DNA from: Nereocystis luetkeana
Taxonomy: Eukaryota; Sar; Phaeophyceae; Laminariales; Laminariaceae
Assembly: GCA_031213475.1 (NCBI GenBank)
Contig: JARUPZ010000026.1
Span: forward strand, 1,752,501 to 1,816,500
Direction: 5' to 3'
Length of the DNA stretch: 64,000 bases
The notes below the pieces were generated by a model. The model saw only the letters and a list, made by a program, of their open reading frames with translations, did no database searches and was not told the DNA's origin. Position 1 is the first letter of the stretch. Each line of letters opens with the position of its first letter. Position numbers and translations under genes: made by a program. Below are positions 1 to 64,000 of the stretch, one piece after another.

Positions 1-399
1 GAGGCGGCGCCATGACATCCTAAATCACCTTCGAACAGAGTCTTTGATTCACTGATCGTAGTCGTGTATGCACCTGTGGGGTCTTGAAGGAGCCAGCATG
101 TCGTCAAGCATGTGAGGACGGTCATGTACACCAACAACGCCCAAAGGGTGGTCACACGCCAAGGCAGGAGTACCCTTGACGATGGGAGACCAGGCTACCG
201 GTTTCCGACGACTCCTGCAAGACACGCAATGGGCGTGCAGTCGAGCGGAAACCATCAGAACACCAGAGGCTCTGCTGAGGTCTCTCACATACCAACAAGA
301 GAAGCTTGATGGGCGTGCTTGAAAGCTACGAAGATAGGTTGTAATATTTATAGTGGCGCTTGCTTGTTATGCTGGCCGAGTGACGCATGCTGCAGCAAG
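1..399. other. No recognisable feature
   Basis: Only short overlapping open frames on both strands, none with a recognisable domain. It precedes the GC-rich repeat array that starts near 400. Confidence 0.5.
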
Positions 400-1680
400 C
401 AGTAGAAGTATACCCCCATTCTTATTGTTCTGCTGCATTACTTACCAGCTGGGGGTGGGGGTGGTTTGGTCGGAAAGGTGAGTTGGGATTCCGGTGGTCC
501 GCACACACAACTCAAAGCATGAGCAAGCATCGGAACGTCGGTGGTGTGGGTATACACGCCCACCGGCCCCTCGCAAGGAGGGGGACAATAAAAAGCTGGC
601 ACTGCAGGACAGCTGCACTGCTCGGTGTGAGGGTGCTTAGGCTGTACTGCTGCACTGCTGGGGTGTGGGTGCTGCAAACAAATCAATACTCGGAGTATAT
701 CCGGGTTTCATATTCCGAGGTACGAGTAATACTCGGAGTATTTCAGGGTTTTATACTCCAATGTACTCCGGGTTAGAGTATTACTCGGAGTATTTACCTC
801 GGATGATGAAGTATTCCTGGGTTCAATACTCGCGATACTCGGAGTACTCCGAGTAATTTGATGTTTGTGGTCTGGTTTGATTGGTGGTGAGTAAGCAAAG
901 GAACGTCCGTGGTGTGGGTATAAATGTATACCGATCCCCGGCAAGGACGGGGGGTATGAGAAGTGGTACGGCTGTACAGCGGCGCAGCTGGGCGTGTGGG
1001 TGGTTTAGAGGGATAGGAGAGATCATAAGAATCTGGTACTGCTGTACTGCTGCACTGCTGGTTGCTGTAGTACTGATGTGCTGCTCCACGGCTGGGGGTG
1101 AGGATGGCTTGGTTGGATAGGTGGGTGGGGGTTCCGGTGGTCCGCACACACAACCCAAAGAATGCGTGAGCATGGCTGCACTGCTGGGTGTGTGGGTGGT
1201 TAGGCTGTTCTGCTGTACTGCTGGGGGTGCGGGTGGTTTAGGCTTGATTGGTGTTGAGTAAGCCTAGGAACGCCGGTGGAGTGGGTATAAACGTAAACCA
1301 ATCCGTGGCAAGGACGGCGTCAGCGGGTACCGCTGTGAAGCGGCGCAGCTTGGAGTGTGGGTGGTTTGGGTGGGCATGAGGGATCATAAGTACCTGGTAC
1401 TGCTGTATTGCCGCACTGCTGGGGGTGTGGGTGGTTTGGTTAGATAGGTGGGTTGCGATTCCGGTGGTCCGCACACACGACCCAAAGCATAAGTAAACAT
1501 CGGGACGTCAGTGGTGTGGGCATATACGTGCACCGGCCCCCGGCAAGCAGGGGGACAATAAAAAGCTGGCACTGCAGTACAGCTGCGCTGCTGGATGTGT
1601 GGGTGGTTAGGCTGTACTGCTGCACTGCTGGGGGTGTGGGTTCATAGGTTTGATTGGTGGTGAGTGAGCATAGGAACGGG
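400..1680. repeat. Degenerate tandem repeat array
   Basis: Blocks carrying the phrase gattccggtggtccgcacac recur near 487 and 1457, with a close variant near 1130. Blocks with tttgattggtg recur near 868, 1236 and 1651. The linkers are variants of tgctgcactgctgggtgtgt. The two block types alternate, so this is a higher-order tandem array with an uneven period of about 320-415 bases. The short open frames inside it run on both strands and are products of the repeat composition rather than genes. A fragment of the same linker recurs near 1985-2015. Confidence 0.8.
668..858. repeat. Cluster of ACTCGGAGTA near-palindromes
   Basis: The motif actcggagta and close variants recur about seven times in 190 bases, usually inside a longer near-palindrome such as atactcggagtat. 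It interrupts the GC-rich array around it. Spacing is uneven, roughly 25-60 bases. No coding potential. Confidence 0.75.
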
Positions 1681-2358
1681 TTTGCGACGACTCCAGCTAG
1701 TACGGCCCACCTTGCGTCAGCAGTAATCTTCTCCCGAGCCGTTGTACGTGCCGCGGTATCCTTGTTCCGAACTTCAGTTCTGGTGGGGAACTGTGTAAGT
1801 GCCAAAACAAACAAATTACACACATGAGAGTGGAATTCGTATTCACACCGCCTCGGCGACAAGACTATAGTACAGCAGACTACAGATGGCAGATAACACA
1901 CGAGAGTCCAACGTGTATTGATGCAGCATGGCAGGACTACCGAAGTGCTGTAGGTATTGAGGTTGCGCTTCATAGCCACGACTGTAGTACTGCTGCACTG
2001 CTGGGTGTGTGGGTGGTTTGGACGGCCCCCGGCACAACGACACACCTTGCGTCAGCAGCAATTTTCCCCCGAGCAGCAGATTTGGTAGTGGAACATACAA
2101 GACACAAAACGAACATGGCATAAGGTCCGGTTGCCGGAAGTGTGGTAACAAGGGAGGGAGGTTTACGCAAGCATGGCAATACACAGTCTGGTTGTGTTAA
2201 CTAGGGAGGGATATTTGCGGAGAATGGACAGCAATACGACGAAAGCAAGAACACAATACAAAAAGTTTGTCGCAAAGTTATACGGCGCGTTTGGCACACC
2301 TTCTCGCTGCAGCGGTTGCTGTAAACCCGTCGCAACTACACAACTGTTAACTATGCTA

Positions 2359-2504
2359 GGGTCGATCTTAACGAGGGCCGTTTTTTAGTATATTTCTGTA
2401 TTTTCACGAAATTTCGGTATTTGTCGGTTTTTTCCTATAGGAAAATACCGAAATTTCGGGAAAAACTGGAAAAAAACTGAAACACTCCTCGTTAAGATTG
2501 ACCC
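2359..2504. mobile_element. MITE with 20 bp terminal inverted repeats, TA-flanked
   Basis: The left end gggtcgatcttaacgagg is mirrored at the right end as cctcgttaagattgaccc, with one mismatch. TA lies just outside the left end, and TTA outside the right end, as expected of a Tc1/mariner-like target duplication. The inside is AT-rich with a second palindrome around 2425-2460 (taccgaaatttcg and its complement). The element is 146 bases long and encodes nothing, so it is a non-autonomous miniature element. Confidence 0.8.
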
Positions 2505-3422
2505 TTAGAGCTATATGGGTAACGTTGATACGGTGCGTTTGGCACGTCTTCTCGCAACAGCAGCAGCCTCCTTCTTTTCAGCGCGCGCGTCGGTCTGGCA
2601 CTGCTCAGCAGTATGGTGGGATTCCATCCTTGCAAGTCTTTCCGATCGAGCAGCAACTCTAAAATTGGTTGTTGTCGTGTCGCGCGGGGTATGGCGTCTT
2701 CCCAAAGCAAAGACATCTAGTTGAGGTAACGCAGAAGCACCGCTACTGGTGATATCCGGTTGCGATACGCCGAAGAGCCGAGTAGATGCCCGCGAAACGC
2801 GGTCAGCTCCGTACGTGCACGAAATGGCGCTGTCGGTGGTGGGACCTTGGCGGCATTGATGTCGTGAACCGCCATAGGCACGATAAGAAGAGTTGGTAGA
2901 ACGAGACCAACGACGCCTATTCTCATATGTGGCTCGTGTGATGGCTTGTTCTATGTTGCTTGGCGCTGTTGTGGGGGTACTGTTGTGGAGGTATGATCGC
3001 GAAGGAATAATGGCCCCGGACCTTGCTCGACCTCAAGAACTGCTGCTGCTGCTTTGCTGCTGTTGCTGGAGATCAGGAGGCGACCCTACCCTAAAACGCC
3101 ACAGAATATATCGCACACCCCATGAGATCAAGACCTTGCAGTCAGAAGCGACCACTTCAGCTGTTTGCAAGGGGTGAGCAACGACCTCACTAGCGCTGTT
3201 GGACATCCCGCTGAGCGACCCAGGCACCTACTTGGTGATATCCCTTTTGTTACGACCGACGCGCTGTAGCCAATTTGCGAAATATTTCAGTGCTCGTACC
3301 GACTCTGGTACAAGCGATCGTCTGCAAGCGAAAAGCCCGTGGGCGGGGCTGGGACGCGTAGCTCAAGACACAGGGTTCCATTGAATCCGACCGTTGGCCC
3401 AGACTGCGGTATGCACGTCAAC
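2505..3422. other. No supported gene
   Basis: Short open frames only. A small gctgctgct-type run lies at about 3038-3070. I see no gene or RNA here. Confidence 0.5.
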
Positions 3423-3512
3423 GTCGGCGGCGGTTTGGGATCAGATTTTGCGAGGGTTGGAGTTTTCTGCGTCGGCGGCGGTTTGGGATCAGATTTTTCG
3501 AGGGTTGGAGTT
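3423..3512. repeat. Two-copy 48 bp tandem duplication
   Basis: The segment beginning gtcggcggcggtttgggatc at 3423 is repeated at 3471 with few differences. No coding role is evident. Confidence 0.85.
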
Positions 3513-3727
3513 TCCTTTTGAGAGGGGACAGACGGACAGACAAGTTCGGAATTTCCTCAACAGAACCCCTACGTAAACCTAGGGAATACGTTTCTCACGT
3601 GAAACGTAACATAGTGAGTAGAGTATACCCATGAAATACAGCAATCCAGTGAACATCCGCCATGAGTACCCGCGACAAGCATCGGCATTTTAAACGTTGA
3701 GTTGTATTTCCGATAATAGTGTGGATC

Positions 3728-4048
3728 TCATACCCCTTGAACAATGCCCACCAGAAGACCAACTGGCCTGGTATGATCATCGTCAACAAGAAATGTGCGG
3801 AAGAAGGCGTATTTAAGTGTCCCAAGAAGGCGTGCAACGACTAGCCGAGGGGAAGGAGGCTCTTGTGCTACAGGGGCACCGTCAAAGGCAAGGGCGGGCA
3901 TAGCCCCCGTTCGCCCTGCGGACGTTCCTGAAGTGAACACAACTTCCAGCATCTCCAAATAAACGCTCCCGGGTCCACAAGCCCACGCGCGGCTACCGCA
4001 CGTGGCCGCGACAAAGTGGACCATCCAACTCCATATTTGTAAGTACAC
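3728..4048 (-). CDS. Hypothetical 106-residue open frame
   Basis: A minus-strand frame of 106 residues, moderately hydrophobic with Cys and Trp near its start, no signal peptide I can support and no motif I recognise. An overlapping frame at 3868-4149 shares the region. The ordinary composition over 100 codons is the only reason to list it. It could be a remnant exon or chance. Its neighbours are tandem repeats, so context does not help. Confidence 0.15.
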   Translation of the reverse strand: MYLQIWSWMVHFVAATCGSRAWACGPGSVYLEMLEVVFTSGTSAGRTGAMPALAFDGAPVAQEPPSPRLVVARLLGTLKYAFFRTFLVDDDHTRPVGLLVGIVQGV

Positions 4049-4694
4049 AAGAGAGTCTTCAAGGAGGTACTAAAATATAAAACCACAAGAGGAAGTGGGG
4101 CAAACACGATACCCGTAAAGGTCGTGTCAAGAGTTCGGTCAGTTGTCAAGATCGTGGGAAATGGAAACCACCGGTTGTGTAGAATACTCTTGGATCACCC
4201 ACCTACCTGACTAGCACCGCGAAGGTGATCTTGCAACTCAGCAGCTTCCCCTTTACATAGCAAACACCTAACGGTGCTTGTCGATTCCCAGAAAAGAAGC
4301 GGGCGGCCACAAAGCATTGTCGAGTGGAGTCTGAGGCCGTGTGTAGGTGGTATACAACACACACCACAACGTCGGCGTTGAGAGGGAGTAGTGTGATTCC
4401 GCAATGACGTCCATGTTTCATAAAAGTCGTAACACCTTCTATGTGCCGACTACCAACATACCCACCACCCTCCTGCGGCGTGACTCCTGACCCTCAAGGG
4501 GGGAAATCCGTAGCCATCGAATGAAACCAAATATGCACCCGTGGAAAATACCTCGGCTATGCAGTACGACAACACAATGTGCGGCGCCTGCGATCGACTA
4601 CTGCACTGCCCAGAAATAACTCTACGCTACTTCTTAGTTTGCGAGCCGCAATGAACCAAACGAACGTGACCCCGAACAGACGACTCTCCACCGC

Positions 4695-5095
4695 AGGTGT
4701 TAACTATTATAGCGGCCAATACTTCGTCATGTTTCGAAGAGTATCAGGCCCAGAGCTTGTAACAAGACTGAGTCTCAACAGCGGTAAGCAACACCGTGTC
4801 GGTCGTGCGTCAACCGTGATTTTTATCGCACACAGTGGTACCATCTCCACAGCGCACCGACTCAAATTGCGAGTATTATAATTATTATGGCGGTCAATAC
4901 TTCGGCAAGTTTCCATGAGTATCAATATCAGAGCTTGTAGCGAGGCTGCATCTCCACAGCAAGCAACACCGTGTCGGTCTTGCGACGGCATGTTTCCGTC
5001 GCATACAGCAGTACTGCCTCCACCGACTCAAAGTATACCACCTGTAGTGGCCATTACCTCGACATGTTTCCATGAGTATTATGCCCAGAACTTGT
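4695..5095. repeat. Tandem repeat, period about 165-185 bp, 2.3 copies
   Basis: The phrases caatacttcg..atgtttc, agtatca..cagagcttgta and agcaacaccgtgtcggtc recur in the same order starting near 4703 and 4885, with a partial third copy near 5045. The copies have diverged visibly, so the duplication is not recent. Confidence 0.75.
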
Positions 5096-6499
5096 ACTTG
5101 CCTTCTCGGTCGCATTTTCGCGTACATCAGCGATCCCTCGAGGCCGAGCAGACAAACGCCCGGATAAACCAACGACCATTCAATCGGTCGTGCTCACAGC
5201 GGACGCCTTTCCCCCCCCCCTTTTTTTGAAAGAAGAAAAAAAAGGGAACTGACTGCTGTACACAGCAGTACACAGGCGTCCTGGGACCTCCCCAGGCTTA
5301 CCTGGGTAGTCTGGGGTGTATTTTGTGGGATGTGCGCATAGATCAATATGATTTTTGTTTTTGTTTGTTTGTCTCTCTCTCGTACACTGGCGCGCCCGTT
5401 GTCTCCACAACACGTCCTCCCTCTGCTGCCTTCAGGAATGTATCATAGCGTGTTTTCGATGTGCATGTATGCACCTCCAGACAAAGACCCGCGTCGCGCT
5501 GCCTCCCACCCGTGCAGCCACGTCTATGCTCATGCTCTAGTGTGAGCGGGTGCCCCAACCCGTACGGGTTCTTTCTTCTCTAAACGGGCCGCCTCCTGTT
5601 ACTGGGACGCGGTCGCCGCTCCCACTCATCGCCTCTTCGCGTATTGTTAGGTAGCACCTTTTCGTCAGTCAACAACCACTACACATGACATGCCGTGTTG
5701 TTGTTTTTTCTGGAACTCGCTGAATCCAGTCCTCGCAGCAGATCCCCCCCTGATCACCAAAGTCGTGTCAGCTCGCCCCAGCCCTCAGTTCGTGGTCCCA
5801 GCCGGGCCAGAGTAGAGACGGGAAGGAAAACAAAAGAAGGCACAACTTCCTGGCTTGAATCGACAAACCAGCGACTACCTCACGTCTGCCCGTGCTCGTC
5901 ACAGGACCTCGTGCTTGCTCGTGCCCGGCGTGGGGGTGCTGACCTACGCTCGATGCCTTGCTTGCAAGGACTGCGTTCGAGGCCTTCCCTTCCAAACCAA
6001 ACTTGCTCTATCCCAGTTCCCGGTAGAGACATGCCATATTCTCTCTACCAATAAGCCCTGCTTTGTCCGTTACTTCGTTTGCGGAGGCCGTTACTTCGTC
6101 TACGGACAAAACTACCCGTGAACCTGCACGGACGAATCAGAAACAATCAAGGTGAAACGGTTGTGATACGGCTAGCCCCGGCCGGCTCCGACATGTCGTG
6201 TAGGGCAGAGGCTTACTGCGTGTCCGAAGCTTCTGCAAAATACGAAAAAAAGACGCTCTATGTTCTCGTGTAAAACCTAGAGCAAGTAGGTCACATTCCG
6301 GGGAGCAGACGAAACCACCAAGCGGAGTTGTCCTTGTAGAACAGTCCACGACCTCTTCATTTTCAAGAAAACCGCAATACCGGCGTGCTTGACATGTGTG
6401 GAAGGTGTGGCTTCCCTATGATAGAGGCTGTAAACAACCCCTCTCTAGTTGTCTACGCCGAGTCAAACCAGAAGCGTATCTTGCCCACTTCGACAAAGT
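5096..6499. other. Unassigned stretch downstream of the EsV-1-7 gene
   Basis: It holds a C-run/T-run/A-run block (about 5208-5245), a short acagcagtac palindrome after it, and several short overlapping plus-strand frames, the longest 119 residues at 5695-6054. None shows a domain or an exon structure I can support. As the EsV-1-7 gene is on the minus strand, its 3' untranslated region would lie here. Confidence 0.4.
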
Positions 6500-9190
6500 C
6501 TAAAACAAGCACTCCGCTTTTACAAGGAACGAGGAGCTTCTCAAAGTACGGTTTGACATTGCAGAAGAAGCTGGCATACCGCGAAACCTCCCTCCAGAGT
6601 CGATGCAAACGAGCCCGTCCTCAAGTGGCCCGTGATGCGCGCAATGGGTTGGTTGCTTCCCGTCTATGCCCCAGCTCGACCATGTCCTGCAACCCGCAAG
6701 TTTGCAACGCGCCATGAAATTGATCACCGGTCTCCCCGATATGTCGCCCTTATGGTAGCCGCAAACAGTGGCAACACCGTCAGTCAGTGAACCCCAGCTT
6801 GATCGCCTGATACAGGACTTATGAGAGCAATGTCTGTTCACTACATCTACGGTCTGCCGGCGCTCGACGTCCGATCCCTGCTTCTTGGTGCTGGGTTCAG
6901 GAGAGCGTCGTCGTTTACGGATATTCACTACGCATTTGTTGGCGTGTTGCTTGCAGTGCTTCGCTGTTTCGCAGTCCTCGACACCGGAAATCGCAATGTT
7001 CGTGCTGGTGTCTTGCGATGAAAGCTTGCTGAGGGCATCCACCATGCCGTCCTCAGCGTGTTGCTTGCAGTACACCGATGTAAATTTACCCTGGACATTG
7101 TGTCTCGGTTGCTTCGTGCAAGGGTTGTGTAAGCAACGCCTGCTGACGACATTCACCATCCCGTGCGTGGCGTGTTGCTTGCAGTAATTCCCCCGCTTGC
7201 AGCCCTCAGTATTGAACTTGGCAATCGTCGTGCAATCGTCGTGCAAGCAACGCCTCCCAAGGACATAAACCATGCCGTACTCAGCGTGGTGTTTGCAGTA
7301 CGATGCTGTCTTGCTACCCTCGACATTAAAGCTCGGTATCTTCGTACAAGCGTCGTGTAAGCAACGCTTGCTGACGACATTAACCATGCCATCCTTGGCG
7401 TGTTGTTTGCAGTACGCTGGAGTCTTGCGACCCTCGGTATTGAAACTCGGAGTTTTCGCGCAGGCGTCATGCAAGCAACGCTTGGTGCGGACGTCCACCA
7501 TGCCATCCTCAGCGTGTTGCTTGCAGTGTGACGCTGTCTTGCCCTGGGCATTGAAGCTGGGCTGCTTGGTGCAGGAATGATGTGAGCAACCCCTGCTGAG
7601 TACATCGACCATGCCGTCCATGGCGTGCTGCTTGCAATACTCCGCATTCTTGACGCCGTACATGTTAAAGCCCGCTCGTCTCGTGCAGGAATGATGTGAG
7701 CAATGGTTATTTGTGACGTTTGCCATATTTTCTCGAGAATGTTGCTTGCCGTACTCCGCCGTCTTACTGTCTGTAGTTTTGACGGTCGATATTTTCGTGC
7801 AGGAGTCGTAAGAACGACGCTTGCTGAGGACGTTCACCATGCCATCCTTGGCATGTTTCTTGCAGTACGCTGCTGTCTTGTTACCCTCGACATTGAAGCT
7901 CGGTATCTTCGTGCAGGCGTCGTGCAAGCAACGCTTGCTGACGACATTAATCATGCCATCCTTGGCATGTTGCTTGCAGTACGCTGGGGTCTTGCGACCC
8001 TCGGTATTGAAACTCGGAGTTTTCGTGCAGGCGTCATGCAAGCAACGCTTGGTGCGGACGTCCACCATGCCGTCCTCAGCGTGTTGCTTGCAGTGTGACG
8101 CTGTCTTGCCCTGGACATTGAAGCTGGGCTGCTTCGTGCAGGAAACATGTGAGCAACGCCTGCTGAGGACATCGACCATACCGTTCATAGCGTGCTGCTT
8201 GCAATACTCCGCTTTCTTGACGCCGTACATGTTAAAGCCCGCTCGCCTCGTGCAGGAATGATGTGAGCAACGCTTGCTGAGGACATCGACCATGCCGTCC
8301 ATAGCGTGCTGCTTGCAATACGCCGCTTTCTTGACGCCGTACATGTTAGAGCCCGCTCGCCTCGTGCAGGGATGACGTGAGCGATGACTATTGGTGACGG
8401 TTGCCATGTTTTCTAGAGCATGTTGCTTGCCGTATTCCGCCGTCTTACTGCCCTCAGCATCGAAGGTCGGTCTTGCCGTGCAGGAATCATAAGAACAACG
8501 CTTGCTGAGGACGCTCACCATGCCATCCTCGGCATGTTGCTTGCAGTACGCTGGGGTCTTGCTACCCTCGGTATTGAAGCTCGGTCTCCTCGTGCACGTA
8601 TCATGTGAACAACGCCTGGTATGCACGTCAATTATGCCGTTCTCTATATGTTGCTTGAATTTATTCGACCCCTTGCTGCCCTTGAACTTGAACGTTGGTA
8701 TCCTCGTGCAGGACTCACGCGAGCAAAGCGTTTCAACAACGTTAATCATGCCGTCCTCAGCATGTTGCTTGCAATACGCTGCGGTCTTGCTGCCTTCGAA
8801 GTTTAAGGTCGGTATTCGTGCGCAGGCGTCATACGCGCAACGCCCGGGAACGGCATTCACCATGCCGTCCACAGCGTGTTGTTTGCAGTACTGCGCCCGC
8901 TTGCTACCCTCGACATTGAATTTTGGACGTTTAGTGCAAGATTCGCATCCACAACGACTTCTAACGACGTTCACCATGCCGTCCTTAGCATCTTGCTTGC
9001 AGTACTCCCCCCTCTGACCGCCCTCGACGTTGAAGCTTGCAATTGTCGTGCATGAGTCGTGCGAGCAGCGCTGGTGGACAACGTTCACCATGCCGTCCTC
9101 AGCATGTTGCTTGCAATACGCTGCCTTCTTGCTGCCTTCGATGTTGAAGGTCGGGGTCTTCGCGCATGAGCCATACGAGCAGCGTCTCAT
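6500..9190 (-). CDS. EsV-1-7 repeat protein, about 23 units, 896 residues
   Basis: The protein is a nearly uninterrupted row of units of 38 (sometimes 37) residues fitting C-x4-C-x16-C-x2-H-x12, the EsV-1-7 motif. That family includes Ectocarpus IMMEDIATE UPRIGHT and gene 7 of the phaeovirus EsV-1; a metal-binding role is presumed, not proven. About 19 units are clear, two near the C-terminus are degenerate and the last two are divergent (Trp-containing). Some units have lost a ligand: unit 5 has Phe and units 7 and 13 Gly for the third Cys, unit 2 has Asp for His, and units 8 and 13 lack the first Cys. Units 9-12 and 14-17 are near copies in the same order, so a block was duplicated. There is no signal peptide or membrane span. 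The ATG lies two residues before the first Cys; an acceptor-like ccacag just upstream (complement of 9220-9225) leaves room for a further 5' exon. There are no stops in the frame, so it looks functional. I read it as a host family member, not a virus copy. Confidence 0.88.
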   Translation of the reverse strand: MRRCSYGSCAKTPTFNIEGSKKAAYCKQHAEDGMVNVVHQRCSHDSCTTIASFNVEGGQRGEYCKQDAKDGMVNVVRSRCGCESCTKRPKFNVEGSKRAQYCKQHAVDGMVNAVPGRCAYDACARIPTLNFEGSKTAAYCKQHAEDGMINVVETLCSRESCTRIPTFKFKGSKGSNKFKQHIENGIIDVHTRRCSHDTCTRRPSFNTEGSKTPAYCKQHAEDGMVSVLSKRCSYDSCTARPTFDAEGSKTAEYGKQHALENMATVTNSHRSRHPCTRRAGSNMYGVKKAAYCKQHAMDGMVDVLSKRCSHHSCTRRAGFNMYGVKKAEYCKQHAMNGMVDVLSRRCSHVSCTKQPSFNVQGKTASHCKQHAEDGMVDVRTKRCLHDACTKTPSFNTEGRKTPAYCKQHAKDGMINVVSKRCLHDACTKIPSFNVEGNKTAAYCKKHAKDGMVNVLSKRRSYDSCTKISTVKTTDSKTAEYGKQHSRENMANVTNNHCSHHSCTRRAGFNMYGVKNAEYCKQHAMDGMVDVLSRGCSHHSCTKQPSFNAQGKTASHCKQHAEDGMVDVRTKRCLHDACAKTPSFNTEGRKTPAYCKQHAKDGMVNVVSKRCLHDACTKIPSFNVEGSKTASYCKHHAEYGMVYVLGRRCLHDDCTTIAKFNTEGCKRGNYCKQHATHGMVNVVSRRCLHNPCTKQPRHNVQGKFTSVYCKQHAEDGMVDALSKLSSQDTSTNIAISGVEDCETAKHCKQHANKCVVNIRKRRRSPEPSTKKQGSDVERRQTVDVVNRHCSHKSCIRRSSWGSLTDGVATVCGYHKGDISGRPVINFMARCKLAGCRTWSSWGIDGKQPTHCAHHGPLEDGLVCIDSGGRFRGMPASSAMSNRTLRSSSFLVKAECLF

Positions 9191-9436
9191 TTTAGCGGAG
9201 GCTTGAGGCAGGGATGTACCTGTGGCACATCAGAGGGGGGGTTCAACACGACAAGTAGTCTTAATAAATTGCTGTGCTTAGCTGCCGTTTGTTGAACGAA
9301 CAATCCCTACCGATCCATTCACGAGTTTGCGTACGTTTCTATTTGCCCGGTACTGTACAGCAAAGCAGCGCAAGCGATATCCGTTCTCGTGCTCCTCCCG
9401 AGTGTACTGCATATAAATATATGATAATATTAATAT

Positions 9437-10560
9437 ATATAGAACTACATACTTAGATCACAACCCCTGAGCGTGCTCGGTTGGTGCATCCCTGGCCTCT
9501 CAGAGCTCCCACTTCCAAACCGCCTCCTTTCATTACTTGCCGGACCTTTCCAGCAGTTCTTTCTTTTCTCGGTCCTTTCTTCTTTTTTTCTTCTTTCGTT
9601 TTGTGTGCGTGCGTGTTCTCCGAGCACGGCATCGCTGGAGGACCCGGCACCGTCGCGGGTGTCAGCGGGTGCTGGCGGGTAAAGGGGGGGTTGCAAGGAG
9701 CTCGGTCGCCGCTTTCGTGCCTAGGCGTCGCGTGTGCCTCGAGACACGAGGGATGCATGAACGGGCTTTGTCTGGCTTCGATTTATGATTGTTGATAGAG
9801 TATGTACGAGTTATGAAGGTCGTTCGGGAGGGCTAGATAATTATTCAAGCGGTGCTTATTTTTGCGACCACGCTAAAGTTGAAGCAGGGAGGTGGGCAGT
9901 TTGAACACCAACGTTATCGACCTGGCGAACGACGGCCACGGTGAGCACCGGGCTTCACGCGAGGCGGGCGACGGGGCTGATTGTGGCAGAGGGTCATAAA
10001 AGCTTTACCCGGACCGAATCGGTAGCGAGGTGGTCGCGATAGGGCGGGCGGCGTACGAGGCTGAGAGAGAAGCTCTTCCGTGCGATTGTTTCTTTTCTTC
10101 TTTTCAAGCGGGTGTAAGGTGTTCCAATCAGGCAGAAAAGTATTCCACGAGAGGGGACGGGGATTTTTTTTGCCTTTCCGAGTTTTCGGTTTCATTTTCA
10201 TTGTTTTTGCTGCTGCGCCGTGCTGTGCTTTCGCTTTCTTCGTGCATACAGTACAGACATAGAGCATATCGAAAGAAGAAAATAAGTACAGACAGTAGTA
10301 CCCTACCTGGGGTATGTACGTACGTACGACATCCGCGACGCGAAGCGTATATGTGGCATCCAAGCTGACGTTGGAGCTGTTTTTTCCTGAAGCATGGCGG
10401 CGGGACTCTTGGCATTATCAAGTCGCCGGTTTGCAATTACGATCCTTGAAAAAACTAAACTCAATCGTGGACCTCTGCTCGCTTTGCATAATTTGATGTA
10501 TTTTTTTCCTTCCTGAGCGAGCGTAAGCGGGCGGCGTAGGCGAAGCGCCTTGTATATGTA
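9437..10560. repeat. Dispersed repeat, copy A (about 1.1 kb)
   Basis: Nearly the whole segment recurs in the same orientation at 49798-51541. Shared landmarks in order are gaactacatact, the pyrimidine-rich ttcttctttcgttt, gacacgaggg, gcggtgcttatttttgcgac, acggccacggtgagcaccgg, agctttacccggaccgaatc, gtacgtacgtacgacatccg and the end ttccttcctgagcgagcgta. Short frames on both strands resemble each other between copies only because the DNA is alike. No terminal inverted repeats or coding domain seen, so the class is unknown. Confidence 0.85.
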
Positions 10561-10740
10561 TACGTATATTTGTCAAATTTGCCTTTGTTTTCGCACATAT
10601 CTCTTCGTACGCGCACTTTTGGCCCAAAACGCCAAGTGAGTCGACTCATCTCGTTCGTGCGGTCACCGTGGTCGCGGTTTGGGCGCGATCCGCGCAGTGT
10701 GTCGCGCGTGGCAAGCCCTTTAAACTTTTTTGGCCGCGGG

Positions 10741-10893
10741 CATGGATAAGACAAATCCCCGGGGTTTGACATATTTTCGTTCTGGTTCTGGTTCTAGTTC
10801 TGTTTTTTTTATTCGGCGGTGGCGGATAAGACAAATCCCCGGGGTTTCACATATTTACGTTCTGGTTCTAGTTCTGTTTTTTTTATACGTACG
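10741..10893. repeat. Two-copy direct repeat upstream of the zinc-finger gene
   Basis: ggataagacaaatccccggg followed by tttgttctggttct-type text appears at about 10743 and again near 10826, each ending in a T-run. The block lies 250-400 bases upstream of the start codon at 11144, so it may be in or near the promoter. Confidence 0.8.
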
Positions 10894-11029
10894 TAAGTGT
10901 TTCCCCTGGGTTTCTGCGTGCGGCGTTCACCTTGAGGATGACATCTTCGTCAAGCGCCAAAAGTTGGAGTGCACGCGCCCCCACGTAAGCCCCACCCCAC
11001 AAAAACAAAGCCCCGAGACAAGTTCGACG

Positions 11030-11143
11030 CCACATCGCCGGAGACAGCTTCGACACGCTACACCCTCCGCGACAACTTCGACGCAGTCAACGACCGACAC
11101 GCTACACCATCCCTAACAACTTCGACGCAGTCAACGACCGACC
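11030..11143 (+). repeat. Tandem repeats abutting the zinc-finger gene start codon
   Basis: The phrase aacttcgacgcagtcaacga followed by ccgacacgctacacc recurs with a period of about 46 bases. Two good copies and a partial one end directly at the ATG at 11144 (cgaccgaccATG), and degenerate copies (gttcgacgcc, gcttcgacacgctacacc) lie before them. The repeats probably form the 5' untranslated region or core promoter. Confidence 0.8.
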
Positions 11144-14100
11144 ATGGCCGAAGCTGTTGTTGGTGAAGCCCCAGGTACACCTAGAGACAACAGGAGCAGT
11201 ACCCCCTTGGCCGAGGACTGTCCTCGGTGCGGCATCCAGCTAATCCTGCTGGAGAGCAACCACCCGAACCGGGCGGACTACCCGGGCTGTGCGGGGTATC
11301 CGGAGAGCTGTGCATGGACTGGGTTGAAGCTAATCTGGTCCAAGGCTTGCAGCTTTTGCTGCGAGGAGATGCCGGCGAAGACAATCTGCTGGACGCGGAA
11401 ACTCGAAGGTGAGCTGTTTGCAATTTCATACCAGTATGTTTTTCGTTTTCTGTGCCCGTGCTCTTACAACTGCTGTGCTCCGTATGAGCGTGCTCCGTAT
11501 GCGCCTCAGCCAGGGTGTGTGTCTAAAAAGTTAACGCTGCCGTGTGCTTCTGTAACTCGTGCATGTGCGTGCGTGTGCGTGCGTGTGCGTGCGTGCATAC
11601 CTACATGTACTGTCGTCGTGTCGTTGTGCTGTCGCTGTGTCGTGTCGTTAGTGTCGTGTCGTTATGCTGTCTGTAGTGCTTCAAGGCGCCGTTTTTGCGC
11701 TCTTTTGTGCAGTAAATGTAAAGATCGTGCGACATTGCAAATTAGTACAAATACGGTTCTTATATTTTCGGTCGATCGATCGTGAAGTTTTTTTTCGGTT
11801 TTTGACAGCAGTACTACAGCAGCAGTACATTTTTGCACCATCCATATTTTTTTCGTTTTCTGTGCCCGTGCTCTTACAACTGCTGTGCTCCGTATGAGCG
11901 TGCTCCGTATGCGTGTGCGTGCGTGCATACCTACATGTACTGTCGTCGTGTCGTTGTGCTGTCGCTGTGTCGTGTCGTTAGTGTCGTGTCGTTATGCTGT
12001 CTGTAGTGCTTCAAGGCGCCGTTTTTGCGCTCTTTTGTTCAGTAAATGTAAAGATCGTGCGACATTGCAAATTAGTACAAATACGGTTCTTATATTTTCG
12101 GTCGATCGATCGTGAAGTTTTTTTTCGGTTTTTGACAGCAGTACTACAGCAGCAGCCAGGGTATAAGTTTTCCCGGGTTCAACTGTGTGCCTGTATACCT
12201 CGCAGAGGGTGTTATGCTGTCGCTGTCGTGTCGTTATGCTGTCGCTGTGTGTCGCGTGTTCACATGGCTGCCTGTCCTTCGTGTCGTATATGCTGACTGT
12301 CGTTGTGTGGTCCCAGCAGTTCTCATATCTTCGGATCCTTTCTTTCTGATGCTTTTCCGGATTTGTTTCGCAGGCAAATTTTCCTCCACCGGAAGGGCGC
12401 TTTCCGCGAACTTCCACCTCCACGAGGCTGACTGTGTGACCAAGACCGAAGACGAAACACCAGTCAACGCGAGGAAGCCCTCCACCAGCGACGTGAGTTG
12501 GGTTTCCCTTACTGTATTAATATTAGTAGTATATATCATCGTGTATTTTTTTGCCATATATTTGTCCGATATTGTTTTCGACATTTGTCCGATATATTCC
12601 GATAATTTTCAAGTTTTGGTCCAATATTATTTCCGATATTGTTTTTTTCGATATTTGTCCGGTTTTTGTCCGATATTGTTTCCGATATCGATATTTGTGC
12701 AATATTTTATCCGATATATGTTTCGCTATTTTTGCCGATATTTGTCCGATAATATTGTTTCGATATTTATTTGTGCAATATTTTATCCGATATATGTTTC
12801 GCTATTTTTGCCGATATTTGTCCAATAATTTTCCCGATATTTTTGTCGATATTGACTGATTTTTTCCGATATTGTTTCTGTTATATATTTTGCGATACCA
12901 TTTTCAGCAAATTAACTAATGGTAGGGAATTCCCATTTTACAACAAGCATAGAGCACAGGCGTCTAACATTCAAATACACGTCCCATTTTACAACAAGCA
13001 TAGCATAGCACAGCACAGCCGTCTAACAATTAAATACACGTGGGGTTTTTTTGTTCATGTACCCCTGTCTGATCGTGTGATTGTACGATATTTTCCCGAT
13101 GTTTGTTTCGATATTTGCATTTTTTCGATATTTTCCCCGATATTTGGCCAATCTTTTTCCGATAATTCCCCGATATTTGTTTCGATATTTTTTTCAGCAA
13201 ATTACCCTTCGTAGGGAAGTCCCGTTTTATCGCAAGCATCGCACACCTGTTGCTTTGTTTAATTTAGCATATGATAGCACAACACAGCAGCAGCGGAATC
13301 ATCCCTCAAACTATCGAAGCACACAAGAAAAATATTTTATTCAGCTAATTCCCTATCGTAGGTAAGTCCCGTCTTACCACAAGCGCAGCACAGCACAGCC
13401 CTCTAACAGTAGTCGTATAATCGTGAAATATTTTATCCGATATATGTTTCGCTATTTTTGCCGATATTTGTCCGATAATTTTCCCGATATTTTTGCCGAT
13501 ATTAGACTGATTCTTTCCGATATTGTTTCTGTTATATATTTCGCGATACCATTTTCAGCAAATTAACTAATGGTAGGGAATTCCCATTTTACAACAAGCA
13601 TAGAGCACAGGCGTCTAACATTCAAATACACGTCCCATTTTACAACAAGCATTTTCCTTTTTTCGCACGGCACGGCGAGACAAGCATATCACCCCTCAAG
13701 GTGCTACCCGACCACCATATCTGGTCCAGTATTATTGTTGTGCAATATCTGTTTCCGATGTTTTATGCCCGGCATAAGGTGTTATTTTGCTGTTTTTTTG
13801 CTCAAATACACAAAACACACGCAACTTTTATAGCAACAGCAGTAGTAGCAATCACATCTCTTTGTATGCGCATTCTTAGCTCGAGTTTTTTCAACAAGCA
13901 CAGCACAGCAGCGAAATCATCCCTCAAATCATCAAAGCACAGAAGAGAAATCAGCCCTCAAAGCACCAAAGCACATGTACTACAGTAAGTGCTGCCCATA
14001 TATGTTTCCGATATTTTGTGCCGACATAAGCGTGCCCGACATAAGGCGACAAAAATACGCCACTTTTAGAGCAACAGCAGTTGTAGCATTGTTTTCATTT

Positions 14101-14794
14101 TTTCGCACGGCACGGCGCGACAAGCATATCACCCCTCAAGGTGCTACCCGACCACCATATCTGGTCCAGTATTATTGTTGTGCAATATCTGTTTCCGATG
14201 TTTTATGCCCGGCATAAGGTGTTATTTTGCTGTTATTTTGCTCAAATACACAAAACACACGCAACTTTTATAGCAACAGCAGTAGTAGCAATCACATCTC
14301 TTTGTATGCGCATTCTTAGCTCGAGCGCCACAGTTATGTTGGAAGCGCGGTCACCGTAGTAGCGGTTTGGGCGCGGTCCGTGTGTACTACAACCTATCTG
14401 TCCCATTGTTTTCGTTTGTATGATACTTTACAATTATCCCTCAAGTGCATATCGGCCAGATTTCTGAAACTCGCTTCGCCTCCGCCACTCCCTTCTATAT
14501 TATTGCCGCCTGTTACAGATTGGCACAAGGTGCCAAGACTGCCTCCGTGACGAGGACAGCGCCTTTATCGCTGAAGGCGACCATCTCGTGGCGTCGTGCA
14601 TCAAGCCGTGGCACGTCGGGTGTGCTCTCAAGCGCCGCCGGTTGATGGTGGAGGAGATTACCACGGAAGCGGACTTGCGTGCAACGGAAAACAGCGCCCA
14701 GAGGTCTCGGAACAGCGCCTCTAGCCGGAACTCTACCCAGTCCAAGCGCGCCCGCGAGGGCCTCGCCAGGGGCGAGCAACTGGACCTTTCTTAG
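11144..14794 (+). CDS. Three-exon gene: small protein with three zinc-binding modules (two PARP-finger-like)
   Basis: Exons 11144-11408, 12374-12492 and 14519-14794 join in phase (1, then 0) with GT..AG introns (donors gtgagc and gtgagt, acceptors gcag and acag) into 219 residues ending TAG. Module 1 (C26, C29, C49, C56; GC-x2-YP-x2-CAW) resembles topoisomerase C-terminal or GRF-type fingers. Module 2 (C69, C72, H103 or H105, C109) is split by intron 1. Module 3 (C133, C136, then WH160-x2-C163) fits the PARP-type finger C-x2-C...H-x2-C. The C-terminus (about 180-219) is Ser/Arg/Lys-rich and probably disordered. PARP-type fingers usually bind DNA breaks or nicks, so a nuclear DNA-binding role is inferred. 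No catalytic domain is present. Exons are preserved while both introns are full of repeats. A decayed relative lies at 22.4-25.4 kb. Confidence 0.72.
11439..12160. repeat. About 300 bp direct duplication inside intron 1
   Basis: Text from cgttttctgtgcccgtgctc through tgtcgtgtcgttatgctgtc to ttgacagcagtactacagca occurs at 11444-11826 and again at 11854-12151. The first copy has an extra 75 bases of tgcgtgcgtg-type sequence. The rest is almost identical, so the duplication is recent. Confidence 0.9.
12545..14330. repeat. Intron 2 repeats: CGATATTT-type array plus two long direct duplications
   Basis: Between about 12,550 and 13,560 the motif ccgatatttgtccgata and variants recur dozens of times, in an AT-rich block unlike the GC-rich surroundings. 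A segment starting ccattttcagcaaattaact is present near 12,898 and again near 13,549. A longer segment containing caagcatatcacccctcaag is present at about 13,665-13,885 and 14,098-14,325 with few changes. Open frames rich in Tyr, Phe, Asp and Ile here only reflect the repeat. Confidence 0.85.
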
Positions 14795-14804
14795 GCCCAG
14801 AACA

Positions 14805-15065
14805 TAGAACATTGAAAACATTGAACTCAGAACTTAGAACATTGAGCGTTGCGCAAGCGAGTACGCGAGAAGCAAGCCAGTACGCGAGAAGTATATCTCT
14901 ACAGAGAATAGGAAGGAATTGCCAAGCAGACGAGTGCAGGGAACGCGTGGTTAAAAATAAAATCATACAAGAGACATATCTCTACAGAGAATAGAAAGGA
15001 ATAGAAGGGTATAAAGGAATTGCCATAGGTGACTTCTTCAGGGAACGCTTGGTTAAAGGTTTCAT
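14805..15065. repeat. Short tandem repeats between the zinc-finger gene and the Helitron frame
   Basis: agaacattga and tacgcgagaag are repeated at 14,810-14,890. A roughly 90-base unit (atatctctacagagaatag ... ggaattgccaa ... agggaacgc.tggttaaa) then occurs twice, from about 14,893 and 14,978. This is either the 3' flank of the zinc-finger gene or the 5' end of the Helitron, whose exact left border I could not fix. Confidence 0.6.
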
Positions 15066-15093
15066 AGAAGAGAAAATACAAGAAAAATTTTAA

Positions 15094-15897
15094 GTGATGA
15101 GCAGGCCTACATCGTCACCGGCATCGGGTTTGTCACGTTCTCATCGTCTTGGGGTCCTTCCATTTGGAGACCTTTCTGTCGTCTTGCCCGATCCGCACAG
15201 TGTTCGGTACTTGAACTTGAACAACCCACTCAATAACAAGTGCAAGTTTTGCAATGCCCTCAAATGGAAAGAAGAGAACATAAACTGTTGCAGCAAAGGC
15301 AAGTATGTTGTGCACCCACTCCTTCCTCTTCCTCAAGATATTAAGGATGTTTTTAGCTCGCCTAGTTTCCTGAAACGCCAACGCTCTTATAATGGCACAT
15401 TTGCGATGACAGCCCTTGGAGCATCACCTTCGCCCACTTGGACACAACCCTCATGCCCTAGCATGCTCAAGCTACACGGCAAACCGTATCACCGTGTAAT
15501 GGATAGTTTCCGTGAATCGTACGGAGGCACCGTAGCTAACAACCAAGCAAGAATGTACATCTATGACAATGAGATTCAAACAAACGCCAAACGCTTGAAA
15601 CTAGATGCAGATACTCTCACATACTTGAGCAATCGCATAAAACAAGACAACAAATGGGTCAAACAATATCGTACACTGCTCCTTGAAATCGACCAGAGCG
15701 AACACCACAACCTGTGCATATCATTCGAGGAGACTGCTCGTGTTACACCAACCGCTCGCACTGAAATTGCAGCTTTATTATACAAAGACGATGACCGCAC
15801 ACCTGCCCAAAGGCATGTCTACACATTTCCACGCAGCGGTCCAACTGACGAATGTAGCCAGCCTCGGTTCGTGTCTATCTGGTCCGTGTTATATTAA
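15094..15897 (+). pseudogene. Helitron RepHel part 1: N-terminal domain (267 codons)
   Basis: Opens with ATG at 15094, which I took as the start because it begins the frame just after the repeat block. Residues 50-66 hold CKFCNALKWKEEN..CC, the Cys-rich signature of the Helitron-like N-terminal domain. A block near residues 165-190 with YIYD..IQTNAKR matches the family's conserved segment before Rep. It ends at TAA 15895-15897, and the same frame continues at once with family sequence (FPLLHYFGEPGW), so the stop is a disabling change rather than the natural end. Confidence 0.8.
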
Positions 15898-16833
15898 TCT
15901 CTACAATTCCCACTTTTGCACTATTTTGGCGAGCCAGGTTGGAGCCCAGGATGGTATGGTGACAACAGAAAATCCCGCACACTCTCAACCACTACTGGGA
16001 AACCAGTTCAGATTTTTCAATATTGTCGTCAACGACTCCTGTGCGAGCCCGCTTTCCAAATCCTGTCGACGCTTGCTCAAGAACATGCTTGTGACTCTTA
16101 TGCAAGGCAAGATGATATAGTTATTTCTTATTGCGATAAACAACTTCCAAAGAAACGTATCACAACACTTAACGCTATCAACGACGCTCCCCCAGAGGCT
16201 ACCGTTGGAAAACGCCTCCCAGTCAGTTTTCATGGAGCCCCAGCAAACCGCAAAAGAAAGCAATTGGATGCAATGGCCGTAGTCACACGTATGGGAAAGC
16301 CACACTTGATGGTAACGTTCACAGCAAACCCGAAATGGCCCGAGATAGTAGAAAACTTACACAAAGGTCAAACAGGAATGGATCGCCCAGATTTGGTCAA
16401 CCGTGTTTTCAAAATGAAACTCCGATCTCTATTGGCAGATCTAAAGAACAACCTCTTCGGCAAGATGCATTACATGCTTTATGTTATTGAGTACCAAGGC
16501 CGAGGTTGCGTCCATGCCCACATCATCATAAAATTCGAAGGATCCAGCCCCGAGCAGTTAAAAGAAGTTGACAAATGGATACGGACAAACCTTCCAGATC
16601 CCAAAATTGCAAACGGTGAACTTCGACGAAAAGTCCTCCAGTATATGGTTCATAAGAAGTGTGGTACATTCAACCCTTCGGCACCTTGCATGAAAACAGA
16701 TTCCAAAACCAAAAGAAAATATTGTAAGATGCACTATCCCCAACCTTTTCGCTGTAGCCTCGCTCTCAACGAAGAGTCAGGTCGAGCTGAATACCGCAGA
16801 CTAGACAACGAAGACAACGCCACAATAAAATGA
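15898..16833 (+). pseudogene. Helitron RepHel part 2: HUH Rep nuclease
   Basis: Same frame as part 1. It contains MVTFTANPKWPEI, a hallmark of Helitron Rep, and GCVHAHIIIKF, whose His codons at 16513-16515 and 16519-16521 form the HUH metal site. A Cys/His-rich stretch follows (CGTFNPSAPC, CKMHYPQPF). In the family this domain nicks and rejoins single strands during rolling-circle transposition. A TGA at 16831-16833 interrupts the frame, after which Rep sequence resumes. Confidence 0.85.
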
Positions 16834-18330
16834 AAGAACGGTGAAAACAAGACCGTGGAAACGAACATAGACAATCGATCCATAGTGCCGTACAACCCGT
16901 ACTTGATTATGAAGTACGATTGCCATATTTGCGTCGACATGGTAACGGGACGAGCTGTCATTGCGTACCTCTATAAGTATGCGTATAAGCCTGCCGACTC
17001 TACTCGAGCAAAAATAACGTACAACGGCAACGAAATAGAAGCGTATCGCAGTGTCCGCTACATTTCAAGCTCCGAGGCAATGTGGCATATTTTTGGATTT
17101 AGGTCTCAAGAGCGCGTACCCACCGTCGTTCTACTCTTTGTTCACCTTCAAGGAGAGCAACCAGTTGTGCTAGACGAAGCAGACTCTACGGAGATACAAC
17201 GATCGGTAGCCGCCTCCTCCGTATCAAACTTGATGAAGTACTTCGGACGCCCTCACTACCCACGATTTCACGACTTAACGTACCTACAATACTACGAGCA
17301 ATACATTATTCAACCAAAAGAACGAACATCAAAGCGAGCTCATGCGGGCCATCACGACTCCACCGACGACGAAAACTCAGACGACAACGGCACGTCCACG
17401 AGGCAATGGCGCGATCGCTACCTCAACTTTGTCTATCCCCGGACAAAGCCAGTGGTTGCTCGCCTTCAGTACATGAGCCCTGACCAAGGTGATATATGGT
17501 TTCTACGACTGCTCTTACTTCATGAAGCCTCGACCAGCTGGACGCGTATCCGGACCTTCAATGGCCTTCTCCAAGAAACATTCGAACATGCAGCAAGAGC
17601 TATAGGTCTCGTTCATGGCGTTGAAGAATACACTATATGCCTGCAGGAAGCCATTGAGTTTTCAACCGCCAAAGAATTGCGTCAACTTTTCACAACGCTT
17701 ATTTTGCATGGTGCACCTGCAACAGCCCTATGGGAGATTTTCCAAGACGATCTCGCCGCAGACTTCGCCTCTAATCTTGCACAACCCGCTGCCATTAATG
17801 CTGCCCTAAAGTCCATAGATCTCATGCTTCACAAACATGGCAGAACGACAGATAAATACGGGTTGCCCAAAGTTCACCACGACAACACAGAGTACGACCG
17901 CTTGCTCGGAGCTTTCGACCGACAACAAATGCAAGAGTTGTCCAATCAACTTATCCCCCAACTTACCCAAGAACAGAGAACAGTGTTTGATGCCATTACA
18001 TCCAGCGTCATACAAGAGACAGGGGGTGTATACATGATCGATGCCCCCGCCGGAACCGGAAAAACATTCACTGAAATGACAATCGCTGCATCTCTTAGAG
18101 CCCGTGGTACACTCGTCTTGTGCACCGCATCTACTGGCATAGCAGCATTGATCCTTCCTGGTGGTCTCACAGCTCATTCAACTTTTAAACTTCCCTTCGG
18201 TCCAGCCGCAGTTAGTGGTAGCACGTGCAATATCCAAGCAGAGTCTCAAAGAGCTGACGTGTTGAAACGAGCAGGATTATTAATATGGGCGAATGCCCAA
18301 TGTCAAGCAAATACGCTCCAGAGGCTTTAG
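16834..18330 (+). pseudogene. Helitron RepHel part 3: end of Rep and start of PIF1-like helicase
   Basis: Soon after the TGA comes YLYKYAYK (from 16966), the two-tyrosine motif Y-x3-Y-x2-K that completes the Rep active site. A linker of about 350 residues leads to the helicase, with Walker A APAGTGKTF (about 18,045-18,070) and the ASTGIAA segment typical of PIF1 helicases in Helitrons. The frame leaves family sequence at about 18,290, at the position of the expected DE.P Walker B box. Matching sequence continues one frame over, consistent with a one-base loss. Confidence 0.85.
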
Positions 18331-20012
18331 ATTTAACGCTCAGAGATCTCATGCACAACGACCTCCCTTTCGGTGGTAAAACGATGGTGTTCTCAGGAGA
18401 TTGGCGCCAGTGCGGTCCAATTGTGAAGTTTGGTACTGCTGCAGACGTTGTCGATGAAGCTTTTTTGTCCTCGCATCTCTGGAAACATGTCCAACGTTTC
18501 CGTCTCACAAAGTCAATGAGAGATCGGGGAGACATTCCCTACGCGCAGACTGTACTAGCCGTTGGCGAAGGCGACATTGCACCGATAATGCTTGCCGATG
18601 GGTCTACCGTGATACCTCTCAAGCACACAACAAAGAACCCTGACGGCTCCGAACATACGTGCCAGATCAAGGGTACCACTGACTTCGAAGACCTCATTGA
18701 AGCCGTTTATCCTGATCTTTTGCAGGTAAACCACAACAATTTTGATGACCGTGGCATATTAGCACCCACTAATGACAGCATAGACGAAATCAACGAATTC
18801 GTTCTAGACATGTTGCCAGGAGAAGCCCAGCACGAGAAGAGTTCAGACCGACTCGTCACCGATGACACAGAAAACATGCCGGAGGTCGTGTCCGTAGAAT
18901 ACCTAAACACAGTTACTGTACCAGGCACACCTCCACATGATTTGCAACTTAAAATAGGAGCTTTGGTAATGTTCATCAGGAATATTAATTTTGACAGTGG
19001 CCTCGTTAATGGAAAAAAAGGAGTCGTACGAGGTCTCTCTGCTACTGTCGTTGATGTCGAAGTTATCGCAGAAGGATTTCCAATTGTTAGAATACCCAGA
19101 ATTTGCTTCGAAGTTCAGATTGGCGCCAAAAGAATTACTTTCCATCGTCATCAATTCCCCCTCCGTTTATGCTACGCCATGACAATAAACAAATCGCAGG
19201 GACAAACACTTAAGAAGGTCGGCCTCGATCTCAGAGATGATGTCTTCACACATGGACAATTGTACGTCGCTCTCAGCCGCACCACCTCGCGACAAAACAT
19301 CCTCTGCCTCGTCAAAGAAAATAGGCTCATAGATAACGTCCCCTACGTTGCCAACGTCGTCTTTCGCGAGTTCATTTTGGCTGCAACTGGGAGAGAACCC
19401 TTGCATTTGAATGTTGACCCTTCCGCAAATAATGATAATGCAAAAATAAATGAAAACGACAGCAAAAGCAGTAGCGACAACGACAGCGATAACAACGACA
19501 GCGAAGTTAGCAGCGATGACGACAACAACAACAACAACAACAACAACAACACACACAACACCAACAACCGGTTCGTTGTTAATGAGGTAGGAGACGGTGC
19601 CTGCTTGCTTCGTTGCATCGCTCGCAAAGTGCATGGTGACCCTGAGAAACACTTCGTTACCCGACAGCAAATACTGCAACACATCCGTGATCACCTGCAT
19701 GATCCAATACCCTCATTCGATATGTCATTCGATGAAATTATTTCAGGCGGTATTCAAAACGAATCTGTAGCTGCCAGTGGCCAACCCGACACACTCTATG
19801 ATTCAGTGGGTCACTACCTCAACCTCATGTCCAACGCATATGCTTACGGCACACATATCGAAATTATCGCCGCCAACCATTTGTTCAACATCGACATCAA
19901 CTTAACATATGCAGGTACATCCTATCCAAGCTCGCCCCCCGAACCAAACTCGTGCAATGTCCTGTACGATCCCGTGGCGCAGCACTACAGCACACTCCAG
20001 TACTGCGGTTGA
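18285..20012 (+). pseudogene. Helitron RepHel part 4: rest of PIF1-like helicase and OTU protease
   Basis: The helicase continues from CPMSSKYAPEALDLTLRDL, with FSGDWRQCGPI and, near the end, NKSQGQTLKKVGLDL and YVALSRTTS, the usual PIF1 motifs. A linker very rich in Asn, Ser and Asp (about 19,425-19,560, with an aac codon run) joins it to an OTU-type cysteine protease: VGDGACLLRC gives Asp (GAC 19593-19595) and nucleophile Cys (TGC 19602-19604), and HYSTL near the end supplies His (CAC 19983-19985). The frame is open to TGA at 20010-20012. OTU domains occur in several Helitron lineages; their role in transposition is unknown. Confidence 0.87.
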
Positions 20013-20034
20013 TACAAAATTCGTGCAAACTTTT

Positions 20035-20108
20035 GTTGTACAACTGTACAACGGCAATGTAAATTAACTTGCGCCACTCCCATACCCACATCCCGGAGGG
20101 GAACCTTG
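20035..20108 (+). other. Helitron 3' end: palindrome and terminal hairpin
   Basis: gttgtacaactgtacaac (20035-20052) is a near-perfect palindrome. Further on, tcccggagggga (20091-20102) can form a 4 bp stem with a GNRA-like loop, followed by accttg and then TA-rich DNA. Related hairpins at 21775 and 26306 are likewise followed by CTTG and (TA)n, which argues that this is a conserved terminus. Confidence 0.65.
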
Positions 20109-21744
20109 TATTATATTATATATATATAATATATATATATTGGTATTGCCCTCGAAGAAATGCGTTCAAGCGCTGTTCTCGGTTTGCTTGTTTTTATTCG
20201 TGGAGTCGCAGTTGGAGTTAGTGAGAGTGACGAGAGAGGTCAGTCGGCACGGTGATCCTCAAGAAGCAGTTCCGCAACAAAAAGTTTTTTTCCGGAGTAC
20301 TTTGTGCACAGGCACATTCTGCCTAAGAATACTCGTAGAGTTGGGTTTCGTTAGGTAGAACTGAAAAGACAAAACCGTTATGACAGGTGCCCCCACTGCT
20401 ACGATAATATACTACTACGGCTGTACCGATATCTACCGCAGATCTTCTCCTGCTTCTCCGTTCCCTTATCAGTATAAATAGTAAGAGAATGGGCCTGACA
20501 ACGACATCTGCAGCATGTCGTAGGACACGGCCCGCACGTTGCTGCTGTGGGCAGGTGCAGTCTGCTAACGAGTAGTCGTTAACAGGTAGAACTCAAAAAA
20601 ACTGTTTCGGCTCTGTTTCGCCCGGCCATGTGTGCCTACTCCCGTTGCCGCATCTACTGTCAACAGTTGTAGCTCGGCCAACTCTGGACAAACTCCAACT
20701 GCACCAGCACGGCAAGGTTTCGTCTGTGTGTGCGTGCACAGCGCCCGCCGGGACAGGCATTGGTGCCGTGTGTTCGTTGAGTGCGGTTGACAAACGTGGC
20801 CGAAAGCGATGCTGAATTATACACGATGACACAGTGTCACAGCGGTGACACACACAAACAGAACAATTTCGAGCGAGGCACCCTAATCTTGTACGACGTA
20901 GATGTTTTTTTTTCCGTGGAAAACAAGAAAAAAAACTCGAGCTTCGCGCTCGCGCACCTCATTACGATGAGAATGACTGAACCCCAGTAATTCCCATTGC
21001 CTCGTAATGATCGTAATTTTATTTGGTAGCAAGCTACTGGGCCTTTTATTTTCATACTGTGGCACATTCTGGCCCAGCAAAAACGCCCAGCACACGGCAT
21101 AGCTCTCCAGCAACAACAGCGAATTTATAGCACCGCCATACAATCCGAACCTCCAACCCAAGTGCCACCCGCAGCTCGATACAGTATGAACTCGCAGGCA
21201 TCACCTGCAACAGCAGCAATGTCGGCGGCGTTGAGGGGCCTCCAGCACTCGTGACTCAACCTATCATATCTGATCACACCGTCCCTCGAGCTCTCTACAG
21301 AGGCCGCCATGGCACAGCAACAGTCGTTCATCAAGCTCTACCTTTTGTGACGGCAACGGATAGCACATTTTTTTGTGTGTGTTCGTGTGTGGGCCGTGGT
21401 TTATGTCGACCTAGGAAGTAGGAACGTATACATTAATAATCTCGAGGAAGGCGCAATCAATTGGGCTCTGCGCAGGGGCCGGACGACGATTCGTACGGGC
21501 TCACGTTTCCTCCGTATTTCAAAAGCAACGCGCAGCCACGGTGCGCACTACGACGGCAGCAGCAACAGCACAACAGCAGTGCTAGTATAGTATGTTTGTG
21601 CAGTGTTCACCAGGGGACACCAGCAGTCCAATCAAACAAATATAGCACGTCGTCGAACCTCGTCCTGTCACACAGCAGTACACAGCAGTTCTCGGAGTAC
21701 TAGGAATGACTGACGATGATGCTGCTACCCCCAATATCAACTTG
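20109..21744. other. No supported gene; TA-rich start then unique sequence
   Basis: A TA-rich block follows the Helitron end (20109-20142). The rest has short frames on both strands with no recognisable domain. Trinucleotide-type runs (cagcagcaac) lie near 21,560-21,580. Confidence 0.45.
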
Positions 21745-21790
21745 CGACACACCCTGGATTTCAAGTCAACGACATCCCGAAGGGGAGCCT

Positions 21791-21792
<2 letters not shown>
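21745..21792 (+). mobile_element. Probable 3' end of a second, non-autonomous Helitron
   Basis: tcaacttgcgacacacc matches ttaacttgcgccactcc just upstream of the Helitron end at 20.1 kb. The hairpin tcccgaagggga (21775-21786), gccttg and a long TA run follow. No Rep or helicase sequence lies to the left, so if real it is a non-autonomous relative; its 5' end was not found. Confidence 0.55.

Positions 21793-21844
<52 letters not shown>
21793..21844. repeat. (TA)n microsatellite
   Basis: About 25 uninterrupted TA units follow the Helitron-like terminus. Slippage during amplification or sequencing is likely, so the length is uncertain. Confidence 0.95.
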
Positions 21845-21846
<2 letters not shown>

Positions 21847-22499
21847 CAACTATAAACTCGTTTGCTCTGGACGGTCGCTGTGAGGGCGTTTCGGTAACCT
21901 TTCGCAAGATGTGTCAACCATGATTCGCGAGAGCTTTGAACTTTTCGCGAGTAGACGGATTTTTTTCTTATTTTTTCGGGAATAGTTTCAACAGGACTGT
22001 CAGTTTTCTGGCCAAATGAACGCTGATCTCAGTTGCTTTGGCATGAACATACACGCTATGAGACGGCATACGACGCGGGTTATTGGATTGTTTGCGTGCG
22101 TGGACACATGTAGACAGCATACAACGCGCGTCACGCTGGTGCTGCCTCTTCGTATACCGCTAGGCCTCCTGCTTGCGGTTATCCTGCTCGTGCCACTCCT
22201 TCTGGTGCCGCTCCTGCTGGTGCTGATTTTGCTTTCGCTGCTTCTGCTGGTACCGGGTGCCCCTCCCGCTAGTGCTGCTCCTGCCTGGTAGACGGCATCG
22301 CCTGCTCCTGGTGGTGCTGCTTCTACAGAGTGGACTGCACTTTTTCCTGCTTCCGCTAATGGTGCGGCCGTAAATACACCTACCAAACTCCCCAAGGCTC
22401 CCCTGCCTCTCCCTCTTCTGGCGGATCTTGGTAGCCCGTTTCGAGCAGGCCTATCCACGTCTGCACCGTGTCCTTCACGCTCAAGACAGGAAGTGGCGG

Positions 22500-24300
22500 T
22501 CAGTTATGCTCTATGCTTCTCTGTTGCTGTTGTTGTTGTTGTTTGTTCCCTGCGTCTACCGCCGCGACTGCTGTTGTTGAGTTTTTTCCACACTACTTGC
22601 CATTTTTGTTTGTATGAATTAGAGAACACGACTTGGTGGCGCAGCCCTTTGCTGCGGCTACTGCTGCTGCTGCTCCTTTTTCTGCGGTTGCAACCCCGCG
22701 CGCCTACCGTCCCTGGTGCTGCTTTTCTCGTTTCAGGTTGGTTTAAGTAGTCGTTGTTCGCGTTGTTGCTGTTGTAGGCACCTTTGAATCAGTGGCTACC
22801 ACCGCTGCTGCTGTTGTTGTCTATGCTGTTGTTGTTGACGTTGTTGCTGTTCTCGCACGTTGTCGACCTCCAGCACTGAATGTACAACCAAGATGTTTTG
22901 GCATTGTTTTTATTACACGAGCTCACACCGAGATATGGGTATAGTACGCGTACGCGCTGCTGCTGCCGCTGCTGCTGCCGTTGTTCTGTACAGCCTGCGT
23001 TCCTTTCCACACCGACACAGGTGTCTACCTTCGTTGTTGCTGTTGTTGTTTGCCTGGTATGCTGTTGGTCGTGGTGTTGTTGCTGTTCCCGCACGTAGTC
23101 GACCTTTAGCACTAAATCCAAGCCAAAAAACGTACTAATTTCCATAATGCCATTTGTATATGCGCTACTGCGCTTACTGCCATTTGCTTTTGGGATGCTG
23201 CTGCTGCCACTGCTACTGCCGTTGTTTACAGCCAGCGTTCGTTTCCACAACAGTGTCTACCGCCCCTGCTGCTGTTATTGTTCATGCTGCTGTTGTTGGC
23301 GTTGTTGCTGTTCCCGCGGCTGCTGTTGTTGAGTTTTTCCCACACTTGCCATGTTTATTTGTGAAACGACACACGAGTTGGTGGCGCAGCCCACTGCTGC
23401 TGCTGCTGCTGCTGCTCTTTTCCCTGCTACTGTAACCCCGCGGGTCTACCGCCCCTGATGCTGCATTTGTTGTTTATGTAGTCGTCATCGTGTTGCTGTA
23501 GTAGGCCTCTACCGCCGCTGCTGCTGCTGTTGTTGTTTATGCTGTTGTTGTTGGCGTTGTTGCTGTTCCCGCACGCGAGAACACGACTTGGTGGCGCAGC
23601 TCATTGCTGCTGCTGCTGCTGCTGCTCCTTTTCCTGCTGCTGTAACCCCGCGCGCCTGTCGTCCCTGATGCTGATTTTGTTGTGTACGCTGTCGACGTTC
23701 GCGTTGTTGCTGTTGTAGGCAGCTTTGAGTCAGTGTCTGCCGCCGCCGCTGCTGTAGCTGTTGTCTATGCTGTTGTTGTTGGCGTTGTTGCTGTTCCCGC
23801 ACGCGAGAACACGACTTGGTGGCGCAGCTCATTGCTGCTGCTGCTGCTGCTGCTCCTTTTCCTGCTGCTGTAACCCCGCGCGCCTATCGTCCCTGATACT
23901 GATTTTGTTGTGTACGCTGTCGTCGTTCGCGTTGTTGCTGTTGTAGGCAGCTTTGAGTCAGTGTCTGCCGCCGCCGCTGCTGTAGCTGTTGTCTATGCTG
24001 TTGTTGTTGGCGTTGTTGCTGTTCCCGCACGCGAGAACACGACTTGGTGGCGCAGCTCATTGCTGCTGCTGCTGCTGCTGCTGCTCCTTTTCCTGCTGCT
24101 GTAACCCCGCGCGCCTATCGTCCCTGATGCTGATTTTGTTGTGTACGCTGTCGTCGTTCACGTTGTTGCTGTTGTAGGCAGCTTTGAGTCAGTGTCTGCC
24201 GCCGCCGCTGCTGTAGCTGTTGTCTATGTTGTTGTTGGCGTTGTTGCTGTTCCCACATGTTGTCGACCTTCAGCACCAAATACAAGACAAATATACATAA
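22500..24300. repeat. GCT/GTT-rich minisatellite, unit 228-231 bp
   Basis: Between about 23,530 and 24,230 a unit of 228-231 bases occurs three times nearly unchanged. Landmarks are gttcccgcacgcgagaacac, acttggtggcgcagctcatt, a (gct)n run, gtaaccccgcgcgcctatcg and gcagctttgagtcagtgtct. Older divergent units begin near 22,540, 22,620, 23,040 and 23,330. Because the units are near multiples of three and built of gct/gtt codons, Leu/Cys/Ala/Val-rich frames stay open in several registers and on the minus strand. I read these as composition effects. The array would fill the first intron of the decayed zinc-finger gene. Confidence 0.88.
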
Positions 24301-24924
24301 CAGGTACTAAATTCGTGATTTTGTTTTGCACACTATAACCAAACAAATTGGCCATGTTGTTTTTTCTTGATACGAGCTCATACCGAGACAAGGGGATAGT
24401 ACGCGTGCAGCTATTTGTATATGCGCTGCTGCTGGCGTTGTTATTTTTTTGCAGACTATAACCAAGTTTTTTTTTTCCGAACTGTTGACGTTGTTGTTTA
24501 CAGCCTGCGTTTCCTTCCACACCGAGACAGTTGTCTACCGCCGCTGCTGCTGTTGTTGTTCAGACTTGACAACGGACAGGCGTTGAGTACACTAACACGT
24601 TCCCATGATTTATGCTGCTGCTCTTTGCGTATGCTTATGTTATTTTGCTCATAGAAGTATACTGCAACTATTTTTTTATGATAACAGGACTGCCTCTACA
24701 ACTACTACTACTACTACTTACGTTTGCCGCCGCCATTGCCGTTGTTGTTGTTGTTCCTTCCCTCCCATTCCTAATTACCTTGCATGTTTTCTTCCTGTAC
24801 AGCGCACGCAAACGCCCATTTTTGGAACTGTCTTAAGGACTCGGGCTGCCCCTCCGACTCTGCCGTCGCCGTCTCTGCCGCGAAAAAAGACGTAAGGGTT
24901 TGCCAACACCATTCATCGCATCCC

Positions 24925-24996
24925 ATTTATATTTACCTTTCGTGCTTCCTGCCTCTACAGCGCACGCCAACGCGTATTTTCTAAATTGTTTTTAAA
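24925..24996 (+). pseudogene. Duplicated, eroded copy of the pseudogene's second exon
   Basis: cctctacagcgcacgccaac at about 24,952-24,971 repeats cctgtacagcgcacgcaaac at about 24,794-24,813, including the acceptor and pyrimidine tract. The copy reads AHANAYFLNCF and then stops. It is a tandem duplicate of part of intron 1 and exon 2. Confidence 0.6.
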
Positions 24997-25443
24997 GCAT
25001 TCGTCAACTAAACTCAATACCAACTGAAATCTTTGTATTCAACACGTCTTACATGTCTCTTTCGTGCTGTCGGTTGGTTGTCTACAATCTATTTTTCCAG
25101 ATCAGGAAGGGTTGTGTTTACTGCAAAGGAACTATCAAGGACAACGAGATCTTGATCGGCCTGTGCTAGGCCTCCCTGCACTTCTCGTGCTCCAAGCACT
25201 CCGGGAAGCTCTTCATCGCCCACGTCGAGCAAGTTCAGAGCAAACGCCACGCGAAGTTCGGCGAAAAGGCTTGGATGGAACTGGAGAAGAGCGCCGCCAA
25301 GCGGGAAGGCTGTGTCGGTCGATCTCCTCGGTTCAGACTCGGAATTGATCTTCGTACTTTAAGAGTCTGTTCTCGTGTATATCATGATATTCCGGTAGAG
25401 CACCATACACAGTTGATCTGCCTTTGGTCTGCGCCTGAGTCTG

Positions 25444-28400
25444 AATTTTGAGGTATTCGCGGGCATTTCGTTGCAGCGTGCGCCTGCGTCTATATTATTT
25501 AATACTCTCAGCAAACATCCGCTGTGCGCGTAGTTGCACGTCTGCCAGCGGATGCTTTGAGTTCAAGCGTGGGGAGCGGAGTGGTAAAAAAAAACGGTGG
25601 GGGTTTCTTCACGTAAGAAGAGTGTCAGGCTTTGCATCGCCTTCATCAAGCTAGTGCCTTGGCGAGTGCCAAGGTCTCACAGACTTTTCTGCATCTTCTT
25701 TGGGCGCTGTGGACAACGAAGGATCCTCTTTATTTCGATCTACCTTGGGTGTTTGGCAGGGTGCTGATTCCGTTGTTAGTAGTGGCATTCGCGTTTGCGA
25801 GGGAATTTCTGCTACTACTCCCGTCGCTTCGAGTTTTTTCGCGTTTCCCGCCGGCCCCGGGCCCACTGCTACGCTTCGTTGACGACGTTTTTCCTTGAGG
25901 AATTACTGTCGTGGTTGGTCTGGGCGTCCGCCTAAGCTTTCGTTCGTTGTCGAACGGTTACGTGTCGCAGGACATATGTCTACTGGCGCTCCGGTTCGTT
26001 GAAGAATTGATTACTGTCGTAGTCGCATATCACGCTCATGGCGCCTTCATGTTTCGTAACAGCTGGAATACATCATGTTTACCGACTATTTCGGTCATTA
26101 GAACTGCCCTCTTGCGTCACCCTCATCTGTACGTTCCACTACTATTTTCCTTATACTAATACATAATAATATTTGGTTGTTAGCCGGTACATTTGAGCCA
26201 ATATTGCCCCAATTGAAGCACATGACTGCAATTGGTGCAATATTTCAAACTTACCCACTGGATACGTTTATCGGCAAGAGTCTTCTAACACGCTACGCTC
26301 ATGCCACTCCGAAGGGAGTACTTGTATATATAAATGTATATATATACTGGTATATATTTGGCTGGACCGTGGCGGTGGTACCAGGGGGGCGCCAGTATCA
26401 CCATGCGTATTGCAGGTTGTCAGCGGAAAGACAGTGCGGATTGACTCGGCGGTGCATGACAGTTACGGTGAAGTACTACAGTAGCATAATTTAGAACCTC
26501 AAGTACGTGCATATATCCCCCCATGGGGGCCAATACGAAACGCCAAACATACAGATAATATGCATGTGAATAGTCGTCATCATCACTCTCAGCGCTTCTG
26601 CAGGGCGCCTATGGGAGAACCGGGAATCTGGGAATTGCAATGTCGTCTGAGTTCCCAAACCGGGATCCGTTGGGCTTCCACGTCTCGCTCTCGCTTCCTT
26701 GCCTACTCTCTGCGCGGGTCGTGCTCCCTGGTCTCTGCCACGTCTTCTCCCGCGCGCGCGTTCGACGCAGCCGGGAAACCGCCAAACGCGGCCACGCCAA
26801 ACCTCGCTCTCTTCGAGGGATATTGCGGAGACGGTGCCGGCTCTATGCTCGACATATATATAGACTTCGAAGAATATATATATATGTATATATTATATAG
26901 ATCTATATACGCGGCTTATCTACGGAGTGATCAGACAACTGTGAGAGATTCGCAAGAAAAAAAATTACCTGGCAAGCAGCAAATCATCAACGCAATGCAC
27001 AACAGCAGCTGCAATATCAGCAACAAGGGCAGCAACAACTACACTCTATCTTCACCCAAAGCCGATGACGGGTGTACGGACAAAGCCATCAGACGAAGGA
27101 GGTGATTTTTCATTAAAACCAATTCAAAACTACTGAAATACGACAGTACAAGGTTTTGCGGGAGGCGGCTCGGGTTTAGCGTACATATGGTTTTCACAGC
27201 TGCTTACTGGAGATTGTGTTTGACAACATAATTGAATTAAACGGTGACACCGGAGGTTCGCTGAGGCACTCGAGTATGCGTAATAAAGAAGACATCTAGG
27301 AGGGTGTCAGAGTATAAGCGAGTGCCAGAGCCGGCCCTTCGGCAGCCGCGTGTCTTCGTACGCAGGTATCGCAACATTTCTAAAGTGACGAGGTAGAAGA
27401 CGGCACGGTATGTTGGATCGATCGACTTTCCCAGGCGCCCGCCCTGTCGCCATCTCGCAGTCGCGCCCTCGCTTTTTCGCCCGCTTTTTTCGATCATCAA
27501 GTTTCGACCGCCGAGACCCCGTAACGTTCGAAAATTCTACATGTGCGGTCGAATTTCAACTCGCAATCTCGAGATAAATTCAGTCCTGAGGAATGTTCAA
27601 AATTCTGAGGAAGATTCAAGATCCTGAGGGAGACTCAGGAAGATGTGATATTATTGAGCAGCGTTTACTATGTGGCTCTGGGTTTCAGATGCTAGATATT
27701 CTGATAATACCGGCATATTGATCGATCCGCCTCTCAGTGAGAGTACAGGCAGTTTTTCGGGGTTCTTATGTACTGCGGATACGGCCTGTATTTTGATTAA
27801 TTCGGGATATCGTTCAGGGCGGGAGACTCAGATAATGGAATTGCATAAATGACAACTTGGAAACTGATGAACAAGACTGGGTCACACAAAAATAGGTATT
27901 TATGTTGGGCACTGCACACATAGTCTGATTTGCGAGTACGTTTAACGTTCTTCGCTGCGTGCAATCATCCTGCAACAATTGGCTTGCCTACATCCTGCAT
28001 TGCTTCGCAGTGGCTTCAATAGTGATGAAAACGCGATTACTACTTGGTAGTCCCTTCTGCAAAACCTTGGCGTTGACTTGGTTCTGTACGTGATCAAACC
28101 TCGAAACATGGATGCAATAGCTACACCACAGGTATTACGCACTACCAGTATAAAACTCGGCACTGAGGTAAACTTCCGCTTCCGAATCATGGGTACCGGC
28201 AGGCACCAATGCACAGTCCTTGAAGAAAGATTTTCATGAGCGAAGGGTGGCCTCGATTCCGCCCTGAATCGCCGCCCCTCGTACGACTCCAACTAGCAAG
28301 CAGAAAACGGATCTACTGGGTGTCATGCATTTATATATCGGTGTTATCGGACTGGGCTTGGAAATACAGAGTACCAATGACTCGCGCGCAGGCCCAAAAA

Positions 28401-31400
28401 CAATAGTCTCCAGCAAAAATACCGACAAGAGTTTCCGAGTGCACCGGACAAGCCTGGACCGCATTTGTCGAATCGAACGTTCCGAAAGAACATCTAGAGA
28501 CTAAAGTGACCGGAAACCCGGGGACCAGGAGACGCTCGGGTGCAACCGTGGCCAAAACGATATCTGGTAGCTAGCACATTTTGTTCGGCGATCGCCGGGG
28601 AAATAAAATACTAACACTATGTCATGGCAATACGAGTACCTACTGTAAGTGGAAAATATAGTATCTAACGTGATTTTTTACGTTGAACCCTACAATAACA
28701 CATGGATGCGAAACGTCAAGTGTCAAGATAGTTACACACGTCGTCCAACCTGTGAACCACGGGCTTTAACATGCGGAGTATGATGCATATGTACGAGCGC
28801 GAAATGACTCGGGGAAAAAAAGGAAAAACTAAAGTGGTACGGTAGTTGAGTCAAAAGCACAGTCCTGCTAGCATCCAGTCACGCACATCAACGACTGTGC
28901 TACTACTGTAAGTACAGTTTGATGCAGTGCTGGTCAACGTATATCCCTTGTGAATACCACAACAATCGCACCCATTGCAGCCAACGTCTCACACGTACTA
29001 TGCGAGTGCCGAGATGGAGCATCCATTACCAAAGCTGATGTTAGTCCTGGGTATGACGTGTTCGTTACCGCTGGTGTGAAAATGTGTGTTTCGCCCAGAT
29101 GGTGGTCGAGAAACAACACATACGAAAATCTACTCAGACGTATATTAATAGCTGATGGTCTTCAGGCAAATACGGTAGTAGCGGTGCCCACATCCTGGTA
29201 AACGATGCCACACAACATCCCACAACTCCCATCGCCGCATGCGGTTGCAGCCTGGAGCCAGATTGTACGATCCCTTGAAAGCGGAAGGCACCGAGCTCAA
29301 CACGCCGTGAAACGATGCCGTTGGGCGACAGAATCTCCCAGCGTTAAAAACCATATTCGTTATGACCGATGACCTGGGCGCAACTTCCACCATACCGACT
29401 CATGCGCAAACAATTGTCGCACGTACGGAGTGTTCGGGCCGGTCGCCTGGCTTAAGGTACGCGGCGCCGGAGCAGCCGGAAGTTGGTCGATTGTGTGTCA
29501 TTTATCGATTGCCGTCGCTCACGGTGTAGACAACAACCTTTATGGACCCTTAGGAACAACAAATGCGTGGGTGGTGAGTTTCTTTACCACGGGGATGAGA
29601 CGGACAGTAAAATACGTTCTTCGTAAAAAAGCCCCAGCAAAGTGGGGAATCAACACGGGGCTGATACAAGTACCGTAAACCCGAAAGCTGAATCCCCTTA
29701 CTCGCAACCGTACGCTCAGGGGGACGCTGGCACGCCCAGGAATGCGTTGTCGCGTCCCCGCGCGTAGGTGTTTCGGCAATATATACATACGACTTGGAAT
29801 TAGAGTGAACGATTTGCAACCAATTTCGTGGTTGTAGAATGGTTGACGCAAATATACGAGAATCACGAGGTTTTTCGCCGAGTGTAACACCTTCTTGGGC
29901 CAAATAACTTACTGCTCATCATGGGAACGTAGTTTTGCGCCAGGCATCATCTTCAACGACGACTGCCTCAAAGAGACATATCATGCGCCTGGATAAAAGC
30001 AATCTTCTAGTGAAGGCCATTTTTTCATCGATGATGTAGCGCCATTGTGCTATGCCCCCTTGCGTGAAATAAAACATTTTTTTTGTTTTCGAACTTTTCG
30101 TGCTGCTCGCTCGCTACTACGAATACATGTAAGACACCTTCTGAGTCGTTTGTCGCTGCCTATGACAGCCGTCTGGCGCACCCGACGCCCTCGACGCCCT
30201 CACAGACCCCATCATGAGCGTTGCTCAATTTCGCAGGATACAGTTTCCTGTCAAGAGCTGTAGCCGTCCGCAAGTGAAGTGCGAAGGTAAGGTGGGGGTT
30301 GTTTTTTGTCTCATTTTGTGCATCCCAATTTTAGACCAATTTCGCCCACTGGAGCGCCTCTTAGTCCAGGAGTAGGCCTCTGTTGAGAACCTGCGGGGGA
30401 TCAATCTCGAGAGAAATACAAGCCGCTGTGATTAACCCCTAACAGGTCACTGTCGCTCTCCGGTGAGCACGAAGCAGCCGAAGTTCTAAACGCAGCGATG
30501 TTTTCTCTGTTCCGATAAAACATCTAAAGATTAGGGTTGCCGGGAGCCCGGAAACCAGGGGAAGGTTGGGCGCCAGCGTCCCTTCAAAGGCAGACGATTG
30601 GCCCCCATAAGCTGTGCTTCACATCCTCAACTTCCATATGCACGGCTGTTCTGCAGGAGGAAGTGTTCCAAACAAAGTCTTCGCGCGTAATGCAAAAAAA
30701 AATGGCTTGGGCAGAGTAGGGAAAGCATGCCAGGGGTGCCATCTTACGTCTCCACAGGGTAACGTCGCGCTACAACAAATCATATTCAAGAAGGCGCAGC
30801 GTCGTGAAACAGACTGCATCGCTATCATGGCATGATTCAGGACAGCACGACAGCGTGACAAACGTCGGTGTGGATATCGGCTGGTATAGCCGTGCTTACT
30901 AAAACAAGCCAATACCGTTCCAGCGCGCTGACGTTCGTGACCGAAAGCCTGGCGCAAATCTCGCGTGTGGGTGTGGAAACAAGCTTAACAACCAACCGCG
31001 CCGCCCTCGAATGGATTCGGGAATACTGGTAATTAGTATGTGAGATTTGACGGGAGCGACCAAAATTCGGCCGCATCCCATACACTTTTCAGCGACAAGC
31101 GCTTGGCGCGTCAAGGCAGTAAGCATCTACTTTGCCGGGGTAAGCCCGCCCCTAGGAGGTGTTCTACGATAGAGGTTCACCCGAATGTTTCTGAGGCTCC
31201 TCACTTAAGGAGCTCCATACCTCACCCGAAAACTGACTTCAGCAAAAATCATACCACATCGAGGCGAATATTCCCATGGGCCAAGTCTACGAAATGTTTT
31301 GCTTTTTTAAATCAAGGTTGACCTTCCAACGATTTGGGATCAAGAAACCCCGTCCTTCAGAAACAAAATAGCGGAAACGTGCTACCCCTATCGTAGAACG

Positions 31401-31511
31401 GGTCCTAGATGAACCGAGGGCTCTAACCAAAATCGCTGGGTACAAACCTGAAGAGCATTCTCGTATGATTCAGGCGTTCCGAAGTCAGCAATCATGCACA
31501 ATTTACTATTA
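25444..31511. other. Long stretch without a supported gene
   Basis: Many short frames, none with a domain I recognise. A Ser-rich plus-strand frame at 25700-25882 has coding-like composition and could be a stray exon. A 181-residue frame at 26560-27105 crosses an AT-rich block and is doubtful. Consecutive plus-strand frames between 28,950 and 29,680 could be a decayed gene, but I can name no family. AT dinucleotide patches lie at 26,325-26,350 and 26,855-26,920. The stretch looks older and less repetitive than its neighbours. Confidence 0.4.
26285..26324 (+). mobile_element. Third Helitron-like 3' end
   Basis: The hairpin actccgaagggagt (26306-26319) is followed by acttg and TA-rich DNA. The 5 bp stem differs from the other two copies in paired positions, so pairing is kept, and the gaag loop is shared with the 21.8 kb copy. 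Upstream similarity is weak (acgctacgctcatgccactc), so the call rests on hairpin, CTTG and TA context. Confidence 0.4.
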
Positions 31512-31608
31512 CGGGGGGCCATAGTTAACAGGACCGAATTTGTTGGTGAAAATGGTGAAACATATAGGTTTTATGTATACCATAGGTCCTGTTAACTATG
31601 GTCCCCCG
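31512..31608. mobile_element. MITE, 97 bp, TA target duplication (family copy 1)
   Basis: cggggggccatagttaacag at the left end is mirrored by ctgttaactatggtcccccg at the right end. TA flanks both sides (31510-31511, 31609-31610). A second copy with the same ends and interior (catataggttttatgtatac) lies at 61729-61827. Size, ends and TA duplication fit a Tc1/mariner-related miniature element. Confidence 0.9.
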
Positions 31609-33559
31609 TAATAAACAGAGTATGTGAAACAGAGCATATCACCAGGAGCTGGTCGGCGTGTTAAATGTCGGCGGCAGCGGCTAGTAGAGATTTCAGAAAA
31701 ACGTGAAACTTCTCATAATCAAATGTTCGGGTTATGATTAGCTACCCTGCCTCGAAAAAAAGAACAAAAATTAAACAAATGAGTTGTAATGAAGTGGGAC
31801 CGTATTTCACAGTGCATGGTCAGAGAGTCTCGCTGCGAATTGGCGACACGCATGTATCAGTGCTCGAAGTTTTTCTTGCGGTTTTTTCTCTGTTCGTCGT
31901 CGTAGAGTATTTGGACCCTGCCTGTTGCCTCTTTTATTGCTGCGCGTGCAGCGCTGGCATTGCTGCTACTCGTAGTCGGCCGAGCCACTCCTGAAGGCCT
32001 TCATCCACGACCCCAGTCATACAATGTAGCCATGAATTGTGCACACACCCGAAAATGAACACATCGCAACACGCACTGCCCTACGGTCAAGTGTTCGATC
32101 GACCACAGTCAAAAACCAAAAGCTTTTACTACTTTATATCTCCCGAGACCTTGTTTTTGTCTCGCATCGCACTCTTGCACGACCCTCATTCCCTTTGAGG
32201 CACCATGCGCGTGCGTCAGTCGCTATGAAGCCACAACAAACTCCTCCAAGGCTGTGGCTGAATCGGCCCCGCTGCGGTTGCTGCGCTCGCCGCTGATGAG
32301 GTCAACCGTCGACGACAAAAAAATCACACACATATACACACACTATGCACGCTACAACCCTAGTCTGCACTCCAGCAGCAGCATGTTTCGAAGCACAAGC
32401 AGAGTCCAACTTATACTCGCGAGCAACCAAGTTGCTGACATGCAAGACAGGTCGATGCGCCACGCGCCGAGTTTTGAAGGCACTCTGCGGAAGACGCTTC
32501 CCTCGTATAATCCGTGTTCTCGAATTCCTGCGCTTTGTGCTGGTGCTTTGCCGCCGTAATGCTGTGTTATAGTTAGGTGCCTGTCTTCTGCTATAAGTAG
32601 GTGCCGTATGCCCTATAAATTGTCGTGCGTATGCTCCAATAAGGCTCGACTTGAGTAGGAATAGTCCCTTCATGCTTATCTGCCATATTGGGCAATGTAA
32701 CCTGAAATCATATACTTCTTGAGAGCTTTGCGGTAATTTTAGTGGCCGGTACAGGCGTGATGTCTTAGGATTGTGCGAGCTTTGCGAACCTGACCCCCAA
32801 AACAAAAAATCCCCAAGCTCTTAAGTACCCAGATACTGAGGCCACATAACGGTGAATATTGATCATGTCTGGAAAAGTTGCATCTATTTGTTGAGGAGAC
32901 AACAATAAAGAGAAGGGTCCCACTTTGACAAATCACTGTGCGAACTCGATCATAGACCAAACCCTACATACACAGCGTCCGCCCAACCCTTGGTTGAAAC
33001 ACGATCCCACGGGGACATTTGTGCGACCCCGTTCTCCAGTCGAGGGGCATGACGTATCTTTGGTGGGGTATTACCCTGCCTGTGCTGCGGTATTTCACCT
33101 GCAAAGTAGGCAAAGCCGGGGGAAATGTGGACCCACCTGTGATGACCTAGATGAATGAATAGGTACGATCGTTGCCTTTTTTTATCAACGCCTATGTGCC
33201 CATCATCCACAACTTCTCGCTACGTCATCTTCGGTTCAAGTGAGCATCATGTACCGATTGTCTTATTTGCGTGGGGAACCTACTGAATAAACATCGACAT
33301 GCTGCTACAACTCATCATCCAGATCGACTGGGGCAGACGTCCACGTAAGAGTCGTGTGTTAGCGGGGCAACTGCTTCCTCTGCTGCTGCTACTGCTGCTG
33401 CTACGACAGAGAACCTATCCATAATTGAACGGGAGTCAAGACGCAAATGCTGGATCCTCTTTTTCCCGGGGACTGGTTCCTATTCTAATCAGCATCCTCG
33501 GGTGCTAGTTTCTGGACGAGCAAATGACTATTTTGCGCCTAGTCAAGTTGGCTGTGCGT
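31609..33559. other. No supported gene
   Basis: Short open frames on both strands without recognisable domains. A 167-residue minus-strand frame (32302-32805) has ordinary composition but no motif, and the plus-strand frames over it conflict. A short ctgctgctgctactgctgct run lies near 33,380. Confidence 0.4.
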
Positions 33560-34470
33560 TCAAGGCTGGCATTCGTTTCCAAGGGTATTTAAGCATATCA
33601 TACTACTGCAGTATGGAAGGGCTCTTTGCGCCGATAGCCTGGCGCCCGCCGCCTGCTCCTCTTATGCAGGTAAACGTCGAGGACGAAATAATGTAGAGAT
33701 CGAAAATACAACAGTACTTCCACGAGGGGTGCAACGGTACACAATAACGAGCAAATGCAAGAAAGAAATATACTTGACCTCCTTGTGCAGATATACGGCA
33801 AACGATGAAGGCTGTCGAACGATAGAGCAAACTGTTTCCGAGCTCGTGGTCCAATAAGGGTACGTGCAGTAAAAAGGAGCTTCCTCTGAACCAGACGGGA
33901 GTCCTACGCATGTCTGTTACTCACATGATCGCTGAACGACGTCAACCGATTTTGTAAAGCGTTAAATGTAGGGGTATGGGCGACGTGGGATGCCTGCTGT
34001 GTGAGAGCGAACTAAGGCGATGCGAGGAACAGAGATCTCATATGACCTGAAAAACCCTTTGAACAATCGATCGCCGTCTTTTAGCGATCCTATGAGTAGA
34101 GCACATACGCAGGATTTCCGTCCGGCTCAGAGAGGGCTCAGCTCTATTTTACGCATCCTTGCAGAACATAAAGCCCGGAAAAAAGCTCGCTCTGTCGTCA
34201 TACAGGCTTCAGCATAGATCGTGTGCTTGTGTACGCAAGTTTAGTGTTTTCGTTCAAATTGGTTGATTTTGTTCTCGTTACGATTTGCCCCGCTATTCCC
34301 CTCGTGGCAGTACCGTGGCGACTGCGGCCCCTACATTAATACATCCTTGACAAATACTGGGATAAGCGGAACAAGCGGCGGGCGCCAAGCCGTCGCTGCG
34401 CAGCGCCCGTGCATATTAGTATAATACTCCAGGGTCCGATATGGGAGTTTGAGCGATGCGGATATGCCTG
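33560..34470. repeat. Inverted pair of a diverged repeat about 135 bp long
   Basis: The plus-strand text at about 33,575-33,696, including gcctggcgcccgccgc and ending aatgtag, recurs on the minus strand at about 34,331-34,455 (gcttggcgcccgccgc, aatgtag). The arms are diverged and about 630 bases apart. They may be the ends of one element or two insertions of a short element in opposite orientation. Nothing coding was recognised between them. Confidence 0.6.
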
Positions 34471-35034
34471 TGGTGGGAGCGCGAACTAAGACCACCAGAG
34501 GAGCAGGGTCTACGGCATAAGCTTGTATTTGTTGCCGTCGTCTGTCATGCCAAGTTTCCGGATAAACAAAAGTCCATGTCGGTGACGCTTGCTTATATTC
34601 GACTGAAAGATGGAGGCATACACGGGCTGAAATGCGGTGCAACCTATAATTCGGAATGACATTATAGCCTTAAAAAGAGTGAGGTATGTCATGATGAAGA
34701 TTCACCCTAGATCTATGAACAAAATCATCCGACCGCCAACAGGCCTAGCGCCAGGCAAGACCGGTAAAAACACTGTACATCCAGTCAGGCATTTATTTGT
34801 TCCTTAGTGCAATGGTGTGACTTGAACAAACAATATTTGCGATATAAATAATTCAACCTAAAATTCCAATGAACTTGAAAAAGGCCAGACTCATTCCGTC
34901 CTCATTTTGACTGTGTTTGCATCTAGCCAGTCGTCGAAATTCCGTCCGCGTCCGATGACAAAACAAAAGGAAAAAGTAACGAAAAAAGCAAATGCCAGTT
35001 AGCATCGCGAAGCACAGCAACAGTGCCCGATGTT

Positions 35035-35560
35035 AGGAGGAAAGGTATCGGTATGGGAAAACAGCAGCAGCACAGCGGCAGGAGCAACACAGAAAAGCAG
35101 TAGCAAGAGCAGCGGAGGCGGTGGTGGCGGTGGTAGCTATGGCGGCGGAGGCGGCGGCTGCACAGCTAGCACTTGAGTACACAGCTGTTGTACGCAGCAC
35201 CAAAAGGAGAGAGGAGAGGCCACAACAAAATGTGGTGGAAACATCCATCACCCCGGCTGATGTCTACACATATGTTTTGTCCCCCCCTGTTGCTGCTCCT
35301 GCTGCTGCTGCTGCTGTCGAGCCGCCGCCGCAGTCAACGCCACTTGGACCGCCGTCGCTGTTGCTGCTGCTGCTGTTACTCGCTCCAGCTGGTACAATAA
35401 AAACACAAAAACATATACAACAGTCTTTCGTTCCAGGTTCCTCTCCGCGATGCATTGCGGATCCTGAAGCAGCAGCACAAGCAGCACCAGCACAGCGAAA
35501 GCATCAACAGCAGCAACGGTGGCAGCGGCGTCACGGTTGCGGCGGCGGCCAGCTCCCTTT
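35035..35560. repeat. GCA/GCT/GGC triplet-rich block
   Basis: Runs of gcagca, ggcggc and gctgctgct alternate over about 500 bases. A plus-strand frame of 151 residues (35121-35576) rich in Ala, Pro, Leu and Gln stays open, as do minus-strand frames. A low-complexity exon cannot be excluded, but strand conflict and composition argue for simple-sequence DNA. Confidence 0.6.
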
Positions 35561-35580
35561 TGAAGTCTCCGGCTGATGTG

Positions 35581-36569
35581 GTGTGTCTCCGTTGCCGCTC
35601 GTGTGCTCTCGGTGTGTACGCATTCTAGTTATCCTCCCTCGTTACCCTGATTGCGCCATGAGAGCTTCGGGAAAAGGCTCCGGCATGTAGGCCAATCGTA
35701 TGGACTGCTTGAGCGTGAATGAACTTGAAGTGACGTTCAGCACAAAGGGTACACGCATTCGGGAATTTCGGGGGGGGGGGGGCGGGGTTGTCGAGTTCAT
35801 CCGCCTTTTACCCAGTATTTGTAGTTCCTTTGAATGAATTTAGAAGTGAATTCAGTCCTCGTTTTTCGTCGGAAACACTGCTGTAAAGACCAGCGCAAAA
35901 CCTGGCTCGACGGTTTACGTACGTACAGCTCCTGTTCGTTTGCCTTGGATTTATATCGACCCTGGAAGTGTGTGGGGCCTTCCAAGTCGGAGCTGTGCTT
36001 TGAAATGCGGCGTACCGGTTCGCTCTGCTCGAGACTTTTTTCACGCTAAACACGTACTTGGTACCAGGTACCTTGTACGTACCAGGTAGTGTATGCTACC
36101 CTTGGTACAGCGGAACCCTGTACGTACACACATACCGTCATGTGCATTCCAAGATAGTCGTCCATACACATACTGCTGTAGCGCATAGATAAGGTACTGT
36201 ATTCGTACCACGGATGGACAATATCAAGAAAGGAACACGTCGTTGTCAATCAAGAGCAGACCCCACGGGGTGTACGTAGACACCCCCGTGTTCCCTCCGT
36301 AGCACCTTCTGTCTCAGAAGAACACCGTTGTACATAATCACTCAGACCACGATCGGGCTTCGAGTGCCGCTGCTGCAAGAAGTAAGGCCGCGCCTCACAG
36401 TACCACCAACTACTGATGTACCCATCGCGAACGACGCCAAACCACCACGAGATGTATGTACACGAAGGCAAGAGGGAGACACCGCCGTCGCAAAGAGAGG
36501 TTGGAGCGTTGACCGCAGAGCAAGAACCGGCCGAGCTCCTTGTGGGAACGGCAAAGAAGCGAACCTGCT
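35581..36569. other. No supported gene; G-run and GTAC-rich palindromes
   Basis: Contains a G-run of about 12 (near 35,770) and, at 36,058-36,130, a cluster of taccaggta and gtacgtac palindromes. Open frames are short and conflicting. Confidence 0.45.
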
Positions 36570-36579
36570 CTATTATAAT

Positions 36580-37110
36580 GAGGCGCGCGAGCGAAGCGAG
36601 CCTTTTTTTCCTTGGTGTTTTAACCAAGGAAAAAAAAGCCTCTTCATAATGAGGCGGGCGAGCGAAGCGAGTTTTTTACTTGGTTTCTCACCAAGGAAAA
36701 AAAAGACTCTTCATAACGGCTCGGGTACGAGGGTAGGGTGCCTTGTTTTGAGTTTTTCTGTATGTGTATGTGTGTGTGTGAGTTGGTGTGTGTGATTCAA
36801 CATTTTTTTTGGAGAATTTTTCGCCACCGCGCTCGACGCACACGCCACCAAATCCAGTCTCCGCGTGCTCTGTGCAGGCAAGCCTTTTTTTACTTGGCTT
36901 CTCACCAAGGAAAAAGAAGCCTCTTCATAACGGCTCGGGTACGAGGGTAGGGTGCCTTGTTTTGAGTTTTCTGTATGTGTGGGTGTGGTGTGTGTGTGGG
37001 TTGGTGTGTGCGATTCAACATTTTTTTGGCCCACCTTTCACCACCGCGCTCCACGCACGTCACCAAAGCCAGTACCCGCGGGCTCTGTGCACGCACACAC
37101 ACGCAAGACA
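36580..37110. repeat. Hairpin-bearing tandem duplications
   Basis: Three inverted repeats built on ttccttggt...accaagga with A/T runs lie at about 36,600-36,640, 36,668-36,705 and 36,885-36,918, each beside gaagcctcttcataa-type text. The block ctcgggtacgagggtagggt ... gagttttctgtatgtg ... gattcaacatttttt occurs at about 36,719-36,810 and 36,932-37,027. The neighbouring text gcgagcgaagcgag repeats at 36,588 and 36,657. Confidence 0.8.
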
Positions 37111-37232
37111 CTTTCTCGTCCTGGTGGGGTGGAAAGTCGTTCACAGTTGGTCGAGCAGGATGCGGCAACGTGTGTAGGCATATCTGTGCTGGGTCGTGTT
37201 CAAAATACAAAATCAGAACGTTTTTTTTGTGC

Positions 37233-37455
37233 CTGCCAACAGCAGGCAGACTGTGCCTGTCCACAGCATGCACACTGTGCCTGTCCACAGCATGCACTGT
37301 GCCTGCCCACAGCAGGCAGATTATGCCTGTCCACAGCAGGCAAACTATGCCTATCCACAGCAGGCGGACTGTGCCTATCCCCAGCAGGAAGATTGAGCCT
37401 GTCCACAGCACTCTACAGCAGGCAGACTGGGCCTGTCCACAGCAGGCAGAGAGAC
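37233..37455. repeat. Minisatellite of about 24-27 bp (CTGTCCACAGCAGGCAGA-type)
   Basis: About nine units of the form gcctgtccacagcaggcaga-ctgt run head to tail, with variants gcatgc and ccaca. Each unit holds the near-palindrome tgcc..acagcaggca. A partial unit recurs near 37,540-37,565 (gcctgtctgtccacagcaac). Both strands read as Cys/Pro/Gln or His/Ser/Cys-rich frames, which I treat as artefacts. Confidence 0.9.
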
Positions 37456-37703
37456 GGCTTTGTTTTTCTATCTCTTTGTTCTATTAATACCTACCAGTAC
37501 GTAGTAACTAACGAAACCCAACTACGAGTACTTATCGGCAGACTTCGCCTGTCTGTCCACAGCAACGTTCGGGCCATGTGCCGCAGGTGATACTGTCAGG
37601 GCCACCCTCCTACTGATGAGGGGACGGGGAAGCAGGAGAAGATCTGCTGTAGATGTTGTACAGCAGTCAGTAGTAGTGGTGGCACCTGCTACGAGAACCT
37701 CTG

Positions 37704-38056
37704 TTTTTTTTTGTTTGTTTTTTTTGCTCATCCCATTTATTATCCTTGTACATCGTCTTCTCTCTCTCCTTCCAACTCGTAACTCAGATCCGGGGTCACA
37801 TAGCAGGCTCTTCTACCCCCTTCCCGCTACGGTACGTGCCTTCATTTTTATCGCGAGAATATTTCAGCCTTTTCTTCCCTCATCGACTCGCATCGAATTG
37901 TGACTATCCACGCTGCAAGGCGATCTCAACAATTGAATCCTTTTTATTTTTATTTTTGCAAATAAAGTCGAATGTCCGACCCACCTGCGGCTCGAACCCC
38001 GGACTCAAACACAAGCAGAATTCGAGGTTAACCACTTGAACCACCGGGGCGACCGG
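37704..38056 (-). mobile_element. tRNA-derived SINE, copy 1
   Basis: Read on the minus strand it opens with a tRNA-like head: an A-box-like ggtggttcaagtggttaacc and a B-box-like ggggttcgagccgc about 35 bases later. A body of about 230 bases follows, then an A-rich tail (T-run with tttgttt at 37704-37725 on the plus strand). A second copy at 52035-52370 shares the head design, part of the body (cggtacgtgcctt, ttttatcgcg-like text) and the tail pattern. A plain tRNA gene is unlikely because of the imperfect stems and the tail. Confidence 0.7.
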
Positions 38057-38079
38057 TTGGATACATTTATGTCATGTCT

Positions 38080-38925
38080 GGTTGTAGATGTTTCGTCTTC
38101 AAATTGAGTGTGTGGGATCAGGAACCACACACAACAACATCGAGTATGGTGTACAAAGGGCTCAAGGGTTAAACCGACACAAGCCGAGCGTATTGCGACG
38201 CTGACCCTAGCCCCGTGGGTCCTGCTGCTGCTGCTGCTGTTTTGCTGCTGGGGAAGCTCTGCTGTAGATGTTGTACAGCAGTAGTAGTTGTGGCACCTGC
38301 TACGAGAAGCTTTTGTGGGGCATGCCATGTTCGTGTTGTACATTTTTTGTCTCGAAAATATTATGCCGACTTTCGAGGTGGGAAGCAGGAAACATACAAA
38401 AAAAACGAGTACCAGGTACACGGTACTTATCACGTATGTGTATGTACGCGTACAAAGGGTGCAAGGATTAGACCGACAAGCCGAGCGTACGGCGACGCTG
38501 ACCCCGGCCTCGTGTGTCCTACTGCTACTGCTGTTGCTGCTGTTATGCTGCGGGAGGCGCACTTCTGCTGTAGATGTCGTACATCAGTCCAGTACAGTCG
38601 TCGTGGTGGCACCTGTTACGAGAAAGAAGCTCTTTCTGTTGGACAAAACATGTGAGATGCAGATTTTTCGTCCTCAATATATTATTGTGCTGAATTTCAA
38701 CCAGAAAACACTGCTGGACAAAAGATGTCAGGTGTTGTGTGTTCTTGACTCTTTCTATCATACCCGTCGACATCCAGCACCAGTGTCCGTGCTGATTCTT
38801 GAGAGATACTACAAGTTCTGTGGTCACTGGTCACAGCAGTGCAGATCGTTCGTCTTCAAATTATTATGCCGGATTTCGAGGTGGAAACCAGGATATACAC
38901 GACCAAATCCAGTATTTGTTACAGG
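38080..38925. repeat. Direct repeat array with a period of about 310 bp
   Basis: Shared text in order: gacaagccgagcgta with gacgctgaccc, a ctgctgctg run, ctgctgtagatgt-gtac, ggtggcacctg-tacgagaa, and tcgtc-tcaaa-attattatgcc with tttcgaggtgg. These recur at about 38,160/38,470, 38,265/38,565 and 38,345/38,665/38,855. A matching piece lies left of the SINE at 37,640-37,700, so the SINE probably inserted into this array. Confidence 0.75.
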
Positions 38926-39539
38926 TGTGTGCGTACTGCTACTGTGCTTTTTATATGTTACATCAAGAGCAGGAGAGGCCAAGAATACTTACGATATGTA
39001 TTGAGATGCACCCACGACGGCGTACAGCAGTAGTTGTAGTAGTAGTACGTACGTAGTAGATGTTCGTTCGTGTTCAAAATAATCCGTAAACACCCAGCAT
39101 GATGCATCGCAGATATGACTATTGCTGTCCGTCAAGAGGGAAAAATGCTGTCTCCTAGCATCTTTGGTATGACCGCTACGGACGCCATCATGGAGGCCTA
39201 GAGACCTCACGGGCGGGGTCGATCGACCAGCAGCGAGCAGCACCAGAATCACCGCCACCTATCTCCACCTACCTCCACAACCACCAGTAACACAGCGCAA
39301 GCACAATAATGATCAGAACAGCCACCATGCCACCGCAACAAGAGCACTTTGGGCAGGGGTGGGAAGAAATCAGAAAAAAAACGTCGCCCGTGTAGTGGTA
39401 GCACTTCTCTGAGCTTGTGGGCCGCGGGTCGAGAAGAAAACCGTCTACGTCGGGCCGGTTTCCTTCGCGCAACCAGCAGTGCGGGAAAGTCTTCACGTAC
39501 AACCGCGCCGACCTTGCAGCAGGAAAAAAAAAACATATA

Positions 39540-39825
39540 TTTACCGTCCCGTTCAGCGGAGGAAAAAATATTTACCGTCCCGCCCGTCGAAGAAAAACAA
39601 AATTGCCGTCCCGTCCCGCCGTGTGGAAAAATATTTACCGTCCCGTCCCGTCGTGAAAATCTGTCCCGTTGAATTCTACCGTCCCGTCCCATCGAGAAAT
39701 TGTGCACCCGCCGTCCCGTCCCGCCAACTTTTTATGTCTTCATTTTACCGTCCCGTTGTCATTTTGTTCCCGCCAAACAAGAAAAACCTGTCCCGTCCCG
39801 TCCCGCCACGATTCTCAGTCACTGT
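39540..39825. repeat. CCGTCCCGT minisatellite
   Basis: Degenerate head-to-tail units of ccgtcccgtcccg(c/t)cg with short interruptions such as gaaaaatatttac span about 285 bases. The pattern is pyrimidine-rich on the plus strand. Frames rich in Arg, Pro and Ser are composition effects. Confidence 0.9.
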
Positions 39826-41600
39826 GATAAGCCTTGATTTTTTTTTCTTTGGGGTGTACGTTTTACCTTGCTTGACATGTCTCCTGATATCTTCGGTGTA
39901 CGATGTACTTCAGTTGTTATGATGTGTACTCTGTTGTTTTTTATACACCCTACAAGCCTAAAGAAAACAAAACAATTCAGGTTTGGAGGCCACACGCTAT
40001 GTATGTTGAGGCGCAGGTTTTTTTTTATGGACCTCCATGGACAAAACACCGATCGTAGCGCGCGTTTTTTACTTGGTTTTTAGTATGTAACTGATTTTGG
40101 CCAAAAAATGGCCAGACCTGATTTTGGTCACAGCCCTTTTTGAAATATGTACCAGGTAGATAAAGCTACGTAGCTAGCGGTCGTCCGCCATAGTCAGGAT
40201 TTTCCGCATCCCGGTTGAGAACTGCAGTAGTATACCGTGCCAGTTGTGCAAGTCGCGACGACCCAACTCAATTCCGTAGCATTCTCTCAAACATCGACTA
40301 CTGCATGTACTCTTGATTGCACTCGCACATATTCGGCCCGGCCCACGTACCATATTTCAAGCAGAACCGATGACGATGAGCCACAGCCATCAACCGACGG
40401 CGACAGCAGGTATAACACAGGAGCTCATAGAAGTCAGGGTGGCCCCATCGACGACACGGAGGAAATTCAGAGGAATCCGCAGGCGGGAGGAGTAGCGATG
40501 GCGATGGCGATGGCTATGGCCAAGACAGCTGTTGCGATGACGATAAACCGGGCCTGGTCGAAGAAACCTCCACTCGCGGGGATAAGTTGTCATGGACGAG
40601 GACTCTTCTTGTCTAGGTTACGGCCTTTCAGCCATAGACGACAAGGAGGGGAGAAGAGGGTGAGGCGGCTGGCGCCTGAACAGTCGTGGGTGATCAATAG
40701 GATTCTGATTGGTCGGGGGGAGGGGGGGATCAGAGCATCAGGGCATGTCCGTTTTCTATCGATTCGATTGCGTTTATATTCGTTGTTTTCCCGTGCTCGA
40801 TGGTGGCAGGTGTGAGTAATTTTGAAGGGATGTCCCTGACCCACGTGTAGTGGGTGCGCCATCTCTGTTTGGGTGCAGTGCCCGCAGGGGGTGTTTAGTT
40901 CAAAGCGCGTGTTTAGCTCACACAGGTTGCTAATGTGATGCCTCCTTTTGTGTTCGACTGATGATGCCGTCTTCATTTTTGTATTCTGGCCAGTTGATGC
41001 TGGGAATTTCAATATCCACATCTGTGTGTCTGGCTGCTACCTATATTGTAATTGTTCATCGGCGAATGCTAGAGACAGGGCGGTTAATATTTTTTGTGAA
41101 TTACATATGATACTCGCTCAATCAAGACATGTGGGGAGTTGTTATACTGTTGCCTCGTTGCGGCGCATTGGTTTAGACCTCGTCAAAGAGAGAGGCACAG
41201 GCTTCCCCGAAGCATACACACGTAGATGCATTGAGCAGGGAGGAGGCAGAAGGACGCGCAAGGGGTAGGTTAGGCGGGTACCACGCCGCACGGTTGGCAT
41301 ACTGTACACCATGTTGTACATTACATGCTCGCAACCGGTGTTTGCATGGCGTAGTATAGGTGTGGCAGATATAGACATCGTGTGTAAACAACTGTCCACA
41401 CAGAGCCAGTTGGGTTGAGCAAACATGTAGTAGATTCATAATATATAGCAAAATAGTGAATGCAACAATGTGTACTGTTTCCGCATATCTATACATACAG
41501 GGGGCGCGTGCGATTGGCAGCGTCTTGTGGCGGTTCACCGTACAAACCCACTGGATGTCGGTGTGGTGGGTGCGTTTTCGACTGCACTGTAGGGTCGCCC
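39826..41600. other. No firmly supported gene
   Basis: The longest frame, 192 residues at 40237-40815, passes a gatggcgatggcgatggc run. Two other frames over the same part look equally coding-like, so I cannot choose. The region is otherwise unique sequence with short frames. Confidence 0.35.
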
Positions 41601-41609
41601 TTTTTTTGG

Positions 41610-41765
41610 CACCCTCCAGCGGGTACGGTCGCATACCCTCCAGAGGGTTTTGCGGGATGCCGTCAGCCTTCACAGCGTTCTCGCCGTAAAACTCCGTACG
41701 TCGATGTGGTGGGTCTGAAAAATGCCGCGTGACAATATCACCCAATTTTGGCTCACCTCCGAGGG
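41610..41765. repeat. Isolated copy of the 142 bp repeat family
   Basis: Contains caccctccag, cctccagagggtttt, gtacgtcgatgtggtgggtc, tgccgcgtgacaatatc and a following cccaattttggc, each matching a landmark of the tandem array at 43.6-44.2 kb in the same order. Confidence 0.7.
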
Positions 41766-42239
41766 ATAGGGACAATGTTTGTGAAGCAAAAGGTTTTTAG
41801 GCGTTTCGGTCGATTTTTGTCCGCCTCAATGACGGTCGAGCAACTTTTGCACAGCAAAATACAGGCGGCGTGTGTGATGTGGAGGACAACAACGACCGCA
41901 GGAACTATACTGCTACGACTACTACTGCTGCTGTGCTCTGGAGTGGTTGCAGGGGACGCCCGGCTGCTGTGCCGCAGCTTTTGAGTCCACTATATATGTC
42001 AATGAAATTGTGACGAGCTTGTCGATCCAAAATACCAACCGCACAGCTAGAACAACAGCAGAGACGGCGTTGCGCTGTGGTGGTGCAGGCAAACGATTGC
42101 GACAGCAGGCACGTGCGCACTGCTGTCCTCTCAACTGGTTGAGAATTGCACTGCTGCTCAGAACAACAGCAGAGGAGTGCAGCAGTTGTTTCTGGTGGCG
42201 GTTGTTGATCGTAGTGGTCGGTGTCGTTTGGGGTTGGGA

Positions 42240-43335
42240 TGATAAATAATAATACTGAATAATGCTGTGCATGCGCCCGCGCCCCCAGCTCTGCCTACTA
42301 CCCATCCTCGGTGCTGCACCGTAGGCTTCGATGCACGAAACTAGTCAAAAAGTACACTCCGGATGCGCCACCTTGCGCGCATGATTTTGCCTGCTGCTGC
42401 TTCTGCTGCTGGGCGCCTGCTGCTGCTGGAGGATGAGTAGTTTTGTCCGGTGGCAGTTGGTCGTTGATCGTTGTGGTGGGCGTGGTCGGGAGTCAGGTTT
42501 AGGATACATGGATACATACATGCATACATGCGCCCGCACCCCGAGCTCTGCCTATTTATCCTCGATGAGGCATCGCAGGATCCGACACTTACTTGCAACT
42601 ACAGGTACAGTAGCCAAGAGTACACCCCGCATGTGCCACCTCTCGATATGTCTGTTGGCAGTTGGTTGTTGATCGTCGTGGTGGGTGTAGTCGGGAGTAG
42701 GGGTGCATACAGTACATACATGCGCCCGCACCCCAAGCTCTGCCTCTTTATCCTCGATGACGCATCGCAGGCTCCGAGACGTGCATCGATTACAAGTAAG
42801 TAAGTACAGTCTGCAGTAGCCAAGAGTACACCACGGATGTGTCACCTCTTCATGCAGTTTTGCCTGGTGGCAGTTGGTTGTTGATCGGTGGATGTGTTCG
42901 GGAGTCGGGATACACACATACATGCCGCCGCACACCAACTTCTTCTGCCTATCTGTTGTAGGTTCAGACACTTGCAACTGCAGGTACTACAGTAGCCAAG
43001 AGCACACCGCGGATCTGCCACCTCACGCGCTGGTTTGGCCTGTTACTGCTGCTGGGCAACAGGAGGTGGCGGTTGTTGTTGGTCGTCGTGGTGGGTGCGG
43101 TCGGAAGTCGGGATACATACATGCGCCCGCACCCCAAGCTCTACCTATCCATCCTGCGTGATGCATCGCAGGAGGAGGTGGCGGTTGTTGTTGGTCGTCG
43201 TGGTGGGTGCGGTCGGGAGTCGGGATACATACATGCGCCCGCACCCCAAGCTCTACCTATCCATCCCGCGTGATGCATCGCAGGCTCCGATACATGCATC
43301 AAGCCATAGAGTATACTGTGGGTGTGCCACACCTC
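42240..43335. repeat. Satellite-like array, six uneven units of about 110-260 bp
   Basis: The landmark tgcgcccgcaccccaagctc, or a close variant, occurs near 42,270, 42,531, 42,719, 42,922, 43,120 and 43,231. It is followed by gatgcatcgcaggctccga, then gtagccaagagtacac with tgtgccacct, then tggcagttggttgttgatcg and ggtgggtgcggtcgggagtc. Open frames on both strands come from the array. Confidence 0.85.
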
Positions 43336-43599
43336 ACGCGCATGGTTTTGCCAGCTGCCGCCGCTGGGCGGCATGGTCGCAGCGATGTGCAACAGCCTGC
43401 TTGTTCTACTCGTAGCACGCTCAATACGATATTTGTGCTCATCAGGAGCTGTAACGGCACTGTTGGCCAATCACGGCTATTTTGCAGGTCATACGGTAAG
43501 TCATAGCTCTGGTGTGATTGGTGCAAGCACGAAAAGTCCATCCTGTTTTTACGTTGTTTTTTGCTTGTAAAGTCATAACTTTGTACCTATCCCTCGGCC

Positions 43600-44160
43600 C
43601 AGTGCCCAATTTTGGGCACCCTCCAGAGGGAAAGATATTCTGCGCTCCAGAGGGTTTTATAAAATTATGAAATACATCAGCTGTGAGTTCGACTGATTAT
43701 ATAGTTGATACTCAATTTTGCAAGCTGCGTAATATGTCTCGTCTATATCCCATTTTTACTGAATTTCCAAATTTTATGATAATCCGTTCACGCGTATTCT
43801 ATACCTGGTATGTATTTCCTTGTCAAGGGTATAGGCCAGTGACTCCCCTGGATGCTGCCCGGGTTTCTATTGTGACGCCGGCCTCCAGAGCGTGCGCGGC
43901 CGACCACTCTGTGCGTCGGTGTGGTGGGTCTAAAAATTACCGCACGATAGTATCGCCCCATTTTGGGCACCCTCCACAGCGAAAGATATTCTGCCCGCCA
44001 GAGGGTTTCTGTCGTGACGTCGGCCTCCAGAGCGTGCGCGGCCGACCACTCTGTACGTCGGTGTGGTGGGTCTAAAATTTACCGCACGATAGTATAGCCC
44101 ATTTTTGGGCACCCTCTAGAGGGAAAGATTTATTGCCCTCCAGCGCGTGTTTGGTGGTAG
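43600..44160. repeat. 142 bp tandem repeat, about 2.5 units
   Basis: Units begin near 43,845, 43,987 and 44,115 and run through gcctccagagcgtgcgcggc, cgaccactctgt, gtcggtgtggtgggtctaaa, accgcacgatagtat and ttttgggcaccctc. The third unit is partial, as is a leading piece at 43,605-43,650. The first two units are nearly identical. Confidence 0.9.
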
Positions 44161-44689
44161 CCGATTGGCCGCGTGTGTACTGCAGGTAATACCGAGGTCG
44201 CGCCTCGTTACCACCAATTACTAGTACCTTGTACCCTGGTATACACATGGTTCTCGAGACCGATCTCCCTTCTAGTGCTGTGAGTCTCACCTCTAGTGCC
44301 TGCTGTGTGTTGCTGTATTGTTGTAACCAGCAGGTTCACCGACAACAAGAAGGCGGAAGGGGCGTCGCCAGAGCGATGATGGTTGCCCTGCGGATCGTCT
44401 AGCTAGAGCAAGCCAGAAAACAAGAAGGAAACCGAAGATCCGGGTACTGGACGGTAGTTGATTGGGGGGGCGAGAGCCTTCGTTTGCCTATTATATAAAA
44501 CAGCAGCACTCGTACCCGACTACGAGCTACAGGTCTTCGAGGAGCCGATGACACATATCTGAGAGGTTGTTGTCGTTGTTTCGAGCAGAATAGCCGAATA
44601 ACATTTATTAATACTACAAGCAAGTATTTTTCGCTTTTTCGTTGTCTACATCTGGTCTGTACTTGTAGGGTGTTGACTCGGTGCAGGCA

Positions 44690-45469
44690 ATGTGATCGAA
44701 AAAATCATGGAGGAACTGGCTCGTCCGAGGGAAGAGCTGAAACAGCAGTACGACAAAAGGCCGTGCTTGACGGAATGATCCACTTTGCGTGCTCCCGGCT
44801 TCAGCAACAAATTCTTCGGGAAAACAGAGACAACACACATGCTGGCGGTGCAGCTTTGGGTTCGATTCGAATCATACAGGGCAACCAAACAAATCTCGGG
44901 TACTCGTAGGCAACACCGCTGCTGCTGTTGCGTTGTATCATCAGAAGTGCAAGTGTCACCTCCGGAAACAGCCTCGGCAATCACTTTGCCGTCCACTCCG
45001 TCTCCACTCGCTGACATGTCTGCCTCCTCGCCAGCAAAAGCAACGCGGCCGCCTGGGGATTGCAGCCGCAGAGTGCGAGCAACGCGAACAAGCATTGGGC
45101 GAAGGGCGCGAGGGTATCGTTGAGCAAAGCCAGCGCACAGCAGAACAGGCACATGCGCTTCGGCTTCAAATCACGCTCCGCCTCGGTCATTCATCCATTC
45201 CTCCCATCCTTTCCTCATTATGTTGCCTGTGCGCACTCAAGCAGACACACATGTGGGGCCCGAACTTCTCCGCTACCCTGGGGCAATACCGACGGTATAT
45301 CCACCTCGTAGGCTACGAGAATGCCGCACCTATGGGTCACAAGATGATCCTCAACGAAGCTTTCACGCTTTGCGCCACACCTTGGCTGATGCGTCGCTGT
45401 ATTCTAGACGCGTGGCACAAATCGCGCTGTGCTGTCGGCCCTGCCCAGACGAGGCAGGTTCTGTACTAA
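44690..45469 (+). CDS. Hypothetical, possibly broken or spliced gene
   Basis: Three plus-strand frames follow one another with protein-like composition: a short helical stretch NVIEKIMEELARPREELKQQ (from about 44,690), then VLDGMIHFACSRLQQQ in another frame to a stop near 44,909, then a frame at 44789-45469 whose part from about 45,040 to 45,200 is rich in Ala, Glu, Gln and Arg (possible coiled coil) and ends with HMWGPNFSATLGQYRRYI. No family recognised and no splice set found that joins them with confidence. It may be a pseudogene or several exons. A minus-strand frame of 168 residues overlaps and cannot be ruled out. Confidence 0.25.
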
Positions 45470-45989
45470 CGAAAAGAGCCAGCAACGAGGATTGCCAGCG
45501 AGGGGTGGAAGGAGGGGAGGGGGGGGGGGGGAGTTCCTCCCGAGCTGAGGCTCTGCTACGGATACTTGTCCTAGCCGGCCGTTTGCTCCCTCTTGATGCT
45601 AGAGGTTTTCCTGGCACCAAACCAACCTCCACCGGAAAAAGTGGCTGTGAGATTCCCCGTAAAACTCACGCCTCCTAATTTGGAACTCCTTTTTTAATTT
45701 TCTGCAGGTGTTTCGTGTTTCTATAAAAAAAGGCGAGTCTTCCGTTTGTTGGTTGGTGATGCATGTGATCAACACGGTGTCAAGAAATCACATTCCAATA
45801 ATGTGTACCAGGTAATATTGAGCGGGGCATCGCCGATCACCCATCCAATCAGCACCTTGACTGGCCCAGCTCGTATATATATACATTGGTGTCACAGCAG
45901 TACGCTCACTTGCTGTTGTTGGTGCACCGAGTAGCTATTAATAGCTGGAGGGCGGAGGAGGAGAACGTACGTACTTGGTACGTACGTAC

Positions 45990-47960
45990 GTTGTTGTTGT
46001 TGTTGTTGTTCTCACATTAACTCACAATTCAATGCAGTCCGTGGTCGCAGGACAGGCTCCAATAACTCTGGAGTGGAAGAAATACCTCAAGTAAAAACAG
46101 AGGCAAAAAAAAAACAAAAAACAGGCATACGCACTCCACCACTGCGGACACCAGGGAAGCAAAAAGGAGACTATTAATAGAAGACAAAAACCTAAAAAAA
46201 GAAGATGAAGCTAAGCAAAACAAAAACAAAAACAAAACTAAAACAGACGCAGATAGCAAAACGCGAAAAAAAGGCAAGGCAAAACGGACCATACTAACAA
46301 AGACACAAAGAGGTACAAACGGGAATGAAAGAAAAATGAAAACAAAGAAGGGACAAAAAGCGATAATCACGGGCGGGGGGGAAAGAAAATACCAAAGGCA
46401 GGCACTGGAGCATACAGACACGCAAAGTTGCCCAGATGGCACCATGCTAGTTACTTGGGTCCCAAAGAAAGGAGTGCATCATGACGATGATGGCCATAAC
46501 CAGGCTTCAGTCTGTTGGGCAGACCGCCTCCCCTCCCCCCCCCCCGCCATTCCCCCTCGTCCCCCTTTCGCCCCCCCCCTCTTCCCTGCCATTCTGCACA
46601 CTCGCGTTGGCGTCAACGGCTGTGGTCGTGGTCGCAGCTATTCTATGCCGTTCTGCCGATGCCTCCTTCTCATCTGTATGCCATTTCCGCATGAAGGCCT
46701 CCGCCCCTTCCTCGACCCGTTGGAACCATCTGCCGGCTTTCTGTGCTGTCTCGCGCCACCCTTCGAGCTTGATGCCGAACTCCTTGAGGTCCTCCTCAAG
46801 GTACCTCATCCAGTCCCACTCCTGTCCTCCGGAGTAACCCTTACCCCCAACCATCTCCCCAAACATCACCCTCCTCGGCAGGCGCTCCTCTCCCATTCGT
46901 GTCACAAAGCCCGCAAACAAGAGCCTACGTCTGCGTACCGTCGTCTCAACGCTTTCAGATGTTGTCCTGAGAAGCGCGCTAGCATAGGATAGAATGTGGT
47001 CTTCGCGCTTTCGTTTTCGCCACCCGATGCATCGGAGGAGCATCTTGTGGTGGACCTCCCGTAGCCTACCGTAATCAGTCTTGCTCGGGCTCCAAGTAAC
47101 GCAACCGTAGAGCAACGTTTCGATCACCTCGGCTCTCAGCATTCGCACCTTCAGGCGTAGGCGCACACCCGGGCGGTCATAAATTTCCATCTTATACCGT
47201 CCGAAGCATGCCCATGCCCTCTGGAGTCGACGCGTTACCTCGACACTTCTGCCCGTCCAATCTGCGCTGATAGCCCCGCCCAGATACACAAACTCGGTCG
47301 TTTGTTTGTACACTTGGCCGGCGGCGGTGACGGTGAACGGCACGTTCCCCCCATCTTTCGTTTGCAGACACATTATCTCCGTCTTGGCCTCCGAGACCGT
47401 CAGGCCGAAAGCGGCACATGCAGACACGATCACCGTCATCATCCTCTCCAGGCCGTTGGGTGATCTCGATACTATGCCTGCATCGTCGGCATAGAGCATA
47501 GCCCACAGTGTCTGGGCCTCTTTATCATTCCCCTGTCCGTCGGCGTGCCCGACCCGTGCCTTCCCCCTCTTCTTTTTCTTCTTCTCCTGCTTTTGTTGGA
47601 GTTGCACCAAGCTGTCCGTGATGGCTTTATCAGCAGCGAAACGTTTCTCCGCCACACGCAGCACCGCTGTAAAAAACATGTTGAACAACAATGGCGCGAG
47701 CACACACCCTTGCCGTAGGCCCTGTTTCACGTCGAACATATCTGAGCACTCGCCGTCATCCAGCCGCACGCATGCTCGCATGCCGTCGTGGAATTGGCGG
47801 ATAACGGTGAGCATTCTAGGTGGCACCCCAAAGCGAGCCAAGACAGCCCACAGGTACGTACTTATCAGATCCAAAACCGCCATATCCCCGTTCTCCCTCA
47901 TAAACATGCGCTGGGTTTGCCTGAAACCTCGCGTGCATATTGCCGACCGCAACAAGAGAC
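45990..47960 (-). mobile_element. 5'-truncated LINE (non-LTR retrotransposon), copy 1
   Basis: On the minus strand it runs from part of a reverse transcriptase to a 3' untranslated region of about 500 bases ending in a (CAA)n tail, seen as (gtt)n on the plus strand at 45990-46010. The same 3' end, with the same tail, occurs at 62967-63142, which fixes the 3' border. The 5' side breaks off at about 47,960, inside the reverse transcriptase and about 40 bases from the importin start codon. There is no endonuclease domain, so it is a truncated copy. Confidence 0.88.
46507..47955 (-). pseudogene. LINE reverse transcriptase, C-terminal part (482 codons, still open)
   Basis: Residues 80-92 ([13 protein letters not shown]) and 155-158 (YADD) are reverse-transcriptase motifs, with a Lys-rich insert (about 120-150) between them. 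Downstream comes the thumb and a conserved LINE C-terminal region: [32 protein letters not shown] and [15 protein letters not shown]. This resembles CR1/RTE-like elements, but I cannot fix the clade. The listed ATG is simply the first in the surviving frame; the upstream palm and the endonuclease are missing through 5' truncation. No stop interrupts what remains, so the insertion is fairly young. Confidence 0.85.
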
Positions 47961-48000
47961 CAGCAGCAGGGACAGGTGGAAGGTTTGAGCATTGTTCGCA

Positions 48001-51000
48001 ATGACCTCCCCTGGCCCGCTAGGTGACCAAAGCCAAGGATCTCAAGTAGCTAAAGAGGTGATTATGAAGGATGCGGGTGGGACTGCCGGAGCCGCTACTG
48101 TCGCGAGGCTGCCGCAGTCACCGCACCTGCCGGAGCGCGATGCAACCACCGCCATTGTTTTCTCGCTGCTCGGCGCGCTCACTTCTTCGGACAACGACGC
48201 ACGCAACCGAGCAGAGCAGGCTTTCAACACCCTCAAGGAGAGCAGCCCAGAGGCTCTTCTCTATGGGCTCTTACAGGTCAGGGCAGCGTGTCCCATGCAT
48301 ATCTCCCTCCGGGTGTTTGCTATCTGGTATTGGCTTGATCGAACGCACTGCCTTTCGTAGAGTGATCGACACGAGGGTAGAGCTCCAACCACTCAAAAAT
48401 GCAAACAAAACTCCAGGGCGACTGCTGCTGTCATACCAGATACGGCTGCTGGTTGCCCACATTATCACTAACTCCACCCACCCCAACGAGCAGCTTGCTC
48501 CTCACACGACGATCAATTCCATGCGTATCCTCTGCTGTACGCATGGAGCCATGCATGCGTGTGCCGCGACGGTGCGAGATGGGGGCGGGGCGGGCATGTC
48601 TGGATGCGTGCTTTGCCTGGTTAGGATGGGGTGCCCCGTCGAGAAAATCTGTCAACAATGTTTGTGTATCACACCCGGGTACTTGAAGTCTGACTGGTGG
48701 TCCTGGGGGTATGAAAATGATGAAAATAGAGTTGCTACGAGTACGCACGTACCTCTATGCTCTGTGAGCAGAGACATGCATACCTGGTAAAGTTCAAATA
48801 CGAGCTCAGGGTATACTACTGACTGAACAGGGCACGCTGGTAGTTCTTGCTCGTACGCAAGAGACCCCCTGACGAGAACCGCCTCTCAAAAATGGAAAAA
48901 TAAAGTTCCGGGCACGCAAGAAATTCGGGAGCGGTTATTATACTAAGTTTAGTGTGAAACGCACCCTCGCCCTTTCGCACATGAGAAATCCACCCGTATA
49001 TACCATGGACGGCCTGGACCAAGTGGTTTCTTTTATACTGGTACTGCTACTGCTGTAAACGAGTACCATGGTACGGAATTAAATAGAGCCGGTACTGCAG
49101 TCAGTACATTGCGCCTCTACACAACAGGGCTTGAGGTTTGAGAGCTGCATAGCCTTTCGTTTCAAGCAGCAATCTACGATACGGTAAGTGTCTGAACACG
49201 GGCATGTCGGTGCGTACACATCAAGCAATCGAGCGAAAAGCAGATGGCGCGGGGCGCGGGGGGGGGGGGAGCTTGGTGTGTCCTCTTGTCCTTCTCCTCT
49301 GCTCTCAGCATTGCGGTTAGAGTTGATTGGATAAGCCGAGAGCGGCACAACCAAACAGTAGACCACCGAAAAGAGATTGGTCAGTACGAATGATATGAGA
49401 GATAGAGGTGCCTTCTCGGCGAAGCAAGCACAACAGTTTGTTGGCAACAGCGGTCGCAGAGCACGCTGAAGAGGTGGGCGGATGGGGCGGCGGATGATGG
49501 GCTGTTGGAGCGGCGGGCAGACCACTCGTCCGGCATGAAAACGGTATGACTAAAGATGTCAGGAGACATGTCTATGTCTACCTGTCTGTCTGTCTAGGCT
49601 GTCTGTCTAGGCAAATCCATCTGCCCAGACATATGTCCCCTATCCCCGGTAGATAAACGCCTCATTATCTGCATGGAAGCCCCTATTTTGTTGTGTTGAC
49701 TTAACTTGAAAACTGCACCGTTTCATGTTCCATGGCCATCTTTGTCTCCTGTCAATATCTCCATGCGTACGCTGGTACGCTGGTATATAGAGCTCGGTAT
49801 AGAACTACATACTTTGATCACAACCCCAGAGCGTGCTCGATTGGTGCATCCCTGACCTCTCAGAGCTCCCACTTCCAAACCGCCTCCTTTCATTACTTGC
49901 TTGACCTTTCCAGCAGTTCTTTGTTTTCTTGGTCCTTTCTCCCTCCTTTTTTCTTCTTTCGTTTCGTGTGCGTGCGTGTAATCCGAGCACGGCATCGCGG
50001 GAGCACCCGGCACCGTCGCGGGTGTCAGCGGGTGCTTGCGGGTAGAGGGGGGGTTGCAAGGAGCGCGGTCGCCGCTTTCGTGCCTAGGCGTCGCGTGTGC
50101 CTCGAGACACGAGGGATGCATGAACGGGCTTTGTGTGGCTTCCATTTATGATTGTTGATAGAGTATGTACGAGTTATAAGGGACGTTCGGGACTGCAAGA
50201 TAATATTCAAGCGGTGCTTATTTTTGCGACCACGCTGAAGTGGAAAGAGGGAGGTGTGCAGTTTGAACACCAACGTTATCGAGCTGGCGAACGACGGCCA
50301 CGGTGAGCACCGGGCTTCACGCGAGGCGGGTGACGGGGCTGATTGTGGCAGAGAGTGATGAAAGCTTTACCCGGACCGAATCGGTGGCGAGGTGGTCGCG
50401 AGAGGGGCGGGCGGCGTACGAGGCTGAGAGAGAAGCTCCTTCTGTTCGATTTTTTTATTTTCTTTTTTTTGACCCGGTGTAATGTGTTCCAATCAGGCAG
50501 CTTTTATTACTTGCCGGACCTTTCCAGCAGTTCTTTCCATTTCTCTTGGCACGTCCTTTCTTCCTTTTTTCTTCTTTCGTTTCGCGTGCGTGTGTGTAAT
50601 CCGAGCACGGCATCGCGGGAACACCCGGCACCGTCGCGGGTGTCAGCGGGTGCTGGCGGGTAGAGGGAGGGTTGCAAGGAGCGCGGTCGCCGCTTTCGTG
50701 CCTAGGCGTCGCGTGTGCCTCGAGACACGAGGGGTGCATGAACGGGCTTTGTGTGGCTTCCATTTATGATTGTTGATAGAGTATGTACGAGTTATGAAGG
50801 TCGTTCGGGAGGGCAAGATAATATTCAAGCGGTGCTTATTTTTGCGACCACGCTGAAGTGGAAAGAGGGAGGTGTGCAGTTTGAACACCAACGTTATCGA
50901 GCTGGCGAACGACGGCCACGGTGAGCACCGGGCTTCATGCGAGGCGGGCGACGGGGCTGATTGTGGCAGAGAGTGATAAAAGCTTTACCCGGACCGAATC

Positions 51001-54000
51001 GGTAGCGAGGTGGTCGCGAGAGGGGCGGGCGGCGTACGAGGCTGAGAGAGAAGCTCTTCTGTGCAAAAAAATTATTTTCTTCTTTTTGACCGGATGTAAG
51101 GTGTTCCAATCAGGCAGAAAAGTATTACACGAGAGGGGACGGGGATTTTTTTTCCTTTCCGAGTTCTCGGTTTCATTTTCATGGTTTTTGCTGCTGTGCC
51201 GTGCTGTGCTTTCGCTTTCTTCGTACATACGAGTACAGACATAGAGCATATCGAAAGAAGAAAATAAGTACAGACAGCAGTAGTATCCTACCTGGGGTAT
51301 GTACGTACGTACGACATCCGCGACGCGAAGCGTATGTGCATCCGAGCTGGCGTCGGAGCTGCTTTTTTCTGAAGCATGGTAGCGGGACTCTTGGCATTAT
51401 CAAGTCGCCGATTTGCAATCACGACCTAAACTCAATCGTGGACCTCTGTCACTTCGCATAATTTGATGTACTTTTTTCCTTCCTGAGCGAGCGTAGCGGG
51501 CGGCGTAGGCCGCCCGCGAAGCGACGCGCCTTGTGTACGTATCACATAGAAGTATCATATGGAAAATATATGTACTTCCCTGTTCGGCAGCTGCACGTAG
51601 CGAAACTAATACAAGATACACCTTGTATATTGCTGCAGATCTGAACGCGTTTTTTTGCTTTTTTTTTGTGAAAAAAAATTGGCGCGAACAAAGACAACAA
51701 TAACACAAAACGACATTTTCCAGCATTTTTCAATATTATGGCCAGGTGTTTTCCAAAAACCGGGGATTTTTGGTCGTGTCCCCGTTTTTTTGCTGTCTAG
51801 GCTGTCTGTCTAGGCATTTGCTAGACGCTGTCTGTCTAGGGGTAAAAGTGCTGTCTCCTGACATCTTTGGGTATGACGATATGTACTCGTATGGAATATG
51901 CGCACAGAAATGGTGCAGCAGCACCATCGGCCCAGCACCATCAATCCATCAATAGCGTGGGCGGACAGTATTGATAGCAGGCAGTGAATGGCCCGCACAC
52001 ACAAACAACTTGATACCAGTCTTTAATAGAGCAGTTTTTTTTGTTTGTTTTTTTTCGTATCATCACTTTCACTTTCCAGCCTAGCTCGTAGGATGTTTTA
52101 CCCTCAACGAGCTTCTGGACAAGCCGTGGTCACAGGTGTCTACCCTTCTCCCCCCCGGTACGTGCCTTTCTTTTTTGTCGCGCATAGGGTTCATCATTCC
52201 CACTGCTCGTCGATTTTCATCGAGTGTAGCTAACTCACGGCCTCGCGCTTTCCGCCAATCATTTTTTTATGCAACAAAAAGGCCCTACGAGCATGAACTC
52301 GGTGAGACTTGAACCCACGAAATTGATCTTGATAGGCACGCGGACCACCTACCAAGCCACCGGGGACGCCTGTACCTGGTATCATATTATATCGGTTCTT
52401 GATGTACCATGACACCTATCTAGAGTGTATCAGGTATCTCGGCTTTATAATTCCACGTACCGTACGTAGGCAATAGATAACAGCAGTGATGCTCTGCTGC
52501 TGTACGGCGAGCTCTGTATCTTTGAGTAACGGACCTACGCAACGAAACGTTATTTGCTGAACCGGACGGCTACTCTTTTAAGTACAGTATTGATATTAAT
52601 AGTTGAAAACTATAACGTGCCGGTGCGGGGAAACAACAACAGCAGCGGTAAGCTGTCTCTTCGAGGCGTGTACGGTTTGGTACCATGCGATCGTGGGGCA
52701 TACCCTGCGGGATCATGGGCAACCCACACTTGACCCGTTTAGGACCTCAGTCCCGTTCTGGGGACAAACCACTTCGAACTTGAATGGTTTGTCCCCATAA
52801 CGGGACCGCAGCAGTCCTAAAAGGGAAAACAGTATTTTCACGCTTCAAAAAAAAAATTGGCGTGTTCACAGGAATAGCATCGAGTGGGTGTTGGCTGGAT
52901 GCAGCGCGTACAGTAGTATTTTACGGGCAGTAACGGTGGAGTCTATAGTAAGGACGGATCTGTTGAAGGTCTCGCAAATCGGACAGATCATCTGCAGATC
53001 ATTCCCACAGGTCGTGATGATCTAGATATTTCAGGGCAGATATATTCCTGATCTATATGATCTGTAGGATATAGCTCATGTTGTCCGGTGGGAGCCATGT
53101 GAGCTGCACGATCTAGGGCATGTTACCTGCGTAGGATGTGTACTGTTGATACACAGATCTTGCGCATCATATTATGTCATACCGGCAGTTAGTGGCCTGC
53201 TGTAGATAGATTGATAGATCGTGATCTAGTCTCCGGTGTGTGAAAGAGTTCAAGGATGCGCATTTCGGAGATGTCACCGACCCCCACTGCATGATCTACT
53301 GACTATAAATTACCTCTATTCCCAGTACGAAAACTAACAGAACGTCTTCTTGACCAACTGTCCGAGCAATTCTGATTCATAGACAGTATTTCAAATAATT
53401 TATCCGGATAATTTTTCGTACTGGAAATAGAGGTAATTATTTATTTTCCGTCTTCGGGCACACGAAATCGTTTCAAATATCAAAATCTTCGAGGAAAGCT
53501 ATAATTTTTTAACTTCCGGTTTGGAAATGCTATCTGACCAAAACAATTAAATAAATTGACCTCGGTTTCACTTTAATTATTTCGTACTGGAAATAGAGGT
53601 AATTATTTATTTTCCGTCTTCGGGCACACGAAATAAATGAAGGCGGATCGATTTCTGCGACATATGATGTAGCTCATGTTACCAGGTGATACCCGTATCA
53701 TGTTACCAGGTGATACCCGTATAGACTGCTTGTTCGAGCACATGTTTCCTTGGTTGTACATGTACTATTATTAGACAGCAGTACGTATGCCGATCGTGCA
53801 CAACATGTCATAAAGGCAGGTTACGAATTACCTCGTACAGCAGAGTGGTAAATCATAACTCCCCCTCCCCCAAACCGCCCCCGCTCACTCCGCCCTGTTG
53901 CTGGCGCTCTGTTTCCCCTTCCCTCCCCCCTCCCTTTTTTTTCCTCTCGTGCGATATTTATTATCCGTCGGCGGCAGGGCTTAGGGTCGAAGCAACTCCC

Positions 54001-57000
54001 CCCCCACGTCCGCGGCCTTTCCGCCCTACTGCTGCGACGAGCGCTTCTTGTTGAAGAGCCTAGTCTGTGGGACTGCCTGCCGCCGGCCTCGGACATGGTT
54101 GGAGGAGGGGTTGCGGGCGGGGGCGATGGAAATCCTGGGGGCGTTGTAGGGGCGGGGGTGGAGGGAGGACAACGAGAGTTGCAGGCGTGTCTGCTTCAGG
54201 TTTTGTCGGATGAGGAAGATGCCTCCGTACGAAGAAAGGTGTGTATTTTAGCCGGGATTGGGAGGGTGAAGGTTTCCTGTTTCCCGCTGCGTTTCAGTGT
54301 ATTTTTATATGCCTGGTACAGTTTTTCGTTGTGTTTGTCTCGAGTTTTACTGCGTGACTTGGTTGTAGTATACCCCCCTTGTCTACGTCTTGGAAAGGGT
54401 ATATATGTATATACCAAGGTATTACATAGTGGGGTGTCAAATACATACCAGGTATACCTCTAGGCAACATGAAAAGCGTTTCCGTTTGTTGTCTACTGTA
54501 CATAATGGCAAGAAACGTGACGTGGACGAGCTTCCCGAATTTGATTTTGTCGTACTGTGACATACTGCTGTGACCCGAGTATGGTTACATGCAACTACTG
54601 TATGTGGGAGGAGGGGGTACTGTAGTTGTTATCTACCAGGTACAGTAGTAGTATTTTCGCAAAAGAGGGACGTAATGTAATAGTGGTCGCACTTAATAGA
54701 TAGGTACCTGGTACCTCGTGGTATGTGTTCATCCCCATCGAGAAAGGGGGGATTTCGGCACACAGGTCAATTGGAATTCCCCTTGTACTAGCCTGTTGAC
54801 CCTGAATAGAGTACATCCCGGGGACTTGCTTACTGTGTATACCAGGACTGGTGGTGTCCTTGTTTTATACTGCGGGCGATCCGGAAGTAAGCCCTCAGTT
54901 AGTTGGCTTTGTGTCGACGGCTGTTGTTATGCTTGTTTCATATGGTAGTAATGATAGCGTCTATGTTTTCTATTTTTTATTCGTATCCCTTTCGAATCTA
55001 GGTTGGGGACCTCGTGGGCGAGCTCGGGCGCGCTGTTCTCGACGAGGATGGCCCCGAGGGGTGGCCGGAGTTCCTCCCCTACGTCTTGCAGGCGGCAGCT
55101 TCGGCGGGGACAAGCAACGATTGCGCCAGCAACAACACCGACACCGACAGAAATAGCGGCGGCAGTAACATGAACGGAAACGGTAACGTCAAATTCAACG
55201 GCAACTTCAATTACAAGTCCAACAGTCAGAACGTCAACAGCATTGGTAACGATGGTGGTGGTGTGCAAGCGGGTTCGCCAGCAGCGACAGCGGCAGCGGT
55301 GGTGTCGGCGGCGGGGGCCGGGGGGGGGGTGGGGGGTAAGGAAGGTTCCAGTGGAACTGGCAGAGCGTTAGCTCGTGTGGTGACGGGCTTGAGGCTGATG
55401 TCTTCGGCGGCTCAGCACGTTGCGATAGCCGCAGCCGCCGACCCGAGCGCCTTCCAGGTTCTTGTGGAAACCCTTCAGCGATGCTTGTGTTGGCAGCCCC
55501 AGCAGCAGCAGTTACAGCAGCAGCAGGAGGAGGCCGGAGGGGGTCTGCAGAAGGAAGGAGGCGGGGTAGGGGAGGGGACGGGTTTCCAGGATGTTCGCCT
55601 GGAGGCGGTGCGCGCGTTGGGGTCGGTGGTCGTGGCGTGCGCGCGGCCGTCGGAGCAGACGTCGTTTTCGACGTGCTTGCCGCATCTCATGCAGGCCATA
55701 CAAGGTAAGACTTGGGATGGGAGGGATGGGGTAGAGCAGGAGAGAGGGAGAGTGTGTGTTTGGGGGGGGGGGCGTACTTATTTGTTGCTTGCCTTCCACA
55801 TTCGCATCCCTTTCGAGACGGAGCACCGTTCCTACTCCTAATAGAGGCACCTCCAACTGTTGGGCACTCATTTTGTTGTTTCCATTTCTTACGTAAAAAC
55901 GGTTTGCTAATCTTGTCCCCTTCCTATTTCGTCGCCCGTGGTAACCATCTATCTCCTAGGATAGCGATCGATTCCTCGCTGCTATCTAGTGTACCAAACT
56001 CCTCTCCATGTAACATTCATCTAGTTCCCTCGTCTCCTCTTCTAACACATCCCGACCCTCCTTGTACGTTTCACATTCTCCTAAAATGTGAGTTCTACTA
56101 TCTCCTATTGCCTTGCCACACGGACACATCTGTCCATCTCTTTCCTCCTCCTCCCGGCTACTGGTATACCTATTTCTTCTACACGAAAATCGCAGTTTCA
56201 GCGTTTTCGCCAAGTCCATTGGGCCGTGCAAATTCGTCTTTATCCCCATCCCTCCGCTTACCCCCCCGTATATATCTTAAGTGTTTCTCGGATTGGGAGT
56301 GGGCGGTGGGGAAGGCGGAAGAGAGGGGGCGGAGAGGGGGAGGGGCTCCCCTTCCGGGTAGTGTCGGCGGTGCACTCCAGTAGGACGATGATGTGGAAAG
56401 TGGGCGGCGGGACGACGACGGGGGGGGGTGGCGGAGGAGGAGTGGTCCTTGTTTTCCTCGAACGCTCGTTTGTTCTGTTCCCCATTAATTGTTTTCTTTC
56501 TTCGCCGCCTTTGCTTTGTTCCGTTCCGTTCGGTTCTTGTCCCCTCGTTTGTAGCATTTGCCTTATTTGTTGCTTTTGTTCCTTTTTTCCTTGTTTGTGT
56601 CGACTTTCTGTTGTGGGCTCACCAGTTTTGTCTCATGCTGTCGCATGTTTTGTTTGTTGTTGAGTTGTCCCCCTGTTTTGGTGTTCTCCCAGTGGCAGGG
56701 ATGTTCGTCTGTTTGTCCCTTTTTTCATTATTATCTTTCGTTTCTCGTTGTCCGCTGTTCATACGTATTACATGCACGTGCTGCGCGCGAAAAACGCAGC
56801 CACCCTGTCGAGCGGCGACCGATTATGCAAGAGCGGCGTGTGGTACTGCTGCGAGACGCTGGAGCTGGCCATCGAGCTGGCCGAGGCCTGTCCTGCCTTT
56901 CTTCGACCTAGGGTGGCGCAGTTCGTTCACGGCATGGTACAGGTGTGTGTGTGTATTATAGTATACTGGAGTAGCCATGCTTCTTGATAGTACAATAAGA

Positions 57001-60000
57001 CGCACCGCTATGTCCCAAGATATCGTGACCGTTTGGATCCAGGCCTTGGATGCAAGCGGCCCTTCTATTTAGAGACAGAGGCCCATGTGTACTCTGTCGT
57101 TCGTAACGAGGTCGTTGTGTGCAACAAGACACCATATTTTTTTGCAGAGCAAACGCTCTAAAAGCTACACGCACCGTGCATACGTGCCACGCGCGATCGA
57201 AGTACACCACGCACAGCTTCCAAAGATGAGCTTCGAGGAGAAAAACCAACCTCACAGCTGAAGTGTGTGTGTGTTTAAATAATGTACTGGTGCAGGTGTG
57301 TGGGCGGATGGGTGTGTAGGTGTAGGCCGCGGTTAGCTCTGACGTGGGGATTTGTCTTTTAATTATCAGAATTTGCTCAGGCTGCTTTTTATATACGAGG
57401 TACCAGGTACGAAGTATTGCGTAGTGCGTCCGCCCAACGGGTTGTGTTGTGCAAAGTGGCGTTCTTTCGACGGGGGTGCCTAGCGGATCCTCTCGCGCCG
57501 CTGTGTGTACAACCCGAGTTTTGTACACTCTTGACAAGGCATGGTACGTATCCGTTTTTTGTGCACTTTTGTGGACTACATATGGCCTTAGTTGCTGTTT
57601 TGTGTACTCGTACGGCAGCTGTGTTTAGTGTCTGGGGCATGCCATTGAGGTTGGGGTCGATGTTGTTCCTTCGAATCAATGCTCGCGCCGCTCCCAACAT
57701 ATTTCTAGTTCATCCTAGTGTTTTTTTCATGATCTCATCTGCGAGGAGGAGAACCCCATCTCATCATCCGGACGATTGTTGCATCGCGCTCTCGTTCCTG
57801 ATTACCTTCCTCTCTCTCTCAGGTTGCCGGGGATCGTTCCGCGGAAACTTCCGTTAGACACCTGGCCCTGGAGTTCCTAGTGTCCATCGTGGAGGCGGCA
57901 CCCGCCATGTGCCGCAAGATGGGGGACGGGGACGGCTCTACTTCTACCTCGGCCCCTGCGTCTATCACGGCTTCTAGCCCTGCCTCCCCTAACAGCCCCA
58001 CAGGCTTTGCCATCGGGGGGGGCGGTGATGGGATGGCTGGAGTTGTAGAATGCGCGGGTGGCGGTTCAGCTGGCGGGGTTGGTGGCAGCGGCGGTGGTCA
58101 GAACAGCTTTGCGGCTACGGTTATCCCGGTGTGCTTCTCCATGATGACGGAGCTCCCGGTGAGTGCCCTTGGGGGTTTCTGGAGTACGGAGGGGGGTTCG
58201 GCGGGAGAGGGGGGATCTTGTCTTGTCCGACCACCGTAGTTTTTCAACAGAGCCATGCGGGTTTCGTGGTGTACTTCTCGATGATGACGGAGCTCCCCTT
58301 GACTGCACTGGGGTTTATGGGGTGCGGGGAGGGGGGTGTTCTTCTGTTTAGGGAGCCATGCTTTAGGGGAGCGGGGTACACGGGGTCATGTCTTGTCCGG
58401 CCCGTAGATTTTGTAGCAATCCGAAGAAGCGTCTTATTTCTTGGATCGCACGCACGTACAGCAGTACCAGCAGTACAGGTACATTAGAAGAGTGTTTGGT
58501 CACTGAGGCATAATCTCCTGAGTCGGATGAAGTTTGAGGGGGGCGGGAGGAGGGAAGGGGGACAGGGAATGCTGTCATCGTGCCTCGAGCACGTTGTCCT
58601 TCGCGCCCTGACATTCAGGCCGTAGGTTACAAGAGCCGTTCTTCGTATGTCTTCCCCGTATGCTTTTCATGCAACTTCAGGAAAACGCGTCGTGGGCCAT
58701 GGGGGAGTCGGAGGAGGAGGACTCCGTCGAAGACAACGTGTGCGAGGTATGATATTATGTGCTTTCCGCGATAGCCCCTCTCATAGCAGATTGGGCACGT
58801 ACTGATGTGGGGCACCGGAAGGCGATGTGTGAATCGTATGAATTGAATGAATAATATCGCCGTGATTGCTCTTCTCAAGTGAAATGAGGGGCGCCCGTTT
58901 CGGGAAAAGACGCAGGCACAGCTGTGGGCGTTGGGAGAGCAGTAGCGCCGGTATTATGCTGCGACAAATAGTAATTTCCCCGTTTTAACCGCCGTAAGTA
59001 CGGCTCGCTAGCGATGGCATACCCCCTCGGACGAATCTCCCACTGGTTCACTCGACATCCGCAAAAGTGAAGAAAAGAAAACGCCGAGCCACATCGGGAA
59101 AAGTGAAAAAAAAAACGCCAAGCGAGGTCTTGACGAGATCTTCCCATCGCCACTATTCTGATTGCGTGTGTGTTCCTTCTTTTTGTTGTCGAGAAAACCG
59201 GTTCAGACGATCGTATAGAGGGGCGTGTTGTGTTGTCTTACTTATAACGTTAAAAAAACAACAGCTGTGAGGTCGAGGATTATGTCGAAGCCCATCTTTG
59301 CAAGCCGTGTGTGGTGCTTCGGTCGCGCGTACTTTGAAAACGGGCTCTGTATGGCTACCTTATTACGCGTTCGTGACATGGCAACAGCATCAACCGCAGT
59401 GACAATATCTGAGTTGGAGTGTCGGCCTTGCTTCGGGCCGATCATATCTCCGTTTCGAGCTCTAGCTCTTTCAGAGTATAGGTATAGTAGATGCCCCCTG
59501 GTTTGTATTATCTGGTCGATCCAGATCGTGGTTGCCGGATGGGACCTGCTGCTTAGGTGTTGCGAGCACGTTTTTTCCGAGTGGGGTCTGCATGGTATGG
59601 CTCTCTTGCGCAACGTAGAATATCATAACGAACAACGTAGTACCTGGGTGATCTTTTTCGCCATCCTTCAGGTGAGTAAAAAAAATACACCTATAGAAGT
59701 CGGGCAGGGCAGCCAGTCGCGACGATGGTAGTTTCGCAACCTAAATATGTATTCCCGTTGTAGTATGTATCGCCGTATGAGGGTGGAAACCTTCTATGGG
59801 CGTTTTTGGAGGAATAATGGTACGTGCACTGCCGCAACGAAATCTGATTCGTTTTCCCTAATCTCCGCCTGACGCTCTCCAGGTGGGATCGGAGGCGTTG
59901 GAGAGAGTTGCACAGGCGTTGGGAGCCAAGGCCGCGCTCCCCCAGTGCAGGCGTTTGGTGATGGAGGGGCTAGGGGGGTGGACCTGGCAGCACCAACACG

Positions 60001-63000
60001 CCGCCCTGTCGGCCTTGGGGGTTCTCGCAGACGGTGAGTGTTGAATTTGCGTGGTGAGATGGATGGATGGCTCTAAAGTATCGTGAAGTTAGCCCCTACA
60101 TTACGAGCGTACGGTAAATGCCGTCCTGGATGGTGTACGGTCAATGCCGTAGATTCCGCGATCCCTCACGACCCGATCGTTGGTAGCCGTTGGCGAGCGA
60201 GCACATGGATGGCATTAACGTCAATGCATGTGTACGGTAAATGACGTACACGGCGCCCCACTCACCGCACCCCAATCGCCGGTAGCCGTGTGTACGAGCG
60301 AGCGCACCGATGACGTCCAAGTTCAACACAAACGTACGGTAAAGGCCGTTCAGGCGTACGAGCAATGCCGCACACGCCCCACCCACCTGCGACCCCGTCG
60401 CATATATATACCCGTTGGATGGCAAGCACTACCACAGCGTTAAACTGCATGTTTGCGTACGGCAAATACCGTGCAGGACGCCAATATCCCCCGCGACCCG
60501 ATCGTCTGTAGCGGTAAGCGACAGAGGCCGGCTATGACGTCATTCTTATGGCAAGCGTACCGTAAATTTCCCGTACAGGCGTAGGGTCGATGCCGTGCAT
60601 GCCCCACCTGCCTGCCACCCGATGGCATGTAGCCGGTGGAACGAAGCGCTCTGACGGCGTCAAACTCCATGCTTGCATGCAGTAAATGCTCGACACACCG
60701 CTCCACTCATGCGCAACCAGGTCATCGGTAGCAGTGCGCGAGCGGGCGCACCGATGACGTCAACTCTATGTCGAGCGTACGGTAAATGCTGTACAGGCGT
60801 ACGGTCAATGCCGTACACGCCCCCCCCCCCCCTCAGGGACCCGATTGCATGTAGCCGTTGGAGAACGAGCGTTCCTACAGCGTCAAACTCCGTTCATGTG
60901 TACGGTAAATGCCGTACACGCCGACCTTGCCCCGCGAGCGTAGGCAGACACCGGAGATGCTCGGACAGGACGAGCACCTCCGATTAACTTATCAGTGCCG
61001 GGCGGCGTACGTATCAAAAGTATTTAGCTTGCGTATACAGTGGGTGCCCCCGACGCCAGAGATATGTGGTGCAAGCCGAAAACACGCCTCTTGACTAGCC
61101 TCCTCTCTAGTGTACAGTGGAAAAATCACAGCTGTAGTGTAGGCGGTTCCGGCCGACTTTTTCCACTCTTACCTGTTGTTTTCTCGCAGCGTGCCCTCTC
61201 TTGGGTCGGGATAACCTTTGTCACAAGAAACGGGTTATCGCCCCCTCTCAATTCCCTTCTACGTTATTCTCTCCCTTGCCACCCGCTCCGCTCCGGCCGC
61301 CGGCTTCAGCCTACAACCAGCCGCAAGGGGACGAGGGTTTGGAGATGAGGGCGGAGGCTTTGTCCCAGGTGCTACCGTTCGTGTCCTGCTCGCGACCCCG
61401 AGTTCAGAACGCCGCCCTGTGGTCTCTCGAGAGGATGGCTGAAGATCACAGCTCAGGTGGGGTGGGGGGAAGGAAGACTTTTCGACTCGTACGTGTATTT
61501 TAAGAACCTGCTGCTGCTTCGCGGAAACCCGTTCACTCTCTGCCGGTTCCGTTGATAGCTTCGTTATATGGTCTTATAAGCAAGAGTAAATATGTAAGTA
61601 TGGGTTGATGTGTACATTCCCTTGTTTTGTTTTACGTGTTTGAACTGGTCGGGAGGATCTCTTCGAAGCAATCATGCCACCGCTTTTGTCGTGCCCCCAC
61701 CCCTTTTGAATGTATTTCGTTCATAATACGGGGGACCATAGTTAATAGGACCAAATATTGTTAGTAGAAATGGTTAAATATATAGGTTTTTATGTATACC
61801 ACAGGTCCTATTAACCGTGTTCCCCCATAGTAGTGTTAACTTTTTCTTTCTGTTTGTTATTTTTCCCCACTTTCGTTCACGTGTGTGGAGGGCTCGAGGA
61901 GGACTCTCGGAGCCCCCCTCCTTCGTTTTCGTCTACTATGATAAATGTCCTGGCCTAACCGCTCATTCACTTTTACTTCGTACTGATGCGTACCACTCTG
62001 ATCCAATATGTAAGAAACGTGTTGACTGAATGTTTCATATGCTAACTGGTACCTGGTACACATTATCTTTCTGTCGATTTTACCGCCTGCCTCGTTTTTT
62101 TTTCAACTCTTGTTTCTGTTTTTCTGTTGGTGTAAAGGGCTCGAGGAAGACCACTTCGAGGCGATCATGCCGGCGCTTCTGGCATGCCTCGACCCCGCCA
62201 ACAGGTGTTGTCCCAGAGTGGTCCACCGGGCTCTACTGGCGCTGGTCCAGGTCTTGGAGGCTGGTCCGGAGGGTGGCGTTATGCCGCATGCGGAGACGCT
62301 TTTGGAAAGGTGCGCTTGAGTAGCGATCGGTTTCATGTTTCTTCCTCGCTCCTGTGAGTGCCTTTCGTCTGTAACCGTTACTCCACCAATCGAAATCCAG
62401 TGTTCGTGCTTATTCTGCGCCCTGCAGAGGTGTGAGCTCTGTCGTCACGAAGGACGAGACCGATTAAGTAAACCCATGACAACCGCTAACCGGACGATTT
62501 GCACTGTCTCGTCCTACCCCTCCCCGGCATGCCGTGCCCTGCGCCCTCCCCTGCCCCGTCCTCTCATATCCCTGTGAACAGGTCTGTGATGCTCATTCGG
62601 CAAGGGACGCTGATGGTTCAGGAGGCTTCGGTGTCTCTCGTGTCGACAGTCGCGGAGACAGGGCAGGAAGGCTTCGGGAGGTTTTATGACGTGGTCATGC
62701 CCTTCCTCATGCAGGTGCGCATTCGTCGTGTTGCGTTCTTCTGCTTCACTTTTTTGCCTTTTCGTTTAAGCACATGGATCGACAGCCGTGCATAGATGGT
62801 CAGCTCACTGACGAACTGTCAAAATACATGGTGCCTGATGTACGATAGTACGTACGTAGCTGATACGGAGTATTAAAAGATACCAGGTAGTAATTGTATT
62901 AGCAACAGTATGCGGCTCTACCCCATGCAGTGGTTGAGACTAAGAAAGTCGACCCCCAAGTAGTATGTTGTTGTTGTTGTTGTTCTCACATTAACTCACA

Positions 63001-63400
63001 ATACAATGCAGTCCGTGGTCGCAGGACAGGCTCCAACAACTCTGGAGTGGAAGAAATACCTCGGTAGTAAAACGGAGGCAAAAACAAAAAACAAGCATAC
63101 GCACTCCACCACTGGGGACACCGGGGAAGCAAAAAGGAGACTCAGTATGCGGTCCTTATACTGGACCCCTGTGGTTTCGATAGGACCAAGCGTTTCAACG
63201 CTTACAGCGATGCTGACGATGGTGGTGCTGGTGATAATGATTGTGATGGTGATGATATACGATGAAGCGGCTTATCATGGTCGCATGCATGTCAACGCCT
63301 CGCAGGTCTTGAGCTCCTGTCCGGCAGCCGAGCAACGCCTGCTCCGGGGGAAAGCCTTGGAATGCGTGTCCCTTGTAGGGTCTACGGTGGACAAAGAAAG
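48001..63400 (+). CDS. IPO5: Importin-5 / karyopherin beta-3, exons 1-11 (3' end beyond window)
   Basis: Exons: 48001-48276, 53978-54238, 55002-55704, 56800-56942, 57823-58158, 58681-58746, 59883-60033, 61310-61456, 62138-62309, 62582-62714, 63306-63400. All introns are GT..AG and all phases agree, giving about 827 codons. The protein follows human importin-5 in order: N-terminal HEAT repeat with [36 protein letters not shown] with [12 protein letters not shown], the acidic loop [41 protein letters not shown] and [14 protein letters not shown]. Importin-5 carries ribosomal proteins, histones and other cargo into the nucleus and binds RanGTP. It is longer than the human equivalent because of Gly-rich (exon 2), Asn/Gly- and Gln-rich (exon 3) and Ser/Pro/Gly-rich (exon 5) insertions. 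The ATG at 48001 was chosen; an upstream TTG frame is unlikely. A LINE lies about 40 bases upstream. Intron 1 (5.7 kb) is the main transposon sink. Confidence 0.9.
48277..49550. other. Importin intron 1, left part
   Basis: Unique sequence with short conflicting frames (148 residues at most, minus strand, 49079-49525), none recognisable. A G-run lies near 49,258-49,269. It holds taccwggta at 48,782. Confidence 0.5.
49551..51869. mobile_element. hAT-like non-autonomous element with 8 bp target duplication
   Basis: The left end taaagatgtcaggagacatg and right end (complement) caaagatgtcaggagacagc are inverted over 18 bases apart from the first base. Both fit the YARNG start of hAT elements. The 8 bases GGTATGAC occur just outside each end (49543-49550 and 51870-51877). 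Subterminal ctgtctgtctagg repeats stand inside both ends, as is usual in hAT elements. No transposase was found. The interior is mostly dispersed repeat copy B. Caution: a related terminus near 39,150 is also followed by gtatgac, so part of the flank could belong to an older repeat. Confidence 0.65.
49798..51541. repeat. Dispersed repeat, copy B, with internal tandem duplication
   Basis: Homologous to 9437-10560 in the same orientation. The first about 690 bases (49798-50490) are followed by a second start, missing about 85 bases, that continues to the end (50500-51541), so about 635 bases are present twice. The join comes after ttccaatcaggcag. The copy lies inside the hAT-like element. Confidence 0.85.
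52035..52370 (-). mobile_element. tRNA-derived SINE, copy 2
   Basis: The minus-strand head has an A-box-like ggtggcttggtaggtgg and a B-box-like gggttcaagtctcacc. The body shares cggtacgtgcctt and ttttgtcgcgca with copy 1, and the tail is A-rich (plus-strand T-run with tttgttt at 52035-52055). The tRNA-like head differs clearly from copy 1, so the copies are old or belong to sister subfamilies. It lies in importin intron 1, antisense. Confidence 0.65.
52738..52821. mobile_element. Foldback MITE of about 84 bp
   Basis: tttaggacctcagtcccgtt and ctggggacaaacca on the left are mirrored on the right as tggtttgtccccat and aacgggaccgcagcagtcct-aaa, with one short bulge and a loop of about 13 bases. 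There is no coding capacity. It lies in importin intron 1. Confidence 0.75.
53328..53438. mobile_element. TA-flanked MITE of about 110 bp, with a partial copy at 53578-53634
   Basis: tacctctattcccagtacga (left) is mirrored by tcgtactggaaatagaggta (right). The right end plus its flank (ttattttccgtcttcgggca) recurs at 53579-53634, so part was duplicated in tandem or a second copy is truncated. It lies in importin intron 1, 350-650 bases before exon 2. Confidence 0.75.
55850..56260 (-). mobile_element. LINE fragment: C-terminal zinc-knuckle region
   Basis: The minus-strand frame 55986-56249 reads [11 protein letters not shown]...[25 protein letters not shown], a C-x-C...H-x4-C knuckle typical of LINE reverse-transcriptase C-termini. 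Further downstream, in other frames, comes SIAILGDRW-like sequence that should follow it, so at least one frame change and a stop are present. The family differs from the LINE at 46-48 kb as far as the overlap allows. It lies in importin intron 3, antisense. Confidence 0.7.
60100..60935. repeat. Minisatellite of about 115 bp in importin intron 7
   Basis: About eight units carry gtacggtaaatgccgtaca and often gcgtacggtcaatgccgtac, then cacgccccacc, acccgatcg-gtagccg and gagcgagcgcac with gacgtcaa. Units start near 60,110, 60,232, 60,334, 60,460, 60,550, 60,680, 60,778 and 60,898. The core has dyad symmetry (gtac ... gtac). Confidence 0.88.
61729..61827. mobile_element. MITE, 99 bp, family copy 2
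   Basis: Same family as 31512-31608: cgggggaccatagttaatag on the left, ctattaaccgtgttccccca on the right, interior atataggtttttatgtatac. TA flanks both ends (61727-61728, 61828-61829). It lies in importin intron 8. Confidence 0.9.
62967..63142 (-). mobile_element. LINE copy 2: 3' tail only
   Basis: From the (gtt)n run through tctcacattaactcacaat, gcagtccgtggtcgcaggac and ctctggagtggaagaaatac to aaaaaggagact it matches the 3' end of the LINE at 45990 almost base for base. It is a severely 5'-truncated insertion in importin intron 10, antisense. Confidence 0.92.
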
Positions 63401-64000
63401 GTCGGTGGGTCGGTCGGTCTGGCTGACTGTCGGTAGGACTCACACGTCGAACATATCGTGATCTACTGTACAGATCATCGTCTGGACCCTAATCATATAT
63501 TTGCCGCTATGACGTGGTGTGCCGGATATGTATGTAGTGTAGATTCAACCCAGGAAACATTCGCTAGATCGTGGGGGTTGTACGGCTCCCACTCGGAAAT
63601 ACGAGCTACCGTTGTAGATCTTACGGGACATAACTCTATCCGCCGTGAAGCTTTTGGATCATTAGGTGGGGATGGGAGGAGCAACTACCCAATGTGTGGC
63701 AGGCTTCGAAGCGATGTGATGTGGCTGGTTCATGTTGTTGTAGTCATGGTCTATTCAACCCTTGTGTGAGGACAAATAAGACGCAAGAAAAGAACGAACG
63801 ACAACAGTACATACAGCGTTAAGTAGCGTCATCTACACCTTAGCGTCTCAGCTGTTTTTCGTCTAGTGGCCCAAGTAGATTGCAGGGAGCGTGCACACAC
63901 GACACGTGCGCAGCAGTCACATTACGAAGTGTATTACTTTCTTGGGGCCATTGTAATCAGAAGCCACGGTTGACCCAAAAAACAGGTATCCCCCTATGCG
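63401..64000. other. Importin intron 11 (continues beyond the window)
   Basis: Begins with the donor gtcggt after exon 11. No following exon was recognised. A weak candidate at 63703 is discussed among the rejected items. Confidence 0.6.

Follow-up and report, generated by a model that had tools for sequence, protein, structure and literature searches.

A 23-unit, probably algal EsV-1-7 array with traces of block duplication and module decay

Introduction

According to excerpts of the published accounts, the EsV-1-7 family is expanded in brown algae, with 90 members in one Ectocarpus, and has a viral namesake (PMC12993054, PMC7457493, PMC12629598); one member is a developmental regulator whose function is described as unknown (PMC7457493), and the family has been hypothesized to consist of zinc finger transcription factors (PMC12629598). 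An excerpt on the Ectocarpus Tc1/mariner transposase TcMar-2_Ec32 places an EsV-1-7 domain at its N terminus; there the domain sits on a transposase, whereas at the locus described here the array stands alone (PMC12477816).

The Pfam family PF19114, represented by Ectocarpus IMMEDIATE UPRIGHT and the EsV-1 gene EsV-1-7, has tandem C-x4-C-x16-C-x2-H units joined by linkers of ~12 residues, and the gene that we analyzed is built in the same way. What may set it apart within the family is its count of 23 units, of which seven are damaged, together with a divergent terminal pair. Arrays in viral-type contigs (L001, L011, and L012/L032) share both the unit and the ~38-residue period with the algal array; those of L011 and L032, unlike the algal one, are ligand complete and end in a tentatively nuclease-like domain.

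Results

The array gene and its surroundings

The 64-kb window, which is the whole stretch of DNA that we analyzed, contains a single array gene:

6500..9190, minus strand: EsV-1-7 array protein gene, an uninterrupted frame of 896 codons plus stop

The preliminary description had read this frame as an EsV-1-7 protein of about 23 units, and its family identity, coordinates, strand, and size all held up: PF19114 (EsV_1_7_cys) matched the protein with an E value of 2.9e-228 and 737.7 bits against a Pfam cut-off of 25, and the unit count was 23. By sequence, the gene is an ordinary EsV-1-7 family member in kind. The minus-strand frame is open from stop to stop over 6500-9229, with its first ATG, at 9188-9190, giving a product of 896 aa; since the frame remains open to 9229, an upstream exon is possible. 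The protein (~99 kDa, pI 9.3) is basic, with 143 K+R against 78 D+E, and contains 65 Cys and 51 His residues. At the DNA level, a 114-bp repeat was detected by TRF (19 copies) and by a direct-repeat search.

No further EsV-1-7 units were found above threshold in the window (next best E=0.38), and no C2H2 zinc finger profile was present among the three Pfam matches of the array protein at E<=0.01. Several matches outside the family were set aside as sums over the repeats, since no single stretch passes alone: PF12815 (CTD, Spt5 repeat; 44.6 bits against a cut-off of 25.4), PF12214 (18.7 bits, under its cut-off), PHROGs 26987 (E=1.4e-11), 3926 ("replication initiation protein," 4.5e-4), and 7902, and two NCBIfam models. 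The two frames overlapping the array gene had no Pfam match, a bacterial promoter scan stayed at the chance level, and phage and plasmid records gave no match at E<=1e-3.

Eighteen inverted pairs of 20 to 26 nt were listed in 3000-16000, one of which flanks the array gene; this pair (5228-5253/9572-9597, 81%) was rejected as transposon ends because it is a simple purine/pyrimidine-rich stretch. Elsewhere, the window holds a Helitron-type element at 15898-20012, whose three frames carry Helitron_like_N, PIF1 helicase, and OTU protease domains, a frame with a reverse transcriptase domain at 46507-48018 on the minus strand, and a 228-bp tandem repeat at 23508-24254 (3.3 copies, 96%). A tRNA-His called by ARAGORN at 37277-37365 is probably false; it lies inside a tandem array (37228-37410), and there is no Rfam tRNA at the gathering score.

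Relatives in viral-type and probably mis-binned contigs

The IMG/VR contig L001 carries an EsV-1-7 gene of seven units that is cut short by the contig edge and adjoins Rpb2. By eye, the Rpb2-type frame (L001:1544-4006, minus strand) seems to contain an intein-like insertion. Among peptide-pattern relatives from the viral and prokaryote collections, only L001's contig was confirmed, whether the comparison used the window protein, an alignment of the units, or the L001 protein. A pattern scan of a prokaryote genome collection (84,980 species) yielded two contigs labeled as bacterial bins:

L011:1407-2966, minus strand: array protein of 519 aa (TTG start as listed), six regular and two divergent units
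L032:4519-6495, plus strand: array frame (L012/L032) of 659 codons, 10 regular and two divergent units

All 20 units of these two arrays (8 and 12 units, respectively) keep the four ligands. The L011 contig was binned as Terriglobia and the L032 contig as Planctomycetota, but both are probably mis-binned and of giant-virus type or eukaryotic, since the C-terminal domain described below was sought in 294 genomes sampled from its phylum, with no more than 11 candidates scored in each, and the one genome that had it was the source. Mis-binning is less certain for L011, whose neighbors match only peptidase M16 and a partial dehydrogenase, than for L032, whose contig also has ankyrin repeats and a DNA polymerase B described as "organellar and viral." A frame next to the L032 array (L032:3216-3956) appears by eye to hold a different short Cys/His repeat and has no Pfam match.

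After the terminal pair, L011 and L032 share a C-terminal region of 184 to 185 residues that is 34% identical between them and in which RPDF, E-x-DE-x-QH, R, and GLP...R-x-NPD are invariant. Searches of Pfam, PHROGs, PADLOC, and the PDB yielded no meaningful hit for it, the L032 copy had no match in the phage collection, and no relative turned up when the viral contigs were scanned with both domain sequences; the fusion has been seen in these two contigs only. An E-x-D-x2-QH core of this sort is common to the DUF559/Vsr kind of PD-(D/E)XK enzymes. An hhalign comparison with six DUF559 sequences gave a weak match (probability, 18.9; E=0.0012 for a single comparison) spanning 38 columns over this core, while the highest probability among 30 shuffled controls was 5.0. 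We therefore tentatively regard the domain as nuclease-like. A motif search for its core in six-frame open reading frames of the window found nothing, although a diverged nuclease exon could escape such a search.

Units and their ligand states

The algal array consists of 20 regular units followed by unit 21, a deleted remnant, and by the divergent units 22 and 23. The regular units follow C-x4-C-x16-C-x2-H-x12 and are 38 residues long, two of them being 37. The units that depart from this plan are listed after the regular array; all lie on the minus strand.

6911..9184, minus strand: regular units 1-20, 114 bp each, with units 10 and 15 of 111 bp
8957..9070, minus strand: unit 2, ligand His to Asp
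8615..8728, minus strand: unit 5, C3 to F
8387..8500, minus strand: unit 7, C3 to G
8159..8386, minus strand: units 8 and 9, a single-unit duplication, 92% identical, in the first block copy only; unit 8 has C1 to Arg
7706..7819, minus strand: unit 13, C3 to G as in unit 7, plus C1 to R
6836..7024, minus strand: units 20 and 21; unit 20 has C1 and C2 to Ser, and unit 21 is a 25-residue in-frame remnant without ligands
6602..6835, minus strand: units 22 and 23, divergent, terminal, ligand complete, both with SSWG

Sixteen of the 23 units (14 of the 20 regular ones plus units 22 and 23) keep the full C/C/C/H set, and at least one ligand is missing from the other seven (units 2, 5, 7, 8, 13, 20, and 21). 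Two details read earlier from the array were confirmed: units 10 and 15 are each one residue shorter, and units 7 and 13 have in common both the Cys-to-Gly change at C3 and an ENMA.VTN ending. The shorter unit is in itself ordinary, since this loop is also gapped in five of the seven L001 units.

Conservation extends beyond the ligands. N14, G17, K25, and A28 are invariant in the 14 ligand-complete regular units though their codons vary, and M32 is present in all 14 of these units and in all seven L001 units. Per-position variability is correlated between the 14 algal and the seven L001 units (Spearman coefficient, 0.56 for all 38 positions and 0.42, p=0.013, with the ligands omitted), pointing to one common unit architecture.

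The terminal units are C-x4-C-x16-C-x2-H (unit 22) and C-x4-C-x15-C-x2-H (unit 23). Their derivation from a viral-type terminal pair was considered, with divided results: alignment scores spoke for it with L011, at 86 where the runner-up pair reached 71, and not with L012, at 63 where two other pairs reached 64. A viral terminal-pair profile gave units 22-23 a score of 20.0 and many regular algal pairs higher scores, up to 52.1; an internal-unit profile gave units 22-23 16.5, below their terminal-pair score.

Block duplication and the chimeric unit 12

We compared the DNA of units 1-20 in an identity matrix and a unit tree, both of which omitted units 21-23. Identities were high between units 9 and 14 (94%), 10 and 15 (95%), and 11 and 16 (96%), with 92% between 8 and 9; lower values were obtained for units 6 and 12 (85%), 12 and 17 (82%), and 7 and 13 (80%). 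The tree returned the same partners, joining 7 with 13 (100), 11 with 16 (99), 10 with 15 (99), and 8 with the pair 9 and 14 (100; 79 for 9 and 14 alone), in line with the pairing described before. The following features emerged:

8501..8614, minus strand: unit 6, parent type for the 3' part of chimeric unit 12
7872..8552, minus strand: first block copy, comprising the 3' part of unit 6, units 7-11, and the 5' part of unit 12; ends approximate
7820..7933, minus strand: unit 12, the chimeric junction, unit-17-like to base ~61 and unit-6-like from ~64
7305..7871, minus strand: second block copy, comprising the 3' part of unit 12, units 13-16, and the 5' part of unit 17; ~567 bp, ends approximate

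The duplicated step is thus five units, or 567 bp, and the first copy carries one extra unit (8 or 9). Growth by duplication of multi-unit blocks of the 114-bp repeat, as proposed in the preliminary description, is supported by the unit identities and by the chimera analysis below. The same account had taken units 9-12 as copied to 14-17; the duplication stands, and its limits have to be redrawn, since the block spans five units and unit 12 is its chimeric junction.

When unit 12 was compared with units 6 and 17, 25 of the 28 informative sites fit a single breakpoint (permutation p=4e-4), and the mosaic makeup accounts for the reduced identity of unit 12 to both. A mosaic scan of the 20 regular units also found the largest gain in unit 12 (codon-shuffle p=0.008); units 10, 15, and 17 gave p values of 0.024, 0.006, and 0.012, uncorrected for the 20 tests, that of unit 15 being below that of unit 12. 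Chimeric unit 12 is the product that one unequal crossover would be expected to leave: if unit 17 of one chromatid paired with unit 6 of the other, the product would have the order 6-7-(8/9)-10-11-[17/6]-13-14-15-16-17. A five-unit step of this kind would mean that the Cys-to-Gly loss in units 7 and 13 was most simply inherited, in which case it would predate the block copying. The algal array shows this crossover trace in its own DNA; the L011 array also has a block repeat, of two units that are 88% identical.

Selection on intact units and decay of ligand-less ones

Between units 9-12 and 14-17, dN/dS was 0.20, and nonsynonymous and synonymous change differed significantly between units 9-11 and 14-16 (Fisher p=0.004). 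Purifying selection has therefore acted on units 9-11 and 14-16, the recent intact copies. Nonsynonymous change was significantly greater between units 7 and 13 (16 of 89 sites) than between 9-11 and 14-16 (9 of 270.5 sites; p=2e-5), while synonymous change did not differ significantly (7 of 25 against 9 of 68.5 sites; p=0.12). We attribute the greater divergence of units 7 and 13 to faster decay after the ligand had already been lost; alternatively, later homogenization of units 9-11 with 14-16 may have produced the unequal divergence.

For the 14 regular units with all ligands, dN/dS over their whole tree was 0.40. A per-position codon count, from which the ligand-less units were omitted, gave no case for positive selection at the variable loop positions: none of the 38 positions had a significant nonsynonymous excess, and the lowest p was 0.24. 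Private codon changes (nonsynonymous, synonymous) numbered 6 and 0 in unit 8, 2 and 1 in unit 9, and 1 and 3 in unit 14.

With the ligand codons omitted, the six ligand-less units among the 20 regular ones had a higher dN (Mann-Whitney p=0.006); their dN/dS was not significantly higher (p=0.16), and these comparisons treat the units as independent, though they are related. The faster amino acid change is more in keeping with decay than with a changed mode of metal binding, so that of the two suggestions made earlier, that ligand losses were tolerated or that they altered metal binding, the former is supported and the latter is not. Ligand loss also sets the algal array apart from its complete relatives, with 7 of 23 units affected against 0 of 20 in L011 and L032 (Fisher p=0.01). 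A second Fisher test was run without L001 unit 1, which has a short first loop (0 of 26); with that unit, the count is 1 of 27.

Discussion

Our preferred reading, which we put at roughly 55%, is that the gene belongs to a eukaryotic chromosome, most likely that of a brown alga, and encodes a multi-module zinc-type nucleic-acid-binding protein that grew by unequal crossing-over and whose spare modules decay. Each intact unit would fold around one metal ion via C-x4-C-x16-C-x2-H, and the basic chain, with ~16 intact modules, would lie along DNA (or RNA). Unequal crossing-over between the 114-bp units would have lengthened the array, one five-unit step leaving chimeric unit 12; decay of spare modules would then be tolerated, and one module that had already decayed (7/13) would have been copied together with its neighbors.

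We infer both metal binding and nucleic-acid binding by the array. The latter is suggested by the transposase and nuclease-like fusions, the basic charge, and the printed hypothesis of zinc finger transcription factors (PMC12629598, in excerpt), and DNA is the best guess because of the nuclease-like fusion in the relatives together with the published fusion of EsV-1-7 to a transposase. Counted against this reading are the results that no solved structure matched the array and that Pfam recognized no enzymatic partner domain in the window protein. Two AlphaFold models were poor (mean pLDDT, 41.8 and 52.6).

A protein-binding scaffold or metal buffer, whose modules fold on zinc and bind proteins or hold metal rather than nucleic acid, is possible but rather unlikely. 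The wealth of Cys and His (65 and 51 in 896 aa) would suit such a role, as would a window protein without a catalytic or established DNA-binding domain, but the relatives fuse the array to a nuclease-like domain, a transposase is reported to carry the EsV-1-7 domain (PMC12477816), and the conservation of non-ligand residues such as M32 exceeds the needs of metal storage. That the gene is a decaying pseudogene, open by chance, we consider improbable: 896 codons run without a stop or frameshift, unit lengths change in frame, and purifying selection is seen between recent copies, even though the ligand damage in 7 of 23 units against 0 of 20 in two complete relatives (p=0.01) and the deletion of most of one unit lean that way. 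Similarly low odds attach to an endogenous giant-virus insertion in place of a resident host gene. While a viral relative of seven units exists beside Rpb2 and no intron was seen in the frame, viral core genes were absent among the 30 of 55 frames of at least 150 aa that were scanned with Pfam; the six with matches were the array gene, three Helitron frames, a reverse transcriptase, and an importin-type repeat. Finally, repeats of this size can be misassembled, but an assembly expansion is very improbable here, since the block copies are not identical (94, 95, and 96% for 9/14, 10/15, and 11/16; 80% for 7/13) and the junction unit is a mosaic such as a real crossover leaves.

Beyond the preferred reading of a nucleic-acid-binding array, one could speculate, doubtful as this is, that EsV-1-7 arrays form, in eukaryotes and giant viruses, a class of modular, length-adjustable DNA binders that would aim a nuclease in giant viruses and the transposase of a transposon, and that the expanded nuclease-free copies in algal genomes would be retargeted by block gain through unequal crossing-over and by module death.

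The new lead from this analysis is the nuclease-like fusion in the relatives, and the window gene is a case of unusually readable array growth in a known family. An EsV-1-7 nuclease fusion is not mentioned in the excerpted text of five papers (PMC12993054, PMC7457493, PMC12629598, PMC12477816, PMC6368402) or among the titles listed; the literature searched omits most subscription papers, so that novelty is unproven. That viral-type contigs join such arrays to a nuclease-like domain hints, in a way open to testing, at DNA binding by the repeat. The DNA of the window gene displays both the lengthening of an array, through one readable crossover, and the decay of modules with the reading frame kept, and because growth and decay can be read in this way, the relation of module content to function would be testable by comparison of strains.
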